A stretch of DNA of 64,000 nucleotides, taken from NCBI RefSeq assembly GCF_963677005.1, contig NZ_OY781616.1, positions 1,371,501-1,435,500 of the forward strand, written 5' to 3'. This document shows, in pieces, positions 1 through 64,000 of the stretch (the stretch's first letter is position 1; each line of letters starts with the position of its first letter). A program made the translations under genes and the position numbers. The notes beneath the pieces are model-generated. The model did no database searches. It worked only from the letters and a program-made list of their open reading frames with translations, and was not told the DNA's origin. The DNA comes from Maridesulfovibrio sp. (GTDB lineage: Bacteria; Desulfobacterota; Desulfovibrionia; Desulfovibrionales; Desulfovibrionaceae).

Positions 1-2
1 CA

Positions 3-1082
3 TACCTGGCCGTAAACAAAACCTTTGCCGAACATCTGGGCCGGACTGAAGAGGAAATAATCGGCCTTACCGATGAAGACCTCTACCCTCCCGAAGAAGC
101 GGCCCTCAAAACGGAAGAAGCCCGTCTTGTCCTTGCAACAGGACAGCCCATAAATAAGGAAAACCGCGAAGAGGGAACTGCTGAAACTTCATCCCGCTGG
201 TTCCACACCATTCGCGTTCCAGTCTATGGTGAAAACAACCGGATTATCGGGGTGCTTTCCACCGCCAGGGATATTACCGAACTCAAGAGCTATCAGGCCC
301 AGCTCATACAGTCGCAGAAAATGGAATCAGTGGGCAAGCTGGCAGGTGGCGTAGCCCACGAAATAAACACCCCCCTTGGAATTATCCTGGGCTATGCCCA
401 ACTGCTGCAGGACGATTTTTCTCCGGATGATCAGGTCTACAAAGATCTGGGTATAATTGAAAAACAGACCCGCGTGTGCAGAAAAATCGTGGCCGACCTG
501 CTCGGATTCTCACGCCAGAGCGAGAGTGAAAAGATAACCATGTGCTTCAACAATTCCATCATGGAAGTTGTCCAACTGGTCAGCCACACCTTCAAGCTGG
601 AACAGATAGATATATCCACCAGCCTTGATGACCGCTTTCCCATAATCCACGGGGACCCGGAAAAGCTCAAGCAGGTCTGGCTGAACCTGCTTTCCAATGC
701 CATGGAAGCAATCAGGGACAGGGGCGGCATCCATATTTCCACCAGACTGGATACTGTAGCCATGACCATCACCGCGATTTTCGCCGATACAGGACACGGA
801 GTGGCCGCCAAGGATATCAACGCCATTTTCGACCCCTTCTTCTCAACCAAACCGGTAGGCAAAGGTACCGGCCTTGGCCTGTCGGTATCATTCGGCATAA
901 TAAAGGATCATGGCGGCACCATAGAAGTAATCAGCCCCCTGCCCGTATCTGTTCTCAAAGAATTCGATCTTCCCGAGGATTCCGGCCCGGGAACCATGTT
1001 CACTGTCGTCCTGCCGCTTGATGAAAATTCGTCCGATGAGACCATTTCCACAGTTCAGGACTCTTCCTTCTTATCAGCTTAA
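3..1082 (+). CDS. PAS-domain sensor histidine kinase, 5' end missing
   Basis: C-terminal part of a two-component histidine kinase; the frame is open from base 3, so the gene starts before the window. The visible protein opens in a PAS domain (about residues 1-92, ending in the usual ARDITE connector). A HisKA helix follows with the phospho-acceptor His in VAHEINTP, then a HATPase_c domain with N box (LNLLSNAMEA), G1 box (DTGHGV) and G2 box (GKGTGLGLS). No receiver domain follows, so phosphotransfer is to a separate regulator that is not in view. The next gene starts 20 bases downstream on the same strand and is probably cotranscribed. The signal sensed cannot be told from the remaining part. 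Confidence 0.93.
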   Translation, partial: YLAVNKTFAEHLGRTEEEIIGLTDEDLYPPEEAALKTEEARLVLATGQPINKENREEGTAETSSRWFHTIRVPVYGENNRIIGVLSTARDITELKSYQAQLIQSQKMESVGKLAGGVAHEINTPLGIILGYAQLLQDDFSPDDQVYKDLGIIEKQTRVCRKIVADLLGFSRQSESEKITMCFNNSIMEVVQLVSHTFKLEQIDISTSLDDRFPIIHGDPEKLKQVWLNLLSNAMEAIRDRGGIHISTRLDTVAMTITAIFADTGHGVAAKDINAIFDPFFSTKPVGKGTGLGLSVSFGIIKDHGGTIEVISPLPVSVLKEFDLPEDSGPGTMFTVVLPLDENSSDETISTVQDSSFLSA

Positions 1083-1102
1083 TATGCTATCGTTACAATA
1101 TC

Positions 1103-3052
1103 ATGAAATTCCGTCACGTATTCGATCATTGGACTTATGAAACATTTCCTCCGGGAAGACTGTTGCGCCGTAGATACAACTCCTTCAAAAAACTTATGGA
1201 ACTTGAGGAAGAGTGTCTCGGCATCATCGCGGAGATTGAAAATATAGGATTCGGGCAAATCCGCACCGACTGGACTCATGTGGAACAGATTTCCGCTGAT
1301 CTGGGACTTAAGGCAAGGGCAATGCTTGAACAGCTTCAGGAAATGAACCCGGTCAAGTTCATGGATATCATGGACTACTACAACAAGATCAACTTCTACC
1401 TGAGAATGTCCGTAACCGTCCCTGACCCGGAAATTTCGAAGCCTTTTACTTTCGCGCTGGAAGATGCCCCGGATTATGAAGCGAAATCCGGAGCTTTCGC
1501 CGTAAACCTTGCCAGACTGAAAGAGCAGCATGTCCCTGTCTTGGACGGAATGGTGCTCGGTACCGACATTTACAACTATTTCATTGAGGCAAACAACCTG
1601 CGAATAGCCATCGACGAGATACTGACTTCGGTGGACAGTACGGAAATGCCATGCCTGAAATCAGCATCCGAACGCATAATTGACGTCTTCATGAAGGGGA
1701 TAATGCCCCCGGTAATTGCCAACGAAGTCGAAATAGCCGCACTTGAAGCTTCGCGCGGCAGTGGGACACTGACCCTCTCGGCCGGTGTTACGCCCGAAGA
1801 CAGCACCCACCCTCTCCCTGAAAACAGGTGCACGATAAGCCAGGTGCAGGCTCAGGACATAGTTGAGGAATGGAAAAAAGCGGCGTTATGCAAATTTACC
1901 CCAGCTTCCTTGAAAGCCCGTATCGAAACAGGATACTCTGACCGGGAATCTCCTGTGGCCGTGCTTATCCAGCCGACGCGAGGGGGTAACTTCGATGGTA
2001 CTATTTCAACCGCATATACAACCGACACCGAACTGCCTCCCAAGGACAAAGAAACAGGCTGCTCGGCAATCATCTGCTCGAAAATAAAAGGAGAAATCCT
2101 CCTCTCACGTAGAGAGAAACAAAGAATTCTGCAGAAGCCCGACCCGTCACCGCTGTCTTCTCATTCGATCAAGACAATCGCGGCACTCGGCAGGCAGGCA
2201 GAAGAAATTTTCAAGGCCCCGCTGCAATGCGGATGGATTCTGGACACCCGCAACCGGGTTATGATCACCTCGGCATTTATTCATCCTCCGGTGGAAATCA
2301 AGGAACAGAATCGCATCAAACGGGCACTGCCGTTCATAGCCGGCCTCAATATCTCCCCACGCAACACGGAAATGTTTCTACCGGAAAAAAGCCGGTCCAT
2401 TTACGATCTGGTTCGCTTTGCCAATGAAAAAGGAATAGAGGAAATGTTTTCACTGGTCAGCAAAAAGGGACTGGGGCTGGACGGAGCAAAGCATCTCAAG
2501 GCCCGTCAACCCATATCGCTTACGGTTCTTAACCTTGCGGACGCCCTTTTCACAACGGCTGCCGGGAAACTGGATATCTCCCCGGATGATATCGAGTCCG
2601 CTCCCATGTGGGCGCTCTGGTTCGGCCTTGGTGCAGACAGGCCGGGATGGACAGATCAGAATGCCATGGAAGGATACGCTATCCTCTCCAAAACGTATAT
2701 GAACGTAACTCTGAAATCAGAAAAAGACCTGATTGAAGTTGACGCGGTCAGCGATCAGGAAAGCAGCCGCAACCACATTCACTTCCGGTTCAAGGGAGGG
2801 AGCGGGACACCGGAGGAACGCATGGCCCGCATAGTCTTCCTGAGGACAGCACTTGTCCCACAGGGGTTCGAGGTAAGCAGCAGGGGCGACTTCATCCAAG
2901 CCATGCACGGCCCGGTGCGCGAAAACGAGGTACAGAGACTGCTTGCAACAGTAGGCCACGTGATAGGTCACATCGCAACCCACCACCCCATAACCGAAAA
3001 CCTAGACAGAGTTAAGGAAGAAGCAATACGTTTCATCACCGGGCTGGGCTGA
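1103..3052 (+). CDS. Degenerate PEP synthase/PPDK-like nucleotide-binding protein
   Basis: A 649-residue protein resembling the N-terminal ATP-grasp (PEP/pyruvate-binding) half of phosphoenolpyruvate synthase or pyruvate phosphate dikinase. The middle contains VAVLIQPTRGGNFDGT, where the family has VAVLVQxMVxxxxSGV, and later an E-x2-FKAPLQCGWILD stretch where the family has E-x2-FGxPQDIEW. The usual Gly-rich and catalytic positions are changed, and the swivelling phospho-His domain and the PEP TIM-barrel are absent, so it probably does not make PEP. The N-terminal 130 residues are helical and charged. It lies 20 bases after a histidine kinase, which suggests a regulatory or signalling role. 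Similarity is judged by eye; catalytic inactivity is inference. Confidence 0.6.
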   Translation: MKFRHVFDHWTYETFPPGRLLRRRYNSFKKLMELEEECLGIIAEIENIGFGQIRTDWTHVEQISADLGLKARAMLEQLQEMNPVKFMDIMDYYNKINFYLRMSVTVPDPEISKPFTFALEDAPDYEAKSGAFAVNLARLKEQHVPVLDGMVLGTDIYNYFIEANNLRIAIDEILTSVDSTEMPCLKSASERIIDVFMKGIMPPVIANEVEIAALEASRGSGTLTLSAGVTPEDSTHPLPENRCTISQVQAQDIVEEWKKAALCKFTPASLKARIETGYSDRESPVAVLIQPTRGGNFDGTISTAYTTDTELPPKDKETGCSAIICSKIKGEILLSRREKQRILQKPDPSPLSSHSIKTIAALGRQAEEIFKAPLQCGWILDTRNRVMITSAFIHPPVEIKEQNRIKRALPFIAGLNISPRNTEMFLPEKSRSIYDLVRFANEKGIEEMFSLVSKKGLGLDGAKHLKARQPISLTVLNLADALFTTAAGKLDISPDDIESAPMWALWFGLGADRPGWTDQNAMEGYAILSKTYMNVTLKSEKDLIEVDAVSDQESSRNHIHFRFKGGSGTPEERMARIVFLRTALVPQGFEVSSRGDFIQAMHGPVRENEVQRLLATVGHVIGHIATHHPITENLDRVKEEAIRFITGLG

Positions 3053-3124
3053 TCAGAAACCTGCAATTTAATAAACAGCAATTATGAACTTATTCCTCTG
3101 TACGTTTGGAAATTACCGGGGCCG

Positions 3125-3868
3125 TCAGCTCTCTCGCATTCTTTTTTCAACTTTTTCCAGGAAACGCAGGAGCTTGTTCTCAACATCCTGATCATCCACA
3201 TATTCGATGATCATCTTTTTGGACTCTTCAAGCCCCATGTCATGCAGAAGCTCGCGCAACCGCATTCTCAACTGCGCCTTCTCCCGTTTTACATGCAGGT
3301 CTTCCAGCAGGTCGGCAGCGTAATCATAATCGCGCCTAGCCAGAGCCTTGCGAAAATTTGTCCTGACAAAATGCGAATAAAATCTGCCCGATATACCTGA
3401 AAGTAGAGTTCCGAGCCAGACCCCGACCACAAGAGTGACCAGATCGGCAACACGCTCCTGCGCAATATTGATCCACTCGGAAATATCCCTGTCCTTAAGC
3501 AGATCCTGAGTTTTGCGCATTTCCACGATAAGCCGCTTGGCGACAGGGTTGTTCTTGTTTATTTCAAGTGCCTTACGGAACTGGGCCTCGGCTTTTTCAA
3601 GATCCCCCATCTTGTAATAGGCCCTGCCGAGCATACTCCAGAGCCAGTCCGAATCAGGGTGATCTCTCAGGCAGTCTTCCAACACCTGTACAGCCTGACT
3701 GTACTCCTTGATGTCGATAAGTTCCTGCCCCCTGCGCCCGCAGGCCAGTTCGGACTCAATTGCTCCGGCAGTACCGGGCTCCGCAGCCCGGCACTCAATC
3801 AGAGTAAACAATATCCCCAGGGTGACAACAACACAGACCACCCAGACAATTCTTTCAATTCTGTTCAT
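3125..3868 (-). CDS. TPR-repeat membrane protein
   Basis: An N-terminal hydrophobic signal-anchor is followed by at least two TPR motifs (one contains LGRAYYKMGDLEKAEAQF), a second hydrophobic segment (around LVTLVVGVWLGTLLSG) and a charged helical C-terminus. It is likely a periplasmic-facing, membrane-tethered scaffold. The frame could start at a GTG at 3898 inside the SpoIID gene, but the ATG at 3868 is preceded by AAGG at good spacing and directly precedes the hydrophobic segment, so I chose it. It is the last gene of a minus-strand run of envelope genes. No specific function can be assigned. Confidence 0.75.
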   Translation of the reverse strand: MNRIERIVWVVCVVVTLGILFTLIECRAAEPGTAGAIESELACGRRGQELIDIKEYSQAVQVLEDCLRDHPDSDWLWSMLGRAYYKMGDLEKAEAQFRKALEINKNNPVAKRLIVEMRKTQDLLKDRDISEWINIAQERVADLVTLVVGVWLGTLLSGISGRFYSHFVRTNFRKALARRDYDYAADLLEDLHVKREKAQLRMRLRELLHDMGLEESKKMIIEYVDDQDVENKLLRFLEKVEKRMRES

Positions 3869-3891
3869 TGCGTTACCTTGAACCGCACTCT

Positions 3892-5463
3892 CTACCACAA
3901 CTGATCAATGGAGCTTCCGGGATAGTAGAAGTTGAGAATGGTATCGTATTTCTTTGTTTTCCCCAGTTCCGCAGAACCCCACTGTGAATAGCCGACCCCG
4001 TGGCCCCATCCGTTACCCTTGAATACGTAATAACCGCCTTCCCGATCAATCCGCAGCAGGATATCCGGCAGGCTCAACACCCTCGAACTGCCGAGCGTGG
4101 TCCTCGTTCTCAGGTCGCGATGTCCGCCGCTGTACTTGATACGGACTTTGGTAATACGCCCGGACGGTCCCTTTTCCAGCGGTTCTATTGACTTAATGCC
4201 CGGCACTGAAATGCCGATTTTCTTGAGTTTACTTTCTATGGTCGCCACTTTGAATTTTCTGGTCCATGTCGCCATCTTTCCCTTGAGGCTGGCCGGGTCC
4301 TTGTGGGCAACAAGGTAATCCTTGCCGGTACCGAAAATAGCCTTTGCATCGGCGGTATACCCGCCGCTGTTCGCTGTGTACTGAGAAAGAATAGGCTTCT
4401 TCTTGTACACCAGCACCTTTCCGCGTGTCTGTTTTACCGCTGCATCGGTCCTTTTGTCCTCACGATCAACTCCCCCATACATCTGATCGTAGGTGTCAGC
4501 GTAGACATCATAAAAAAGGTGAGTACGGTGCAGCTTCTGGTAGTAGGCGTAGGTACGCGCTGCAATCGCCTGAGCCTTAAGAGCTTCGGCAGGCCATGAC
4601 GCGTAGGATTCCGCCGGTACTACGGATTTAAGATAATCCTCGATATCGACAAGGTTGAGGATAAGGAGTTTACCCTTGCGGATGCTGACATCCACAACAC
4701 CGCGCACCCGTTTTTTCTCCGAACCGTAAGCCACCTTGAGCGGAGTCTTGGAGGTGAATTTAATCCGCTTCGCAGACACGGTTTTGCCGTCCAGAACAAG
4801 CTTGTCTCCCTTCAGTCCGACCGTGTATTTCTTTCCGCAGCCCATGGCATCGGTGCAGATGCTGTCTTCCTTTCCCCCGGCGGTTACCACCATGGAAGTT
4901 ACACTGCGGCTCAGGCAGACCCGGAGTTCGGGCTCCTTGCCGACAGGGACCTTTACTTCAGGCTTTTCTTCCGGTTTTTTCTTCACTTCCATTGTCGAAA
5001 CAACGGCTTCCACCTGATACCGGAATTTGCCGTCCGGGAAATATTTCAGATACTGTTTAAAGACCGAACGGGATTTATCATACAGATTCATCTGATAATA
5101 GAGAAACCCCAGCCGATACAGGGCTGTTTCGGAATAGTCCGGGTAATTGCGCCCGACCATCCGGTAAATATCCGCAGCCTTTTCCGGCGCGTCCAGAAAA
5201 GTTGAAAGCACCATGGCCTTGCCGAACATTGCATTCACTCTGGTCTTGGCTACCGGCGAGAAGTCTATCGCGGTATCATACTGTTCCAGCGCTTCAAAAT
5301 ATTTACCTATGTCTATCAGATAACTTGCGTAGTTGATGTGCCACTGCGCCTGTGCCTGATCCTCGATTTCAACCTGAGAATAAGTGCGTGCCGAAACGTC
5401 CTGAACGGAAACGGCCCCCAGCAGAATGAATAAGATGAAAATCTTAAAGAATACGGACTTCAT
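3892..5463 (-). CDS. SpoIID/LytB-domain exported protein
   Basis: A 523-residue exported protein with a 25-residue signal peptide, N-terminal TPR-like repeats (about residues 35-165), a linker, and a SpoIID domain from about residue 180. Family landmarks are VVPAESYASWPAEALKAQAI, AARTYAYY, SQYTANSGGYTAD and GWGHGVGYSQWG. Bacillus SpoIID is a peptidoglycan lytic transglycosylase active in engulfment; Gram-negative homologues are thought to act on or bind denuded glycan. A GGAG lies 8 bases before the ATG. The gene sits 78 bases after the large lipoprotein gene on the same strand and is likely in its operon, pointing to cell-wall remodelling as part of this cluster. Confidence 0.88.
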   Translation of the reverse strand: MKSVFFKIFILFILLGAVSVQDVSARTYSQVEIEDQAQAQWHINYASYLIDIGKYFEALEQYDTAIDFSPVAKTRVNAMFGKAMVLSTFLDAPEKAADIYRMVGRNYPDYSETALYRLGFLYYQMNLYDKSRSVFKQYLKYFPDGKFRYQVEAVVSTMEVKKKPEEKPEVKVPVGKEPELRVCLSRSVTSMVVTAGGKEDSICTDAMGCGKKYTVGLKGDKLVLDGKTVSAKRIKFTSKTPLKVAYGSEKKRVRGVVDVSIRKGKLLILNLVDIEDYLKSVVPAESYASWPAEALKAQAIAARTYAYYQKLHRTHLFYDVYADTYDQMYGGVDREDKRTDAAVKQTRGKVLVYKKKPILSQYTANSGGYTADAKAIFGTGKDYLVAHKDPASLKGKMATWTRKFKVATIESKLKKIGISVPGIKSIEPLEKGPSGRITKVRIKYSGGHRDLRTRTTLGSSRVLSLPDILLRIDREGGYYVFKGNGWGHGVGYSQWGSAELGKTKKYDTILNFYYPGSSIDQLW

Positions 5464-5541
5464 AAAACTAACTCCATACCATATTTATTCCTTCGATCAC
5501 GGACAACCTTAATCTTCCACCCGGTGGAGGGAAAGGTCATT

Positions 5542-7926
5542 TTACTGCTTCCCGGAATCATTCTGGACCGGTGCTCCTGCCGGAGACTTGGGGGAGCCCT
5601 CTTCCGGCCGGGGCGCCAACTGATCAAGATAGTCTTTCATGTACAGCAGATTGCTGTCCGCAGGGCTCAGCAGCAAAGCCTTTTCCAATACCTGCCGGGC
5701 CTGCCTGAAATCTCCCTTGTTAAGCAGATAGCGGACATAAAGCTGATGAAGCCTAACATCATAGGGAAATTTGGAAATTCCCTCATCAAGCACTTCCGCA
5801 AGAGCAAGATCATCGCTCAGAGCCAGTAGCGTATAGGCCAGGTACAGATAGATATCCCGGTCATCCTTGATTTTAACAGCCTTGTTCAAGGCCTGGTAGG
5901 CATCACCGTAATGCTGACTGTGAAACGCTGCAATCCCCTGCTTTTTCAAATCAGAGAACTGCTTTTCAAGCACTTCCGGGGTAACCGGCCGGTCATCAAC
6001 AAGAACTATCATGCGCCCGTGCGGGTACGGAGCATCCAGTATGCTTTTAACCAGCACATCCCCTTCCACAAGCAGATTTTCCGCAGAAGAGGTTCCCAGA
6101 TAATTACCGGCGACAGCCAGACGGCTTGCGGCCCTTATATTTATTTTATTGTCGAATATATTGCAGTCACTGATCGAGGTATCGCCTCCGGCAAAATCAA
6201 CCCCGACAGTACAATTGCTGATGCTGCTGCGTACAACCGAACCGTTACCGGCGCTTATGGCAATTCCGGTTTCAACACCGCTTATATGCAACCCCTTGAA
6301 ATCATAATTTCCGCTTTCGTCCACTGAAACAGCGGTTTTTCCACCGGCAAAAACGGAAGAACGAATTTCGCAATAACCGCCCTTATCCACCACAGCATCA
6401 CGAAAACAGCTGAATTCGGACTGACTTACCAGCGCCTTTCCACCGGGATGAACAACAATTCCTGCAGAACCGTTGGAGTTGTAGCGGATTGGGGAACTTA
6501 TATCTCCGACGGATTCGAATTCACCATGCACATCAATGCGTGCCGCAGTCAGAAAACGGATTCTGGTCCCGGACGGGACCGTAAACTTTGCTCCCTCCGG
6601 AACGGCAGCCGGAACCGAGAGCAGATAATTGCCCTTTACAAGTGTCCCGCTAAGCTGCCCGAAAAGCTCCCGCTCATCGAACTGAGGCATAACGGCCTTG
6701 ACCAGTCCATTTGGAGCGGACAGGTTTCCTGCCTTATCCACACTGCGGACACGATAATAGATTGTTCCGCCCTGCATAATGTCCGGGTCGAGATAACTGT
6801 TCTCCCTGGTACGGACAACCGTTTCAAAGCCTCCGACCGGATCGGCGGACTTCTCAACTATGAACTCCTCAAGATCATCTGCACCGGGGACCTTCCAGCG
6901 GAGATGTACTCCGTCACGATCAGCCCGGTATTCAACGTCGTCCGGTTTGGGCGGCAGCGTTCCGTCTATATCAATCAATGAACCGGATTCAAGCCAAAGA
7001 CGATCCACTCCGTTTGACTTGCGCATATGCACCATCAGCGGCTCACTGGCACCTTTATCCCCTTCACGGACAACATAAAAACCTTCATAGACTCCCTGCG
7101 AAGTCTGCGGCAGGGGTATGTTTTTCCTGAATTCACCGAGATCGAACGAACAGCTCAGTCCGGGTTCGGCATCAACGCGCACAGTGATGCGCTGCCCCAC
7201 ACCGAAAAGGCGGTTATCCACGTTGGTATCCACGGCGATTACTTCCGGAAGCTTCGGCCCCTTGGGGCAATCGGGAAGCATCTGCGCCATGTTCCAGGCC
7301 CAGTCGTAAACGACCATACGCATCTGCCGCCGGATGGGATCGGAAAAGACTTCCTCCACTATTGTTCCGGCCAGGGAAAAGACTCCGGTCGGTACGGAAA
7401 CCCTGCGCTTTGAAGCGCTGTCCCGCCATTTTCCGACCAATGTTCCGGCCGCGTTCACCATCTGCACTTCGGCATCAAGCTGAAAAAGATCAAACGCCAG
7501 CGCCTTGAGCATATCGGCGCTGTATATATCCAACCGGACAAGCCCGTCGGCCTGAAGGGCCTTGCACAATTCTGCATCGCTGAGCTTTTTCCAGCCGTTG
7601 TCGCGTCCCAGACCTGCCAGCGTGTTATCCACAACCCCTTTCTGGATCGGCATGAATCCCTTACCTGCGAGTTGGTTGGAAATGGCCGCGCGGGCAATAT
7701 CCGCCACAAAAACCCGGTCATCATCCATCACGAGCACGGACTTGTGCTCGGTTGAATTGCTCTCATGCTCAACGTATTCAGCAGGAAGAACGGCAATCCT
7801 GTATGGAATCGCTTCTTCCTCGGTATATTGAACAGACTGCGGTGTTTTCTTGCCCAGACAGCCGCCCATGACAAGAACACACAACAACACCGGCATCAGT
7901 ATAAAAATTCTGTAATTAACTTTCAT
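5542..7926 (-). CDS. Multidomain lipoprotein: DUF799-like, FN3, beta-helix, TPR
   Basis: A 794-residue predicted lipoprotein with the lipobox VMGGC (Cys23). Residues about 40-215 resemble the DUF799/GNA1162 lipoprotein family (start IAVLPAEY). A fibronectin type III-like domain follows at about 335-415 (ending YYRVRSVDKAGNLSAP). Short repeated strands at about 430-630 (SISNCTVGVDFAGG, SDCNIFDNKINI) look like a right-handed parallel beta-helix of the NosD/pectate-lyase type. TPR-like repeats occupy about 670-770, and the tail is Pro/Gly-rich. The order adhesion or carbohydrate-binding modules followed by TPR suggests an envelope assembly or surface-binding factor. The gene is five bases from the preceding AsmA-like gene, so the two are translationally linked. 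Exact role unknown. Confidence 0.8.
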   Translation of the reverse strand: MKVNYRIFILMPVLLCVLVMGGCLGKKTPQSVQYTEEEAIPYRIAVLPAEYVEHESNSTEHKSVLVMDDDRVFVADIARAAISNQLAGKGFMPIQKGVVDNTLAGLGRDNGWKKLSDAELCKALQADGLVRLDIYSADMLKALAFDLFQLDAEVQMVNAAGTLVGKWRDSASKRRVSVPTGVFSLAGTIVEEVFSDPIRRQMRMVVYDWAWNMAQMLPDCPKGPKLPEVIAVDTNVDNRLFGVGQRITVRVDAEPGLSCSFDLGEFRKNIPLPQTSQGVYEGFYVVREGDKGASEPLMVHMRKSNGVDRLWLESGSLIDIDGTLPPKPDDVEYRADRDGVHLRWKVPGADDLEEFIVEKSADPVGGFETVVRTRENSYLDPDIMQGGTIYYRVRSVDKAGNLSAPNGLVKAVMPQFDERELFGQLSGTLVKGNYLLSVPAAVPEGAKFTVPSGTRIRFLTAARIDVHGEFESVGDISSPIRYNSNGSAGIVVHPGGKALVSQSEFSCFRDAVVDKGGYCEIRSSVFAGGKTAVSVDESGNYDFKGLHISGVETGIAISAGNGSVVRSSISNCTVGVDFAGGDTSISDCNIFDNKINIRAASRLAVAGNYLGTSSAENLLVEGDVLVKSILDAPYPHGRMIVLVDDRPVTPEVLEKQFSDLKKQGIAAFHSQHYGDAYQALNKAVKIKDDRDIYLYLAYTLLALSDDLALAEVLDEGISKFPYDVRLHQLYVRYLLNKGDFRQARQVLEKALLLSPADSNLLYMKDYLDQLAPRPEEGSPKSPAGAPVQNDSGKQ

Positions 7927-7931
7927 TGCTC

Positions 7932-10124
7932 TTACGACTTCAGTTTACGGTCCACATTAAACGAATTCACTGTACCGAGCACAGACCGGACCTGTCCATC
8001 CATGGTCAGCCTTCGGTCTTCCAGTGAATACGTCCCCCCACCCCAGGCCTGCAGAATTCTTCCCTTGAAATTAAAGGAATTGAGAACAAGTTTTTTCCCG
8101 GCAAATTTTGCGCGCAGTGTAGCGGAATCGAAATTAAGCCCCTCCCCGGCATGCGGGCTCATGGAAACGGCATCGAGAAAATCGATAAAAAATCCCAGTC
8201 GCGGATCAAGATTGGCAAGATTGAAAATCTGAAGGCCGTCTATCTTGGCTGTGGCGTCCCCCCTTGCGGACTCGGCCAAGGCCTCCGGATTGGAGCCCTG
8301 CACGAACATATTTGCGTTCAGGTAAATCCGACCGCGCAGGGAGACCGAGAGGTCCTTTGCAAAACAGGCAATCAGACTTGGCAGACTGGTTCCGCGCCCC
8401 TTCACATTGCACTGTGCGGCCATGCTGTCACCGGCAAACACCACGTCGGCATTGAGGTTTAAATGGAAAAGCTTACCGCTGGCCTTGAGCACCGCCCTTG
8501 ATTTTCCGCTCTGCAGATAAACGGCCACATCGCTGAAAGGCCAGTCGTTGTAATAAAATTTTCTGATGGAAGCCTTGCCGCTCAGGGCTCTGCCGAGCAA
8601 CGGCGAAAAATCGAAGGGTTGTGCATCCGCCGTTTTAGATACAGGTTCCGCACCCGAGTCACTGTCGTTATCCTTTTGGCCCGGCCTACGGATGCTCATG
8701 GATTTCAGCTGCGCCTCATAGGCTTCCCCCTTATATCGGGGGGTATTAAGCCTTCCAGAAGCGGAAATACTGGTATCCTTGTAGGTCAGCTCCGTATCGA
8801 AGACGGTCTGAAAAGAATTTTTTTTTTCAGCCGAGCAGGTAATCAGATAATCAAACAGTGAAAAATCAAGCGCCTCTGCCTTGAACCGAGCCTTATTCAT
8901 ATCAAATGGAAATGCAAGTGAAGCCTGCATGTTACAACTTCCGCCTGTTGCAGAAGCCAGATTGAACCGCCGCACAGAAACAACAGGCTTGCCATCCTTG
9001 ATCTCAAGGTCGACATCGATATCGGATATGGAAAGTTCCTGCTTCCGGCCCTCAAGCGACTCCAGTTCCAGCACGAGGTCCTTGGCTGAAACTGTCATCT
9101 TGCCGGACATTTTGGCTTTACCGGCAGCGGTCCCGGCAGGAGAATAAAGGGTCAGCCCGGTTATCACCAGTGTTCCCCTGGGGGTAATGGACTTGAGCTT
9201 TGCAGATTCGCACAGGCTTCTGGTAGCGTTGCGGCCTCGCTCGCTCTTTCCGGCCATTGCAAAAAGCTGTCCGGCATCAAGCTTGGCCTCCTCAAGCGTA
9301 ACCTCAAACGCCCCGCCCTGACCCAATTTCATGGAAAGATTCTTACCTTCAGTCGAATCAAGAACCAGTCCTCCGGCCCGCAAATCCATTGTTCCGGCTG
9401 CGCTGTCCACGCTGAAATCAAGCCCCGTGGTCTCAAACCTGCCCGCATCGGCCAGCTCGGGAACAGTGTTGTTGCCCATGTAACCGAATCCGGTCAGAAA
9501 TCCCAGAAAAGCAGCCGGATCAATTGCGCATTCCGTGGCCTGAAGATTCAGCTTGAGCGGCGATGTGGAAACCATATCCAGTCGACCGGAAAATTTGAAT
9601 CCAAGTTCGGCAATGCTTGCGCTGCGCACATTGAATGCGAAACCCTGACTTTCCTTTTCCATGGAAGCGGAAACCGTTAGCGGTCCCGGATTATATCCGT
9701 CGGTAAGAAGCAACTGTCCGGAAACGACATCCAGCCGGTCAGGAAAAACAGACGGAAGAACGATGTCTCCTCCCGAATCAGCGGAACCTTCCCTGTGTGC
9801 AGCAGCCTGCACGGCCGGGTCATTGAGGACCACATGCCTAAGCCTGACATCGCCGGTAAGAAGACTTGCGATATCCGGATATATTTCCAGCATAGGCACA
9901 CTTACGGTATCAACCCCGTTATGTACCCGCAGATTACGGATTCTCAGCGAAGGAAGCGGGGAATAATGGAATTCTATATCTTCCATTTCAATACCCATGT
10001 CGGTCATTTCAGAAAGCAGTTTCTGCGCGGCTTCTGCAAAATAGACCCTGACCAGCACCCCCGACCCGATGATCAGAACCGCTGCAACCAGTCCGAAAAT
10101 TATCAGTCCCTTTCTGCGTAACAC
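7932..10124 (-). CDS. AsmA-like/DUF748-type envelope protein
   Basis: A 730-residue protein with one N-terminal membrane helix (about residues 7-30) followed by a long periplasmic region of alternating beta strands. Family-like features are the opening IEFHYSPLPSLRIRNLRV and the C-terminal LNFDSATLRAKFAGKKLVLN and FKGRILQAWGGGTY, typical of AsmA/TamB-related (VPS13-like) proteins that bridge inner and outer membranes and are linked to lipid transport. The start is GTG at 10124 with AAGG about nine bases upstream. It is the first gene of a four-gene minus-strand unit with the beta-helix lipoprotein, SpoIID protein and TPR protein. The family call is by eye and fold-level. Confidence 0.75.
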   Translation of the reverse strand: MLRRKGLIIFGLVAAVLIIGSGVLVRVYFAEAAQKLLSEMTDMGIEMEDIEFHYSPLPSLRIRNLRVHNGVDTVSVPMLEIYPDIASLLTGDVRLRHVVLNDPAVQAAAHREGSADSGGDIVLPSVFPDRLDVVSGQLLLTDGYNPGPLTVSASMEKESQGFAFNVRSASIAELGFKFSGRLDMVSTSPLKLNLQATECAIDPAAFLGFLTGFGYMGNNTVPELADAGRFETTGLDFSVDSAAGTMDLRAGGLVLDSTEGKNLSMKLGQGGAFEVTLEEAKLDAGQLFAMAGKSERGRNATRSLCESAKLKSITPRGTLVITGLTLYSPAGTAAGKAKMSGKMTVSAKDLVLELESLEGRKQELSISDIDVDLEIKDGKPVVSVRRFNLASATGGSCNMQASLAFPFDMNKARFKAEALDFSLFDYLITCSAEKKNSFQTVFDTELTYKDTSISASGRLNTPRYKGEAYEAQLKSMSIRRPGQKDNDSDSGAEPVSKTADAQPFDFSPLLGRALSGKASIRKFYYNDWPFSDVAVYLQSGKSRAVLKASGKLFHLNLNADVVFAGDSMAAQCNVKGRGTSLPSLIACFAKDLSVSLRGRIYLNANMFVQGSNPEALAESARGDATAKIDGLQIFNLANLDPRLGFFIDFLDAVSMSPHAGEGLNFDSATLRAKFAGKKLVLNSFNFKGRILQAWGGGTYSLEDRRLTMDGQVRSVLGTVNSFNVDRKLKS

Positions 10125-10199
10125 CCTGCACCGCCTTCTTTAAGACTGTCCACGAAGCAACCGTGCGGAAGCCGGCCCTTTAGGGGCGGCCTCCGGCGG

Positions 10200-10239
10200 C
10201 CGGGGAAGGGGAACTTTTGCAAAAGTTCCCCTTCCCCGG
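10200..10239. repeat. 40-bp perfect palindrome in a composite intergenic repeat
   Basis: The two 20-base arms are exact reverse complements, with centre between 10219 and 10220 (AACTTTTG/CAAAAGTT). It lies between GC-rich GGCGGCC blocks and resembles intergenic hairpins I associate with Desulfovibrio genomes. It could act as a terminator-like or mRNA-stabilising hairpin for neither or both neighbours; the nearest gene end is the 10563 stop on the minus strand. Confidence 0.85.
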
Positions 10240-10418
10240 ACCACATCCCCTCAAAAACTTTTAACCCGGCTTCGCCGATGAAAGCGATATACCGATTTGA
10301 AATTTGAAAGATTGTATCAAAAAATTATGTTTATAAAATATGGTTATTGCCTTAACTGCTCATAATTTTAAATAAAAACAGACAATATTACCATAGCCTA
10401 CTTAAACAACGAGGGATT

Positions 10419-10441
10419 CCAAAGGGGATTATCCCCTTTGG
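10419..10441. repeat. Second intergenic inverted repeat
   Basis: CCAAAGGGGAT and ATCCCCTTTGG are perfect 11-base arms around a single T. It is followed by GCCGCCGGGG, the inverse of GGCGGCC blocks near 10183-10200, and by a small GCGCGAAGCGC palindrome-like block near 10470. These elements together fill most of the 10125-10562 gap, which holds no gene. Confidence 0.8.
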
Positions 10442-10519
10442 CCGCCGGGGCGAAATTAAATTATCAAAAGCGCGAAGCGCATCAAATTCAGCATCTTAAA
10501 TGCGGTATTGCGGACTAAA

Positions 10520-10551
10520 AAACGCCTCCGACAGTGTTGCCGGAGGCGTTT
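10520..10551 (-). terminator. Intrinsic terminator of the LPP20/SLH/FlgT-like unit
   Basis: Arms AAACGCCTCCG and CGGAGGCGTTT are perfectly complementary around a 10-base loop. On the minus strand the stem runs into a T6 tract. It begins 11 bases after the stop codon at 10563, marking the end of the upstream envelope operon and separating it from the AsmA unit. Confidence 0.9.
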
Positions 10552-10562
10552 ATCCACATTGA

Positions 10563-11582
10563 TTATTTAAGTACGAACACGACTCTTGCCTGTGCCAGCA
10601 GATTGTACTGCTGGTCATAAGCGAAGACTGCTGTTGCGTCTTCAGTACTGACCACTGCGTCGGTCACGTTCTGCACAGTCCTGCCCTTCAGCACGACAGG
10701 GGACTTGGAGCCCCATGATTCGAGGAGTGCGCGAGCCTTCTGCAGATCAGTGGTATAACCACCGCAACCGCGTTCTATAAGAACCTGATTGAGGACCTTG
10801 GAAGGATCAAACAGAACCTCGTTGTTCTCGGTCAGAATACGGTTGACCAGAGCGGGCTTGAAATCAAAATCGCGAACATCAACGATAATACCGTCAATGG
10901 GAGTCTTTACAGCATCCTGAATCTTTCCTGCTGTTTCCTCAGTTGTCGGGATAGGCTTCTCTTCTGCTGCGGCAACCTGTTCCCCGGCTGCGGGTTTCTG
11001 CTCTGTTGCGGCAGGAGCGGTTTCCGTGGCAGGCTTGGTTTCGGCTACGGCAGGAGTTTCGGCCTTAACCGCAGGCTTGGTTTCTTCCGGCAGCGGGACA
11101 ATTTCGGGTACGGATTCAGGCTTGAATGCCGGGATATCACGGACCTTGAGTTCCTGAGGTCTATTTAAAATAATATCTTCGAACGCGCTGTAGACTGAGT
11201 CATGACCATGCAGGTTCAGACGCAGGCAAACACGGGCATAACCTTCGGTGCGGTCATACGCTTCTCCGCAGGGAACCGCCCCGCGCAGAGAACCTTCCAC
11301 GGATGTCTTGATGTTGTCACTGGTAAGCATTCCGTCACGCACAGTCGTTTTGCCGGAAAGCCGCAATCCCTGATAGATTTCCAGCAGCCTGCGCTGGGCG
11401 ACAACTTCTGCTGCACGTTTTGCGCGGTAACGGCTCTGCCCGGCTTCGGACTCACCTATTACCTGAATATAACCCTTCTGAAAAACGTCATCGGGCTGAA
11501 CCACCTCAACAATGTTATCTCCGGCCAGAGCGGAACCTGCAAAAAGCATCACCGCAATAATGGCAAACAGTAATTTTTTCAC
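10563..11582 (-). CDS. LPP20-family-like secreted protein with Pro/Ala/Glu-rich linker
   Basis: A secreted protein of 339 residues: signal peptide (MKKLLFAIIAVMLFAGSALA), an N-terminal domain with the LPP20/FlgP-like pattern RAKRAAEVVAQRRLLE, a low-complexity linker of about 70 residues rich in Ala, Pro, Thr, Glu and Lys (multiple ETKPA-type units), and a C-terminal globular domain of about 115 residues that I do not recognise. Two GTG codons are possible; the second (11582) has GGAGG at ideal spacing and starts exactly at the signal peptide, so I chose it over 11594. LPP20-type proteins include the outer-membrane flagellar protein FlgP. The gene is last in its operon, 17 bases after the SLH lipoprotein. 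Confidence 0.75.
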   Translation of the reverse strand: MKKLLFAIIAVMLFAGSALAGDNIVEVVQPDDVFQKGYIQVIGESEAGQSRYRAKRAAEVVAQRRLLEIYQGLRLSGKTTVRDGMLTSDNIKTSVEGSLRGAVPCGEAYDRTEGYARVCLRLNLHGHDSVYSAFEDIILNRPQELKVRDIPAFKPESVPEIVPLPEETKPAVKAETPAVAETKPATETAPAATEQKPAAGEQVAAAEEKPIPTTEETAGKIQDAVKTPIDGIIVDVRDFDFKPALVNRILTENNEVLFDPSKVLNQVLIERGCGGYTTDLQKARALLESWGSKSPVVLKGRTVQNVTDAVVSTEDATAVFAYDQQYNLLAQARVVFVLK

Positions 11583-11599
11583 TTTATCCTCCACTCCGT

Positions 11600-12805
11600 C
11601 TAATAAATATTCATTATGTTGCGCAAACGCATGAGGGAAAGAATCAGGTCGGCACCGTCCATATTGTCATCCGGACGGAAAGCACCGGAAAGATCCGTTT
11701 CCATGAGGTTCCTGTTAACGACAGTAACCACGGCGTTGTAACAGGCGTCAGTTGCCTTGACATCGGGGTAAAGAGACTTGCTCTGTCCTAGATGCTGGGT
11801 GGACATGGATTCATCACCGGTAAGCTTGATGAGGACATCTTCAAGCACCAGTGCCAGTTCCTTGCGGGTTACCGGCTTGTCCGGGTAGAACAGCTCCGCC
11901 CTGGTCTTCTGATCATAGGAAGGCTGCAGTCCGCGCACGTGCCACTTGAGCACAGTCAGAATTTCCGGCTCAAACATGTGCTGGGTAACATCGGCGGGAA
12001 CAAAATCCGCTTTGGGATCACTTCCCGGAACAGGAATGCGACCGGCAAACAGACGGTCCAGATGCAGTTCATCCACCAGCAGCGCGGCGACATCGGCGCG
12101 ATCAACCTTTTCCTTTACCGCTATCATCTTGGCCACATCGGTAAGAGTATAGTTGCTCATGGCCCGAAGTATCTTCTGGGCCCTGCTGTACAAAGCGTTG
12201 GCCTTGTCATGCCATTTGCCGGGAGAAGCGGCCAGTACCATTCCAAGGGAATCCTCGGCCTTGCGGAACTCTCCACCCTTGAAATATGCCTGCCCCATGA
12301 AATAATACAGGGCCTCGATGTTACGGTAGTACGGAAGAGCCTCTTCCTTTACTTCCTTGATCATAAGCTTTGCGTCGGCACAAAGATCTTCCGCACGCTG
12401 CAGCCACCCTCTGGTGGCAATGTGGGTGTAGACCCTTATCCCGGTCACATACACACTGAATTTCTGCGAACGGTCACGCCTTGCTTCCCGCACGGCCTTA
12501 TCAAACTGGTCGATTGCCCTTTCGGCATCCGCTGCATTGTATTTGGCATCGCTTTCAGCCTCGGCCCGCAGCGCATAGACCAGTGCCTTGCCTGCTATGG
12601 CCGGTGCGTATTCATCATCAAGGGCAACGGCCCGTTCAAAGCGCACAAAAGCCTTATCCGGCATTCCCTGATCAATCAGTTCCATGCCCATAAGATAATG
12701 ATGCGCCGGATTGTCTTCAACAGACTGTGGCTGCACCTTTTTCCCGCAGCCCGCAAGGGATAGAACCAGAAGCAGGCCGGTCAACAGTAACAGATTTTTT
12801 TTCAT
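11600..12805 (-). CDS. TPR and S-layer-homology lipoprotein
   Basis: Predicted lipoprotein of 401 residues with lipobox LAGC (Cys20), TPR-like repeats over about residues 35-230, and a C-terminal S-layer-homology-type region (about 285-395: KPVTRKELALVLEDVLIKL, then YPDVKATDACYNAVVTVV). SLH domains bind cell-wall polymers or peptidoglycan, so this protein could link the outer membrane to the wall. An upstream in-frame ATG exists at 12847, but the ATG at 12805 follows GGAGG and starts the signal peptide. It sits between the FlgT-like and LPP20-like genes in the same operon. The first residue-level function is unknown. Confidence 0.82.
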   Translation of the reverse strand: MKKNLLLLTGLLLVLSLAGCGKKVQPQSVEDNPAHHYLMGMELIDQGMPDKAFVRFERAVALDDEYAPAIAGKALVYALRAEAESDAKYNAADAERAIDQFDKAVREARRDRSQKFSVYVTGIRVYTHIATRGWLQRAEDLCADAKLMIKEVKEEALPYYRNIEALYYFMGQAYFKGGEFRKAEDSLGMVLAASPGKWHDKANALYSRAQKILRAMSNYTLTDVAKMIAVKEKVDRADVAALLVDELHLDRLFAGRIPVPGSDPKADFVPADVTQHMFEPEILTVLKWHVRGLQPSYDQKTRAELFYPDKPVTRKELALVLEDVLIKLTGDESMSTQHLGQSKSLYPDVKATDACYNAVVTVVNRNLMETDLSGAFRPDDNMDGADLILSLMRLRNIMNIY

Positions 12806-12928
12806 CGGGTATTCCTCCTTACTGCGGATGCATCCGACAGCGATCATGGTTCATTCATATATAAACCATGCTGGAAAACAAGCGAGGGTAAAAAACTGTC
12901 CGCAATCCCCTCGCCCGGCGTTCTCCGT

Positions 12929-14035
12929 TTAGAAGCCTTCTGGATTCTCCCAGCGGAACTTCAATGATCTTCCATCCATCTTGCTCTTGAACTTCTCTAC
13001 ACCTATGTCCTTGAGCGAACTCTGAACCCGTTTGAACAAAGCCTCAGGACGAAGTGTGGACCAGTAAACAAGTTCCATATTCTTTTCATTTCTGCGCTTT
13101 ACTTCCTTGCGCACAAATCCCGGAACATCTTCCAGAACACGCCCGACCTGATCAATTTCCGGGAACCCGGTAAAGAGCAGTTCGTAACGGAAGCCCTGCC
13201 CCCGATCCAACTCGGATTCCATGTAGCTCAACATGTCGCGGGCAATACGCACAGATGCCCAGTACACTTCCGGCTTTGCTGCCTCGGTGGCCTCGGCGTA
13301 ACGCTGTGCGGGCTTTCCGGAGAGAGACACATACTTTTCGACAGGTCTGCGCACTTCCGCCACCTTGAGACGATCGGAAATACGGATACAGGACATATGC
13401 AGGACCGGGTTGGCCGACTGCGGCAGTTCAAGTTCCACGTTCACCACATAATCGGCCTTCAACATGCTGTTGTATTTTACAGCCTTGTCCAGATTCATCT
13501 GTCCTTCTATTGAATGATAGGTGGCCCTGGTCAAAGGCCAGTCGATTACTTCGAACCGAAACTTGTCTCCGAAAACACGTGAAACATCGTGAACAAGTGA
13601 TTTCATGGCTTCCGGAGGTACGGAACTGAAACCGGATTCGGAAGCGAAAATAAGCAACCGGGGAAGATTGGACATCTTCTGCAATATGGCGAGAGTGCCG
13701 TAATCCCCGTAAAGAAGGTCGGCATTCACTTCCGCATTGATGGTTATTGTATATCCGTCAGGCAACGCGCCTTCGCTTATAACCTTGTAGGACGAAACAT
13801 AACCTTTGGAATGGCTCGCAATCTCATCACGCACAAGCACTCCGGATTCCACAATGGAATCTGAAGCAATGGCGGTTCCGATGGCAATTTCAACAGCAGA
13901 CCGCAGGGCCGAATTAAGAGCCTGATGGCGGTCTATGCCCTCCCCGGTGGCCTCCACGGCAAAAGCCGAGGAGGCGCAAAGAAGGAGTGCCAGAGAAATT
14001 ACGACCATCTTGGAGTACAATTTCAAGAAGGACAT
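12929..14035 (-). CDS. FlgT-like secreted envelope protein
   Basis: A 368-residue protein with a signal peptide ending in SSAFA. Residues about 27-115 match the pattern of FlgT N-terminal/LPP20-type domains: ATGEG, RHQALNSALRSAVEIAIG, then SKGYVSSYKVI and YTITINAEV. In Vibrio, FlgT with FlgO and FlgP builds the flagellar H-ring in the outer membrane. The remaining 250 residues are not recognised. A good ribosome site (AGAGG) precedes the ATG. It lies 34 bases after the gene at 14070-14984. No flagellar genes are visible here, so a flagellar role is only one option. Confidence 0.65.
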   Translation of the reverse strand: MSFLKLYSKMVVISLALLLCASSAFAVEATGEGIDRHQALNSALRSAVEIAIGTAIASDSIVESGVLVRDEIASHSKGYVSSYKVISEGALPDGYTITINAEVNADLLYGDYGTLAILQKMSNLPRLLIFASESGFSSVPPEAMKSLVHDVSRVFGDKFRFEVIDWPLTRATYHSIEGQMNLDKAVKYNSMLKADYVVNVELELPQSANPVLHMSCIRISDRLKVAEVRRPVEKYVSLSGKPAQRYAEATEAAKPEVYWASVRIARDMLSYMESELDRGQGFRYELLFTGFPEIDQVGRVLEDVPGFVRKEVKRRNEKNMELVYWSTLRPEALFKRVQSSLKDIGVEKFKSKMDGRSLKFRWENPEGF

Positions 14036-14069
14036 GGAGACCTCTTTTATTTCTGTTTAAATCCCTTGA

Positions 14070-14984
14070 CTACCAATCGTTGTTATTCTGCTGCTTGCGC
14101 TGCTTTACGCGATGCTGCTTAACAACCTTGACTTCCTGTCCGGAAATATAAACCCGGCCCTTCATGTTCATCTTCCTGAGCATACGGGTGATATTTCTCT
14201 TGAGGTGAGCGGAATCAATGGAGGTGTTGTACCACATTTCATGATGTGAAGAGGTATTGAGGGCGTTGGACTTGGGACGGTGGCTATCATAACCGGTGAA
14301 GATGGTGATGTAGTCTTCAACATCAAGCATATCGTCATCGGTAAAACCGTCAAAGATCATGACCCATTCCTTGACCCTGCCGCCGGAACCGACAGCACCG
14401 GAGCCGGAAGAATCTCCTCCACCTTCAGGATAGTAGCCTTCAAGCCTGTCTGCCAACACAGCGGCAACATCGGCACCGATGATCTTGGACATCTTGCCTA
14501 CCGATTCAAGCACATCATTTCTGCTGTAGGGAGAAGGAACAAGCTGATACTGCTGAGGTTCTGCCTCGAAATTGCCAAGCCTTGAGCCGTCCCATACGGA
14601 AAGGAGACGACCTTCCACCCTTGCGGTAGCGCGCACGCTGTTCTGATTCTGCTTAACATTCGGATAGATGCTGAAAATAACCAGCACATCGATACCGGCA
14701 TCCTTGGCAATCTGGATGAGTTCGGCATCATTGCGTCTGGTACGGCCCTGCACATGGGTCATATGGGTCAGAGCGGTTTCGTCTTTAACATCAAAACCGC
14801 GATTGACCAGTTCATTGGAAATTGCATTGAGAACGCGTTTGAACACCCGGTTGTTGCGGGGGATGGTATCGGTATCAGCATCTTCCCCCACAATCATCAG
14901 CCTGGGCAAATCACTAGCCAGGGAGATTGACGGCACCACAAAAAAACTAAACAGGGCAACCAGAAGCAAAATGGTTCTTTTCAT
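14070..14984 (-). CDS. Secreted protein, possibly CsgG/FlgO-like fold
   Basis: A 304-residue protein with a clear signal peptide. The mature N-terminus (LPRLMIVGEDADTDT, then AISNELVNRGFDV, then a DAGIDVLVIFSIYP strand) has the alternating alpha/beta layout of CsgG, TolB-N and FlgO-like periplasmic domains: a predicted variable-ligand Rossmann-like unit that oligomerises at the outer membrane. A Gly/Ser linker near residue 200 leads to a small C-terminal domain ending in a basic, Gln/Asn-rich tail. AAAGGAG precedes the ATG. It is the first gene of a four-gene operon. Family assignment is tentative. Confidence 0.6.
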   Translation of the reverse strand: MKRTILLLVALFSFFVVPSISLASDLPRLMIVGEDADTDTIPRNNRVFKRVLNAISNELVNRGFDVKDETALTHMTHVQGRTRRNDAELIQIAKDAGIDVLVIFSIYPNVKQNQNSVRATARVEGRLLSVWDGSRLGNFEAEPQQYQLVPSPYSRNDVLESVGKMSKIIGADVAAVLADRLEGYYPEGGGDSSGSGAVGSGGRVKEWVMIFDGFTDDDMLDVEDYITIFTGYDSHRPKSNALNTSSHHEMWYNTSIDSAHLKRNITRMLRKMNMKGRVYISGQEVKVVKQHRVKQRKQQNNNDW

Positions 14985-15023
14985 GACTCTCTCCTTTTGA
15001 AAATTATTGTTCCTCTGTTCAGC

Positions 15024-15035
15024 CGGGATATCCCG
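15024..15035. promoter_or_regulatory. 12-bp palindrome in envelope operon leader
   Basis: CGGGATATCCCG is a perfect palindrome about 40 bases before the ATG at 14984, inside the predicted 5' leader. It may be an operator or a short hairpin; no regulator can be named. Confidence 0.35.
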
Positions 15036-15123
15036 ACATTAACTGCTACATATATTACATGCAGCCTCACAGTGCAGGATGCATGAACAAACCTATCAAA
15101 ACTTTAGCAAATCAATCGATATA

Positions 15124-15151
15124 TTTATATCATATTTTCATATCTTGGCAA
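15124..15151 (-). promoter_or_regulatory. Candidate sigma-70 promoter of the FlgT-like operon
   Basis: On the minus strand TTGCCA (15151-15146) and TATAAA (15129-15124) are 16 bases apart, each five of six to consensus. This would give a leader of about 130 bases before the ATG at 14984. The rest of the 14985-15523 gap is AT-rich and holds no gene I can support. Confidence 0.5.
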
Positions 15152-15523
15152 CAAAAACCGCCTTAACCGGCCTCTCTTATCCCGACAGAATCAGTCAAAG
15201 AAGGTAATCAAAGGATTACAAGCTGATACATAGAATCAGCCTTCAGGTCAAACCTCTTTGAAAAAAATATTCACATCTACCACCCCTAGCCCGCTTTCAG
15301 GAACCGGCAGACCGCTTAAAACGGCAGCGGCAACATAGACCTTATTGAAAAACCTACCGTTTTATGTATATCTTTCAGCGGTAAGACTTATCCACGTTTT
15401 TTATATTGGAACTGTTGCCAGTAAAAAGCGAGGGGAAAAATAAACATCTTGCCCCCACGCTTGCAGACCGGGTCCTCAAAACGGTTCCACAGCATCATTT
15501 AGCAAAAATCCAACGAGTTGAAA

Positions 15524-15991
15524 ATGAAATCACCTAAACAGGTCACTGCTGTTGAAACATGGGAAATGATGCAGTGCTGCCGGGATATTCTGGGAGCCAC
15601 GCAAATGCAGAAAATCTTTTCACGCGGCCAGAGCCAGATCAACCGCTACTGTTCTTCGCCCATTCACGAAGACCATCAGCGCAATCCGCTGGATCGGCTG
15701 CACCTGCTCTTCTCCATGCTTGACGAAGAAGGAGAACGCGAACTGGTCATCGCCGCGCTGAACCACCTTGGTAGCGCCATAGGCCACAGGGTACAGTCAA
15801 CCAGAAAATATGAACCGGACAAAAACACGGTTGAAGAGGAATGTCTGGACGACTATCCCGAGAAGGTGGAGCTTGACCGCTTAATAGCAATCAGCGCAGC
15901 CCCGGAACTGGTCAGGCGTCAGGGCGAGCACACGTGCCGGGAGATAATGGAAACTGTAACGAGCTATGAAGAACATTTCCTGAAAAAATAA
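15524..15991 (+). CDS. Conserved-looking hypothetical protein
   Basis: A 155-residue soluble protein, mostly helical and charged, that I do not recognise. The N-terminal part (ILGATQMQKIFSRGQSQINRYC) could form a degenerate helix-turn-helix, which invites comparison with phage CII-type regulators, but this is weak. No signal peptide or membrane segment. The ATG at 15524 is preferred over a TTG at 15518 because ACGAG lies at suitable spacing. It is convergent with yajQ and separated from it by a long inverted repeat. Confidence 0.6.
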   Translation: MKSPKQVTAVETWEMMQCCRDILGATQMQKIFSRGQSQINRYCSSPIHEDHQRNPLDRLHLLFSMLDEEGERELVIAALNHLGSAIGHRVQSTRKYEPDKNTVEEECLDDYPEKVELDRLIAISAAPELVRRQGEHTCREIMETVTSYEEHFLKK

Positions 15992-16023
15992 ATTCACCGG
16001 CAGTTGCCCTGCTGTCGCCCAGA

Positions 16024-16078
16024 TGCAGAAAATCCTGAAACAGGAAGCCGGCCAGCTCCTGTTTCAGGATTTTCTGCA
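16024..16078. repeat. 22-bp perfect inverted repeat between convergent genes
   Basis: Arms 16024-16045 and 16057-16078 are exact reverse complements around an 11-base loop. The hairpin would be very stable, but neither strand shows a T-tract after it, so it is not a typical intrinsic terminator. It separates the convergent genes ending at 15991 (+) and 16149 (-). Confidence 0.85.
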
Positions 16079-16148
16079 ATGTCATTTCTCCCGGAATTTC
16101 ATGTCTGCAACCCAATTAGGCAGACACCGGGAACAAAATGATCAAAAT

Positions 16149-16640
16149 CTATTTTTTCATGTTCACGAACTGGAACGGCATATCCAGATCACAATCCCTC
16201 ACCAGAGAGATAACCTGCTGCAGGTCGTCAAGCTTCTTACCGGTGACACGGACCTGTTCATCCTGAATGGCTCCCTGCACTTTCAGCTTGGAATCCTTGA
16301 TCATTTTTACGATTTTCTTGGCCGTATCCTTGTCTATGCCTTCCTTGAGCTTGATATCCTGTTTCAATCTGCCGTTTGATGTCGGCTCCAGTTTACCGAA
16401 ATCAAGTACTCTGGGATCAACCTTACGGCGGGTGAAGTGGGTGATAAGCATATCCCGCACAGCGTTGATTTTCATTTCGTCACCTGTAACAAGGCTTATG
16501 ACATTGGTCTTCTTGTTCAGGGACAGCTCGGTATTCACCCCGCGAAAATCATAACGGGTATCTATTTCTTTGAGCACGTTGTTTACAGCGTTATCAACTT
16601 CCTGCAAATCAACCTGGCTTACAATATCAAATGACGGCAT
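16149..16640 (-). CDS. yajQ: YajQ-family nucleotide-binding protein
   Basis: Full-length 163-residue member of the YajQ (DUF520) family. It opens [20 protein letters not shown], has the RYDFRG element near residue 30, and a [15 protein letters not shown] segment. YajQ is a two-domain ferredoxin-like protein; E. coli YajQ binds nucleotides or RNA, and the Xanthomonas homologue is a cyclic di-GMP receptor that interacts with transcription factors. A GGAG-type site is near the start. The STAS-domain gene lies about 50 bases upstream on the same strand. A c-di-GMP role here would fit the EIIC-EAL fusion elsewhere in the window, but no direct link is visible. Confidence 0.95.
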
Positions 16641-16693
16641 TAGATTAACTCCTTCATCTCGTCTTTTCTGCTTATTGACTCAAAAACCGGGTA

Positions 16694-17074
16694 TTAATTA
16701 ACTATCGTGCCGTCATAGTCAAGAGAAGGCACCGAAAGAAGCTTCCCCGTGCCTGTGGCATCTTCCACAGAGGAACGGATATCCATGACGGTATCTACTT
16801 TCGTGAGCTTGAAAAGCTGCCGGACTCTTGGCTGCAGACCGGCCACCATAAGATGCCCGCCCGGAGGAAAAGCCTTTACGATAGGCAACAGGCCGGCAAG
16901 ACCGCTTGAATCCATAAAACCGACATCGGAAAGATCTATCACCAGTTTATCTTCACCGGCTCCCACAATATCCAGCAGAATTTCCTTCAAATCCAAGGCA
17001 TTGGTTGCATCGACTTTGTCGGTATCAATTCTCAACACAAGGTAGCGTCCGGATCTTTTCCAGATCAGATTCAT
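16694..17074 (-). CDS. STAS-domain anti-sigma factor antagonist
   Basis: A 126-residue single STAS domain of the SpoIIAA/RsbV type: LVIDLSDVGFMDSSGLAGLL carries the regulatory Ser pair that is phosphorylated by partner kinases, and GGHLMVAGLQPRVRQLF is the typical following helix region. Such proteins work in partner-switching with an anti-sigma kinase or in chemosensory arrays; no partner is visible here. The ATG at 17074 with GGGAG eight bases upstream is favoured over the GTG at 17089. Its stop is 53 bases upstream of yajQ's start, so cotranscription is possible. Confidence 0.88.
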   Translation of the reverse strand: MNLIWKRSGRYLVLRIDTDKVDATNALDLKEILLDIVGAGEDKLVIDLSDVGFMDSSGLAGLLPIVKAFPPGGHLMVAGLQPRVRQLFKLTKVDTVMDIRSSVEDATGTGKLLSVPSLDYDGTIVN

Positions 17075-17233
17075 ACCTTTTTCTCCCACATTGTCGGCTC
17101 ACAGCCCGACCCCGGCACAACAATTTTTTGTTGAAATGTGAAAAAGAATAGACATACGCATCACCGGAAACGTAAAAGCACCAAACAGTGTGCATGTCAC
17201 AACTATAAGTACCATCACAATGAAAGGAGATCA

Positions 17234-17539
17234 ATGCAGATGTATATTGTTAATCTCACCTACATTAAGCCGCTTTCCGAGATCGATGCTTTCCTTGAGA
17301 AACACGTTGAATTTCTGATCCGACAATATGAAAAAGGAATTTTTATTGCTTCCGGCCGCAAAGTACCGCGCAACGGCGGAATAATACTCGTCCGCAATAT
17401 AGATCTTGACGAACTGGAATCGGTACTGTCCGAAGATCCGTTCTATATCAACGGAGTTGCGAATTACGAAGTCACCCAGTTCATCCCGACCATGATGGCG
17501 AAAGGGCTTGAGTCCCTGAAGGATGAGCCGGGCTGCTGA
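17234..17539 (+). CDS. YciI-family protein
   Basis: A 101-residue protein of the YCII-related fold (dimeric alpha-beta barrel-like): MYIVNLTYIKPLSEIDAFLE, a central GIFIASGRKVPRNGGI with the conserved SG and a DPFYINGVANYEV stretch matching the DPF motif of the family. Some members are dehalogenase-like or dioxygenase-like, most have no known reaction. AAAGGAG at 17225-17229 fixes the start at 17234 although the frame is open further upstream. Monocistronic, divergent from the STAS gene. Confidence 0.88.
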   Translation: MQMYIVNLTYIKPLSEIDAFLEKHVEFLIRQYEKGIFIASGRKVPRNGGIILVRNIDLDELESVLSEDPFYINGVANYEVTQFIPTMMAKGLESLKDEPGC

Positions 17540-17779
17540 GAATTATGCATCCTTTGCTGCATCCGAACATGAGGCATAGGAGAATGTGTTCATTCGCCGG
17601 GAAATTAAAGCGGTTAATGACGGTAGAAAAGCCCTGTTCCATCATATTGAGGCCAACTCCAATAGCAGAAGCCTCCATTCCCGTAATAGAAGGCTGTCAC
17701 CTGTGAAATTTAAAATCAGCTGTCAGGAAAATATGTTTGTGGCATAATTTACTATTTAGAAATGTGTGGCGGGATCACA

Positions 17780-18166
17780 CTATGCCAATAGAAACACAAA
17801 TAAACCAAAGCTTGACGCTAAGTATAAATATTTAAATATGCCTATTGAATCTATTGTTAAATCAACGTGTGGACCAACCCCAACATCAATTTTTTTTACA
17901 ATTGTATCTAGAGCACATTTAAAATCTATGCATTTAGGTTGAGCCCTGAAGAGTATTAAACTGTAAGAGAGAGATATGAATATCGGGAACAATAGAGCCC
18001 AAATCAAATATTCATTTTTATCTTTATTTTCAATAATATAAACAGCAACTCCAGACATGATAGCATTAACAAAAAACGCACTTGTCAAAACCATATTTAA
18101 ATAAAATTTGTGAAGATCACATAGCATCTTATATTGGTTCAATAGTAATTCTTTATCTTCAGTCAC
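17780..18166 (-). CDS. Small AT-rich membrane protein, unknown
   Basis: A 128-residue protein with about four hydrophobic segments (near residues 22-45, 52-72 and the C-terminal 110-128) and charged loops. The GTG start has AAGGAG nine bases upstream, which supports expression. Its composition is visibly more AT-rich than neighbouring genes, and the 3' fragment of a tRNA-Lys lies about 240 bases away, so it is probably acquired DNA. No family recognised; small membrane proteins of this type occur in defence islands and in SLATT-like families, but I see no motif that decides it. Confidence 0.6.
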   Translation of the reverse strand: MTEDKELLLNQYKMLCDLHKFYLNMVLTSAFFVNAIMSGVAVYIIENKDKNEYLIWALLFPIFISLSYSLILFRAQPKCIDFKCALDTIVKKIDVGVGPHVDLTIDSIGIFKYLYLASSFGLFVFLLA

Positions 18167-18406
18167 TTATAGCTCTCCTTATTTTGGTTATTTTTAATTT
18201 AAATTATTATCATGCAAAAGCAATATAAAAAACATTCAGTTGTTGGATTTTATGTTTTTTTCAAATAGCAAAACAATTAAGGGAATCTTGCAAAAATCAA
18301 CATGGGAAAGAAAAAGTGGAAAATTTGAGCTTAATCAAACATTTTTCACTTTTTCCGATTTTATGGGGAAGAGTAAGGGGAAGGCAGATTTTGGAAAAGC
18401 TACAGG

Positions 18407-18459
18407 TGGTAGGCCACAAAGGACTTGAATTTTCAACCAATGGATTAAGAGTCCGCTGC
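18407..18459 (-). pseudogene. 3' fragment of tRNA-Lys(CTT), likely attachment-site remnant
   Basis: Read on the minus strand, 18459-18407 has the order of the 3' part of a tRNA: anticodon-stem 5' side GCGGA, loop CTCTTAA (anticodon CTT), TCCATTGGTT, a T-arm with TTCAAGTCC, acceptor strand GTGGCCT, discriminator A and an encoded CCA. Nothing like a D-arm or 5' acceptor strand lies upstream of it. The T-stem (GAAAA against CCTTT) and one anticodon-stem pair are mispaired, all explained by G-to-A or C-to-T changes from a normal tRNA-Lys. Such 3' ends are what integrases leave at the far end of an island. Confidence 0.75.
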
Positions 18460-18507
18460 CGAAACCGGATGTTGCAAGTTCCAATAGAAAGGAATCTGGA
18501 TCATGTG

Positions 18508-18540
18508 CGGTATCCTGACCATTGTCATGACAGGATACCG
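18508..18540. repeat. Inverted repeat next to the tRNA fragment
   Basis: CGGTATCCTG and CAGGATACCG are 10-base perfect arms with a 13-base loop that itself includes TGTCATGACA overlap. It lies 28 bases past the racemase stop. No T-tract on either strand, so a terminator role is uncertain. Confidence 0.6.
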
Positions 18541-18567
18541 GGTTCACATAATATTGAAGGGAGGTAT

Positions 18568-19641
18568 CTATTTTAAATTGATGGAATCGAAATGCGCTTC
18601 GAGAATCGAATCAATCTTTTTCTCCCAATCATTTTGCTGAGCAAGAAAATTTGATGAAAGCGATGAAACCTTTTCTGCAAAATGGGGAACTTCGCCAACG
18701 CCGAAAAAAGTCGGCAAATGCATGTAACTTCCCTCCAGCCTTCTGCCGCGCTTATCAAGATACTTTGCAGTCAGACTGATCACACGGGATTGAATGTCCG
18801 CCAGTTCGCCTAGGCTTTCAACCTGAAACACAGCCGGAGGAAACCAGTCGGTATGGCTGCCCAAACTCATATCAACCTCTCCGCCAGACGTACATGTATC
18901 GCCTGCTGCGACCAGTTTACGAGCCAGAACAGAGGAAGCGTCCACAACTTCTATAGAGCGCGGAATCAATCCGTCACGTCTGAAACGAATGAACCTTTCC
19001 GGGGTCAGCACTAATGGAAGCTCTGTGCAGCCAAGCACCACGTGACTGTATTTTTTCCTTTCGTACTCGTCACACAACACCTCACAAATCAGAGACTGTG
19101 CTTCGGCCGTAATCTTGGCGGTTTTTATGCCGAACTCGGCATCGTAAATCGCGGACATTATTTTACGCTGGTTTCCGGCAGAAGCTCTCAAGGCAGTCAC
19201 GCCGCATTTTTCAAGGGCTGTTTGATATAGTCCGGAATCAACAAGACTGGTAACCCCGAGCACCAGCACCCTGCCGCCGGTTTCCCGGAAGGTTCCGGCA
19301 GTTTCGACAATCATGTCAACAAACTCTGCCGGCACATTTCCCATCACCCTGCGAAACAGATCATGAGCGCTGTTGCAGGCCAGCCCGACTGCCGAACAAC
19401 CGAGATGACACATCAGCCGAGCGGTATAATCGGCGGTATCGGCCCTGCGCAGTTCCGGCTCGTCCGTATCCGCCCAGTCACATCCGACTTCCTTCGGCTT
19501 GTAAGCCAGCCTTGAATTACCGTACACAACGTAAGCATTGCCTGTATTTCCCGAAACGCAGCTCATCTTCAGGGCAAGATCCACCATGGCTTCATTGCCG
19601 AGGCCACCTATCAGCCCGATTACTTTTCTGTTGCCGTTCAT
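18568..19641 (-). CDS. Aspartate/glutamate racemase-family protein
   Basis: A cofactor-independent amino acid racemase-like protein of 357 residues. The two catalytic cysteines are present: ACNSAH (Cys89) and LGCTELP (Cys205). The N-terminal GLIGGLG and a VLGVTSLVDSGLYQ strand fit the Asp/Glu/hydantoin racemase superfamily. It is about 120 residues longer than typical Asp racemases, with an extra C-terminal region, so substrate may differ. The ATG at 19641 has AAAGG eight bases upstream; an ATG at 19647 would be too close. It is divergent from the HTH regulator and next to a peptide transporter and M20 peptidase, suggesting it interconverts D and L residues released from imported substrates. 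Confidence 0.85.
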   Translation of the reverse strand: MNGNRKVIGLIGGLGNEAMVDLALKMSCVSGNTGNAYVVYGNSRLAYKPKEVGCDWADTDEPELRRADTADYTARLMCHLGCSAVGLACNSAHDLFRRVMGNVPAEFVDMIVETAGTFRETGGRVLVLGVTSLVDSGLYQTALEKCGVTALRASAGNQRKIMSAIYDAEFGIKTAKITAEAQSLICEVLCDEYERKKYSHVVLGCTELPLVLTPERFIRFRRDGLIPRSIEVVDASSVLARKLVAAGDTCTSGGEVDMSLGSHTDWFPPAVFQVESLGELADIQSRVISLTAKYLDKRGRRLEGSYMHLPTFFGVGEVPHFAEKVSSLSSNFLAQQNDWEKKIDSILEAHFDSINLK

Positions 19642-19781
19642 CTCCATGCCTTTGCGTATATATTTACAATTTTCATACTAACGGTTTTTTGGTGTAAAAA
19701 AAAATTAACCTTTGTTTCATTTTTTGTTAACACCTATACAAGTTACTTCAAATGTAATCAATAACAGAATATACTAAGAAA

Positions 19782-20807
19782 ATGAGAAAATATCCCAGCA
19801 CCCTGATAGGCATCATTGAAAAAAGCGGACTCAACCTGAACAGCATAAGCAAACTTTCCGGCGTTTCCAATACCTACTTGACCAAACTGAGCAGAAACAA
19901 GATCAACCATCCCGGAAAAGACAAGATAGCTTCCATCCTTCTGGCCCTGAACCACCGCATAGCAGACATAAACTCAGTGTTGGCGGAGTACGACTATCAA
20001 CCGCTTAACCGGCACGACATCCCGGCTATTCTGAACAACAACAGGCGCAGAAAGGTGGAAGGACCGCTGATGCCCCACTATGACCGGCTGTATTTCGAAC
20101 TCATGCTGGTTGTGTTTGAACATATCGGCGGTTCCAAAATTGTTATAAAAGATACACCGAGCGGCATATACCAGCCCTATGAACTGTATATGATGAAGGA
20201 ATTCCAGCTTGAACTGGACGGGGAGGCAGAACGTTTTCTGTATAACCTCACCGGTCAGGTTGTTCTGGAACGACTGCAGCTTTTCAAGGAAAACTGCACC
20301 AAAGGACACAAGATAACCACATATATGTGCAGGGAATGCCTGGAAGAAACCCTTGATAAAACAATCGGGAAAGCTGTTGCGAATAACGATATGGGCAGAT
20401 TGCAGCTTTTTTCGAGATTTCTGGCCAACGCGACCGCCTGCGCAATCAAATTTCCGGAGCAGCACAAACTGCGTATAACCGAGCGCTGCTCCATGTTCGA
20501 ATTCCTTATTCAGAACGCGGACGGCAAGAAACCGGTACTCAACTTCACGGGCAACAGCAGACATTCATTCAACAATCCATACGACCAGCACAACCTTGAA
20601 GGCTTTTCCACAACCTCCCCGAACATGCTGAACCTCTTCAAGATAGAAACGGATATGTGCGAAGCCGCCGCATCCAAAGACCGGCGCAACACTCCGGAAG
20701 GATTCAGGGATTACATATCCGGCAAATTTGACGAATGGAAAGTTGGCCACCTCTTCGATGAAGCCATGGAAGAGCTTATGGATACTTCCGAATTCAAAAT
20801 ATTCTGA
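19782..20807 (+). CDS. HTH transcriptional regulator with unknown C-terminal domain
   Basis: A 341-residue protein whose first 70 residues form a Cro/CI-like helix-turn-helix (LNSISKLSGVSNTYLTKLSR as the core). The remaining 270 residues are helical, soluble and contain a few Cys residues (MCRECLEE) that could bind metal or an effector; I do not recognise the domain. It is transcribed divergently from the racemase over a 140-base AT-rich gap and leads into the Dpp-type transporter, so it likely controls both. The ribosome site is weak (AAG near the ATG). Confidence 0.75.
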   Translation: MRKYPSTLIGIIEKSGLNLNSISKLSGVSNTYLTKLSRNKINHPGKDKIASILLALNHRIADINSVLAEYDYQPLNRHDIPAILNNNRRRKVEGPLMPHYDRLYFELMLVVFEHIGGSKIVIKDTPSGIYQPYELYMMKEFQLELDGEAERFLYNLTGQVVLERLQLFKENCTKGHKITTYMCRECLEETLDKTIGKAVANNDMGRLQLFSRFLANATACAIKFPEQHKLRITERCSMFEFLIQNADGKKPVLNFTGNSRHSFNNPYDQHNLEGFSTTSPNMLNLFKIETDMCEAAASKDRRNTPEGFRDYISGKFDEWKVGHLFDEAMEELMDTSEFKIF

Positions 20808-20895
20808 ACCGGTAAAATTCACGCATTATCAGCAGGATAAAAAGTTGCGTCAAACTCGGTTTAATTTTTTTTTCAACCATATGCATTGTTTTTAT

Positions 20896-20924
20896 TTGAC
20901 TAAAGCTTAACTTTTTTATTAATT
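20896..20924 (+). promoter_or_regulatory. Candidate promoter of the peptide ABC operon
   Basis: TTGACT at 20896-20901 and TTAATT at 20919-20924 are separated by 17 bases, about 40 bases before the first ATP-binding protein gene. The -35 is strong, the -10 is weak. Confidence 0.35.
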
Positions 20925-20964
20925 CACATTTCAGGTTATCAAAACATGCCAACGAGACTCTAGA

Positions 20965-21963
20965 ATGACACTATTTGACAAAAACGCAATTTTAAAAGTC
21001 CAGAACCTCCAGACTCACTTTGTTTCTTCCGATGGAGTGGCAAAGGCAGTGGACGGAGCCACCTTTTCCCTCTCTAAGGGTAAAGTTCTGGGAGTGGTCG
21101 GAGAATCCGGTTGCGGAAAAAGCGTGACGGCCCAATCCATCATGAGGCTCGTCCCCTGCCCTCCGGGAAAAATCGCCGGGGGCGAAATCCTGTTTGACGG
21201 TATGGACCTGACCAGGCTTTCCATTGCGGAAATGCGCCATATCCGTGGAAACAGGATATCGATGATATTTCAGGAACCCATGACTTCACTCAACCCGGTT
21301 TTCACCATTGGAGACCAGCTTGCGGAAATGTTCATTCTTCACAGAAAAATGATCATGAAGGATGCGCTGGACGCTTCTGTGGAAATGCTTGCCAAAGTGC
21401 AGATTCCCGCACCTGAAGCAAGAGTGAAGGAGTATCCCCATCAGCTTTCCGGGGGCATGCGCCAGCGGGTAATGATCGCAATGGCTCTTTCCTGCGACCC
21501 AGAAGTGCTTATCGCTGACGAGCCGACCACAGCCCTTGACGTGACCGTGCAGGCCCAGATTCTGGACCTTATCCTGAAACTCAAGGACGACTTCGGAACC
21601 GCCGTGGAAATGATCACCCACGATCTGGGCGTAATTGCGGAAACAGCGGACTCCATAGTCGTCATGTATGCGGGCAAGGTTGTGGAGCAGGCCGATACCA
21701 TAGAATTATTCGAGAACACTCTTCATCCTTATACGCGTGGGTTGCTGAACTCCACTCCGGTTCTCGGACGCCGCACCGCAGGAGAATTTGAAAGACTCAA
21801 TGAGATCAAGGGCATGGTTCCCAGCCTGTACAACCTTCCTTCCGGCTGCAAATTTCAGGCTCGGTGTCCGGCAGCAATGCCGATATGCCGTGAGCAGGAC
21901 CCTGAGTTAACGGAAATAAACTCCGGTCACGCCGTCAGGTGCTGGCTGCATATCCCACATTAG
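20965..21963 (+). CDS. Dipeptide/oligopeptide ABC transporter ATP-binding protein (DppD-type)
   Basis: A 332-residue ATPase of a peptide importer. Walker A is GESGCGKS (near residue 50), the signature is LSGGMRQRV, and Walker B is [12 protein letters not shown]. The C-terminal extension ([14 protein letters not shown], four Cys) is the oligopeptide-ABC C-terminal region typical of OppD/DppD. The following gene starts three bases after its stop. Together with the next four genes it forms a complete importer; the pair of ATPases acts at the inner face of the membrane. Confidence 0.95.
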
Positions 21964-21965
21964 TT

Positions 21966-22931
21966 ATGAATGATTTCTTAATACAGGCAGAAGACCTCAA
22001 AGTTCACTTCCCTATAAAAAAAGGGCTGCTCTCACGGACCGTAGGCCATGTTTACGCGGTTGACGGTGTCGACCTTGAACTGCAGAAGGGCGAGACGCTG
22101 GGCATTGTCGGCGAGTCGGGATGCGGAAAAAGCACCGCGGGACTGGCTCTCATGAGACTCATCCAGCCCACCGGCGGAACAGTACGCTGGAAAGGCCGGG
22201 ATATGGGCAGTATGTCCGCGAAGGAAATGCGGGCTCTGCGCAAGGAAATGCAGCTCATTTTTCAGGACCCGTACTCCTCGCTCAACCCGCGCATGACCGT
22301 CAATCAGATTCTATCCAATCCCATGGACGTCCACGGACTCTACAGCGGCAAGGAACGCGAGGACAGACTCGCATTCCTGCTGAATACCGTCGGGATGAAT
22401 GCCGATCAGGGCCTGCGCTATCCGCATGAATTTTCAGGAGGCCAGCGCCAGCGGCTGGGAATCGCCCGCGCCCTTGCGCTCAACCCTTCGGTAATAATAG
22501 GGGACGAACCTGTTTCGGCACTGGATGTGTCCATACAGGCCCAGATCATCAACCTGCTCATGGACCTCAAGCAGAAATTCGACCTTTCAATGATCATCAT
22601 TTCCCATGACCTGGCCGTAGTGGAATACATCTGCGATCGCATCGTGGTAATGTATCTGGGCAAAGTGGTGGAAACAGGTTCCTACAGCAATATATACAGT
22701 GACCCCAAGCACCCCTACACACAGGCTCTTCTTTCCGCGGTTCCCATCCCGGACCCGCGACGCAAAAGGTCTAGGCAGATTCTTACCGGGGACGTACCCA
22801 GCCCCATAAATCCGCCCACCGGCTGCCGTTTTCACACACGCTGCCCCAAGGCAACCGAGATCTGTTCACAGGAAATTCCGTCGGTCACCGATTTCGGTGG
22901 CGGACATCAGGCTTCATGCCATTTGTTCTGA
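21966..22931 (+). CDS. Dipeptide/oligopeptide ABC transporter ATP-binding protein (DppF-type)
   Basis: The second ATPase of the importer, 321 residues. Walker A is GESGCGKST, the signature FSGGQRQRLGIARAL and Walker B VIIGDEPVSALD. The N-terminal IKKGLLSRTVG segment and the C-terminal RCPKATEIC cluster are typical of OppF/DppF. The ATG at 21966, right after the upstream stop, is chosen over an upstream in-frame ATG at 21939 lying inside dppD. Confidence 0.95.
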   Translation: MNDFLIQAEDLKVHFPIKKGLLSRTVGHVYAVDGVDLELQKGETLGIVGESGCGKSTAGLALMRLIQPTGGTVRWKGRDMGSMSAKEMRALRKEMQLIFQDPYSSLNPRMTVNQILSNPMDVHGLYSGKEREDRLAFLLNTVGMNADQGLRYPHEFSGGQRQRLGIARALALNPSVIIGDEPVSALDVSIQAQIINLLMDLKQKFDLSMIIISHDLAVVEYICDRIVVMYLGKVVETGSYSNIYSDPKHPYTQALLSAVPIPDPRRKRSRQILTGDVPSPINPPTGCRFHTRCPKATEICSQEIPSVTDFGGGHQASCHLF

Positions 22932-22981
22932 TTTAACCGGCACGATTCAAAGGCAAAAACCCTTCACAGGAGGATGAAAAG

Positions 22982-24496
22982 ATGAAACGTTTGTTGTTCG
23001 TTGCAGCTCTTGTTGCAATGCTGGCATTACCTTCTTTCGCCATGGCCAAGGCTGATCTGGTCATCGCCATGGATGCACCGCCCAAATCCATGAACCCGCA
23101 TGCGTACTCTTCCGACGCGAACTATTCCTACATGTCCAACTTCTTTGACGGACTTCTCCAGCGCACCATTCCCGACGGAAAACTCGCTCCCGCGCTTGCT
23201 ACTGAATGGAAACGCGTGGACGGCAAAACATGGAAATTCAAACTGCGCAAGGGCGTGAAATTTCACAACGGCAACGCATTCAATGCCGAAGACGTAAAAT
23301 TCACCTTCGAACGCATGAAAGACCCCAAGTATTCAAGATTCCTGAATATGGGTAACGCAATTGAATCCATTGAAACCCCGGACGAATACACCGTAATTTT
23401 CCACACATTCAAACCGGTACCCTGGTTTGCGGAAACCATGGCCCAGATGTTTATCGTCGACAAGGAATCTTCCCTGAAACGCGATGACGGCGATTACAAC
23501 ACCCACCCCATCGGCACAGGCGCATACATCTTTGATGAATGGGTAAAAGGTTCCTACCTGCGCATGCATGCCAACCCCGACTACTGGGAAGGCGCACCCA
23601 AGTACAAAACCGTTGAAATGCGTCCCATCGTTGAGGAAGCAACCCGTTTCGCAGCCCTGGCCGGTCATCAGGTCGACATCGTGAACGGTGTTCCGCTGAC
23701 CCTCTACGAACGCATCAGCAAGATGCCCAATGTTGAAACCATCACCCGTCCCGCACGTCGCTGCATCTACCTCCAGGTTTCCAACAAGCCCGGAACCCCC
23801 TTCGCTGATAAACGTGTAAGACAGGCTCTTGCCCACGCCATCAACGAAGACGAAATCATCGCCAAGGTAATGCAGGGACATGCAGCCAAGGCCGCACAGA
23901 TTCCCGACGTTCCCACAATCGGTTACGACGGCAGCATCAAACGCCTTGAATACGATCCGGCACTGGCCAAGAAACTTCTTGCGGAAGCCGGTTACAAAGA
24001 CGGTTTTGAAATCTCCCTCGCCGGTCCCAACGACCGTTACATCAACGATGAAAAAATCTGCGAAGCCATTGCAAAATACCTTGCAAAAATCGGCCTGAAA
24101 GTAACCCTCGACGTCAAACCCAAATCCATATTCTTTGACGAAACCTCCGAGTTCAAACACCCCTTCTATCTGATCGGCTGGTTTGACGGTTCCTACGACT
24201 TCGGCCGCACCGCTGAAAAGAACGTACACACCTGGGACCAGGATAAAGGTATGGGCGCATACAACGGCGCAGTATACTCCAACCCCGCAGCCGACAAGCT
24301 GATTATCGAATCCTCCTCCATCCTCGACCGCGCAGAACGCGAAAAAGCACTGCAGAAACTCAACAGGATGATCATGGAAGACGTAGCCTTCATTCCCCTG
24401 CACTATCAGGAGGATATGTACGCTGTGGTCAAGGGCAAAGGCATCAAGTTCACTCCCCGCCCCGACCGTTGGATCGTTGCAAAAGAAATAAAATAA
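22982..24496 (+). CDS. Peptide-type ABC transporter substrate-binding protein
   Basis: A 504-residue periplasmic solute-binding protein of the SBP_bac_5 (DppA/OppA) family, with a signal peptide ending in SFAMA. Typical blocks are LAPALATEWKRVDGKTW, FKLRKGVKFHNG, FNAEDVKFTFERM, HPIGTGAY and DKRVRQALAHAIN. Codons are strongly C-ending compared with neighbours, a sign of high expression. AGGAGG precedes the ATG. A perfect GC-rich hairpin follows the stop and probably stabilises its mRNA relative to the permease part. Possible ligands are di- or oligopeptides, opines or glutathione-like compounds; the sequence does not decide. Confidence 0.95.
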   Translation: MKRLLFVAALVAMLALPSFAMAKADLVIAMDAPPKSMNPHAYSSDANYSYMSNFFDGLLQRTIPDGKLAPALATEWKRVDGKTWKFKLRKGVKFHNGNAFNAEDVKFTFERMKDPKYSRFLNMGNAIESIETPDEYTVIFHTFKPVPWFAETMAQMFIVDKESSLKRDDGDYNTHPIGTGAYIFDEWVKGSYLRMHANPDYWEGAPKYKTVEMRPIVEEATRFAALAGHQVDIVNGVPLTLYERISKMPNVETITRPARRCIYLQVSNKPGTPFADKRVRQALAHAINEDEIIAKVMQGHAAKAAQIPDVPTIGYDGSIKRLEYDPALAKKLLAEAGYKDGFEISLAGPNDRYINDEKICEAIAKYLAKIGLKVTLDVKPKSIFFDETSEFKHPFYLIGWFDGSYDFGRTAEKNVHTWDQDKGMGAYNGAVYSNPAADKLIIESSSILDRAEREKALQKLNRMIMEDVAFIPLHYQEDMYAVVKGKGIKFTPRPDRWIVAKEIK

Positions 24497-24508
24497 CATA
24501 CAGCATAG

Positions 24509-24530
24509 CAGGGCCGCTCCGGCGGCCCTG
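24509..24530 (+). promoter_or_regulatory. mRNA hairpin between binding protein and permease genes
   Basis: CAGGGCCGC and GCGGCCCTG are perfect 9-base arms with a TCCG loop, 12 bases after the binding-protein stop. There is no T-tract, so it probably does not fully terminate; such hairpins usually protect the abundant upstream message or act as attenuators. Confidence 0.6.
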
Positions 24531-24542
24531 TCAAGATTCATT

Positions 24543-25508
24543 ATGGTATCATACATTTTTCGAAGATTGTTGCAGGGACTACTGGTACTTCTGGCCGTCT
24601 CGTTCGTATGCTTCTGCCTGTTCCGCTATACCGGGGACCCGGTGCTCATGCTGGCCGGTAAATACGCCACACAGCAGGAACGCGAAATGGTGCGCAAGGC
24701 CTACGGTCTGGATCAGCCGCCCTATGTGCAGTACGTCAAATTTCTCGGCGGAGTGCTCAAGGGCAATTTCGGTAAATCATACATAAGCCAGGTGGACGCC
24801 CTGGACACCATTCTGGAACGTTTTCCTGCCACCTTCGAACTGGCACTGACGGCAATCTTCATTTCCTTCACCGTCGGAGTCGGGTTGGGGATAGTAGTTT
24901 CCATACGACCCAAAGGATTCGTCAGCAGATCGATAATGGCCGGTTCTCTGATGGGGATATCGATACCCACGTTCCTCATCGGTATTCTGCTGGTCATGTT
25001 CTTCTCGGTATATCTGGATATTCTTCCATCCTTCGGGCGGGGAGAGACCGTTACCATAGGCCCGTGGAGAACCGGGCTGCTGACCCTGGACGGGCTCAAG
25101 CACATCATACTTCCGGCCCTGACCCTTTCCGGGTACCAGCTTGCGGTTATGCTGCGCCTTACCCGTGCGGGCATGCGCGAAGTCATGGGAGAGGAATACA
25201 TCAAGACCGCATGGGCCAAGGGACTTTCCCCGGCCAAGGTAATCCTTAAGCATGCGTTGAGAAACGTTATGATCCCCGTAGTGACCATCGCCGGTCTTTC
25301 CTTCGGGGAACTCATCGCCTTCTCCATTGTCACCGAAACCATTTTCCAATGGCCGGGAATGGGCAACCTGCTCCTGACTTCGATATTCGAAACCGACCAG
25401 CCGATTGTCGTTACCTACATAATGCTGGCTTCTTTCATAATCCTGTTCATCAACATTATGGTCGACCTGCTCTACGCCGTGCTCAACCCAAAAATCCGTT
25501 ACGATTAG
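24543..25508 (+). CDS. Peptide ABC transporter permease (DppB-type)
   Basis: A 321-residue inner-membrane permease with six hydrophobic segments. The N-terminus IFRRLLQGLLVLLAVSFVCF and DPVLMLAGKYATQQE are typical of DppB/OppB, as is the EAA-type loop EEYIKTAWAKGLSPAKVILKH that contacts the ATPases. The C-terminus DLLYAVLNPKIRYD is diagnostic of the family. It overlaps nothing and lies eight bases before the second permease. Confidence 0.95.
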   Translation: MVSYIFRRLLQGLLVLLAVSFVCFCLFRYTGDPVLMLAGKYATQQEREMVRKAYGLDQPPYVQYVKFLGGVLKGNFGKSYISQVDALDTILERFPATFELALTAIFISFTVGVGLGIVVSIRPKGFVSRSIMAGSLMGISIPTFLIGILLVMFFSVYLDILPSFGRGETVTIGPWRTGLLTLDGLKHIILPALTLSGYQLAVMLRLTRAGMREVMGEEYIKTAWAKGLSPAKVILKHALRNVMIPVVTIAGLSFGELIAFSIVTETIFQWPGMGNLLLTSIFETDQPIVVTYIMLASFIILFINIMVDLLYAVLNPKIRYD

Positions 25509-25516
25509 GCTCACAC

Positions 25517-26395
25517 ATGAACAGATCATTATTTCAAAAACGTCTGAACAGTTTCAGGAACGACACGCCGGCCATGATAGGGGCATCAATCCTGCTGGTA
25601 TTCATCACAGCCGGGATACTGGCCCCCCTGCTGGCTCCCATGAACCCCTATGATTTAAGTTCCGTGGATCTGGGCAACTACCTTATGCAGCCCTTCTGGA
25701 TGGACGGGGGATCAATCTCTTTCCCGCTGGGTACGGACGATCAGGGCCGCGGAATACTGTCCACAATCCTCTACGGCATGCGCACTTCGCTCGTAGTCGG
25801 AGGGTCCGTGGTTGCCATTGCCGGCAGCATAGGCATAACGCTCGGCATGATCGGCGGATACTACGGCGGGATCATCGATGCATTCGTCATGCGCTGCGCC
25901 GATACTGTTTTCTCCTTCTCGACCACCCTGCTTGCGGTTCTCCTGCTTGGGGTCTTCGAAACACGGGGAGTGGGCACGGTAATTTTCGCCATCTGCATTG
26001 CGGACTGGGTCAAATACGCCAGAACGATTCGCGGAAGCGTGCTGGAGATCAAGGACAACCCGTACGTCATGGCCGCGAAAGCTTCGGGAGCCAGAGACTT
26101 CCGCATCCTTTTCCAGCACATCCTGCCCAATGCGCTGCCGCCTATTTTCGTAGTCATGGCCGTGGACCTGGCAGTGGTCATCATGCTTGAGGCCACCCTC
26201 AGCTTTCTTGGAGTAGGAGTACCTCTTACCGAACCGTCACTGGGCATGATGATATCCATAGGCAAGAACTACATTTACGCCGGAATGTGGTGGATGACCC
26301 TTTTTCCGGGAGCCGCCCTCATCCTTCTCGTAGTGGGCATCAACCTTTTTGCCGACTGGCTTAGAGATGAAATGAATCCCAAGCTCAGCCGCTGA
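25517..26395 (+). CDS. Peptide ABC transporter permease (DppC-type)
   Basis: A 292-residue second permease. The cytoplasmic N-terminus has the FRNDTPAMIGASIL pattern of DppC/OppC, the periplasmic loop has FPLGTDDQGRGILS, and the EAA loop is NPYVMAAKASGARDFRILFQH. The C-terminus is LFADWLRDEMNPKLSR, a near-standard ending for the family. The frame is open upstream inside dppB, but the ATG at 25517 starts where homologues start. Confidence 0.95.
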   Translation: MNRSLFQKRLNSFRNDTPAMIGASILLVFITAGILAPLLAPMNPYDLSSVDLGNYLMQPFWMDGGSISFPLGTDDQGRGILSTILYGMRTSLVVGGSVVAIAGSIGITLGMIGGYYGGIIDAFVMRCADTVFSFSTTLLAVLLLGVFETRGVGTVIFAICIADWVKYARTIRGSVLEIKDNPYVMAAKASGARDFRILFQHILPNALPPIFVVMAVDLAVVIMLEATLSFLGVGVPLTEPSLGMMISIGKNYIYAGMWWMTLFPGAALILLVVGINLFADWLRDEMNPKLSR

Positions 26396-26435
26396 CACAA
26401 AAACCAGCAACCATAGAGTTACACGGAAACAGACA

Positions 26436-27581
26436 ATGACCGAAGAGCAACAGAACACATTCGACCGGTTCGTCGCCGATCTGAAAACACTGGTCAATAC
26501 CGACAGCGCAAGCGAAAACCATGACGGAATCGCCGAAGTGGCCGAATTCCTCAAAGCCAAGCTGGAAAGAGCGGGACTGAAAGCTGAAATCACCCGCGAA
26601 GGCAAAGACGGCACCCCCTGCCTCAAAGCCTGCACCGAGTCCAAAAACGGACGTTACGACTTCATGTTCCTGGGACACATGGACACTGTGTTTCCCACCG
26701 GAGAAGCTGCCAAGCGCCCCTTTTCCATTGAAGGAAAACACGCCCTCGGCCCCGGAGTATCCGACATGAAAGGCGGACTGCTCGTTGCCGTAAACGTAAT
26801 TGAACGGCTGAAGGAGCAGGGACTGCTCGATAAAATAGCAATCTGCGTTTGCTTCAACGGCGATGAGGAAATCGGTTCCCCGGATTCAAAAGCACTGATT
26901 GAAAAAACATCCGAATCCTGCGACAGGGTTTTCGTCTTCGAACCGTGCCGCATCGGTTTCCGCCACGTCCTGCATCGCAAGGGCGGCGGAAGAATAAAGG
27001 TTACCGCACACGGCATTTCCTCCCACGCAGGAGCCGACCCGGAAAAAGGCGCCAACGCTCTGGTCGAACTGGCAAGCCATATCCCGGCAATCCATGCTCT
27101 CAACGACAATGGCGACGGTATTACCGCCCAGTGCACGGTAATCAGGAGCGGAGAAAAAACAAACATCATCCCCGACACCGCGGTACTTGATGTTGATGTG
27201 CGCGTAGCCACCATGGATGAAATGAAAGTCGTGGAAGATTTCTTCCGCAGACTTCCGGAAAAGAATTACATCGAAAACACTTCGATTACCGTTTCCGGCG
27301 GAGTGGACCGCCCGCCCATGGAATGCACGGATAAGACTGTAGAACTTTGGAATATTCTCGCAGAGGAAGGCCGAAAGGCCGGTGTGGAATCTTCCTACAT
27401 CTCCACCGGAGGCTGCTCGGACGGAAACTGGACCGCAGCCAAAGGAATCCCCACCATTGACGGCATGGGCACGGTGGGAGCCAATTCCCATCGTCTGGAC
27501 GAGTATGTAGAGCTTGAAAGTATCATACCCTCGATAACAATGATTGCAAACAGCTGCCGAAAAATGATCATGGGGGATTAA
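26436..27581 (+). CDS. M20-family metallopeptidase (CPG2-like)
   Basis: A 381-residue M20A peptidase of the glutamate carboxypeptidase/ArgE/DapE type. Zinc ligands and catalytic residues are visible: GHMDTV (His81, Asp83 supporting), GVSDMKGG (Asp110), GDEEIGS (Glu144 catalytic, Glu145), FEP (Glu169) and NSHRLDE (His352). No signal peptide, so it acts in the cytoplasm on an imported substrate, probably removing an acyl group or a C-terminal residue such as glutamate. It follows the second permease by 40 bases and ends the transport operon at a strong terminator. Confidence 0.92.
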   Translation: MTEEQQNTFDRFVADLKTLVNTDSASENHDGIAEVAEFLKAKLERAGLKAEITREGKDGTPCLKACTESKNGRYDFMFLGHMDTVFPTGEAAKRPFSIEGKHALGPGVSDMKGGLLVAVNVIERLKEQGLLDKIAICVCFNGDEEIGSPDSKALIEKTSESCDRVFVFEPCRIGFRHVLHRKGGGRIKVTAHGISSHAGADPEKGANALVELASHIPAIHALNDNGDGITAQCTVIRSGEKTNIIPDTAVLDVDVRVATMDEMKVVEDFFRRLPEKNYIENTSITVSGGVDRPPMECTDKTVELWNILAEEGRKAGVESSYISTGGCSDGNWTAAKGIPTIDGMGTVGANSHRLDEYVELESIIPSITMIANSCRKMIMGD

Positions 27582-27601
27582 TCCCCTTTGCGGGAATAGT
27601 A

Positions 27602-27637
27602 AAAGGCCGCCTTCCGTTTTCGCGGAAGGCGGCCTTT
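27602..27637. terminator. Bidirectional intrinsic terminator
   Basis: Perfect 15-base arms (27602-27616, 27623-27637; core GGCCGCCTTCCG) with a six-base loop lie between the convergent M20 peptidase and the kinase-fusion gene. The plus strand continues in T-rich sequence, and the minus strand starts with AAAA/TTTT-flanked ends. Confidence 0.9.
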
Positions 27638-27664
27638 CTTTGTTTATCCAGTCTGCCTGACATT

Positions 27665-28969
27665 TCAGATTCTGCCCGAACCTCTTGAACTGTTGAACAT
27701 CCCGATTATCTGCCGGGCAATGCTTTCCGTACTGAAGAGGGAACTGTCCACAGTCATATGATAGTTGGTCGAGTCCCGCCAATTTTTGCCGGTGTAATGC
27801 AGGCAGTAATTCGCGCGCTTGCGGTCCGCAAGTTCAAGGTCCTTTGACGAATAGGTCGATGCGGCCTTGTACGAATTTATTATTTTGGATTTGCGGAATT
27901 CATCATTTGCATGAATAAAAATATTAAAACAGGCCGAATTGTCTTTGAGGATGAAGTTTGCGCAACGCCCGACTATCACACACGGCCCCTTCGCGCATAT
28001 ATCCCGAATTATTTTACTCTGTATCAGGAAAAGCAGATCCGTAGGCGGCAGTTCCTCCTGCACGTAAGCATAGTTTTGCGCATAAAGATCGTAGAACAGT
28101 GAATTGGTGAGTTTCTGTTCTTTGTCCTTGATAAATTCAGCCGTAAATCCGCTCTGCTCTGCCGTCAGGTCGATCAGTTCCCGGTCATAAAACGTGAAAC
28201 CGAGTTCATCGGCAATCAGTCTGCCTATTTCATGTCCGCCACTGCCGTATTCTCTGGAAATGGTTATTACGGGATACAATCCGTAGGACTGCAAGGGGAC
28301 ATCAGACACTTCTGCGGAGACCTTGCGGCTATTCATAAGGGACGCAACACGGGTAAAAGCCTTGTTGTAGACCTGTATGAGGAATCCCACGGTCAGGGCT
28401 GCGATGAATGTGCCTTCCCTTATACCGGCCAGCCTGCCCAGCAGGGCAAACGAACTCAGCAGTCCTATTACCACCATGGAGCTGTCAAAACACATCTTCA
28501 TCTTGCCGAAATCTTTCTTGTAAGTCTCGGCAATAACGGCAATCAGACCGTCACCGGGGATGTAGGTAACGCCCGCTTTCACAACAAGGAACACCCCTAA
28601 CGCGAGCAAAAGACAACTGACCATGAGCCAAAACAACTGCTCCACGTAACTTGCCGGGCTGATCCATGAAATAAGTTGCAGTGTAAAGTCAATGCAATAG
28701 CCGAGTACTGCTACTGCAGGGAACTGAATAAGCTGAAACAGCGAATATTTTTTCCTCAATACGGCTATCTGCCCGATTATGAAGAATGCGTTCATAAAAA
28801 TGGTCAACTCGCCCAGGGTTAGGGGCGTACTCAGGCTGTACACATAAGGCACACATGAAATGGGGGTAACGCCGAGATCGGCCTTAACGGAAACCGACAC
28901 CCCCAGAGCCATGATGAAAAGTCCCAGAATAAAAACTGCTATGCTTGAAGCCCTGCTAAGGAAATTCAC
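27665..28969 (-). CDS. YczE/DUF6198-like membrane protein fused to cytidylate-kinase-like domain
   Basis: A 434-residue fusion. Residues about 1-215 form five or more membrane helices with the YczE/YitT-like pattern (IMALGVSVSVKADLGVTPIS, then VKAGVTYIPGDGLIAVIAE). Residues about 230-430 are a cytidylate-kinase-like P-loop domain: ITISREYGSGGHEIGRLIAD is the modified phosphate loop of that family, followed by FYDRELIDL and VIVGRCANFIL. The GTG start has AGGA eight bases upstream. A MarR-family gene lies just upstream on the same strand and probably controls it. The ligand of the membrane part and the substrate of the kinase part are unknown; phosphorylation linked to uptake is a guess. Confidence 0.82.
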   Translation of the reverse strand: MNFLSRASSIAVFILGLFIMALGVSVSVKADLGVTPISCVPYVYSLSTPLTLGELTIFMNAFFIIGQIAVLRKKYSLFQLIQFPAVAVLGYCIDFTLQLISWISPASYVEQLFWLMVSCLLLALGVFLVVKAGVTYIPGDGLIAVIAETYKKDFGKMKMCFDSSMVVIGLLSSFALLGRLAGIREGTFIAALTVGFLIQVYNKAFTRVASLMNSRKVSAEVSDVPLQSYGLYPVITISREYGSGGHEIGRLIADELGFTFYDRELIDLTAEQSGFTAEFIKDKEQKLTNSLFYDLYAQNYAYVQEELPPTDLLFLIQSKIIRDICAKGPCVIVGRCANFILKDNSACFNIFIHANDEFRKSKIINSYKAASTYSSKDLELADRKRANYCLHYTGKNWRDSTNYHMTVDSSLFSTESIARQIIGMFNSSRGSGRI

Positions 28970-29100
28970 TTTATTATCCTGTAATGTTGGTTAAGTCTCA
29001 GTCGGTTAACCTGAACATAAATTGAAAAGTCAAGACTGAAAGGGATACCCAGAAGTAGGGTAAAGAGAAGATTGCTATTGCGGAAGTAGACAGGCAGGAA

Positions 29101-29556
29101 TCATGATCCAACCGCCCTGAACGTATTTTTGACCATCCGGTCCAGCATATCCATAAACTGACCTCGCTCTTTTTCATCAAAACCGGCAAACATAATTTCA
29201 CGCTGTTTTTTCAGGATATCCATTATATCATCACGCATTTCCAGCGCCTTATCTGTAGGGTAAACCCGTTTGCAGCGCCGGTCTTCGGAATCCTCTTCGC
29301 GTTCCACCAGACTGTTTTCTTCCAACTGCCGCAGTGCTCTGGCTGTTGCAGCCCGATCAATTGTCAGTATTCTGGTGATGTCTTCCTGAATTATTCCCTC
29401 ACGGCAGTACACTTCCATCAGGAACGGTAGTGTTCCACGGGCAATCCCTACTGATGCAAGCGGTTCACTTAACGAATTAAGGGTAAGCCGGTTAAGCTTA
29501 CTGACCATGCGAATGGGTGATTCCTGTTCAAATTTAATTATTTCATCTTCAGTCAT
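29101..29556 (-). CDS. MarR-family transcriptional regulator
   Basis: A 151-residue winged-helix regulator of the MarR family. The recognition region is GIIQEDITRILTIDRAATARALRQLEENSLVERE and the wing is DSEDRRCKRVYPTDKA, which has the family's DxRxxxxxLT-like layout. A perfect inverted repeat just before its start codon is a likely autoregulatory operator. It precedes the membrane-kinase fusion by 131 bases on the same strand; export pumps are common MarR targets, but the target here may be the fusion protein. Confidence 0.92.
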   Translation of the reverse strand: MTEDEIIKFEQESPIRMVSKLNRLTLNSLSEPLASVGIARGTLPFLMEVYCREGIIQEDITRILTIDRAATARALRQLEENSLVEREEDSEDRRCKRVYPTDKALEMRDDIMDILKKQREIMFAGFDEKERGQFMDMLDRMVKNTFRAVGS

Positions 29557-29568
29557 TTCTCATCCTTT

Positions 29569-29589
29569 ATTGTTGACATTATCAACAAT
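29569..29589. promoter_or_regulatory. Probable MarR operator
   Basis: ATTGTTGA and TCAACAAT are perfect 8-base arms with a five-base spacer, ending 13 bases before the MarR start. A second, imperfect pair (TGTTG and TCAACA) lies at about 29610-29627. Size and position fit a MarR dimer site repressing its own gene. Confidence 0.65.
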
Positions 29590-29649
29590 TGACCAAGTCA
29601 ATAAATCTGTTGTTCGAAACTGTCAACAAAGACTGAAGAGAACCGGTAT

Positions 29650-29686
29650 AAAAAAAACCGCCTTCCTTTATATGGAAAGCGGCCTT
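29650..29686 (-). terminator. Terminator of the ykvI-dld operon
   Basis: On the minus strand CCGCTTTCC pairs with GGAAGGCGG (one U-G wobble) around a seven-base loop and is followed by T8. It lies about 95 bases after the dehydrogenase stop. Confidence 0.85.
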
Positions 29687-29779
29687 TCATTTATTCAAGC
29701 TGTGCAATTACACCGTACAGGCAGTCTACTTAAATTTTCCAAAAAATGCCTGCTGAACGGATTCTCCTTATTACCAGCA

Positions 29780-32587
29780 CTATGCCTGATCTCTGGTGGC
29801 TTCTTCCACCAGATACAGAATGTTGCGATAGGTCTTGCCGCCGTGAAGAGTCAGCCCTATTTCACAGGTACGTGAAACACTGTATCCTTCATCACAATCG
29901 GAAACCTGCTCACGCAGACTTTCGAGGGCGGCAGCATTCAGTTCCGGCTTATGAAACCCTTTGTCCCCGGAAAACCCGCAGCAGCCTATTCCCTTGGGAA
30001 CAACTACACTCCGGGCACATCTGGAGGCCAGTTCCCGGAACTGCCCTTCAAGCCCCATGGTCCTTGTTGAACAGGTCGGGTGCAGGGCCACGGTCCGCGG
30101 CAGCTGTCTGAAATTGAGCCGTCCGCTCAAATTCTTCATCACGAATTCTATCGGGTCCATCAGTACAAGGCGCTCGTCAAGAGTCCTTTTCATGCGCTCA
30201 AGACAAGGGCTTGTATCACACAGAACCGGATATCTTCCGTTCTCGCTCGCCACAAGCAGCGCGGCCCCAAGTCCGGCGGAAAGTTCATCAGCCTGAGCAA
30301 ACAGTCCCTTGGTTTCCATGGCCTTGCCGCAGCACAGCCGATCCATGTTTTCAGGAAACACAACCTGATACCCTGCCCGCTCAAGCAACCGGACGGTTAC
30401 ATCCATCAACGGATCGGAATCGTCCCCACGGGCCGGTCCCATGGAGCGGATAGCGCAGGACGGAAAGTAGACCACCCGGTCCGCGCCCGCAGCATTGCCT
30501 GAAACAACCGGAACACGGCTCCCGCCTTCGGGCATCGCCTTGTTCCACATGGGCAACCTGTTGCCGGAAACTGATCTGGCACCACCGGCAAGCCGCTGCA
30601 TGGCAGAATCACCGATCATTCTTTGAGCCAGAGACATGCCGTGCAGGCCGAACGATGCGACCTTGAGAACGGCACCCATGTGCCCGGTCACGTAATCGGC
30701 AATCCGCAGGGTACGGTCCGAAGCTTCTTTTCCGCGAATATCACGAATCAGAGCCGCTACATCAACCCCCAGCGGACAACGTTGTTTGCACAATCCGTCC
30801 GTGGCGCAGAGTTGTTCCCCGTACTTGCGGAACACTCCGTCCCAGTCATCGGCCATCTCGGCACTGCCTTCCGACCGGAGTCTGGTAACAGCCCTCAGCA
30901 GGCTGACCCGCTGACGCGGAGAAAGTCCGATATCCCGCGAGGGACATATGGGCTCGCAAAATCCGCATTCAACGCAAAGGTCCACGCACGGATGGGTTGC
31001 CACCGGGCTTTTAAGTCCGTTGATATGGGCGTTCTCGTCCTCACTGATGAGAACACCCGGATTGAGGATTCCTTCGGGGTCAAAAACTTTTTTGACTTCG
31101 CACATTATCTCGAACAGGAAATCGCCCCATTCCCGGCGCACAAAGGGAGCCATGGCCCGGCCGGTTCCGTGCTCGGCCTTGAGGGAACCGTCAAAACGCC
31201 CGGTAATGAGTTCCACGAGGTCGACCATGAAGTGGTGCAGTTTGTCCACTTCCTGTGCATCGGCGATTTTAACCGGAATGGAAAAATGCAGGTTGCCGTG
31301 GAAAGCGTGGCCCATGATTCCTGCGGCATAACCGTAGCGGTCGAAAAGCTCCTGAAAACAGTCACACCCTTCGGCAAGCCGGTCGACCGGAATATTGATA
31401 TCCTCGGTAAGCACGTATTCATCCGGTTCGCGGAAGTTCGCAATGGCCGGATACAAGGCCCGGCGGATATTCCAGATCTTTTCGCACTCGACCGCATCAG
31501 TGGTGAATTCCTGTTCGGACAGAGCCGGGAACCGGCCCAGCACTTCTAGAATTCCGTCCACATTCTCCTGTAACCGCTCCGAATCCCAGGCCTTGGTCTC
31601 GATGAGCATGGCGCATGAACCTTCCTGCAGATTGCGCATGACATCCGGGATGTCCTTCAGGTTCTGCATGGCGGTCAGGGAGTTGTAGTCAAGCACCTCC
31701 GCGGCGTTGATGCTGCATGTGTCCTTCATGGCGATGACGATATCGGTGGCCACTCCCAGTGAAGGGAAAAACATGAGCCCCACCGCCCGGACAGGCTGGG
31801 TCGGAATGGTTTCCAGCAGGGTTTCGTGTATGAATCCCAGAGTCCCTTCCGATCCGACCATCAGATGCATCAGGATATCCAAGGGGTCTTCGTGATCCAC
31901 GAACGAATTAACCGTGTACCCGATTGTATTCTTAATCGAATACTTGCGCCGGATGCGCGCAACCACGTCTTCGTCGGCAAGGACTTTCCCACGCAGCTCC
32001 GCAAGCTTGTCCAGCAACGCTGCATGGGACTTACGGAACGCATCAACACTTTCACGGTCGGTGGTGTCCAGATAGGTTCCGTCTGCAAGAATAAGCCGCA
32101 TCCCCCGTATGGCATGGTAGCTGTTCTCTTCAACCATGCAGCACATACCGGCGGAGTTGTCGGCAATTATCCCGCCCATGGTGGCTGAAGCGATTGAAGC
32201 AGGGTCTGCACCCATCATGCGCCCGAACGGAGCCAGAGCAGCATTGACTTCAATCCCGATCACCGCACTCCCGGACCAGAACCTTGCGCCTTCATCAAGA
32301 ACTTCGATTTTTTTCCACGCACGGCCCTTGAACCGGACAAGAACGCCCTCGCCGCAGGCCTGTCCGCTTACAGCAGTACCGGACCCTCGAAAGGTAACCC
32401 CGATTCCGTTTTCGGAACAGACACGCAGGACAGCGGAAACCTCTTCAAGATTGCGTACATCGACAACGAGTTTGGCCTTCGGCTCGAAATAGCTGGCATC
32501 AACCGCAAAGGTTGAAACCAGAGCAGGATGATCATGGATACACTCGGAGGGCAGAACAGCCCTCATATCATTAATCAGCTTCTTCAA
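29780..32587 (-). CDS. FAD/Fe-S D-lactate dehydrogenase, Dld-II type
   Basis: A 935-residue fusion of an FAD_binding_4 domain (VTFRGSGTAVSGQ, PASIASATMGG), an FAD-oxidase C domain (MGHAFHGNLHFS, KAEHGTGRAMAPF), a ferredoxin-type segment (C-x3-C-x2-C-x2-C-x3-CP at about 30,930-30,990, and CKQRCPLGVD) and CCG-type domains (RLCCGKA, GIGCCGFSG). Length and order match Shewanella Dld-II and E. coli YdiJ, which oxidise D-lactate or D-2-hydroxyglutarate and pass electrons to the quinone pool. The start is best read as TTG at 32587, preceded by AAAGGAG and overlapping the last codons of the transporter gene; an upstream in-frame codon at 32650 lacks a site. Alternative substrate D-2-hydroxyglutarate cannot be excluded. 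Confidence 0.9.
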   Translation of the reverse strand: MKKLINDMRAVLPSECIHDHPALVSTFAVDASYFEPKAKLVVDVRNLEEVSAVLRVCSENGIGVTFRGSGTAVSGQACGEGVLVRFKGRAWKKIEVLDEGARFWSGSAVIGIEVNAALAPFGRMMGADPASIASATMGGIIADNSAGMCCMVEENSYHAIRGMRLILADGTYLDTTDRESVDAFRKSHAALLDKLAELRGKVLADEDVVARIRRKYSIKNTIGYTVNSFVDHEDPLDILMHLMVGSEGTLGFIHETLLETIPTQPVRAVGLMFFPSLGVATDIVIAMKDTCSINAAEVLDYNSLTAMQNLKDIPDVMRNLQEGSCAMLIETKAWDSERLQENVDGILEVLGRFPALSEQEFTTDAVECEKIWNIRRALYPAIANFREPDEYVLTEDINIPVDRLAEGCDCFQELFDRYGYAAGIMGHAFHGNLHFSIPVKIADAQEVDKLHHFMVDLVELITGRFDGSLKAEHGTGRAMAPFVRREWGDFLFEIMCEVKKVFDPEGILNPGVLISEDENAHINGLKSPVATHPCVDLCVECGFCEPICPSRDIGLSPRQRVSLLRAVTRLRSEGSAEMADDWDGVFRKYGEQLCATDGLCKQRCPLGVDVAALIRDIRGKEASDRTLRIADYVTGHMGAVLKVASFGLHGMSLAQRMIGDSAMQRLAGGARSVSGNRLPMWNKAMPEGGSRVPVVSGNAAGADRVVYFPSCAIRSMGPARGDDSDPLMDVTVRLLERAGYQVVFPENMDRLCCGKAMETKGLFAQADELSAGLGAALLVASENGRYPVLCDTSPCLERMKRTLDERLVLMDPIEFVMKNLSGRLNFRQLPRTVALHPTCSTRTMGLEGQFRELASRCARSVVVPKGIGCCGFSGDKGFHKPELNAAALESLREQVSDCDEGYSVSRTCEIGLTLHGGKTYRNILYLVEEATRDQA

Positions 32588-33749
32588 CGCAAAGCTCCTT
32601 TCCGGCCATATCTTCGGAAAAACGCCACAAACCAAGTCCGCGCAGAACAATGGGAATGGTGAGAAGGATCATGGTGACCCAGCCCATGCTGCCGTACCCC
32701 TTGCCGATAAGCGGAATAAGCCCGAACTGGGCCACCATCCAGCAGATGACGACAAGTATGGACGAGGCGGCCATGGAATGGACACGCTGCTTGCGGACTT
32801 TTTCCGCTTCATCAAGATTGCGCCCGAACAGGACGACAAGACGGTTGGTGGTACCGAAAACAAGCGCCACCCCGGTGGAAACAGCTCCAACAACAATGCA
32901 GACGGAGATAAGCGTAGTCATCCAGGCACCGCCCTGTCCGTGCATTACAACGAAAAGCGCAGGGACGGCCTCTTTGAAGATTCCCTGATCGGCAAAAGCG
33001 AGAATACCGAAGTAAGTAAGGTACATGATCAGGCAGTTGATGAGAATGCCGATTCCGATCGCTTTTCTCAGACAGGCTTTGTTAGGACAGACCTGAGCGT
33101 GAACGATGTAGGCACCGATGGCACAGCAGTGCAGAGTGCCGTATTTAACACCCCACCACAGGGCATCGGCAAACGATCCGGAGCCGCTGACCGCAATCTC
33201 CCCGCTTTTGATAGCCTTGAGATTCTGAACTATTTTCGGGAAATAATGGATGATGTTCGGCAGGTATATGAGCAGCATGCTCGCAATGAGCATAACGGAA
33301 ACAACAACCGCAGATTTCCTGACCAGTTCGGAGCCGTAAATGGTAAAGACGAAGATAACCGCTGCGATGAAAAAGGTATTCATCATGTACGATGTCCCGA
33401 ACAGCTTGGTGAGAATGGTTCCACCTGTGGCAAAGGCTACCGCAGTGGCCAGCAGCAGGACCGCGTTGACCAGAATCTCATAAATCGGCACAGCAAAGAA
33501 GCCGATGCCGCCGTACAGTTTCTTGGACCATGAACTGTAATCGTAAACCTTGAACCGGGCTGCGATAACCATGGAATAATACATACAGATACCCATGATA
33601 AACATCGATACAGCAGGCATGAAAATGGAAGTCCAGTCGTGATTGAGATAGAAAGCCACAATCTGCCGCCCGGACGCAAAACCGCCCCCGAAATGGGAAC
33701 TGAACCAGACAAGTGCAATGGCCAGATAGCCGGGAATTATTTTATTCAT
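32571..33749 (-). CDS. YkvI-family membrane transporter, copy 2
   Basis: A 392-residue membrane protein with about ten helices of the YkvI family (COG3949), distant LeuT-fold relatives. The family N-terminus SSHFGGGFASGRQIVAFY is intact. It is a close paralogue of the next upstream gene, sharing long identical blocks, and its last 17 bases overlap the D-lactate dehydrogenase start, so transport and oxidation are translationally linked. No clear Shine-Dalgarno is seen before the ATG, so it may depend on translation of the preceding copy. The substrate is not known; an organic acid such as D-lactate is an inference from the neighbour. Confidence 0.85.
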   Translation of the reverse strand: MNKIIPGYLAIALVWFSSHFGGGFASGRQIVAFYLNHDWTSIFMPAVSMFIMGICMYYSMVIAARFKVYDYSSWSKKLYGGIGFFAVPIYEILVNAVLLLATAVAFATGGTILTKLFGTSYMMNTFFIAAVIFVFTIYGSELVRKSAVVVSVMLIASMLLIYLPNIIHYFPKIVQNLKAIKSGEIAVSGSGSFADALWWGVKYGTLHCCAIGAYIVHAQVCPNKACLRKAIGIGILINCLIMYLTYFGILAFADQGIFKEAVPALFVVMHGQGGAWMTTLISVCIVVGAVSTGVALVFGTTNRLVVLFGRNLDEAEKVRKQRVHSMAASSILVVICWMVAQFGLIPLIGKGYGSMGWVTMILLTIPIVLRGLGLWRFSEDMAGKELCVEEAD

Positions 33750-33785
33750 TGGTTTATTGTAGGTAAATGGTTGTGACTAAAGCAT

Positions 33786-34952
33786 CTATTCGGCCAGGAC
33801 TTTTTCCGCAGAATCTTCGGGAAAACGCCAGAGACCGAATCCGCGCAGCAGAACAGGTACAGTAAGAACAAGAAGGGTGACCCAGCCGACGTTGCCGTAA
33901 CCTTTACCGATAAGCGGTATGAGTCCAAGCTGAGCAACAATCCAGCAGGCAATGACAAGTATGGCTGAAGCGCAAATGGAATGAATTGCACGTTTTCCGG
34001 TACGCTGCTCTGCAGTCATGTTCCTGCCCATGAAATTGACCAACCGGTTTGTGGTTCCGTAAACCAACGCAACCCCGGTGGAGACAGCTCCTATAACTAT
34101 GCACAGGGAGATGAGGACAGTCATCCATGTTCCGCCTACCCCGTGCATTACCACGAACAGGGAGGGAACGGCCTCTTTAAGAACACCCTGATCGGCAAAG
34201 GCGAGAATACCGAAGTAGGTCAGGTACATTGTGCCCGTGTTTATGAAAAATCCGACCACAGCGGCTTTCTTGAGGCTGGCCTTGTCCGGGCAGGCCTGGG
34301 TGTGCACGATGTAAGCACCTATGGCGCAGCACTGCAGAGCTCCGTATTTTGCGGCCCACCAGATTGAATCAAGCAGCGTTCCGGAACCGCCTGTTGCAAT
34401 GGTCCCGGCTTTGATTGCCTTGAAGTTGCTTACTATGTCCGGGAAAAAATATACTATATTCGGAACATATATAATGAAAATACAGGCAATCAGAATGATG
34501 GACACAATTGTAGCCGACTTTCTGACCAACTCGGCCCCGTAAATAGTAAGGACAAAAATAATCGCAGCAATGACCACCGTATTGAGTATGTAGGAGGTGC
34601 CGAAAGCTTTTGTGATCGTCGACCCTCCGGTAGCGAAAGCCACTGCCGTCACCAGCACCAGCAGGGTATTGAAAAGCAGTTCATACAGCGGAGCCATGAA
34701 CGATGCTATTCCACCGTAAAGCTTTCTGGACCAGCTGCTGTAATCGAAAACAGAAAATCTGGCGGCAATAACCATGGAAAAATAAAAGCTTAACCCCATA
34801 ATCAGCATGGAAACGGCAGGCATGAAAATGGAAGTCCACTGATGGTTCAGGTAAAAGGCGACAATCTGTCGTCCGGAGGCAAATCCGCCCCCGAAATGCG
34901 AACTGAACCATACAAACGCAATGGCGAGATGAGCTGGAATTATTTTTTTCAT
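33786..34952 (-). CDS. YkvI-family membrane transporter, copy 1
   Basis: A 388-residue paralogue of the gene at 32571-33749, first of the three-gene unit. It has the same N-terminal SSHFGGGFASGRQIVAFY, the ATGGSTITKAFGTSY loop and a C-terminal GLWRFPED tail. Copies differ mainly in loops and in the C-terminus. The start ATG is preceded by an A/T run (TTATAAAAAA) without a Shine-Dalgarno. Two copies might form a heteromer, or provide two affinities for related acids. Confidence 0.85.
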   Translation of the reverse strand: MKKIIPAHLAIAFVWFSSHFGGGFASGRQIVAFYLNHQWTSIFMPAVSMLIMGLSFYFSMVIAARFSVFDYSSWSRKLYGGIASFMAPLYELLFNTLLVLVTAVAFATGGSTITKAFGTSYILNTVVIAAIIFVLTIYGAELVRKSATIVSIILIACIFIIYVPNIVYFFPDIVSNFKAIKAGTIATGGSGTLLDSIWWAAKYGALQCCAIGAYIVHTQACPDKASLKKAAVVGFFINTGTMYLTYFGILAFADQGVLKEAVPSLFVVMHGVGGTWMTVLISLCIVIGAVSTGVALVYGTTNRLVNFMGRNMTAEQRTGKRAIHSICASAILVIACWIVAQLGLIPLIGKGYGNVGWVTLLVLTVPVLLRGFGLWRFPEDSAEKVLAE

Positions 34953-35754
34953 TTTTTTATAAGGTTAAATTGTTTAAGCCGCTTTGCCTGACTGCCCTAT
35001 GGAAAAGGGACAAGGTCCTTCGCTGATGGACTCGGGAAAAACTCTCATGGCGTACCGAAACGCATAACCCTGCATAAATTAAGCGGAAGCACCGGCATAT
35101 ATACCGGAACAGGAAGGAATGACCATCGGTCATTTTTTTAGGAGCACGCACGCCATGCAGTTAACATGATTCAAAGGGTATCTGTGGATGAACTGAAAAG
35201 GGAGAAATCCCTTATCTTCCATGAAGCAAGATGAATCACGGTATGAGAGAAAGATGCCCGGACAGGCAACGGCCCTGCTGAAGATCGGCAACCGGATAAC
35301 GCGGAACTATCTTCCGGGACCGCAACAACCCCTGTCCGACAATTGTTATGACGAGCGACTCTATAGTATTACCAATTATATTTCAACGAAACTCTTAACA
35401 TATCTTATTAAATTAATTTAAAATTAATAGTGAGCACACCCATACATAAATTTGTATGTGCGGTAAGAAGATCAAGGCTGGCCCAGACTTGAACTTACAT
35501 TAATTATAAACATTAAAGCTCCACATGTATAACGTTTCTATTTTTGTATGAATAAAAAGCCGAAACATGAGCAAAGCTTGAACCTTCAAACAAACCAAAT
35601 TTCAGCAAGTGCCAAAAAATGCCACGGAACAAAGTCGGGTACACGCAGGGCAACTCAGAATATTTATTTTATAACGGGGCTTTTTTATTTGAAAAAAAGG
35701 ACTATGATTAAAACATATATATTAAATTTTACCAGCAAACATAAGGAGTAAATC
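34953..35754. other. Gene-free 800-base interval
   Basis: Divergent gap between the ykvI operon (-) and the His-rich gene (+). It holds a stem AATGACC/GGTCATT followed by T7 on the plus strand (35118-35139), a short AAGGGA/TCCCTT hairpin near 35200, and a CATACA/TGTATG pair near 35451-35468. Reading frames here are short and without ribosome sites; I support no gene. The last 250 bases are very AT-rich and should contain the promoter of the His-rich gene. Confidence 0.6.
35118..35139 (+). terminator. Orphan terminator-like hairpin
   Basis: AATGACC, a three-base loop, GGTCATT and a T7 tract read as an intrinsic terminator on the plus strand, but no plus-strand gene precedes it. It could end a small RNA starting in the ykvI upstream region. 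Confidence 0.45.
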
Positions 35755-36051
35755 ATGTGTAAGAACTGCGGATGCAATCTTGGCAAGGGTAAGGTCACTC
35801 ATGAACATTCCCATGAAGGAAACCATGAGCACAAGCACGGGCATGAGCACCAGCATGCCCACATGCACGAACATACCCATGCAGACGGGACCACACACAC
35901 GCATGAGCATTCCCACACCCACACTCATGAACACTGCCACGGTCACGACCACAACCATGCAGGAGAGCATGAACACGAACACGGTTCGCATAGCCATGAC
36001 ATGGACCATGCCCACACAGACGGAGACGGACACGACCATATCCATGGATAG
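35755..36051 (+). CDS. Histidine-rich protein with HypB-type CxxCGC motif
   Basis: A 98-residue protein beginning MCKNCGCN, the same CxxCGC nickel-binding motif found at the N-terminus of the hydrogenase/urease nickel chaperone HypB. From residue 16 it is a His/Glu/Asp/Gly tract with 34 histidines in total. No GTPase domain follows, so it resembles only the metal-binding N-terminal extension of HypB. It probably stores or buffers Ni(II), possibly Zn(II) or Co(II), in the cytoplasm. AAGGAG lies six bases before the ATG, so expression is well supported. Sulfate reducers make abundant NiFe hydrogenases, which gives a use for such storage; no hydrogenase gene lies nearby. Confidence 0.85.
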   Translation: MCKNCGCNLGKGKVTHEHSHEGNHEHKHGHEHQHAHMHEHTHADGTTHTHEHSHTHTHEHCHGHDHNHAGEHEHEHGSHSHDMDHAHTDGDGHDHIHG

Positions 36052-36067
36052 CCTGATGAAAAAGAAA

Positions 36068-36094
36068 AGAGGGGAACCGATATGGCTCCCCTCT
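36068..36094 (-). terminator. Terminator of the chemoreceptor gene
   Basis: Minus-strand stem AGAGGGGAGCC/GGTTCCCCTCT (one G-U pair) with a five-base loop, followed by a T-rich tract, 55 bases after the stop at 36149. It may also serve the convergent His-rich gene, whose stop is 17 bases away. Confidence 0.8.
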
Positions 36095-36148
36095 CCACCT
36101 ACAGACATCTCGGTCTGAAATGTTTCCTGTACAAGATTAGCTGTAAAC

Positions 36149-37906
36149 CTACTTTTTCAACTCCAGAACAAGATTGCGCAATTCTTCGGACAGCCCGGCC
36201 ATGTCTTCCATTGCCTGAACCGAATTGGACATGGCGTCTGCAATGTCCGCCGCAATCGCATTTATCTCATCAGTATTGCGGTTTATTTCCTCTGAAGTAG
36301 CCGACTGCTCTTCCGCAGCTGTTGCTATCGCACGAACCTGATCAGCGGTATCGTTTACATACTCCTCGATTTTATCCAGAAAGACTCCGGCCTCACGGCT
36401 GAGCCCGGTGCTCTCGGCAACCATTTCAGAAGTCTTTTCCATGGACTGAATACTCTTGCGGGTGCTTTCCTGAATAGCTCCTATGGAACTGCCCACTTCC
36501 TGCGTGGCGGTCATGGTCTTTTCCGCAAGTTTACGCACTTCATCGGCAACCACGGCAAACCCGCGTCCGGCTTCCCCGGCCCTTGCCGCCTCAATGGCCG
36601 CGTTGAGTGCAAGCAGGTTAGTCTGATCTGCAATGTCACTGATCACGCTCATGATCTGCCCGATTGCTTCAGCCTGTTCCCCCAGTTCGCTCATCTCCGA
36701 ATACAACTGCTTTGACTCGGCATTGAGTTCCTCTATAGACTCAACAACCTTGCCGACCATGGCCTTACCGTCGCTGGCCTGCTCTCTGGCATTACGGGCA
36801 TTTTCCGCAGCGCTGGAAGCATTCCCGGCAACTTCAAGTACCGTTGCATTCATTTCTTCCATGGCAGTTGCCGCTTCCGAAGTTCTGTTACGTTGAACGT
36901 CCGATCCGTTGCGGGATTCCTGAATCTGTGAATTAAGGTCCTCGGAGGCGGAAGAAATCTGCTCAACAATACTTTCCAAATGCCCAGCAGCCTGATGCAT
37001 ACCTTCCTGTTTGGCCTTTTCAGCTGCTTTGCGCGCCTCCTCAGCTTCAAGCATGGCTTTTTCGGCAGCCGCGGCCTTTTCTTCGGCTTCACGGCTTTTC
37101 ACTTCAATTTCCCTGAGATTGCTTTGCAGGGTGGTATTCATGTCATCGAAAGAATCCGCAAGAGTCCCAACTTCGTCCTTGCGATTCATTTCCATAAGAG
37201 CGGGGAAATTACCGGTCCCCAGCATCCCCGCACTCTCAACGACCTTACGCAGGGGTACGGTTATGTTGCCGGTTACCAGCAGGGTAAATAAAGCCCCTAT
37301 CAAAGCACTCCCTAGAGTAAGACCGATAATAATCATGAACAGGGTTCCATAAGCATCTGCTGCGGCTTCATGCGCTGATTCGGCCTGATGCTGCAGGGCC
37401 TCTGTCAGCACATTGATATGCTCGCGCATGGCGTCAAAACGCTTCGCTCCTTCTCCTAACGAAATAGCTGCCAGTTCTTCAGCATCTGCCCCGGACTGCC
37501 TGTCTTCAAGAAGCTTGACCGACACGGCATCCCACTTGGCCCGGTCATCAGTGTATCGGCTGACGAGTTCAAGCTGTTCCGGATCCGTGGTGGTTTTGGC
37601 AAATTTACCTACTCTGGTGTCCGCCTGCCCCTTATTGTCAGTATAGTCCTTCATCTGGTTGCGGAACTGCTCTGTCCCTGGTTTGGCAAAAATCATGGTG
37701 CGCTCCGCTATAAACGCCTGATGCAGGTCCCGGTCCGCTTCAAGCAGGAAAACCATCCCTTTAAGATCTCTGTTAAAGACCCCTTCCAACTTGGAATTGA
37801 TGCTCTTGGCGCCGAACTCGGCAACGACTCCCATAACAACCAGCAAAACAATGTTAATACCCAAAATCAGCAACAATTTTGTTCTGATGCAAATGTTATT
37901 CAGCAT
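36149..37906 (-). CDS. Methyl-accepting chemotaxis protein (4HB type)
   Basis: A 585-residue chemoreceptor: N-terminal membrane helix (about 12-32), a periplasmic four-helix-bundle sensor of about 155 residues (contains [10 protein letters not shown]), a second helix (about 188-212), HAMP ([18 protein letters not shown]), a coiled coil rich in Ala/Glu/Lys, and the signalling domain whose hairpin tip reads [19 protein letters not shown]. It binds CheA/CheW through that tip. No C-terminal CheR pentapeptide. Ligand unknown. Confidence 0.95.
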
Positions 37907-37958
37907 AAATACCCTCCTGTCACATTCATAACTGGATATCGGCTAAAACTATAAAAAG

Positions 37959-37985
37959 ATTATAGATAATCAATAAATAAATCAA
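37959..37985 (-). promoter_or_regulatory. Candidate promoter of the chemoreceptor gene
   Basis: On the minus strand a perfect TATAAT (37964-37959) follows TTGATT (37985-37980) at a short 15-base spacing, about 50 bases before the start codon at 37906. Confidence 0.4.
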
Positions 37986-38029
37986 TTACAGCAATTATAA
38001 ACTATCAACGACAACAATTCAAAATGCTG

Positions 38030-39685
38030 TCAGGACTTCCAGCCGGGACCATTGAGGACAATACGGTTCAGAGCGAGCGCCATTTCCGGAGCAGCCATCT
38101 TGTCGGTCACCACCTCTATGTAGCATCCGCCTGTACATGCTTCGGCGGCCTCCAGAGCAGCATCAAGCTGCCTGTTGTTTACGACCTTTTGGCAGTACCA
38201 GTCTTTCAAGCCGAAAGCGGCGGGCAACAGGCTGTAATTCCACTCGGCAAGATCGTTGTAATAAATGTCCGGATTTTCGCAGAGCATGCGTTCAATCAGA
38301 TATCCGTCATTATTCAGGCAGATTATTACCGGCTTGAGTCCGAATCTTCCGAACTGCCCTATTTCCTGTACGGTCATCTGATGCGATCCTTCGCCTGTTA
38401 TAAGCAGAACTCTTCGGTCCGGAGCTGCCATGGCAGCACCGAATGCAGCAGGTGTGGCCCAGCCGATTGCGCCCCACAGGGTCTGGTTGAAAAATACCGC
38501 ATCTTCGGGAAGTCTGGCATTTGCAAGCCCCATGGAAGCGGTTCCTGTTTCGCCCATGATTATGTCATTCCGTTTAAAGAAACGTTCGATGCGGGGATAA
38601 AGCGAGGCCGGTGTAATGCTGTCATCAGGAGCTCCATGCGGATATCCGAGTCCGGCAGGACGAAACGGCACAGGAAGACCAAGATTGCCGATACGCTGGC
38701 AAAGCTCCTGCAGAACATCCTGCATCAGTATTTTATGATAAACAGCATGGCCTATGCACACCCGGTCAGGATAAATACGTATTTCTCGGTGGGTATCTAT
38801 TTTGACGGTAAAGGCGCCGGTATTGATATCTGAACGTATGGCACCGAAACTGACTACAAGATCGCAGTTTTCAACGGTCTGCTGCACGCCCGGATCAAGA
38901 ATGCGTCCGTTATAAACGCCTATAAAATTGGGATGGGCTTCGGAAAGAGTCCCCTTGGCCATAAACATGGAAGTGAAAGGCAATCCGGACTTCTCTATAA
39001 AATCGAGCATGGAACTTTGCAGCCCGAACCTCCCTATCAGGGCTCCGACCATGACCATTGCCGACCCTGCCTTCCCGAGTTTTTCGAGAATCAGTGAAAC
39101 CGCCGTTTCCAAAGTATCAGGATCGCTTGCGACAACTGGTCTGGAATACGGCTTTGTGCAGCCGAGTTCCATAAGAGCATGGTCGGCCGGAACGGCTATG
39201 TACACGGGTTTCCGTTCGGTAAGAGCGGCTGTAATCACCCTATCGACTTCCGAAACGGCATTTTCGTAAGAAAGAATAGTGCTAGCGCAGACCACCGGCC
39301 CGGCCATTTTGTGGAAAAGGTCAAATTCCCCGTTGCCCAGGGTATGGTGTATGATGTTCCCGTTCTGCTGCAGGGAACATTTGGGCATGCCTACTATGTG
39401 AAATACAGGCAGATTCTCGGCGTAACTCCCGGCGATGGCGTTTATCGCACTGAGTTCGCCGACACCGTAAGTCGTGCAGACTGCAGCAAGACCTTTTATT
39501 CGGGCATAGCCATCTGCTGCGTACGCGGCGTTAAGTTCATTGCAGCAACCGATCCAACGCAATTCCGGATCGTTGCAGATGGCATCATTGACAGGGAAGG
39601 CATAATCTCCGGGGACACCGAAATAATCGGTAACCCCGATCTCCTTGAGCCGCTCCAGTAAGTGAAGGATGACAGTTCCGGACAT
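38030..39685 (-). CDS. Pyruvate/indolepyruvate decarboxylase-type ThDP enzyme
   Basis: A 551-residue ThDP-dependent 2-oxo acid decarboxylase. Residues match those of Zymomonas pyruvate decarboxylase position by position: Asp27 (VPGDYAF), Glu50 (CCNELNAAYAADGYA), His113-His114 (NGNIIHHTLGNGE), a GEGSHQ-to-NND ThDP/Mg motif and the following Glu in GYLIER. This HH signature separates PDC/IPDC from acetolactate synthase. The reaction is decarboxylation of pyruvate, an aryl pyruvate or a branched-chain 2-oxo acid to the aldehyde; which one cannot be told here. GGGAG lies seven bases before the ATG. Transcribed alone. Confidence 0.92.
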   Translation of the reverse strand: MSGTVILHLLERLKEIGVTDYFGVPGDYAFPVNDAICNDPELRWIGCCNELNAAYAADGYARIKGLAAVCTTYGVGELSAINAIAGSYAENLPVFHIVGMPKCSLQQNGNIIHHTLGNGEFDLFHKMAGPVVCASTILSYENAVSEVDRVITAALTERKPVYIAVPADHALMELGCTKPYSRPVVASDPDTLETAVSLILEKLGKAGSAMVMVGALIGRFGLQSSMLDFIEKSGLPFTSMFMAKGTLSEAHPNFIGVYNGRILDPGVQQTVENCDLVVSFGAIRSDINTGAFTVKIDTHREIRIYPDRVCIGHAVYHKILMQDVLQELCQRIGNLGLPVPFRPAGLGYPHGAPDDSITPASLYPRIERFFKRNDIIMGETGTASMGLANARLPEDAVFFNQTLWGAIGWATPAAFGAAMAAPDRRVLLITGEGSHQMTVQEIGQFGRFGLKPVIICLNNDGYLIERMLCENPDIYYNDLAEWNYSLLPAAFGLKDWYCQKVVNNRQLDAALEAAEACTGGCYIEVVTDKMAAPEMALALNRIVLNGPGWKS

Positions 39686-39792
39686 AACTTATCTCCCGAA
39701 TTAATAAGGTACGACAAAGAAATACGTATACTGTATAACAATGCCACCGGGATTACTTTATGTCCATGGTATTCTTAAATTAGAGCACTTCC

Positions 39793-41976
39793 CTATACTC
39801 TTCTTTCATACTCCCTGCCGACTGCAAAGCCGACACTGCTGTTATCCTGGGCCCATTTATCGAAAAAAAGCCTGCAAAGATCAGGAGAAACCGGTCGGCT
39901 GAAATAAAACCCCTGAAACCGATCACCGCCTATCTCCCTGAAACACCTGAACTGTTCTCCGGTTTCTACGCCTTCAATAATCACCTTCAGGTCGAGTTTG
40001 CGGCATAGGCCCAGTATACTTGCAACAATATGCATATTAATACCGGTAACGGATTCAAGGGTGAGTGAACGGTCTATCTTGATCTTATCGACATCCATCT
40101 CACGCAGGTAACGCAGGGAAGTATGCCCCATTCCGAAATCGTCAATTGCAATGCGGACACCCAGACGGCGCAGTTCCCTCAGACGCTCTGCTGTTTCCCT
40201 GCGGGAAGTAAGCGCTTCAGATTCCGTAATCTCGATTTCCAGACATTTAGGATCAAAACCTGTTCTGTCGATTACGCCGGAGACTTTTTCGGCAACTTTC
40301 CCGGTAATCAAAGAAGGGGTGAAGTTGACTGATACCCGGACAGGTTTTCCGAGCATCATTCCCCACTCCGCCCCCTGTTTGCACGCTTCCGTAAGTACAA
40401 AATAACTGAGTTCCTCTATGCAACCGAGATCCTCGGCAAGAGCAATCGTTAGTTCCGGAGAGATAAAACCGAAACGGGGATGATTCCAGCGCAACAGAGC
40501 TTCAGCGCCCAGACTTTCCGGGTCCTCGGTGTTGACCTGCGGTTGATATACGAGGAAAAACTGATTTTTCTTGCGCACAGCCTGAAGAAGATCCTTGGCC
40601 AGTGATCTGGCAACACTTCCTTCCTCTCCGTTCATGGACAGACAGCGGCAGGCCCTGGAAGCCACCGACTTCTTTGCCGCCTGCAGCAGGCTGGACATGC
40701 TGCATCGAAAATTGGCCTCTTCCATATGATCTGAAAGACTCACAAAAGGCAGGTAGATACATACGCCGGCCATGATGAGAATAAGCTGCATAATGACGCC
40801 GTTCCACGAACCGGATGCATAGTATCCGCTTATAAAGACCGGAGTGGTCCAGTGAAATGAAGTCGTCACCAGCGGAATAAGTCCCAGAGAACATGCCCCG
40901 TAGGCAATGCTGTAAAGTATGGCCGGGGTCAGAATAAAGGGAATCATGAACACGGGGTTGAGAATCAGCGGAATTCCGAACAGCAGCGGCTCGTTGATAT
41001 TGAACAGACCGAGCCCCAGAGCCATGCCGGAAAATTTTCTGGACCTGGAATTACGCCCATAAAGCAGCAAGGCCAAAATCAGGACCAAGGTAGCTCCTGA
41101 ACCGCCCATAACGGCATAGGCATCAACAAATCCTTTGGTGAGGATATTCCCCCCGTCAGCATTTCCCGAGAGGATATTCATATTGTCCACAAGGTTGGTG
41201 GCAAAAATCCTGCTTTCAACACAGTGGAGCATATTCGGGCCGTGTGCACCGAAAAACCAGAGCAGTTGGCACAGCAAAAGATACAGAACTCCGGTGAACA
41301 GCTGGTTGTCACTCAAGGCAAAAATAGCCATGACCAGATCCTGCATCATATCTGAAAAGGACACGAACCCGACACTGTTCACAACAAGCCTGATCAACGC
41401 GAAAACAGCGAGCACCCCCATACAGGCCGGGGCAACGGAAAAAACCTGTACGGAAAAAGGATCGTAACCGGCTCCTGCTGCCGGCAGTCTTGATGAAAGC
41501 CTGACAATCCTGTGCAAAAGCCAACTGGAAACGTAAGCGGTGAATATGGACTCAGGCATGCTGGCCGACAGAGAAGTCACCTCTGCAAAGGAACTTATCC
41601 CCCACCCCGCAGCAAGAGTAAAAAAAGATCCGGAAGCGACTACTACGTATAAAAAAGGATGAATTGACGCCTTTTCATCACGAGCGTTATACATCTCGCC
41701 CAGACACAGACTCATGCTGCAAAGCATTGCCAGCGAGGTAATTCCGTAAGTTCCGTCAACAATAGCGGACAGTGCGTGACGAAAACTTTCGGACATGATT
41801 CCCCGAACCGATTCGAACGGAAAATTCAGTAGACACAGGGCAAATGACCCAACGACGATGAGCGGAAAAACCAGCAGCAGAGAACGCCGCATGGCTTTAA
41901 AAAAGACAAGGCTGCCCAACTCTTCGAAAAAAGAGTTGAGCTGCAAGATACCGAAAAACAGTTTCCCTTCAGTCAT
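39793..41976 (-). CDS. PTS EIIC (cellobiose/lactose type) fused to EAL phosphodiesterase
   Basis: A 727-residue fusion. Residues about 1-420 form a PTS EIIC sugar channel of the lactose/cellobiose type: FFGAHGPNMLHCVES and the signature FNINEPLLFGIPLILNP. Residues about 475-715 form an EAL c-di-GMP phosphodiesterase with apparently complete active site: EALLRWNHPR, VNFTP, EITESEA, IDDFGMGHTSL, DKIKIDRS, EGVET and QGFYFSRP. The ATG at 41976 is preferred to a GTG at 42006. No EIIA, EIIB or HPr genes are near, so the EIIC part may act as a sugar sensor that sets c-di-GMP turnover. It is divergent from a porin gene. Confidence 0.92.
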   Translation of the reverse strand: MTEGKLFFGILQLNSFFEELGSLVFFKAMRRSLLLVFPLIVVGSFALCLLNFPFESVRGIMSESFRHALSAIVDGTYGITSLAMLCSMSLCLGEMYNARDEKASIHPFLYVVVASGSFFTLAAGWGISSFAEVTSLSASMPESIFTAYVSSWLLHRIVRLSSRLPAAGAGYDPFSVQVFSVAPACMGVLAVFALIRLVVNSVGFVSFSDMMQDLVMAIFALSDNQLFTGVLYLLLCQLLWFFGAHGPNMLHCVESRIFATNLVDNMNILSGNADGGNILTKGFVDAYAVMGGSGATLVLILALLLYGRNSRSRKFSGMALGLGLFNINEPLLFGIPLILNPVFMIPFILTPAILYSIAYGACSLGLIPLVTTSFHWTTPVFISGYYASGSWNGVIMQLILIMAGVCIYLPFVSLSDHMEEANFRCSMSSLLQAAKKSVASRACRCLSMNGEEGSVARSLAKDLLQAVRKKNQFFLVYQPQVNTEDPESLGAEALLRWNHPRFGFISPELTIALAEDLGCIEELSYFVLTEACKQGAEWGMMLGKPVRVSVNFTPSLITGKVAEKVSGVIDRTGFDPKCLEIEITESEALTSRRETAERLRELRRLGVRIAIDDFGMGHTSLRYLREMDVDKIKIDRSLTLESVTGINMHIVASILGLCRKLDLKVIIEGVETGEQFRCFREIGGDRFQGFYFSRPVSPDLCRLFFDKWAQDNSSVGFAVGREYERRV

Positions 41977-42253
41977 CACCGATCCCTGGCGTTGTTTTGA
42001 CCTCACCGGAAAAGATTTTTCGTAACGGCTGATTCAAAATTACAATAATTCAGACATGATGCACGGCAGCACGAAAAGAACATCCTTCAAACTACACCTG
42101 TTCCTCCCGAAAAACAGGTACAGATCATGAAGATACTGCATGCCTGATATACAACCGCTAGATAATCCCACTTCCGGAACCCCTTGATAATTTCAATACA
42201 TGAGATTAGGGAAACAGTAAATCACGACTTCATTATAACTTGGAAATGGCTCA

Positions 42254-43501
42254 ATGAGATCTACCAAACATTTCTTGATACTCCTTTACGGACTTCTATT
42301 CCTGCTGTTCACAAATTTACAAACAGCATCGGCTGCAGATACACCTCAGAGAAATGCAACCAGGGATTACGGTAAAATATCAGCCCGGATAAGAATGTAC
42401 TATTTTCTGCAGGAAGACAGCCCGTCAGGAAATTCATTCGGCAAATCAAAGGAATCTTTTGCTATCGGCGGACAGCTGAAATACGAAACACCATGGCTGG
42501 CCGACCATTTCGGCGGTACGGTCAACGGATTTCTCGCCGCCCCGCTCTTTGATGACCTTAACCGTGAGCGATACTCCGGAGCAGGTGTTCTGAATAACAA
42601 GAACCAGGGATACGCGGTCATCGGGGAGGCCTTTTTCAGAGCCAGATACGCCGGGACCATCGCTAAACTATACAGACAAAGAATTGAAACGCCTTACGTC
42701 AACGGCAACGACTCCCGTCTGTTGCCCAGCACTTTCGAAGCCTACGGACTGGAATCGAACGACATTTCCGGACTCAAGCTGCATGCCGCGTGGCTGGACA
42801 AGATAAAAAAGAGAGACAGCGACGAGTTCATCAGCATGACCGAAGCCGCAGGAGCCGACACTGATGGAGGGACTGTCATGCTCGGTGCCGACTGGAAAGG
42901 CGAGAAGACCGCTTTGCGGCTCTGGAACTACTATACGCCGGACATGGACAACACTCTTTATGCCGAAGCTAAATACAGTTTCGACATCAGCGATTCCCTT
43001 GAAGGACATGTGCGCTTTCAAGGAGTCAACCAGCGGAACACGGGAGAAAACATCCTCGGAGTATATGATGCCCTTGAAGGGGGACTGCTCCTTGGCATCA
43101 AGTTCATGGGGCTGACGGCCGACATAGGCGGAAGCATTACCGATGACACCGACAACATCCTCACGCCATGGGGCGTGAACCCGTTTTTCACCCACATGAT
43201 GATCGGAGATTACAACCGTGCCGGAGAAAAAGCCCTGTACCTTGCCCTTGCTTACGATTTCGCAAGACTCGGTCTGAAAGGATTTTCAGCCGGACTTAAA
43301 ACGGCTTTCGGCGAGACACCGAACTCCGGCCCAAACGCATCCTATGACCGCAGAGAGTGCGACCTCAACTTCAATTACAATTTCGATGGAGCGCTGGACG
43401 GTTTTTCGATTAAAAATCAGGTCGGATACCAGGATGCAGACCGTTCAATGGGCGGCAAGGACGTGGTTCAGGTCCGGCTCAGACTTCAGTATGATTTTTA
43501 G
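42254..43501 (+). CDS. OprD-like outer-membrane porin
   Basis: A 415-residue outer-membrane beta-barrel protein: signal peptide ending in TASAA, then alternating amphipathic strands, and a C-terminal Phe (RLRLQYDF) as required for barrel insertion. The early ISARIRMYYFLQED, FRARYAGTIAKLYRQRIETPYVN and the DADRSM end fit the OprD family of substrate-specific porins. It may supply small organic acids or peptides. Divergent from the EIIC-EAL gene and convergent with the following coiled-coil protein, 18 bases apart. Confidence 0.8.
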   Translation: MRSTKHFLILLYGLLFLLFTNLQTASAADTPQRNATRDYGKISARIRMYYFLQEDSPSGNSFGKSKESFAIGGQLKYETPWLADHFGGTVNGFLAAPLFDDLNRERYSGAGVLNNKNQGYAVIGEAFFRARYAGTIAKLYRQRIETPYVNGNDSRLLPSTFEAYGLESNDISGLKLHAAWLDKIKKRDSDEFISMTEAAGADTDGGTVMLGADWKGEKTALRLWNYYTPDMDNTLYAEAKYSFDISDSLEGHVRFQGVNQRNTGENILGVYDALEGGLLLGIKFMGLTADIGGSITDDTDNILTPWGVNPFFTHMMIGDYNRAGEKALYLALAYDFARLGLKGFSAGLKTAFGETPNSGPNASYDRRECDLNFNYNFDGALDGFSIKNQVGYQDADRSMGGKDVVQVRLRLQYDF

Positions 43502-43519
43502 TCCGGCTGGATAAAAAAT

Positions 43520-44650
43520 CTATTTTCCTGAATTCAACATGCCGGTAAGTTTGCGGAATTCATTTCTCATATCCGTATTCTGAAAAACGATAAGTTCCGG
43601 GGTCTGCAGCTCGGAAAGACGATCAAGCATTGAATTGGCGTTACGCATCAGCGAAATAAGGCTGTGGGCTCCCTGTACAGTTTCGTAGGTATTAAGAGCC
43701 ACCTCATATTCGTCCTGAACGTCAGCCCTGGCCTTCTCGATTCTTTTTCTGTTTTTTTCCAGATATTCGGCATAAAGCCGTGCTGTACGCACAGTCAGCC
43801 CCTGTGCAATCAGGTTTGTCTTGTATATCATCGTATATTTTGCAGGTTCGCGCTCGATGCTTTCCTGTGTCTTCCTGATCAACTCCTGCTGTTTTCTGAT
43901 GATATCTTCTATTTTTACAAGATATGTCCCGCTGATTTTATCTTCATAATGTTGATACAAATTGAGCAGGATACGTAAAAGCAGTGTATGCATGCCGTAG
44001 TACCGCTTTGCCATTTCAATATTCTCATCAGTCTCGGATGTCAGCCGCTGCAGTTCGGCAGTAATGAGCTTGACGTTATTGAATACGGAAACAAGCTGCA
44101 CATCGTCACTACCGGTAACGCTGTAAACAAGTGTCTCCACCTGCTCACGATCCACCTTCATACCTATGGCTCGCATTTCGGTTACAAGGCGGTCAATGAG
44201 CTCGTCCACCCGTTTTTCATTCTCGCCAATGCGAAGTTCCAGCTCGGCAACCTCCTCGTCAATAGCACCGGCATCTTTTTTCCAGACTTCCCACTTGCTT
44301 ACCTTTGAAGGAGCTGCCAGCCGTTCGGTTTTCAATTCAGCAATCTTTTCCCGGCAGTTACGGGATTCATCCTGCAGATTCTGTATGGCCTGTTTTGTTT
44401 CGGACATATCCGACAATCCCAGAATTTCGATACATTCATCCAAAAGACTGTTTATTTCCCTGTCGAGACTCTTTTTATCATCCTTGAGAGGATTCCAATC
44501 CGAATCCGGCACGTCCACCCTCTTTTCAAGGTCTGCTACAGCCTTGTGCAGCAAAGGATGAACATCTCCCCAAACAGCCTCAAGTGAAGAAGCGGACGCC
44601 TGTGAAGCAAAGAAAAACAAAAATACTGCCGCCATATATATTTTTTTCAT
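43520..44650 (-). CDS. Periplasmic coiled-coil protein, unknown
   Basis: A 376-residue protein with a signal peptide (ending SQASA) and mostly long helices with heptad-like Leu/Ile spacing, for example ELELRIGENEKRVDELIDRL. No enzymatic motif, no lipobox. It resembles periplasmic hypothetical proteins of deltaproteobacteria but I cannot name a family. The 18-base gap to the convergent porin is too short for separate terminators. An AT-rich gap of about 660 bases lies upstream. Confidence 0.7.
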   Translation of the reverse strand: MKKIYMAAVFLFFFASQASASSLEAVWGDVHPLLHKAVADLEKRVDVPDSDWNPLKDDKKSLDREINSLLDECIEILGLSDMSETKQAIQNLQDESRNCREKIAELKTERLAAPSKVSKWEVWKKDAGAIDEEVAELELRIGENEKRVDELIDRLVTEMRAIGMKVDREQVETLVYSVTGSDDVQLVSVFNNVKLITAELQRLTSETDENIEMAKRYYGMHTLLLRILLNLYQHYEDKISGTYLVKIEDIIRKQQELIRKTQESIEREPAKYTMIYKTNLIAQGLTVRTARLYAEYLEKNRKRIEKARADVQDEYEVALNTYETVQGAHSLISLMRNANSMLDRLSELQTPELIVFQNTDMRNEFRKLTGMLNSGK

Positions 44651-45315
44651 ATTCCAACCTCGTAAAGCATAAGAATCAGGAATGTTGGCGCTAAAGCCTA
44701 AACATCACAAAACAACGCAAGTACAGATCTATCTCGGAAATTACACAAAAAACACCACTGTCAAATGCCTTAGGCCACCGGATCACGCTATGCAGTTACC
44801 TTTGTAACAAGTGAATGGCAACAATTCCACATTCGAAAAACGGATACAATAAATCCATTTTCCAACAACGGCATGGCGTTTTTTTATTCTTTAAAAATAT
44901 ACTGTTACACAAATATTTGCCATTAAAAAAAGACTGTCGTTAAAATATCCCCACAAAAAATAGATATTGTGAAAATAATAACAATTATAATAAACATGGA
45001 ACATAATATATATGTTTTTGTTCTTCAAAACTGGACATACGATCAGCACAGGAATATAAAAATCCGCCGTAAGGGTTATCTTTCACACCCCTGTCCAACT
45101 CATCCCAAGTACAGGAGTCTTTTGCAGATGGCCAACCTATAAACCGTCTGCGATTCCGGTACGGTTGTTCCTTGAATTTTTCCGTAACTGCCTCCCAGTG
45201 CGGATTTCCAGCTAAAGGCTTTTTCCGCACTTCCGGGCCACTCTGATACGCCGCGGAAATTGTCTCACCTCTACTTCATCCCGGCCCGTATACCGATGAA
45301 AAAATGGAGAGATCT
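44651..45315. other. Gene-poor interval before nhaB
   Basis: A divergent gap. It holds a GTTAC/GTAAC pair at about 44796-44810, AT-rich sequence near 44870-45000 and, just before nhaB, CGGGCC (45235-45240) able to pair with GGCCCG (45283-45288) in the 5' leader. A weak minus-strand frame at 44985-45230 has only a GTG start and no ribosome site. No gene supported. Confidence 0.5.
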
Positions 45316-46938
45316 ATGACGAAGACAATGGCACGAACCTTCATGGACACTTTCATGGGTCACGCTCCCATGTGGTACAAGCTGGCCATCGTGGGGTTCC
45401 TTATACTCAATCCGATACTGCTGTTGGTTGCAGGCCCCTTCATTGCAGGATGGGCTCTCATCGCTGAATTCATATTCACCCTTACAATGGCCCTCAAGTG
45501 CTACCCGCTCCCCGCCGGAGGACTGCTTGCCATTGAAGCGGTAGCAATCGGCATGACCACGCCGGAAACCATCTACCACGAAGCACACAACAACTTTGAA
45601 GTCATACTGCTTCTTATCTTTATGGTTGCGGGTATCTACTTCATGAAAGACTTCCTGCAGTTCACCTTTACCCGTATCCTTGTTAACGTCCGCTCCAAAA
45701 AAATAATCGCACTGCTTTTCTGCTTCGCTGGTGCTTTTCTTTCCGCATTTCTCGATGCCCTGACGGTTACAGCGGTTATTATCGCCGTTGCCTACGGTTT
45801 TTACAGCGTCTACCACAAGTACATTTCCTCCCAGAGCGGCGAAGGTTCGCACAGCCTGGCTTCCGACCTGCACCTCAAGGAAACGAACAGGGATGAACTC
45901 AAAGAATTCCGCGGATTCCTCCGCAACCTCATGATGCACGGTGCTGTAGGAACAGCGCTCGGCGGAGTCTGTACTCTGGTCGGCGAGCCCCAGAACCTGC
46001 TCGTCGGCAGTGAAATGGGCTGGCACTTCATGCCCTTCATGATCAACGTAATGCCTGTCACCATGCCGGTTTTCGTCATCGGCATGCTTACCTGCCTCGC
46101 AGTGGAGCAGTTTAAAATCTGCGGATACGGCTATCAGCTTCCCGGCAACATCCGTTCCTTTCTTTTTGAAGAAGCCATGCGCAACGAAGAAAAACAGGGG
46201 CAGGCCGGAAAACTTAAACTCGTAATTCAGGGTCTTACCGGCATCTGGCTCATCGTAGCACTTGCTTTCCACCTTGCAGCTGTAGGTGTGATCGGTCTTT
46301 CCGTTATCATCCTGCTCACCGCCTTTACCGGCGTAGTTGAAGAAGGCCGCATCGGACCCGCTTTCGAGGAAGCACTTCCCTTCACCGCCCTGCTGGTGGT
46401 TTTCTTCTCCGTTGTAGCCGTAATCCACTCGCAGCAGCTCTTTGCTCCGATCATTGAATACGTACTCAGTCTGCATGGACAGTCTCAGCTGATGGCTTAC
46501 TACATTGCCAACGGTGTGCTCTCCGCCATTTCGGACAACGTCTTCGTTGCCACTGTCTACATCTCCGAAACCAAGATGCACTTCATCCACCAGCTCGGAA
46601 ATATCCCCGGCATCGGCATGACCGGACAGGCTCTCATGGAAAAACTCACCGATCCGCATGTAGTCCGCGCCGATGTAATCGCTTCGCTGCCCCAGCAGGC
46701 CGGAGCACAGGTCGGTGCACTCATGCACCAGCTTGATCGCCTCGCAGTCGCAATCAACACCGGAACCAACATTCCGTCTGTCGCCACACCGAACGGTCAG
46801 GCAGCCTTCCTGTTCCTGCTCACCAGCGCACTTGCTCCGGTCATACGGCTTTCCTACGGCCGCATGGTAATGCTCGCGCTGCCCTACACAATAACCATGT
46901 CCATTACCGGCCTTCTGGCTGTGGACTTCTTTCTTTAA
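45316..46938 (+). CDS. nhaB: Na+/H+ antiporter NhaB
   Basis: A 540-residue membrane protein of the NhaB family with about twelve helices. Characteristic blocks are [50 protein letters not shown] and [18 protein letters not shown]. It exports Na+ in exchange for H+, consistent with a marine or saline habitat. A second ATG at 45316 with GGAGAG upstream is chosen over 45304. It ends at a perfect 18-base terminator stem. Confidence 0.95.
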
Positions 46939-46974
46939 TCCGCGAAGCTCCTGCTGAGCAGGACCTGTAGCGGA

Positions 46975-47018
46975 AAAGAGGGGAAAAACTTCAGCAGAAG
47001 TTTTTCCCCTCTTTCTTT
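46975..47018 (+). terminator. Terminator of nhaB
   Basis: Perfect 18-base arms (46975-46992, 46997-47014; core AGAGGGGAAAAACTTC) with an AGCA loop, followed by CTTTT. It lies 37 bases after the stop. Confidence 0.9.
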
Positions 47019-47161
47019 TCAGCCTCTGTATATCCATGCTGTTGACAAGTATGGCGGCAAAGGCGAACTTCTACCAGAGTTTACGCTCTAAATAATGTGA
47101 ATATTGAACCTGTAACCGACTCACAAGACATCACAAGTCAATAAGCATACAAGGAGCAGGC

Positions 47162-49570
47162 ATGCTGATGGATTGCAGCATAAATTTTGAAGCCATAACG
47201 GAACTGTTCTGCAGCGCCGAAGCTGACAGGCGAAACTTTCTCTATGAATACGAAGTATACAATCTCCTGGCAAATTCAGGAGCGGAAACACCCCCGGCAG
47301 CCAATCTGCTGCCGCGTGGTGCACGTTTTTCCGATGAAGAACTGACCGCCATCCCCGGCGAAAAGGCCGTGCTGAAAATTGTTTCACCGAACATCATCCA
47401 CAAGACGGAAGTAGGCGGCGTCCGCATAGTGCGCAAAGAAGCTTCCAAAATAAGATCCGCCGTAAGATCGATGATGTATGAAGTCCCGGAAAACTATTGC
47501 GCAATGCTTGAACGCAATCCGGACCACGCACCCAAAAGCTATCGCGGCCTGCGCGGAGAGGCACTGATCCAGGCAATCAGCAGGGATCTGAAAGGGGTTC
47601 TTCAGGTGCAGTTCATGCCCCCGGACTCCAATTCTTTCGGCAATGAACTTATCGTGGGACTGCGCAGGACCAGAGAATTCGGTACTATCATAAGCGCAGG
47701 TCTGGGCGGCACGGATACGGAACTATATGCCGAAAGATTCCGCAAGGGGCAGGCTATAGTGGCTGCTTCAACGGAAATGGTGGACGGCCAGCAGTTTTTC
47801 AAACTTTTCAGAAACACCATCTCCTATAAAAAGCTGGCCGGACTGACCCGTGGACAGCGGCGCGTAGTTACGGATGAACAGCTTATCGAATGCTTTGACT
47901 CCTTCATTTCCATGGGCCGATTCTTTTCTCCCTCCAACCCGGAGGCTCCTTTCGTCATTGAAGAACTGGAAATCAACCCCTTCGCATTCACGGAGTTTCT
48001 CATGGTCCCGCTGGACGGGATGTGCCGTTTTTCAAGACCGGACTCTGCTCCGGCCGCACGCCCGGTGGGGAAAATTGACAACCTGCTGCATCCGAAACGG
48101 ATAGGCATAATCGGAGTATCCTCCACCCGCCGCAACTTCGGGCGCATAATCCTCGAAAACATACTGGCCGAAGGTTTTGACAAGGAAAACATTGTCCTTA
48201 TCAGGGAAGGCTTTGATGAGATTGACGGAGTGCGCTGCGTGCCGGACCTGAAAAGTCTGGACGGAACTCTGGACCTTTTCGTGGTCGCGGTATCCGCCGC
48301 TCAGGTTCCGGAACTGGTGGATGAGGTTGTAAGCTTGGATTGTGCCAAAAGCGTAATGCTGATCCCCGGCGGAATGGGCGAAACAGAGGACAGCAGGGAA
48401 CGGGCCATAAAAGTCATTGAGAGCATCAATGAAAAGCACAGCCAGCCCGGCGGAGGACCGGTTTTTCTGGGAGCCAACTGCATGGGGGTTGTTTCCCGCC
48501 CGGGCAGCTACGACACATGGTTCATACCGGAAGAAAAACTTCCCAAGGCACGCGGCACAGAATACCAGAGGGCTGCGCTGGTAAGCCAGAGCGGAGCCTT
48601 CATGCTGCACCGTTCCAGCCAGTGCCCCGAACTGAACCCGGCCTACATGGTTTCCATGGGCAACCAGACCGACCTCACGCTTGGCGACATGCTCCATCAC
48701 TTCAAAGACAGCGATGAAGTGGACGTAATTGCCGTGTATGCGGAAGGCTTCAAGGATATGGACGGGCTGGAATTCTGCAGGGCCGTCCGGCAGGCCGTCC
48801 TCAACGGCAAGGAGGTGGTATTCTACAAGGCAGGACGCACCCCCGAAGGCAAAACCGCAACCAGCGGGCATACAGCATCGCTGGCCGGAGATTACATGGT
48901 CTGCGAAAGCTGCGTGCAGCAGGCCGGTGCAATCGTGGCAAGGACTTTTCAGGAATTTCAGGATCTGTTCATGCTGGCCGAAAAACTGTCCGGCAAAAAC
49001 ATCTGCGGCAACCGCCTCGGAGCAATAAGCGGAGCGGGATTTGAAACAGTGGGTATGGCCGATTCAATCCAGTCCGACGATTATGACATGGAACTGGCCG
49101 TTTTCAGCAAGGAAACAGTCTCCGCACTAGATACAATTTTGGAAAAGAAAAAACTCCGGCAGCTTGTAACGGTCCGCAACCCTCTGGACATAACCCCCAG
49201 TGCCGATGATGAAACACATTCCGAAGCAGCAAAAGTGCTGGTTGATGCAGCGGAAGTAGACTCCATTGTAATAGGGCTGGACCCGCTCTCTCCGGTTATG
49301 CACACACTCGCGGAAACGAACACAAAGGCATTTGCGATGGAAGATGAAAACGCCATAGCAGGACTGCTTATTGAGACGGCAAAGGCCAGCACCAAGCCGA
49401 TTATCGGAGTAATTGACGGAGGCAGGCTTTATGATCCGTTCAGAGACATGCTGATGAACAATGGTATACCTGTTTTTCCAGTATGCGACAGAGCCGTAGC
49501 AGCACTGGCCCTGTACTCAAAAGCCAGACTGCAGGCCGATACCATCCGGCTTACCTGTGGATGCGCATAG
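47162..49570 (+). CDS. Acyl-CoA synthetase, NDP-forming (fused beta-alpha)
   Basis: An 802-residue single-chain ADP-forming acetyl-CoA-synthetase-like enzyme. The N-terminal 265 residues are an ATP-grasp (beta) domain: KIVSPNIIHKTEVGGVRI and ELEINPF. A CoA-binding domain (about 305-440, start KRIGIIGVSS) and succinyl-CoA-ligase-like domains follow. The phospho-histidine site SGHTASLAGDY is at His570. It converts acyl-CoA, ADP and phosphate to acid, CoA and ATP, substrate-level energy gain from acetate or branched acids. AAGGAG is five bases from the ATG. Beta-before-alpha order is a permuted form of the archaeal type. Confidence 0.9.
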   Translation: MLMDCSINFEAITELFCSAEADRRNFLYEYEVYNLLANSGAETPPAANLLPRGARFSDEELTAIPGEKAVLKIVSPNIIHKTEVGGVRIVRKEASKIRSAVRSMMYEVPENYCAMLERNPDHAPKSYRGLRGEALIQAISRDLKGVLQVQFMPPDSNSFGNELIVGLRRTREFGTIISAGLGGTDTELYAERFRKGQAIVAASTEMVDGQQFFKLFRNTISYKKLAGLTRGQRRVVTDEQLIECFDSFISMGRFFSPSNPEAPFVIEELEINPFAFTEFLMVPLDGMCRFSRPDSAPAARPVGKIDNLLHPKRIGIIGVSSTRRNFGRIILENILAEGFDKENIVLIREGFDEIDGVRCVPDLKSLDGTLDLFVVAVSAAQVPELVDEVVSLDCAKSVMLIPGGMGETEDSRERAIKVIESINEKHSQPGGGPVFLGANCMGVVSRPGSYDTWFIPEEKLPKARGTEYQRAALVSQSGAFMLHRSSQCPELNPAYMVSMGNQTDLTLGDMLHHFKDSDEVDVIAVYAEGFKDMDGLEFCRAVRQAVLNGKEVVFYKAGRTPEGKTATSGHTASLAGDYMVCESCVQQAGAIVARTFQEFQDLFMLAEKLSGKNICGNRLGAISGAGFETVGMADSIQSDDYDMELAVFSKETVSALDTILEKKKLRQLVTVRNPLDITPSADDETHSEAAKVLVDAAEVDSIVIGLDPLSPVMHTLAETNTKAFAMEDENAIAGLLIETAKASTKPIIGVIDGGRLYDPFRDMLMNNGIPVFPVCDRAVAALALYSKARLQADTIRLTCGCA

Positions 49571-49610
49571 GGGAAACAGATTACCTGTCCGCCTTTTCAC
49601 ATCACCAACA

Positions 49611-49654
49611 AACAGCAACGCCCCGTTCCGGATTCAGAACGGGGCGTTGCTGTT
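49611..49654. terminator. 18-bp perfect hairpin after the acyl-CoA synthetase
   Basis: Arms 49611-49628 and 49637-49654 (core CAACGCCCCGTTC) are exact complements with an eight-base loop. It sits between the convergent synthetase and a small membrane protein and probably serves both, although T-tracts are weak. Confidence 0.8.
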
Positions 49655-49672
49655 GCAATATATCAAGGCACA

Positions 49673-49888
49673 TTAATCTACATCAAATGCACTCTTCTTG
49701 AAAAAGCAATAAAACTCGTTGCTTTCGCGGCAAACCTTTTCATGCATTAGACAAAATCTGTTAAGCACCGCGTAAGAAGTTTCAGCACTGCCGAAAATAC
49801 GTTCCTCTACAATTCTTTCTACTTCCAAGATTATACTTATGGTTACAAAACACAACACGCCAATTGCAAAGTACATTTCAACAGTCAT
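49673..49888 (-). CDS. Small single-helix membrane protein
   Basis: A 71-residue protein with one N-terminal membrane helix (MYFAIGVLCFVTISIILEV) and a cytoplasmic tail containing three Cys. AAGGAG lies seven bases before the ATG, a strong argument that it is expressed despite its size. No family recognised. Confidence 0.6.
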   Translation of the reverse strand: MTVEMYFAIGVLCFVTISIILEVERIVEERIFGSAETSYAVLNRFCLMHEKVCRESNEFYCFFKKSAFDVD

Positions 49889-50297
49889 CTCACTGCTCCT
49901 TTTTATGTCTAGTCAATGAGGATTGTACTCATAAAATAAGGATCGTCAACAGTTCTGCATTAATTCTTTTTTTCACATTTCAAAAATACTTATTCTTTTT
50001 TTCACAAACAAGATTTGAACACTTATAAAAATCAGATTCGCAAAATTTTTAGCCAACAAAGCCATACTGTTAAAGTACACTATAACTTAACTCATAAACA
50101 TGTAACAATTCCTTACCGCTATGAAACAAACAATAAAAAAATTTTTAAGAACCCCAATTTACTGACGGTCCGAGCACAAAAAATGGTTAAAAACACTGCC
50201 GCAAGGAATAAGCGTTGACATTAGCCGCCCAGTCGGTACAGCTAAATCCGGACTTGGCTCATCGCAGCAACAACACTCCAGTGAGGATGGAAAGGAC
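49889..50297. other. AT-rich divergent interval with a direct repeat
   Basis: No gene. ATTCTTTTTTTCACA occurs twice as a direct repeat, 49963-49977 and 49992-50006, 29 bases apart, a spacing near three helical turns that could mark a regulatory site for either flanking gene. Confidence 0.5.
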
Positions 50298-51848
50298 ATG
50301 AAACAGGTGCAGGTACAGATCAAGATTTCCCCTGAAGACATAAACCGCCCCGATGCAATCCGCAAAGCGGCATTGAAACAGGCCGACTGCCCTGACAATA
50401 AGCAAATCTCCACACGCGTGCTGCGCCGCTCCATAGACGCGCGCTCCCGCACTCCGCACTACCTGCTCACGGTCGCAGTAGGTGACCGGGAAACCATAGA
50501 ACCGCAGGAATCCGTTTTTACCCCCCGCAAACTCGAAGGTAAAACGGTGGCAATTGCCGGAGCAGGACCTGGCGGCTATTTTGCCGCCCTTACCCTGCTG
50601 GAACACGGGGTCAAACCGGTTATCATCGAGCGCGGAAAAGATGTTAAGCTGCGCCGCAAGGACCTGAAGAAAATCTATACGGAGAGCCTGGTCAACCCTG
50701 ACTCGAACTACTGCTTCGGTGAAGGCGGAGCCGGAACCTATTCAGACGGCAAGCTCTACACGCGTTCAACCAAACGCGGAAATGTAGGCCGCATTCTGGA
50801 CCTGCTCATCGCCTACGGAGCACCCGGAGATATCCGCATAGACGCCCATCCGCACCTCGGTTCCAATGTACTGCCGCGTATAGTCCGTAAAATACGCGAA
50901 GACATTATAGCCTGCGGCGGAGAAATACATTTCAACACCAGAGTTGATGATTTTCTGATTGAAGGAAACCGCATGACCGGAGTGGTCCTGAACAACGGAG
51001 AACGACTCATGACCGATGCGGTAATCCTGGCCACCGGCCATTCTGCGCGCGACATTTTTCACGCGCTTGCCGCCCGCAGTATACTCATAGAGGCAAAGCC
51101 GTTTGCCCTCGGCGTGCGCATTGAACATCCGCAGCCGATGATCGACAAAATTTTCTACCACAGTTCACCCCGCCACGAGAATCTTCCCGCAGCCAGCTAC
51201 CGCATTTCCACGCAGGTGGACGGACGCGGAGTATTTTCCTTCTGCATGTGTCCCGGAGGGTACATAGTCCCGGCTGCCACGGCTCCCGGAGAATTAGTGC
51301 TGAACGGAATGAGCCTCTCCGCCCGCAATGCCCCGTTCGCTAATGCCGGTCTGGTGGCACAGGTCTTACTTGATGATCTGGAGGGAAATGGCAACCCTCT
51401 CTGTGCCCTTGAATATCAGGCTGCGGCAGAGAAACGCATATTCGAGGCGGACGGGACCAAAGGATTGCAGGCTCCTGCACAGAGAGTTTCCGATTTCATC
51501 GCCGGAAAGAATTCGGAGTCATTACCGGAAACATCCTACATTCCCGGCATATATTCCGCTCCCGTACATGAACTGCTGCCTGCCATACAAAGCAAGGCAC
51601 TCAGGACCGGCCTTAAGGACCTCGGGCGCAAATTCAAGGGATTCGACAGCAGCGAGGCTAAAGTGCTGGCTGTTGAGTCCAGAACAAGTTCACCGGTACG
51701 TATACCGCGAGACCGGGAAACATTTGAGCACGTGCAGATAAAAGGATTTTTCCCCTGCGGTGAGGGGGCAGGATATGCAGGAGGAATTATCTCGGCCGCC
51801 ATGGACGGAGAAAAGTGCGCGCTGGCAGCTGTAAAATCAATGTCATGA
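50298..51848 (+). CDS. FAD-dependent dehydrogenase, COG2509 family
   Basis: A 516-residue flavoprotein of the uncharacterised COG2509 family. An N-terminal extension of about 90 residues (VRxSIDARSR-type) precedes the Rossmann motif VAIAGAGPGGYFAALTLLEHG, followed by GEGGAGTYSDGKLYTR, ILATGHSARDIF and a C-terminal FAD-binding GFFPCGEGAGYAGGI with NGMS-like repeats. No transmembrane segments. It is probably an NAD(P)H- or ferredoxin-linked oxidoreductase; no substrate is known for the family. AAAGGAC lies just before the ATG. Confidence 0.88.
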   Translation: MKQVQVQIKISPEDINRPDAIRKAALKQADCPDNKQISTRVLRRSIDARSRTPHYLLTVAVGDRETIEPQESVFTPRKLEGKTVAIAGAGPGGYFAALTLLEHGVKPVIIERGKDVKLRRKDLKKIYTESLVNPDSNYCFGEGGAGTYSDGKLYTRSTKRGNVGRILDLLIAYGAPGDIRIDAHPHLGSNVLPRIVRKIREDIIACGGEIHFNTRVDDFLIEGNRMTGVVLNNGERLMTDAVILATGHSARDIFHALAARSILIEAKPFALGVRIEHPQPMIDKIFYHSSPRHENLPAASYRISTQVDGRGVFSFCMCPGGYIVPAATAPGELVLNGMSLSARNAPFANAGLVAQVLLDDLEGNGNPLCALEYQAAAEKRIFEADGTKGLQAPAQRVSDFIAGKNSESLPETSYIPGIYSAPVHELLPAIQSKALRTGLKDLGRKFKGFDSSEAKVLAVESRTSSPVRIPRDRETFEHVQIKGFFPCGEGAGYAGGIISAAMDGEKCALAAVKSMS

Positions 51849-51852
51849 TTAA

Positions 51853-52854
51853 TCAGCGCATTATACGAATCTGGTAACCTTTGTCCCCGAACCCTTTGAA
51901 CGGATCAATATTCCAGCGTTTCAATTCAGGCGCGCTGAACAGGAGGTGCCCCTGTTTATTCATAACAGGTTGTATGTCCTCAACTTTTTCACCGTTCAAA
52001 ACTCTTTCGATCAACTTCAGAGCCTCTCTGCCCTGATCAAGGCCGCAAACAACGTATCCTCCGATTGCCCGCCCTTTTCCAACCGAAAGAGCCCAAAGAG
52101 CAAAAACGGGAAGCGGAGAATTTTCAGCCGTCCAGTGCATGACTTCTTTGCTCTCAATTATTCTGCCATGAGAATCTTTGAAAATATGGTATGTTCCCAC
52201 CACCAACGCATTGTAGCCACGCTTTTTGGCTGAAAGAACGCTTTTTTTCCACTTGGAGAAACTTGGCAGGAGCTCGACATCCACATGAGTGTCAGAGACA
52301 TTAAACGATGATTCATTATTGAACGACTCCTCCATGAGGGCTTTTGCACTGAGTCCATCGTCCATTATCACCAGAGCTCGTTTGAGAGACGGGCCGACCA
52401 GTTCACGCAGGTAGAAAATCGATCTTTTCATTAACGGTCGCTCGAACACTCCGGTCATATGCCTTGTATCTGACACATAATTACGGATATTGCCGTTAAC
52501 TCCCAGAAAAATGATCGGAATTCCCTTTGACTCGAAATATCCGCCAAGTTCCCTGACCGCAAAATCATCAGTCAGAACGACCAGATCAGGTTTATAATGT
52601 TCGCTGAAAGCTTTGACCCGGGCAATATTGTCGGCGCAATTGTCCGGATACCTGCGTTTGTAATCAAGATCGTGAAAAGAAAGGTCCGCCTTTCCTTCAA
52701 GCCCTCGCTTCAATATTGAATTATGATCTTTCACCCACAAAAAATCGGCATGGTAGCTGTTGACTATCATGATCCTGGGAAGTCCGGCGAAAGCACTTGA
52801 GCTCAAGGCTGACAGCAGGCTCAGCAGTAAAAACAGAAAACGGACGATCTTCAT
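51853..52854 (-). CDS. ABC-type substrate-binding-like periplasmic protein
   Basis: A 333-residue exported protein (signal peptide ending SSAFA) of the ABC_sub_bind (PF04392)-like group: a type I periplasmic fold with PRIMIVNSYHADFLWVKDH, KPDLVVLTDDFAVRE and a GGYVVCGLDQGREALKLI hinge region. In many deltaproteobacteria these proteins serve as sensor inputs of kinases rather than transporters, and no permease or ATPase lies next to it. Convergent with the COG2509 gene, separated by only four bases. Confidence 0.82.
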   Translation of the reverse strand: MKIVRFLFLLLSLLSALSSSAFAGLPRIMIVNSYHADFLWVKDHNSILKRGLEGKADLSFHDLDYKRRYPDNCADNIARVKAFSEHYKPDLVVLTDDFAVRELGGYFESKGIPIIFLGVNGNIRNYVSDTRHMTGVFERPLMKRSIFYLRELVGPSLKRALVIMDDGLSAKALMEESFNNESSFNVSDTHVDVELLPSFSKWKKSVLSAKKRGYNALVVGTYHIFKDSHGRIIESKEVMHWTAENSPLPVFALWALSVGKGRAIGGYVVCGLDQGREALKLIERVLNGEKVEDIQPVMNKQGHLLFSAPELKRWNIDPFKGFGDKGYQIRIMR

Positions 52855-53047
52855 GTCACCTCAACAAGACAACCATTTGATATAACATTGATAAAAGGTC
52901 ACATAGAGGCCGATACTACAGCAAACAAATTACCAATACGCTTATCTGGGGGTTATAATGTTACTCCACAGCCAGAAAATGAGCAACACATCCCGTCATT
53001 GCGAACAAAACAAATACAAATTCTCACCACAATTCCAATTATAAAAA

Positions 53048-53081
53048 AAGACGAAAGAAATTCGGGGATTCCTTTCGTCTT
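53048..53081 (-). terminator. Terminator of the D-amino-acid transaminase operon
   Basis: AAGACGAAAG and CTTTCGTCTT, 10-base perfect arms, followed on the minus strand by T7; it lies about 55 bases after the stop at 53137. Confidence 0.88.
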
Positions 53082-53136
53082 GTATGAATAGGGATGCCGC
53101 GCAGTACGACGTCCGCCGGACAGTTGTGTGCGAAAT

Positions 53137-53982
53137 CTAGCAGGAAGCCTTGCGGCTTTCTTCGATATAAACTTCGCAGAGGCGCTTGCTTACGGGGCCG
53201 GGAGTTCCGTCACCGAGTTTTACGCCGTCAATTTCGATAACAGGGGTAACAAAAGAGGTGGCAGCAGTCATGAAAGCTTCAACAGCTTTCTGGGCTTCGG
53301 CGATTGTGAAGGGGCGTTCTTCAATTTCCAGATCAAGCTCTTCTGCAATACGCAGCACGGACTTGCGGGTAATGCCGGGGAGAATGGAATTGGAGAGGTT
53401 GCGGGTAATGATCTTGCCTTCTTCAGTAACGATGTAGGTGTTGTTGGAGGAGCCTTCGGTTACGAAACCGTCTTCTATCATCCAGGCATCGTCCTTGCCC
53501 TGTTTCTTTGCTTCGCTCTTGCACATGGAAGCGGCGAGCAGCTGAACAGTCTTGATGTCGCGACGTCCCCAGCGGATATCGGGAACAGAAATTACACGAA
53601 GGCCGGATTTGGTGCCGGTGAGGCTTTTGGCCTGGGTGAAAAGGACAACGGTCTGGGGAAGATCTTTGGGAATGACAAAGTCACGATCGGTGGCACCACG
53701 GGTTACCTGCAGGTAGATTGCGCCTTCTTCCATATTGTTGCGCTTTACGATTTCACGATGAACTTCAAGAAGTTCTTCAGAGCTCATGGGCATGGGCATA
53801 CCGATTTCACCGAGAGAGCGCTGCAGACGGGCAATATGGCCGTCCCATTCGCAGATTTTGCCGTCAAGAACAGCGGTTACTTCGTAGATTGCATCTGCGA
53901 AAAGGAAACCTCTGTCAAAAACAGATACCATAGCTTCTTCTTCAGGCACATATGCGCCATTGACATATACTGTACGACTCAT
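53137..53982 (-). CDS. dat: D-amino-acid aminotransferase (fold-type IV PLP enzyme)
   Basis: A 281-residue class IV aminotransferase. The Schiff-base Lys is in RRDIKTVQLL (Lys144) and the cofactor Glu in VTEGSSNN (Glu176). The RxDIKxxxLL context and length fit D-alanine/D-amino-acid transaminase rather than branched-chain enzymes, whose consensus differs at these sites; PLP lyases of the PabC type are the main alternative. It converts D-amino acids and 2-oxoglutarate to 2-oxo acids and D-glutamate. It is downstream of the D-glutamate genes dgcA and dgcN, giving a coherent route: D-amino acids to D-glutamate to N-acetyl-L-glutamate. A leader of 164 bases contains a small CCCTA/TAGGG hairpin. 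Confidence 0.85.
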   Translation of the reverse strand: MSRTVYVNGAYVPEEEAMVSVFDRGFLFADAIYEVTAVLDGKICEWDGHIARLQRSLGEIGMPMPMSSEELLEVHREIVKRNNMEEGAIYLQVTRGATDRDFVIPKDLPQTVVLFTQAKSLTGTKSGLRVISVPDIRWGRRDIKTVQLLAASMCKSEAKKQGKDDAWMIEDGFVTEGSSNNTYIVTEEGKIITRNLSNSILPGITRKSVLRIAEELDLEIEERPFTIAEAQKAVEAFMTAATSFVTPVIEIDGVKLGDGTPGPVSKRLCEVYIEESRKASC

Positions 53983-54106
53983 TTTTCAGTCACCTTTTAA
54001 ATTTATTAGGTCTCACGCCCTAACAGGCTGTAGGGACAGGCATTTTACCTATTTACAAGTCTGGGACGCGAAACATATTTAAATCATATAAAAATCCAGA
54101 ACAACC

Positions 54107-54130
54107 GCCGGGAAACAAGTTACTCCCGGC
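54107..54130 (-). promoter_or_regulatory. Hairpin between dgcA and dat
   Basis: GCCGGGA and TCCCGGC are perfect 7-base arms with a 10-base loop, 17 bases after the dgcA stop. No close T-tract; may be an attenuator or leader hairpin. Confidence 0.45.
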
Positions 54131-54146
54131 AAGCGACACTGAACGG

Positions 54147-55115
54147 TTATCCCCAGAGTTCCGGACGCGGCGGGAAGACGGACTTGTCATCATACTCAAG
54201 TCCATGCTCCCTGTCCTTTGCAAGCAGCAGAGGACCGTCCAGATCCACGACAGAGGCACCACGGGCAACAAGCACAGCCGGGGCCATGGCAAGGGAAGAA
54301 CCTACCATGCATCCGACCATGACCTTGTATCCGGCCGCAAGCGCGGCTTCACGCAAGGCAAGAGCTTCGGTCAAACCACCGGTCTTGTCCAGCTTGATGT
54401 TGACCATATCATACTTGCCTGCAAGCCCGGGAAGCGAGGCACGGTCGTGACACGATTCATCAGCGCAGACAGGAAGCACGCGGTCCATATCAAGCAATGC
54501 GTCATCATCCGCTGCGGGAAGCGGCTGTTCCACCATTTCCACACCGAGGCGTACAAGTACGGGAGCCAGTTCACGGTAGATTTCCGGGGTCCAGCCCTCA
54601 TTGGCATCTACTATTATACGTGAATCCGGTGCTCCGCTGCGTACGGCCTCAATGCGGGCGATGTCTTCAAGTCCGCCTCCGAGCTTGGTCTTGAGCAGGG
54701 GACGAAATGAATTTTCAGCAGCCTGACTGCGCATTTTCTCAGGAGTACCCAGAGAAAGAGTATACGCGGTTATCTCCGCTGCTGGTTCCTCGATTCCTGC
54801 CAACTTCCATACAGGAACTCCGGCAAGTTTTGCCTCAAGATCCCATAATGCGCAATCAACGGCATTGCGGGCGGCCCCGGCCGGCAGAGCCGACTGGAGC
54901 CGTTCGCGTGAAAGAGGCATTTCGAGACTTTCAATCTGCGCGGTTACGGATTCGACGGTTTCATTGTAGCGGGCGTACGGGACGCATTCACCGCGCCCGA
55001 CTATCCCGTCCTGCTCAATCTCCACCCGCAGAACTACAGCTTCTGTCCGGGAGCCGCGTGCAATGGTAAAGACCTGTGCCAGCGGAAATACGTCTCTTGC
55101 AACCGATATTTTCAT
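54147..55115 (-). CDS. dgcA: Enolase-superfamily N-acetyl-D-glutamate racemase (DgcA-like)
   Basis: A 322-residue enolase-superfamily enzyme of the MLE/dipeptide-epimerase subgroup. The KxK catalytic pair is Lys142/Lys144 (LKTKLGGG), metal ligands are Asp170 (VDANEGW), Glu196 (EQPLP) and Asp219 (CADES), and the second Lys lies in NIKLDKTGG (Lys241 or Lys244). Homologues next to DUF1611 proteins were shown in marine Proteobacteria to racemise N-acetyl-D-glutamate (DgcA), although databases often call them dipeptide epimerases. Its ATG shares one base with the dgcN stop (TAATG), so the two are translationally coupled. L-Ala-D/L-Glu epimerase is the main alternative. Confidence 0.85.
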   Translation of the reverse strand: MKISVARDVFPLAQVFTIARGSRTEAVVLRVEIEQDGIVGRGECVPYARYNETVESVTAQIESLEMPLSRERLQSALPAGAARNAVDCALWDLEAKLAGVPVWKLAGIEEPAAEITAYTLSLGTPEKMRSQAAENSFRPLLKTKLGGGLEDIARIEAVRSGAPDSRIIVDANEGWTPEIYRELAPVLVRLGVEMVEQPLPAADDDALLDMDRVLPVCADESCHDRASLPGLAGKYDMVNIKLDKTGGLTEALALREAALAAGYKVMVGCMVGSSLAMAPAVLVARGASVVDLDGPLLLAKDREHGLEYDDKSVFPPRPELWG

Positions 55116-56110
55116 TAGACCAGAGCCTCGACCAGTCTTTCTGCACCCTGGCGGAAAGGATCAACAGCGGGAATGCCCATGCGTTTTTCAACTTCGGCAA
55201 GGTATGCCAGAGCATCATCTTCGGACATATGCTGTGTGTTTACGGATATGGCAACAGCTTCGCATTCGGGGTTGACCACGCGGGCGAGGGTCAGTGCAGT
55301 GTCGCGAAGTTCTTCAAGAGTGGGCTGCTGATAATCGGGCAGACCGCGCATGTGTTCACGGGTGGGTTCGTGGCAGAGAATCAGAGCATCGGGCTGACCA
55401 CCGTGTACAAGTGCCATGGTTACACCGGAATAGGAGGCATGGTAAAGGCTGCCCTGCCCTTCAATGATATCCCAATGATCAGGATCGTTGTCCGGAGTGA
55501 GGTATTCTACTGCTCCGGCCATGAAGTCGGCGATAACTGCATCCAGAGGAACGCCTCCGCCTTCAATGAGGATACCGGTCTGTCCGGTGGCGCGGAAATC
55601 GGATTTGATACCGCGTTTTTTCATTTCACGGTCAATAGCCAGAGCGGTGTACATCTTACCAACGGAACAGTCGGTTCCGACAGCAAGACATCTCTTACCG
55701 GTGCGTTTCTTACCGGTTGCGATGGGATACTTGACGGTGGGAATACGTACATCAATCAGAGAACTGCCGCTGGCTTCAGCAGCAGCTACCAGTTCTGGCT
55801 GATCGCGAAGGAGGGTATGCAGCCCGGAAGCCACATCCATACCGGCTTCAAGAGCTTCAACAAGTACGGACTTCCAGCTGTCGGAAATGATTCCGCCGCG
55901 GTTGACAACGCCTACAACCAGAGTCTTTGCACCGGCTGCAACAGCTTCCTTGACGGTCAGATCCTTAATTCCGAGGTCGGCTTTACAACCGTCCATACGC
56001 AGCTGTCCGGCAACAGCTTCAGGTCTCCAATCGTAAATTCCCTGAGCCATTTTGGCTCCGAGAGCGTCAGGAGCATCTCCGAGAAACAGAAGGTAAGGTG
56101 CTTCAAACAT
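55115..56110 (-). CDS. dgcN: DUF1611-family D-glutamate N-acetyltransferase (DgcN-like)
   Basis: A 331-residue DUF1611 protein. The P-loop-like CoA/nucleotide motif is GTDCSVGK (residues 145-152), followed by a DFRATGQTGI and EGQGSLYHASYSGVT segment characteristic of the family. DgcN homologues acetylate D-glutamate with acetyl-CoA, the first step of the DgcN-DgcA D-glutamate route. It is first in the operon. The ATG has AAAAGGGG about ten bases upstream. The 5' leader of about 190 bases has several alternative hairpins and may be a control point. Confidence 0.87.
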   Translation of the reverse strand: MFEAPYLLFLGDAPDALGAKMAQGIYDWRPEAVAGQLRMDGCKADLGIKDLTVKEAVAAGAKTLVVGVVNRGGIISDSWKSVLVEALEAGMDVASGLHTLLRDQPELVAAAEASGSSLIDVRIPTVKYPIATGKKRTGKRCLAVGTDCSVGKMYTALAIDREMKKRGIKSDFRATGQTGILIEGGGVPLDAVIADFMAGAVEYLTPDNDPDHWDIIEGQGSLYHASYSGVTMALVHGGQPDALILCHEPTREHMRGLPDYQQPTLEELRDTALTLARVVNPECEAVAISVNTQHMSEDDALAYLAEVEKRMGIPAVDPFRQGAERLVEALV

Positions 56111-56149
56111 GGTTACTATCCCCTTTTACTTTTGATCTTGATTTGCAAT

Positions 56150-56266
56150 CAGGTTCGATTTCATATCTGCATGCGAACCTGCAGAAAACAGGTTACAGGA
56201 TTATCAAACTAAACTCTTCCGTCAGCCCCTGAAGGCCGCTAACGCGAATTCAGGAGCCGGTCTGAC
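56150..56266 (-). promoter_or_regulatory. Structured 5' leader of dgcN
   Basis: On the minus strand a hairpin GTCAG...CTGAC enclosing CTCCTGAA/TTCAGGGG (56266-56221) is followed by two mutually exclusive hairpins that share one arm: AACCTG/CAGGTT (56194-56176) and CAGGTTCG/CGAACCTG (56181-56150). This layout is what attenuators or riboswitches show. No known riboswitch class is recognised. Confidence 0.45.
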
Positions 56267-56569
56267 ACGATTATCAATTTACATGCCAGAGCAACAAGAG
56301 ACAGGGCAATTAACAACTAAAACAAGATGTTATGCCGTTATGTTGTCCAGGGATCTTAAACGGGCACTCAAAATCGGACAACAAAAATGCATAAAATTGT
56401 CTAGTCGGAATGTTTATCAAAGTTTTTGATCCACAAAAACGTGATTTGTTAAATTTAATTCTAAAATTTTATTTCTTTTTTAAATTTTCTGCGTTTTTAT
56501 TTTAAAAAAACGACTGCCATCAGCAGCCTTTCTTACAATTTTGTACACACCCCTGAAAAACATCAAAAA

Positions 56570-56601
56570 AAACGGGCCGGAAATTTCCTTCCGACCCGTT
56601 T
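56570..56601 (-). terminator. Terminator of the Cache-PAS chemoreceptor gene
   Basis: Minus-strand stem AAACGGGTCGGAA/TTCCGGCCCGTTT (one G-U pair) with a six-base loop, followed by T8. It lies 55 bases past the stop at 56656. Confidence 0.9.
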
Positions 56602-56655
56602 TATCAAGCACCCTCAAAGGTAACGGCCTAAGCCGCACTTACTGTATACCGGAGA

Positions 56656-59076
56656 TTATCCGGCGGCAATCTCATCCAGTCTGCCGGCCAGCCGGACCAG
56701 ATTTTTGAGAGAATCGGAAGAGGCATCCACTCTCTCCGACACCTTGACGGCAAGTTCATGAACATCCTTCATGGCCCGATTAATCTCTTCGGAACTGGCC
56801 GATTGCTGTTCCACAGCCGCGGCTATGTTGCCCATATCGGCAGAAGATTCCTGAACAAGACCGACGATATCCTTGAGCGAACTGCCTGACTTTTCGGCAA
56901 ATTCCGCGGCCTTGGCTGCAAGAGTCCTGGTTTCATCGGTCAGCTCCCTTGAACTCTTGGTCTGGGTCTGAATACCGGTGATAACCTCTTCCACCTCTCT
57001 GGTTGCCTCCATAGTCTTTTCCGCCAGCTTGCGGACTTCATCCGCGACAACAGCAAATCCGCGCCCGGCCTCACCGGCTCTGGCCGCTTCTATAGCAGCA
57101 TTCAGGGCCAGCAGGTTGGTCTGATCGGCAATATCGTTAATAACGCTCAACACCCGTCCGATACTGTCAGCCTGTCCTTCCATCTTACCCATGATCTCAC
57201 TCATGACTTCCGTCTGGCGACTTACACTTGTGATTGCCTCAGCCGCTTCAAAGACAATTTTTGCCCCGTCTTCGGCCTTTTCTCTGGTTTCAAGCGTCTT
57301 TTCGGATGCTCTGCCGGCATTTTCCGCAATATCAACAACACTATCATTCATTTGCCCGAAAGCACTTACAGTCTCCTCAATCAGCCTTTTCTGCGATGAA
57401 ACCGCATCATCAACGGCCGACATTTCCCTATCAAGGTCCTCGGAACTGTTGTAGACATCGGCAGAAACAGCCCTTGTCGAACTGTTTACTTCATTAATCC
57501 GTTCAAGCTGCTCATTAATGCTGTTCTCTTTCAGCACAAGCTCACTCACATTGCGGGCCACCTCAAGATAACCGACTATCCGGCCTTCTGAATCCCGCAG
57601 CGGCATGGCCACCGGCTGTATGAATATTTCATTGCCGGCCCGGTCATGCACGGAAATAATCTCGGTCAGTTCCTTCTTTCCGGAACGCATGGCCATTTCA
57701 ATGGGACATTTACCGGTCGAGCAGACTCTGGTCTTAAAGATGGCGGAACAACGTCTGGCTTTCACTTCATCAATGTTCAGACCGGCAAAATCTGCAACGG
57801 CCTTGTTTGCGAGAATAGTATGAAAATCCTTGTCCACTACAAAAACAGGATCAGGCACGGCATTGACCACGTCCACGTAAACCTGCATGTCGTTCATCAT
57901 GCTGGAAAGCTTACCGAGAAGAGAATTGAATTCCCGGCACATGTCGCCGATCTCATCACGAAAGCGGACAGCCATACAGCTTTCCATATCAGCCTTGTCT
58001 TCATTGATATCCCTGATTTTGGAGGTAATCTGCCGAACGGGATTAACAACCTGAGCACGCAGAATAAAATAGATTATGGCAAGCGGAACGAAAAGGATGG
58101 CCCCAAGACAGGCCAGCAGAGAAATGTTGGCGCTCCTGGAAAGCTGCACCATATTTTCGAGGTTAACCGCCCCGACCAGAATTCCGACCTGTCTGCCCTT
58201 GTAATCGCGTATCGGCAGGGTTGCCAAGGCAGTACCGCCGATATTGAGGATCGCCTGTTCATTTCGGCCCTGATCAAGCAAATCCCTGCTTATAAGAGGT
58301 ATGTATTTATCTGCATTGGTGGAGCTTACAAGGACATACTCATCATTAACCACCGGATACTTGGATGTATCGCGAAGCGAGGTCGCGGTTTCGAGTAGAT
58401 TCTTATTCATGAACAGCATGGTCGAGATGCCCGCGTCCTCAACACCCTTAAGGATCGGGGCAAAATTCTTGAGAACTTCGACAGAACCCAACGATTCTCC
58501 GGACTCACTCTTGACCGGAACAAGCCCTCGGATGGCAAATCCGCCCCTTCCGAGTTCAATCCCTCCCAGAGGAACGCCCTGCCTGTTCACATCAAGAACG
58601 GTCTGTCTGAAACTTGATATATCATCGGAAATGTCTACCCACTTTCCGCCGCGCTTGGCCTGCTTGTCACGCCACAGACGGACCAGACTTCTGCCGTTGG
58701 GAAGATGAAAATGAAGGCGAAGCTTGCCCCCGCCCAATGACTGAAAGCCCTTGAGGTCAGTTTTGAGGAGTTTGCGAATATCTTCCCTGGCCCGCTGTGA
58801 TTCCGGCGAATTTTCATCCGAAATATCTCCGGAGTGAGCCAGCTTGAACGCATCAACTATTCCCGGCCGCTGAGAAAAAAGCGAAGCCTCCTGGCGAGCG
58901 GCCAGAGAGGCATCATCTATTCCCGTAACGACAGAAGTAAAAGCACTTCCGACCACGGACGAAACATACATTTCTTTTAATTTGCCAAAAGAACTATCTA
59001 TGAAATAAAAGCTCAGGCAGCCGAGAACAACCACGACCGCAACCTGCGGAGCTATGAATTTAACGTTTAACTTCAT
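56656..59076 (-). CDS. Methyl-accepting chemotaxis protein with Cache and PAS domains
   Basis: An 806-residue chemoreceptor: N-terminal helix, a large periplasmic Cache-type sensor (about 35-330, with [16 protein letters not shown] and [14 protein letters not shown]), second helix (about 335-355), HAMP, a PAS domain (about 415-520, [16 protein letters not shown], which contains several Cys in [16 protein letters not shown]), then the signalling domain with [19 protein letters not shown] at its tip. The Cys-rich PAS could bind a metal, heme or Fe-S centre. It is one of three sensors in a row with the hybrid kinase and the truncated receptor. Confidence 0.93.
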
Positions 59077-59319
59077 TATTATGATCCCTCCGAACCGTAC
59101 AAAATTTTATCACCCGCTTGGGAATAAATTAACACGGACAGGGGAATTGAACAACAGCGGTTAAAAATAAAATCAATCGTGACTAAATTCACAGCAGAGG
59201 ATCGTAAAATTGTTAATTTGAATTCATATAGACCAAATATTGTTCAAAAAATAACAATATATAATATTTTTACACTAGGGAGGCAAAATAACATCGGTGT
59301 AGTGACTTGCGACGCAAAA

Positions 59320-59349
59320 AAACCGGGAGTCATCACTGGCCCCCGGTTT
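59320..59349 (-). terminator. Terminator of the hybrid kinase gene
   Basis: AAACCGGG and CCCGGTTT pair over a 14-base loop and are followed on the minus strand by T7, 22 bases after the stop at 59372. Confidence 0.85.
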
Positions 59350-59371
59350 AAAAAACACATTTTTTCCGTTC

Positions 59372-62300
59372 TCAGCTTATATCGCCAAGGACATTAAGCA
59401 GATCGGTCCTACTTACGGGTTTTGCGAGATACCCGTTACATCCGGCGTCCAGACACTTCCGCTTGTCCTCTTCATATGCATTGGCGGTAAGGGCTACTAT
59501 TCTGACCGGTTCGAGGCCGTGATCCTTTTCATAATTTCGGATAGCCCTTGTTGCCTCCACTCCGTCCATGACAGGCATCTGCATATCCATGAGGATAATA
59601 TCTATATCCACATTGTTTTTATACATTTCCACCCCTTCGCGCCCATTTTCCACCATGACCACTTCGTGATCCGTATTCTTAAGATAATGCTCAAGAAGCA
59701 TACGATTGCTCTTGGAGTCTTCAACCACGAGCACCTTTCTGGGTCGGTCACAGCCCGGCGCAACACCGTAATCCTGCTCTGCATTGTAGGCGTCCAGTTC
59801 ACCGGGAACACAGATTTCAAAAGGAAGTGAAAAGGAAAAAGTTGTCCCTGTACCGGGAATGCTTTCAACCAAAAGATCCCCGCCCATCAGTTCAACCAGC
59901 CGACGAGATATGGCCAGTCCCAATCCCGTTCCCCCGTATTTACGGGTCGTGGAGGAATCGGCCTGGGTAAAACTTTCGAAAATAGTTCCTATCTTTTCAG
60001 ATTCAATGCCTATCCCGGAATCAATAACATTGAAAAAAAGACGTACGCTTCCGCCATCGCTTCCGGCCACGTCCACAGCGACCCTGACGGTTCCTTTCTC
60101 TGTAAACTTAACGGCATTGCCTAAAAGATTCATCAAGACCTGCCTTAATCTCAGACCGTCTCCACGTAGGCATTCCGGGACATCCGCACTGATTATGCTT
60201 TCAAATTCAAGTCCTTCCGCTCTGGCCTGAACACTCATAATGCTGGCAATGTTATCCATCAGTTCACGAAAACTGAAAGGGGTTTCACAGATTATCATCT
60301 GCCCGGCCTCGATTTTGGAAAAATCAAGAATCTCGTTTATCAACCGGCGCAATCCGTTACCGGCGGACTCAAAAAGAGCAACATAACGCTTCTGCTCTTC
60401 ACTGAGTCCGGACTCAGCGAGCATCTCCGTCATCCCGAGAATCGCATTCAGAGGAGTCCGTATTTCATGGCTCATATTAGCTAGAAATTCCGACTTGGCT
60501 TCGTTGGCGGCCTGGGCAGCTTCCTTGTCTATCTCCGCCTTTTCCTTAAGTTTGCGTTCCGAAATATCGGTTACCATCCCTTCAAGATAGACCTGTCCGT
60601 CATCTTCGGCGATGAGCCTGCAATAGTTACTCAGAAAACGGGTCCGCCCATCCGGAAGCCGTGCTTCATACTCGAAATCCCGTACTGTTCCATGCTTCTC
60701 AAGCTCCCTGAGCATTTCCTGCCTGCGCCCGGCATCCACATACAACTGCGAAGCCAGATCTTTGACATTTTCCATCAGCTGCTCCGGTGTTTCATACCCA
60801 AGCAGGTTGGCCAGGGCCCGGTTGGCACTTACCAGACGCCCGTCAATCGTACTGCGGAAAAAACCTTCCGTAGCGTTCTCCACAATTCCGCGAAATTTTT
60901 CCTCAGCCTGACGCAGATCAGTTATGAGGTCCTGTATATCATCGGACATTTCATTGAATGTAAGCGCAAGCTGCCCGAACTCATCTCCGGATTCCACCTT
61001 GAGGCGTCTATCCAGTCTGCCGCTCTTGAACTCTCTCATTCCGGCAATAATATCGGTGATTTTCTTGGTCAGTATAGAAGCCATCCAGATCGCGATGAGG
61101 ATAACAACCGCAACCATGCCGGCAGTGGACATGGTAAGTTTTCTTGAAGTGGCCGCCTGCGTGGAACGCAGATGTTCCTGAATTTCGGCATTACGCTCTT
61201 CCATGGAATTGCGGAAGTTTTCGGCCATACCGTCAATCTGCTTTCCGGTCATGGTCGCCGCCTTGTGGAATTCCGGAACGTTGGCCCCGATGGTCACAAA
61301 ACCGAAACCGCGGGGACCGGAATAGATGCCGGTATGATACGGAATTGCCGCCGCAGTAGTAAGCTTCCACAAGCCGCTCCACAGAATCACGAACGACCCC
61401 GACCCGCCGTCACGGGTCAGATTATTCCAGCCTTCGCATTGCGGCGCAAAATTAAGATACCGGCAGTCCAGCCCCAGCAGTCCCGCATCGGTAAGTTCCG
61501 GTGCAGGCTTCTTTCGCAGTGATTGATCTTTGAATTCAGGGGCATTTTCCTCCCACTCCACTATACCCTCGCCGCTTTCGGAAAAATCCTCATACATGGC
61601 GCGGGAAAGCCAAGGCACGGCCGGAAGCCCGGTCTGCGGATCATATCCGACTATAAAATAGTCTCTGGGATGAGAGATATTCCTATCTTTATAGTCCCAC
61701 ATAAATGCATAGTTTCCGGTAGAGGCGTCAGATATGGGGGTATAGCGTTCCTCGGTGGGAACAATATGGTCGGTAAACTCCATTATATGTGTATGGTCCA
61801 GGGCAAGGGTCACATATCCTATTATCTTCCCCTTCTTCACCACAGGAGCAGCCCAGCGCACCAGTCCTTGAAAACGCTTGCCTACCGGATTTTCCTTGCC
61901 GGCATAGGCCGCCTTTTCCGGCTCGAAGGGAATTCCCTTCTTATGGGCACTTACTTTTGTGTACGCCCCGATAACCGGGCTTTTCAGGTATGGGCCGATG
62001 ACTTCGGATACAAAGACTTCACCGGGGGCAAGCTTTTTAAGCTCGTTGAAATATGTTTCCGCCTTGCAGTAAGTATTTGCGCTTTTTGAAACGTCCCTTT
62101 TTTCATCCGGCACGAGCTTTGAAGTAGTCACCTTGACCCGCTCCACGCCATCAAGACCGACAAAAGTCATTTCCAGAAACAGGGGCCTGCTTTTACGGAT
62201 GAACCCGGTTTCCGGCGGACGGGAGTGAAAATCCTTGGCGTTGTCGGAGTTGCGCGCCCGGACTATTTTATTATCAGGTACAGCTGGATGTTCCGGCACC

Positions 62301-62725
62301 CAGGCATTACCTTCGCTGTTCAAAACATACGGTCCGTGCTCGGTAATAAACCCATTAAGGGGAGCAAGAAATTTTCTGTAATTATCTTCGGAAGGATCAA
62401 TGCCGGCAGCCAGCCGCACATCATTGTCGCGGGCATATAAAAACGCTGCCACATCCCTTGCGGTATCTGTCGTAAGACGTTCTATGGCCTCCCGGGATTT
62501 AAGATCAAGAGCCCGGATGGAGCTTTCCACAGCCATGTTTCCTATTCCGGTTACCGCACGCCCCGTTTCTTCGGAAAGAGCCGCAACGTTATCCTCCACA
62601 TGTTCTCCCAGAAGAGTAATCCCATTCCAGGCGACCCAAGCAAGAGCTATCAACGGCAGCACCTTGATGAACACAAAAATTACGATCAGTTTGAAACGGA
62701 TTCCTATGGAACGGGATCGGGGCAT
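59372..62725 (-). CDS. Hybrid sensor histidine kinase with large periplasmic sensor, PAS and receiver
   Basis: An 1117-residue hybrid kinase: membrane helix (about 12-32), a very large periplasmic region to about residue 510 (Cache-like; contains DYFIVGYDPQTGLPAVPWLS), second helix (about 525-550), HAMP, a PAS domain (about 605-725), HisKA with NMSHEIRTPLNAILG, HATPase_c (LRQVLMNLLGNAVKF, GTGLGLAI) and a C-terminal receiver with the acceptor Asp in ILMDMQMPVMDG. Phosphotransfer inside the protein is then passed to an unseen HPt or regulator. GAGGAG precedes the ATG. The large sensor is unusual in size for this class; its ligand is unknown. Confidence 0.93.
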   Translation of the reverse strand: MPRSRSIGIRFKLIVIFVFIKVLPLIALAWVAWNGITLLGEHVEDNVAALSEETGRAVTGIGNMAVESSIRALDLKSREAIERLTTDTARDVAAFLYARDNDVRLAAGIDPSEDNYRKFLAPLNGFITEHGPYVLNSEGNAWVPEHPAVPDNKIVRARNSDNAKDFHSRPPETGFIRKSRPLFLEMTFVGLDGVERVKVTTSKLVPDEKRDVSKSANTYCKAETYFNELKKLAPGEVFVSEVIGPYLKSPVIGAYTKVSAHKKGIPFEPEKAAYAGKENPVGKRFQGLVRWAAPVVKKGKIIGYVTLALDHTHIMEFTDHIVPTEERYTPISDASTGNYAFMWDYKDRNISHPRDYFIVGYDPQTGLPAVPWLSRAMYEDFSESGEGIVEWEENAPEFKDQSLRKKPAPELTDAGLLGLDCRYLNFAPQCEGWNNLTRDGGSGSFVILWSGLWKLTTAAAIPYHTGIYSGPRGFGFVTIGANVPEFHKAATMTGKQIDGMAENFRNSMEERNAEIQEHLRSTQAATSRKLTMSTAGMVAVVILIAIWMASILTKKITDIIAGMREFKSGRLDRRLKVESGDEFGQLALTFNEMSDDIQDLITDLRQAEEKFRGIVENATEGFFRSTIDGRLVSANRALANLLGYETPEQLMENVKDLASQLYVDAGRRQEMLRELEKHGTVRDFEYEARLPDGRTRFLSNYCRLIAEDDGQVYLEGMVTDISERKLKEKAEIDKEAAQAANEAKSEFLANMSHEIRTPLNAILGMTEMLAESGLSEEQKRYVALFESAGNGLRRLINEILDFSKIEAGQMIICETPFSFRELMDNIASIMSVQARAEGLEFESIISADVPECLRGDGLRLRQVLMNLLGNAVKFTEKGTVRVAVDVAGSDGGSVRLFFNVIDSGIGIESEKIGTIFESFTQADSSTTRKYGGTGLGLAISRRLVELMGGDLLVESIPGTGTTFSFSLPFEICVPGELDAYNAEQDYGVAPGCDRPRKVLVVEDSKSNRMLLEHYLKNTDHEVVMVENGREGVEMYKNNVDIDIILMDMQMPVMDGVEATRAIRNYEKDHGLEPVRIVALTANAYEEDKRKCLDAGCNGYLAKPVSRTDLLNVLGDIS

Positions 62726-63168
62726 CTGCCACTCCTCTGATTATCCTTTACGCAGCAGAAACATACGAATCGTGCAGGCGAGCAACAGCACTTGCATGCT
62801 ATCGCTATAAAATAACCGCAGGTGTAAATCTTGTCAAAACGAGACAATAAATAAATCCGGCAGTTCTGAACATTTCTTCAACTTAGATTTAGTCCTCACG
62901 GCATGGGGTAAAACAATGCGCTAAAACCGACCCTGACCGGTTTTACAAAAACAGAAACCGCCTGCTGCTAATTACTGACGAAAAAGAAAACGCACCAAGG
63001 CATTTCCACAAATTCATTGAAGCCAAACTATCGAAAATAACTATGGAACACAATAAATTATAATTTATTGTCCATAGCCAAAAGGTGTAGTAGAGTAAAT
63101 ATTAGACAACTGTCGGAATGAACGGGCATGTAATTTTTCAAACGCCAGTAGAGGGAAAGGGAGTGGGT
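62726..63168. other. Divergent control region with imperfect palindrome
   Basis: No gene between the divergent kinase and chemoreceptor. The clearest element is 63041-63077: CTATGGA-ACA-CAATAAAT, a TATA centre, then ATTTATTG-TCCATAG, a 15-base-arm palindrome interrupted by a three-base bulge, about 90 bases before the start at 63169. It may be an operator or a leader hairpin. Confidence 0.55.
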
Positions 63169-64000
63169 ATGAAATTAAAGTCGATCAAAACGAAAATCAT
63201 TCTTATGGCTGCCTGTTGCACGATTGTTTCAGCAGCAGCGCTGATCAGTCTTCAGATCATGAATCAGAACAAAACGCAGACATTTGTCCACGAAAAGGTT
63301 GATGATCTGATTGACAAAAGCACGCAGACAAGCCTGCTGGCAATTGCCAGGGCCGAAGCGGGAGTTATTCGCTCCAAACTGGAAGTAAACCTGGATACAG
63401 CCCGGACCATAGCCAGCATTTTCAAAACATTGCGTTCGATTCCCGAATCTGAAAGGCCGAACAACCTGCGCACTGTTTTTAACGACATCCTTTTAACAGT
63501 ACTTCAGGACAACAAAGAGTTTCTCGGCACATACAGCGCATGGGAACCCGATGCCGTTGATGGCAACGATGCTGCATACGCAGGCAGAAAGGAAGACGGT
63601 TATGATGAAACAGGCCGATTCATATCTTACTGGAACAGGGATGAAAGCGGGAAAATAGCCCGTCAGGCCCTTGTCGGGTATGAAGACGACAGCCAGCATG
63701 ATAACGGCGTAAGAAAAGGCGGCTGGTATCTCTCCCCCCGTGAAACAGGAAGGGAAAACATACTTGATCCGTTTCCGTACATCGTTCAGGGAAAGAAAGA
63801 CTGGCTCACCACCATGTCCGCACCGGTCAAGATCAACGGCAAATTTCTGGGTATCGCGGGGACCGATTTACGGCTCGATTTTGTCCAGAACCTCTGCAAA
63901 AACGTGGCACGCAATATATATGGCGGAAAAGCGACCCTAAAGGTCGTGAGTAATATGGGAATAGTCGTTGCCGACAGTTCAAATGCCGGCAATGTAGGTA
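63169..64000 (+). CDS. Cache-domain chemoreceptor or sensor, 3' end missing
   Basis: An open frame from an ATG with GGGAG upstream to the window end, at least 277 residues. It starts with a short cytoplasmic segment, a membrane helix (about 8-30) and a dCache_1-type sensor region: ETGRFISYWNRDESGKI, then GGWYLSPRETGRENILDPF, then MSAPVKINGKFLGIAGTDL. Receptors of this form usually end in a methyl-accepting domain, but the C-terminal part lies outside the window, so a kinase or cyclase output cannot be excluded. Amino acid-type ligands are common for dCache_1. Confidence 0.88.
   Translation, partial: MKLKSIKTKIILMAACCTIVSAAALISLQIMNQNKTQTFVHEKVDDLIDKSTQTSLLAIARAEAGVIRSKLEVNLDTARTIASIFKTLRSIPESERPNNLRTVFNDILLTVLQDNKEFLGTYSAWEPDAVDGNDAAYAGRKEDGYDETGRFISYWNRDESGKIARQALVGYEDDSQHDNGVRKGGWYLSPRETGRENILDPFPYIVQGKKDWLTTMSAPVKINGKFLGIAGTDLRLDFVQNLCKNVARNIYGGKATLKVVSNMGIVVADSSNAGNVG

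Follow-up and report, generated by a model that had tools for sequence, protein, structure and literature searches.

A decayed tRNA-Lys(CTT) 3' fragment and an adjoining element end as probable remains of an integrative mobilizable element in Maridesulfovibrio

The window, i.e., the whole stretch of 64,000 nucleotides analyzed here (G000:C1:1371501-1435500), belongs to a Maridesulfovibrio genome that consists of one contig of 4.26 Mb. The left core flank of the site is formed by the genes for YajQ (DUF520), a STAS protein and YCII (16149-17539), assigned by Pfam and by conservation: YajQ is present in 17 out of 17 and YCII in 15 out of 17 genomes of the genus, and both are linked in most of them. 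Next comes a region of debris with a G+C content of 35% (17500-18499). On the plus strand, it holds a scrap of an IS3-family insertion sequence (17631-17777), comprising the last 38 codons of OrfB (17631-17744; OrfB residues 256-293, E = 1.7e-8) and the adjoining end of the insertion sequence. The DNA of this scrap is 75-79% identical to copies in G006, G007, G014 and this genome, where a fuller OrfB copy lies at 2.575-2.576 Mb. An AT-rich ORF of 128 amino acids with membrane-like stretches (17780-18166, minus strand) separates the IS3 scrap from a conserved non-coding sequence (18251-18402, minus strand). The initial annotation had described this ORF as an AT-rich orphan membrane gene, and indeed no relative was found in Pfam, NCBIfam, PADLOC, PHROGs, GTDB or IMG/VR; that it is element cargo is a guess. 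Then follow the tRNA-Lys(CTT) fragment (18407-18459, minus strand), directly to its right an inverted repeat (18509-18539) and subsequently a racemase gene. The latter is part of a 9-kb cluster of racemase, Opp transporter and M20 peptidase genes (18568-27581; Pfam) that is present at other loci in G004, G011 and G014. From the IS3 scrap onwards, these features lie in a lineage-specific insertion of 20.5 kb (17540-38029) between the YCII and TPP enzyme genes, which is absent here in the relatives examined and has the fragment, the conserved non-coding sequence and the IS3 scrap at its left border. The insertion also holds, among others, an FAD oxidase/Fe-S gene, and its racemase resembles cysteate racemase, with a score below the family cut-off. 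The right core flank (38030-47037), delimited by gene order in relatives, comprises genes for a TPP enzyme, an EIIC-EAL protein and OprD as well as two unnamed genes. In the EIIC-EAL protein (39793-42006), an EAL domain is fused to the membrane domain of a PTS EIIC component.

The 53 bases at 18407-18459 read GCAGCGGACTCTTAATCCATTGGTTGAAAATTCAAGTCCTTTGTGGCCTACCA on the minus strand and are a fragment of tRNA-Lys(CTT), equivalent to tRNA positions 24-76. As described in the initial annotation, the block contains the anticodon loop CTCTTAA, the T-loop TTCAAGTC and an encoded CCA. The sole intact tRNA-Lys(CTT) gene of the genome was located by ARAGORN at G000:C1:1438476-1438551 (minus strand; 66976-67051 in window numbering), which places it 3 kb beyond the window. 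Fragment and gene lie 48.5 kb apart in direct orientation and are identical in 49 of the 53 bases. This similarity is beyond chance, as a search of the genome with the fragment retrieved the intact gene (93% over 55 bases, E = 6.7e-17), all other matches being chance matches of 14-19 bases. Phage records gave short tRNA matches only. Four out of four changes are G>A or C>T, as had been proposed, if the fragment is compared with the allele common in the genus (TTGAAGG...CCTTCG), but not if it is compared with the genome's own tRNA, from which it differs by three G>A changes (42, 52 and 53) and one A>G change (49). In the T-stem, two A.C mismatches result from the GG>AA change, and therefore the fragment should be unable to work as a tRNA. 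ARAGORN predicts no tRNA within the window, and neither ARAGORN nor Rfam recognizes a complete cloverleaf at the fragment; Rfam, searched with E up to 5, returned no tRNA there and one chance lncRNA match. A 5' half is not detectable, in line with the initial annotation: the 35 bases upstream of the fragment resemble tRNA positions 1-23 no better than shuffles do (p = 0.33). Nor is there a tRNA-Lys at the equivalent spot in the relatives examined.

The conserved non-coding sequence (150 bp) sits on the 3' side of the fragment and aligns to the left ends of integrative mobilizable elements that target tRNA-Lys or tRNA-Leu in relatives. The parts of this element family are a first gene, here called F11 (about 300 amino acids, no Pfam match), which starts directly after the non-coding left end, and genes for an HTH protein, DUF3987, a MobA-type relaxase and a tyrosine integrase. 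A complete element in G011 spans 12 kb from the intact tRNA-Lys to a tRNA-Lys fragment, in the order tRNA-Lys, terminator, left end, F11, HTH (PF12728; PHROG excisionase/regulator), DUF3987, MobA-type relaxase (PF03432), AAA protein, Fic, HipA, HTH, tyrosine integrase (PF00589) and tRNA-Lys fragment. In the tandem arrays of G003 and G008, another integrase is followed by a tRNA-Lys fragment and, immediately after it, by the same left end. Behind the tRNA-Lys of G012, just a scar of the left end is found, and behind that of G006 a decayed F11. The left end also lies behind complete or fragmentary copies of tRNA-Leu(CAA) in G004, G005, G007, G013, G014, G003:C10 and this genome near 2.497 Mb. 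Because it is found behind two different tRNAs with the same first gene, it is part of the element rather than of the tRNA locus. A search covering 199 genomes of the bacterial family retrieved the sequence of 18251-18402 from the same genus only. Its identity to the tRNA-Lys-type ends is 85, 81, 78 and 77% (G011, G003, G008 and G012, respectively), while that to the seven tRNA-Leu-type ends is 66-75%. The left end in the window is thus nearer to all four ends of the former type than to any of the latter, and the two halves of the scrap (tRNA fragment and left end) therefore indicate the same target.

Partial copies of tRNA-Lys occur 3' of the tRNA in G001, G004, G005, G011 and G015, while G002, G003 and G008 have such copies on other contigs; G003, G004 and G008 contain tandem islands with internal tRNA-Lys fragments. 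Judging from these copies, tRNA-Lys is a repeated integration site in the genus. Loci of the genus-restricted element family were noted at G011:C3, G003:C15 and G008:C7, in G004, G013 and G005, and at 2.48-2.497 Mb of this genome. In G003:C10 (region 134000-148000), both target types flank one integrase gene, with a tRNA-Lys fragment and terminator (141057-141174) beside the integrase and a tRNA-Leu fragment and left end on its other side. We tentatively suggest, with rather less than even confidence, that the scrap might belong to an element family with a constant left end and first gene, two tRNA targets (Lys-CTT and Leu-CAA) and a terminator of its own that would restore both the tRNA and its termination upon insertion.

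Compared with its relatives, the copy in the window is strongly reduced. The intrinsic terminator (about 36 bp) that relatives have between left end and tRNA fragment is deleted. No match to F11, HTH, DUF3987 or relaxase was obtained with tblastn in the window, and no tyrosine integrase was found in the window or between the fragment and the intact tRNA (eight are encoded elsewhere in the genome). The 5' side of the fragment shows no convincing match to known element right ends (p = 0.09-0.67). Having the attachment core and left end of the family and none of its genes (F11, HTH, DUF3987, relaxase, integrase), the site is a remnant and not a member able to move.

The 48.5 kb between the fragment and the intact tRNA-Lys are largely core DNA, much of which is collinear with G001, G004 and G014. 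In several relatives, the YajQ-STAS-YCII cluster is followed by homologues of the genes from about 38-49.5 kb of the window, and in G014 only about 230 bp separate YCII from the TPP enzyme gene. The genes at 47162-62725 (acyl-CoA ligase-like, FAD protein, aminotransferase, MLE, DUF1611 and histidine kinase) keep their order in G001 (about 3747-3769 kb); there, the collinear stretch is followed by a tRNA-Lys fragment and an island of 40 kb, which lie next to the tRNA. In G004, the MCP and the DUF1611, MLE and aminotransferase genes lie just outside the outer tRNA-Lys fragment. The intact tRNA-Lys of the present genome retains its terminator; over this terminator and roughly 25 further bases, the sequence matches the outer flanks of the fragments in G001 and G011. 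As the genes and the flank beside this tRNA-Lys lie outside the islands of relatives, the locus looks like an essentially empty site. The MCP gene is separated from the intact tRNA-Lys by a gene for a HAD phosphatase and a fragment of a LysR-type regulator. The latter is truncated to its C-terminal substrate-binding part (genome 1437882-1438166) and lies between the HAD phosphatase gene and the tRNA.

The feature is very probably what remains of the left end of a now dead integrative mobilizable element, the tyrosine integrase of which targets the 3' half of tRNA-Lys(CTT). In its attachment site, an element of this kind would carry a copy of the tRNA 3' half that reaches from the anticodon loop to CCA, and its insertion would restore the tRNA gene while leaving tRNA fragments at the other junctions. 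Here, the interior (first gene, HTH, DUF3987, relaxase and integrase) would have been lost, with the attachment core and about 150 bp of the left end remaining, and rearrangement or insertion at a secondary site would have left the scrap where it is, with YCII on one side and the racemase cluster on the other, at a distance of 48.5 kb from the tRNA. As no element gene survives in the window, we infer the element from two short non-coding pieces, and the loss of its interior from this absence. The integrase origin of the fragment, in turn, is suggested by the element family and the established behaviour of tRNA-targeting tyrosine integrases (PMC4383910, PMC9897764). The scrap may have come to its present place by secondary-site insertion, by transfer with a piece of a tandem island or by another rearrangement. 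The old integration site proposed in the initial annotation is upheld insofar as the decayed 3' piece is of the type left by an integrating element, and its interpretation as an integration scar is supported. The proposed far end of an island reaching up to the intact tRNA does not hold, given the core genes and the lack of an integrase.

It is possible, albeit clearly less probable than this reading, that the scrap stems from an intact tRNA-Lys/left-end junction and was copied or moved by a rearrangement that broke inside the tRNA, without integrase action at this site. The identity to the tRNA extends five bases (GCAGC) further 5' than in nine fragments from relatives, which start at or after CGGACTC, and these five bases are a hint that the break occurred within a genuine junction of tRNA and element. 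For 45 upstream bases, an anchored alignment with the tRNA yields p = 0.06, against the p = 0.33 found for the tRNA 5' half alone. The sequence TTCGGCAG also occurs nearby in one family of element right ends, and the absence of tRNA-Lys from the equivalent spot in relatives likewise speaks against such an origin. Alternatively, the scrap could mark one border of the 20.5-kb insertion (17.54-38.03 kb), which would be a worn-down island or tandem-island remnant with the racemase-Opp genes as cargo. Scrap and IS3 piece lie exactly at its left border, and the tandem islands of G003, G004 and G008 provide a precedent for internal tRNA-Lys fragments. Yet, this origin is unlikely: the genome search with the fragment gave no second attachment copy near 38 kb, the block contains no mobile-element genes, the element interior would be expected on the YCII side of the fragment instead of the racemase side, and the racemase-Opp cluster is a normal chromosomal cluster in three relatives.

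The model of one old island that has lost its integrase and occupies the entire 48.5 kb as far as the intact tRNA-Lys, with the fragment as its displaced 3' end at the far side, is highly improbable and was rejected, because, although tRNA and fragment share strand and correct order and the fragment has no other partner in the genome, gene order in relatives contradicts it (homologues of about 38-49.5 kb directly after YajQ-STAS-YCII; 47-63 kb collinear with G001 and partly G004, whose islands lie elsewhere), no integrase was found in the interval, and the DNA just beyond the fragment is an element end and not a host flank. Of the expected intact copy with an integrase and an island in between, only the intact tRNA-Lys(CTT) on the same strand was found. 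On its 3' side, the fragment adjoins the left end of the element, where the proposed island would require a displaced host flank. In agreement with the published island rule, the fragment lies downstream of the tRNA and on the same strand (Islander, PMC4383910). Tested in this manner, the pair shows the orientation and the downstream 3' fragment of an island, but neither an integrase nor a variable interval.

For the window itself, this result is ordinary, and the site has no expected function today. What was a vague tRNA remnant can now be described as the scar of a definable kind of element. In addition, a textbook pair of tRNA and fragment can bracket mostly core DNA, which would mislead an island finder that does not check for an integrase and gene order. 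A more useful lead than the window site is the element family that recurs at tRNA-Lys and tRNA-Leu across the genus. A literature search for such islands in Desulfovibrio found no matching paper in the collection searched.

Three known systems can be compared with the locus. The truncated copy at 17631-17777 shares 38 C-terminal OrfB residues and adjoining DNA with IS3-family insertion sequences, but has no open transposase gene. With displaced tDNA fragments (Islander, PMC4383910; PMC9897764), the fragment has in common that it is a 3' piece from anticodon to CCA, on the same strand as, downstream of and of the same type as the intact tRNA. It differs from them in the lack of an integrase and of an island between tRNA and fragment, and in its position next to the left end of the element itself, surrounded by core genes and at a distance of 48.5 kb. 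Finally, like integrative mobilizable elements (IMEs; reviewed in PMC5704250), the related intact elements in G011, G003 and G008 encode a tyrosine integrase as well as a MobA/VirD2-type relaxase and have attachment sites in tRNA genes, their mobility being predicted. In contrast to IMEs, the copy in the window retains the attachment core and 150 bp of the left end and no element gene, and the site belongs to a well-known kind of molecular fossil.
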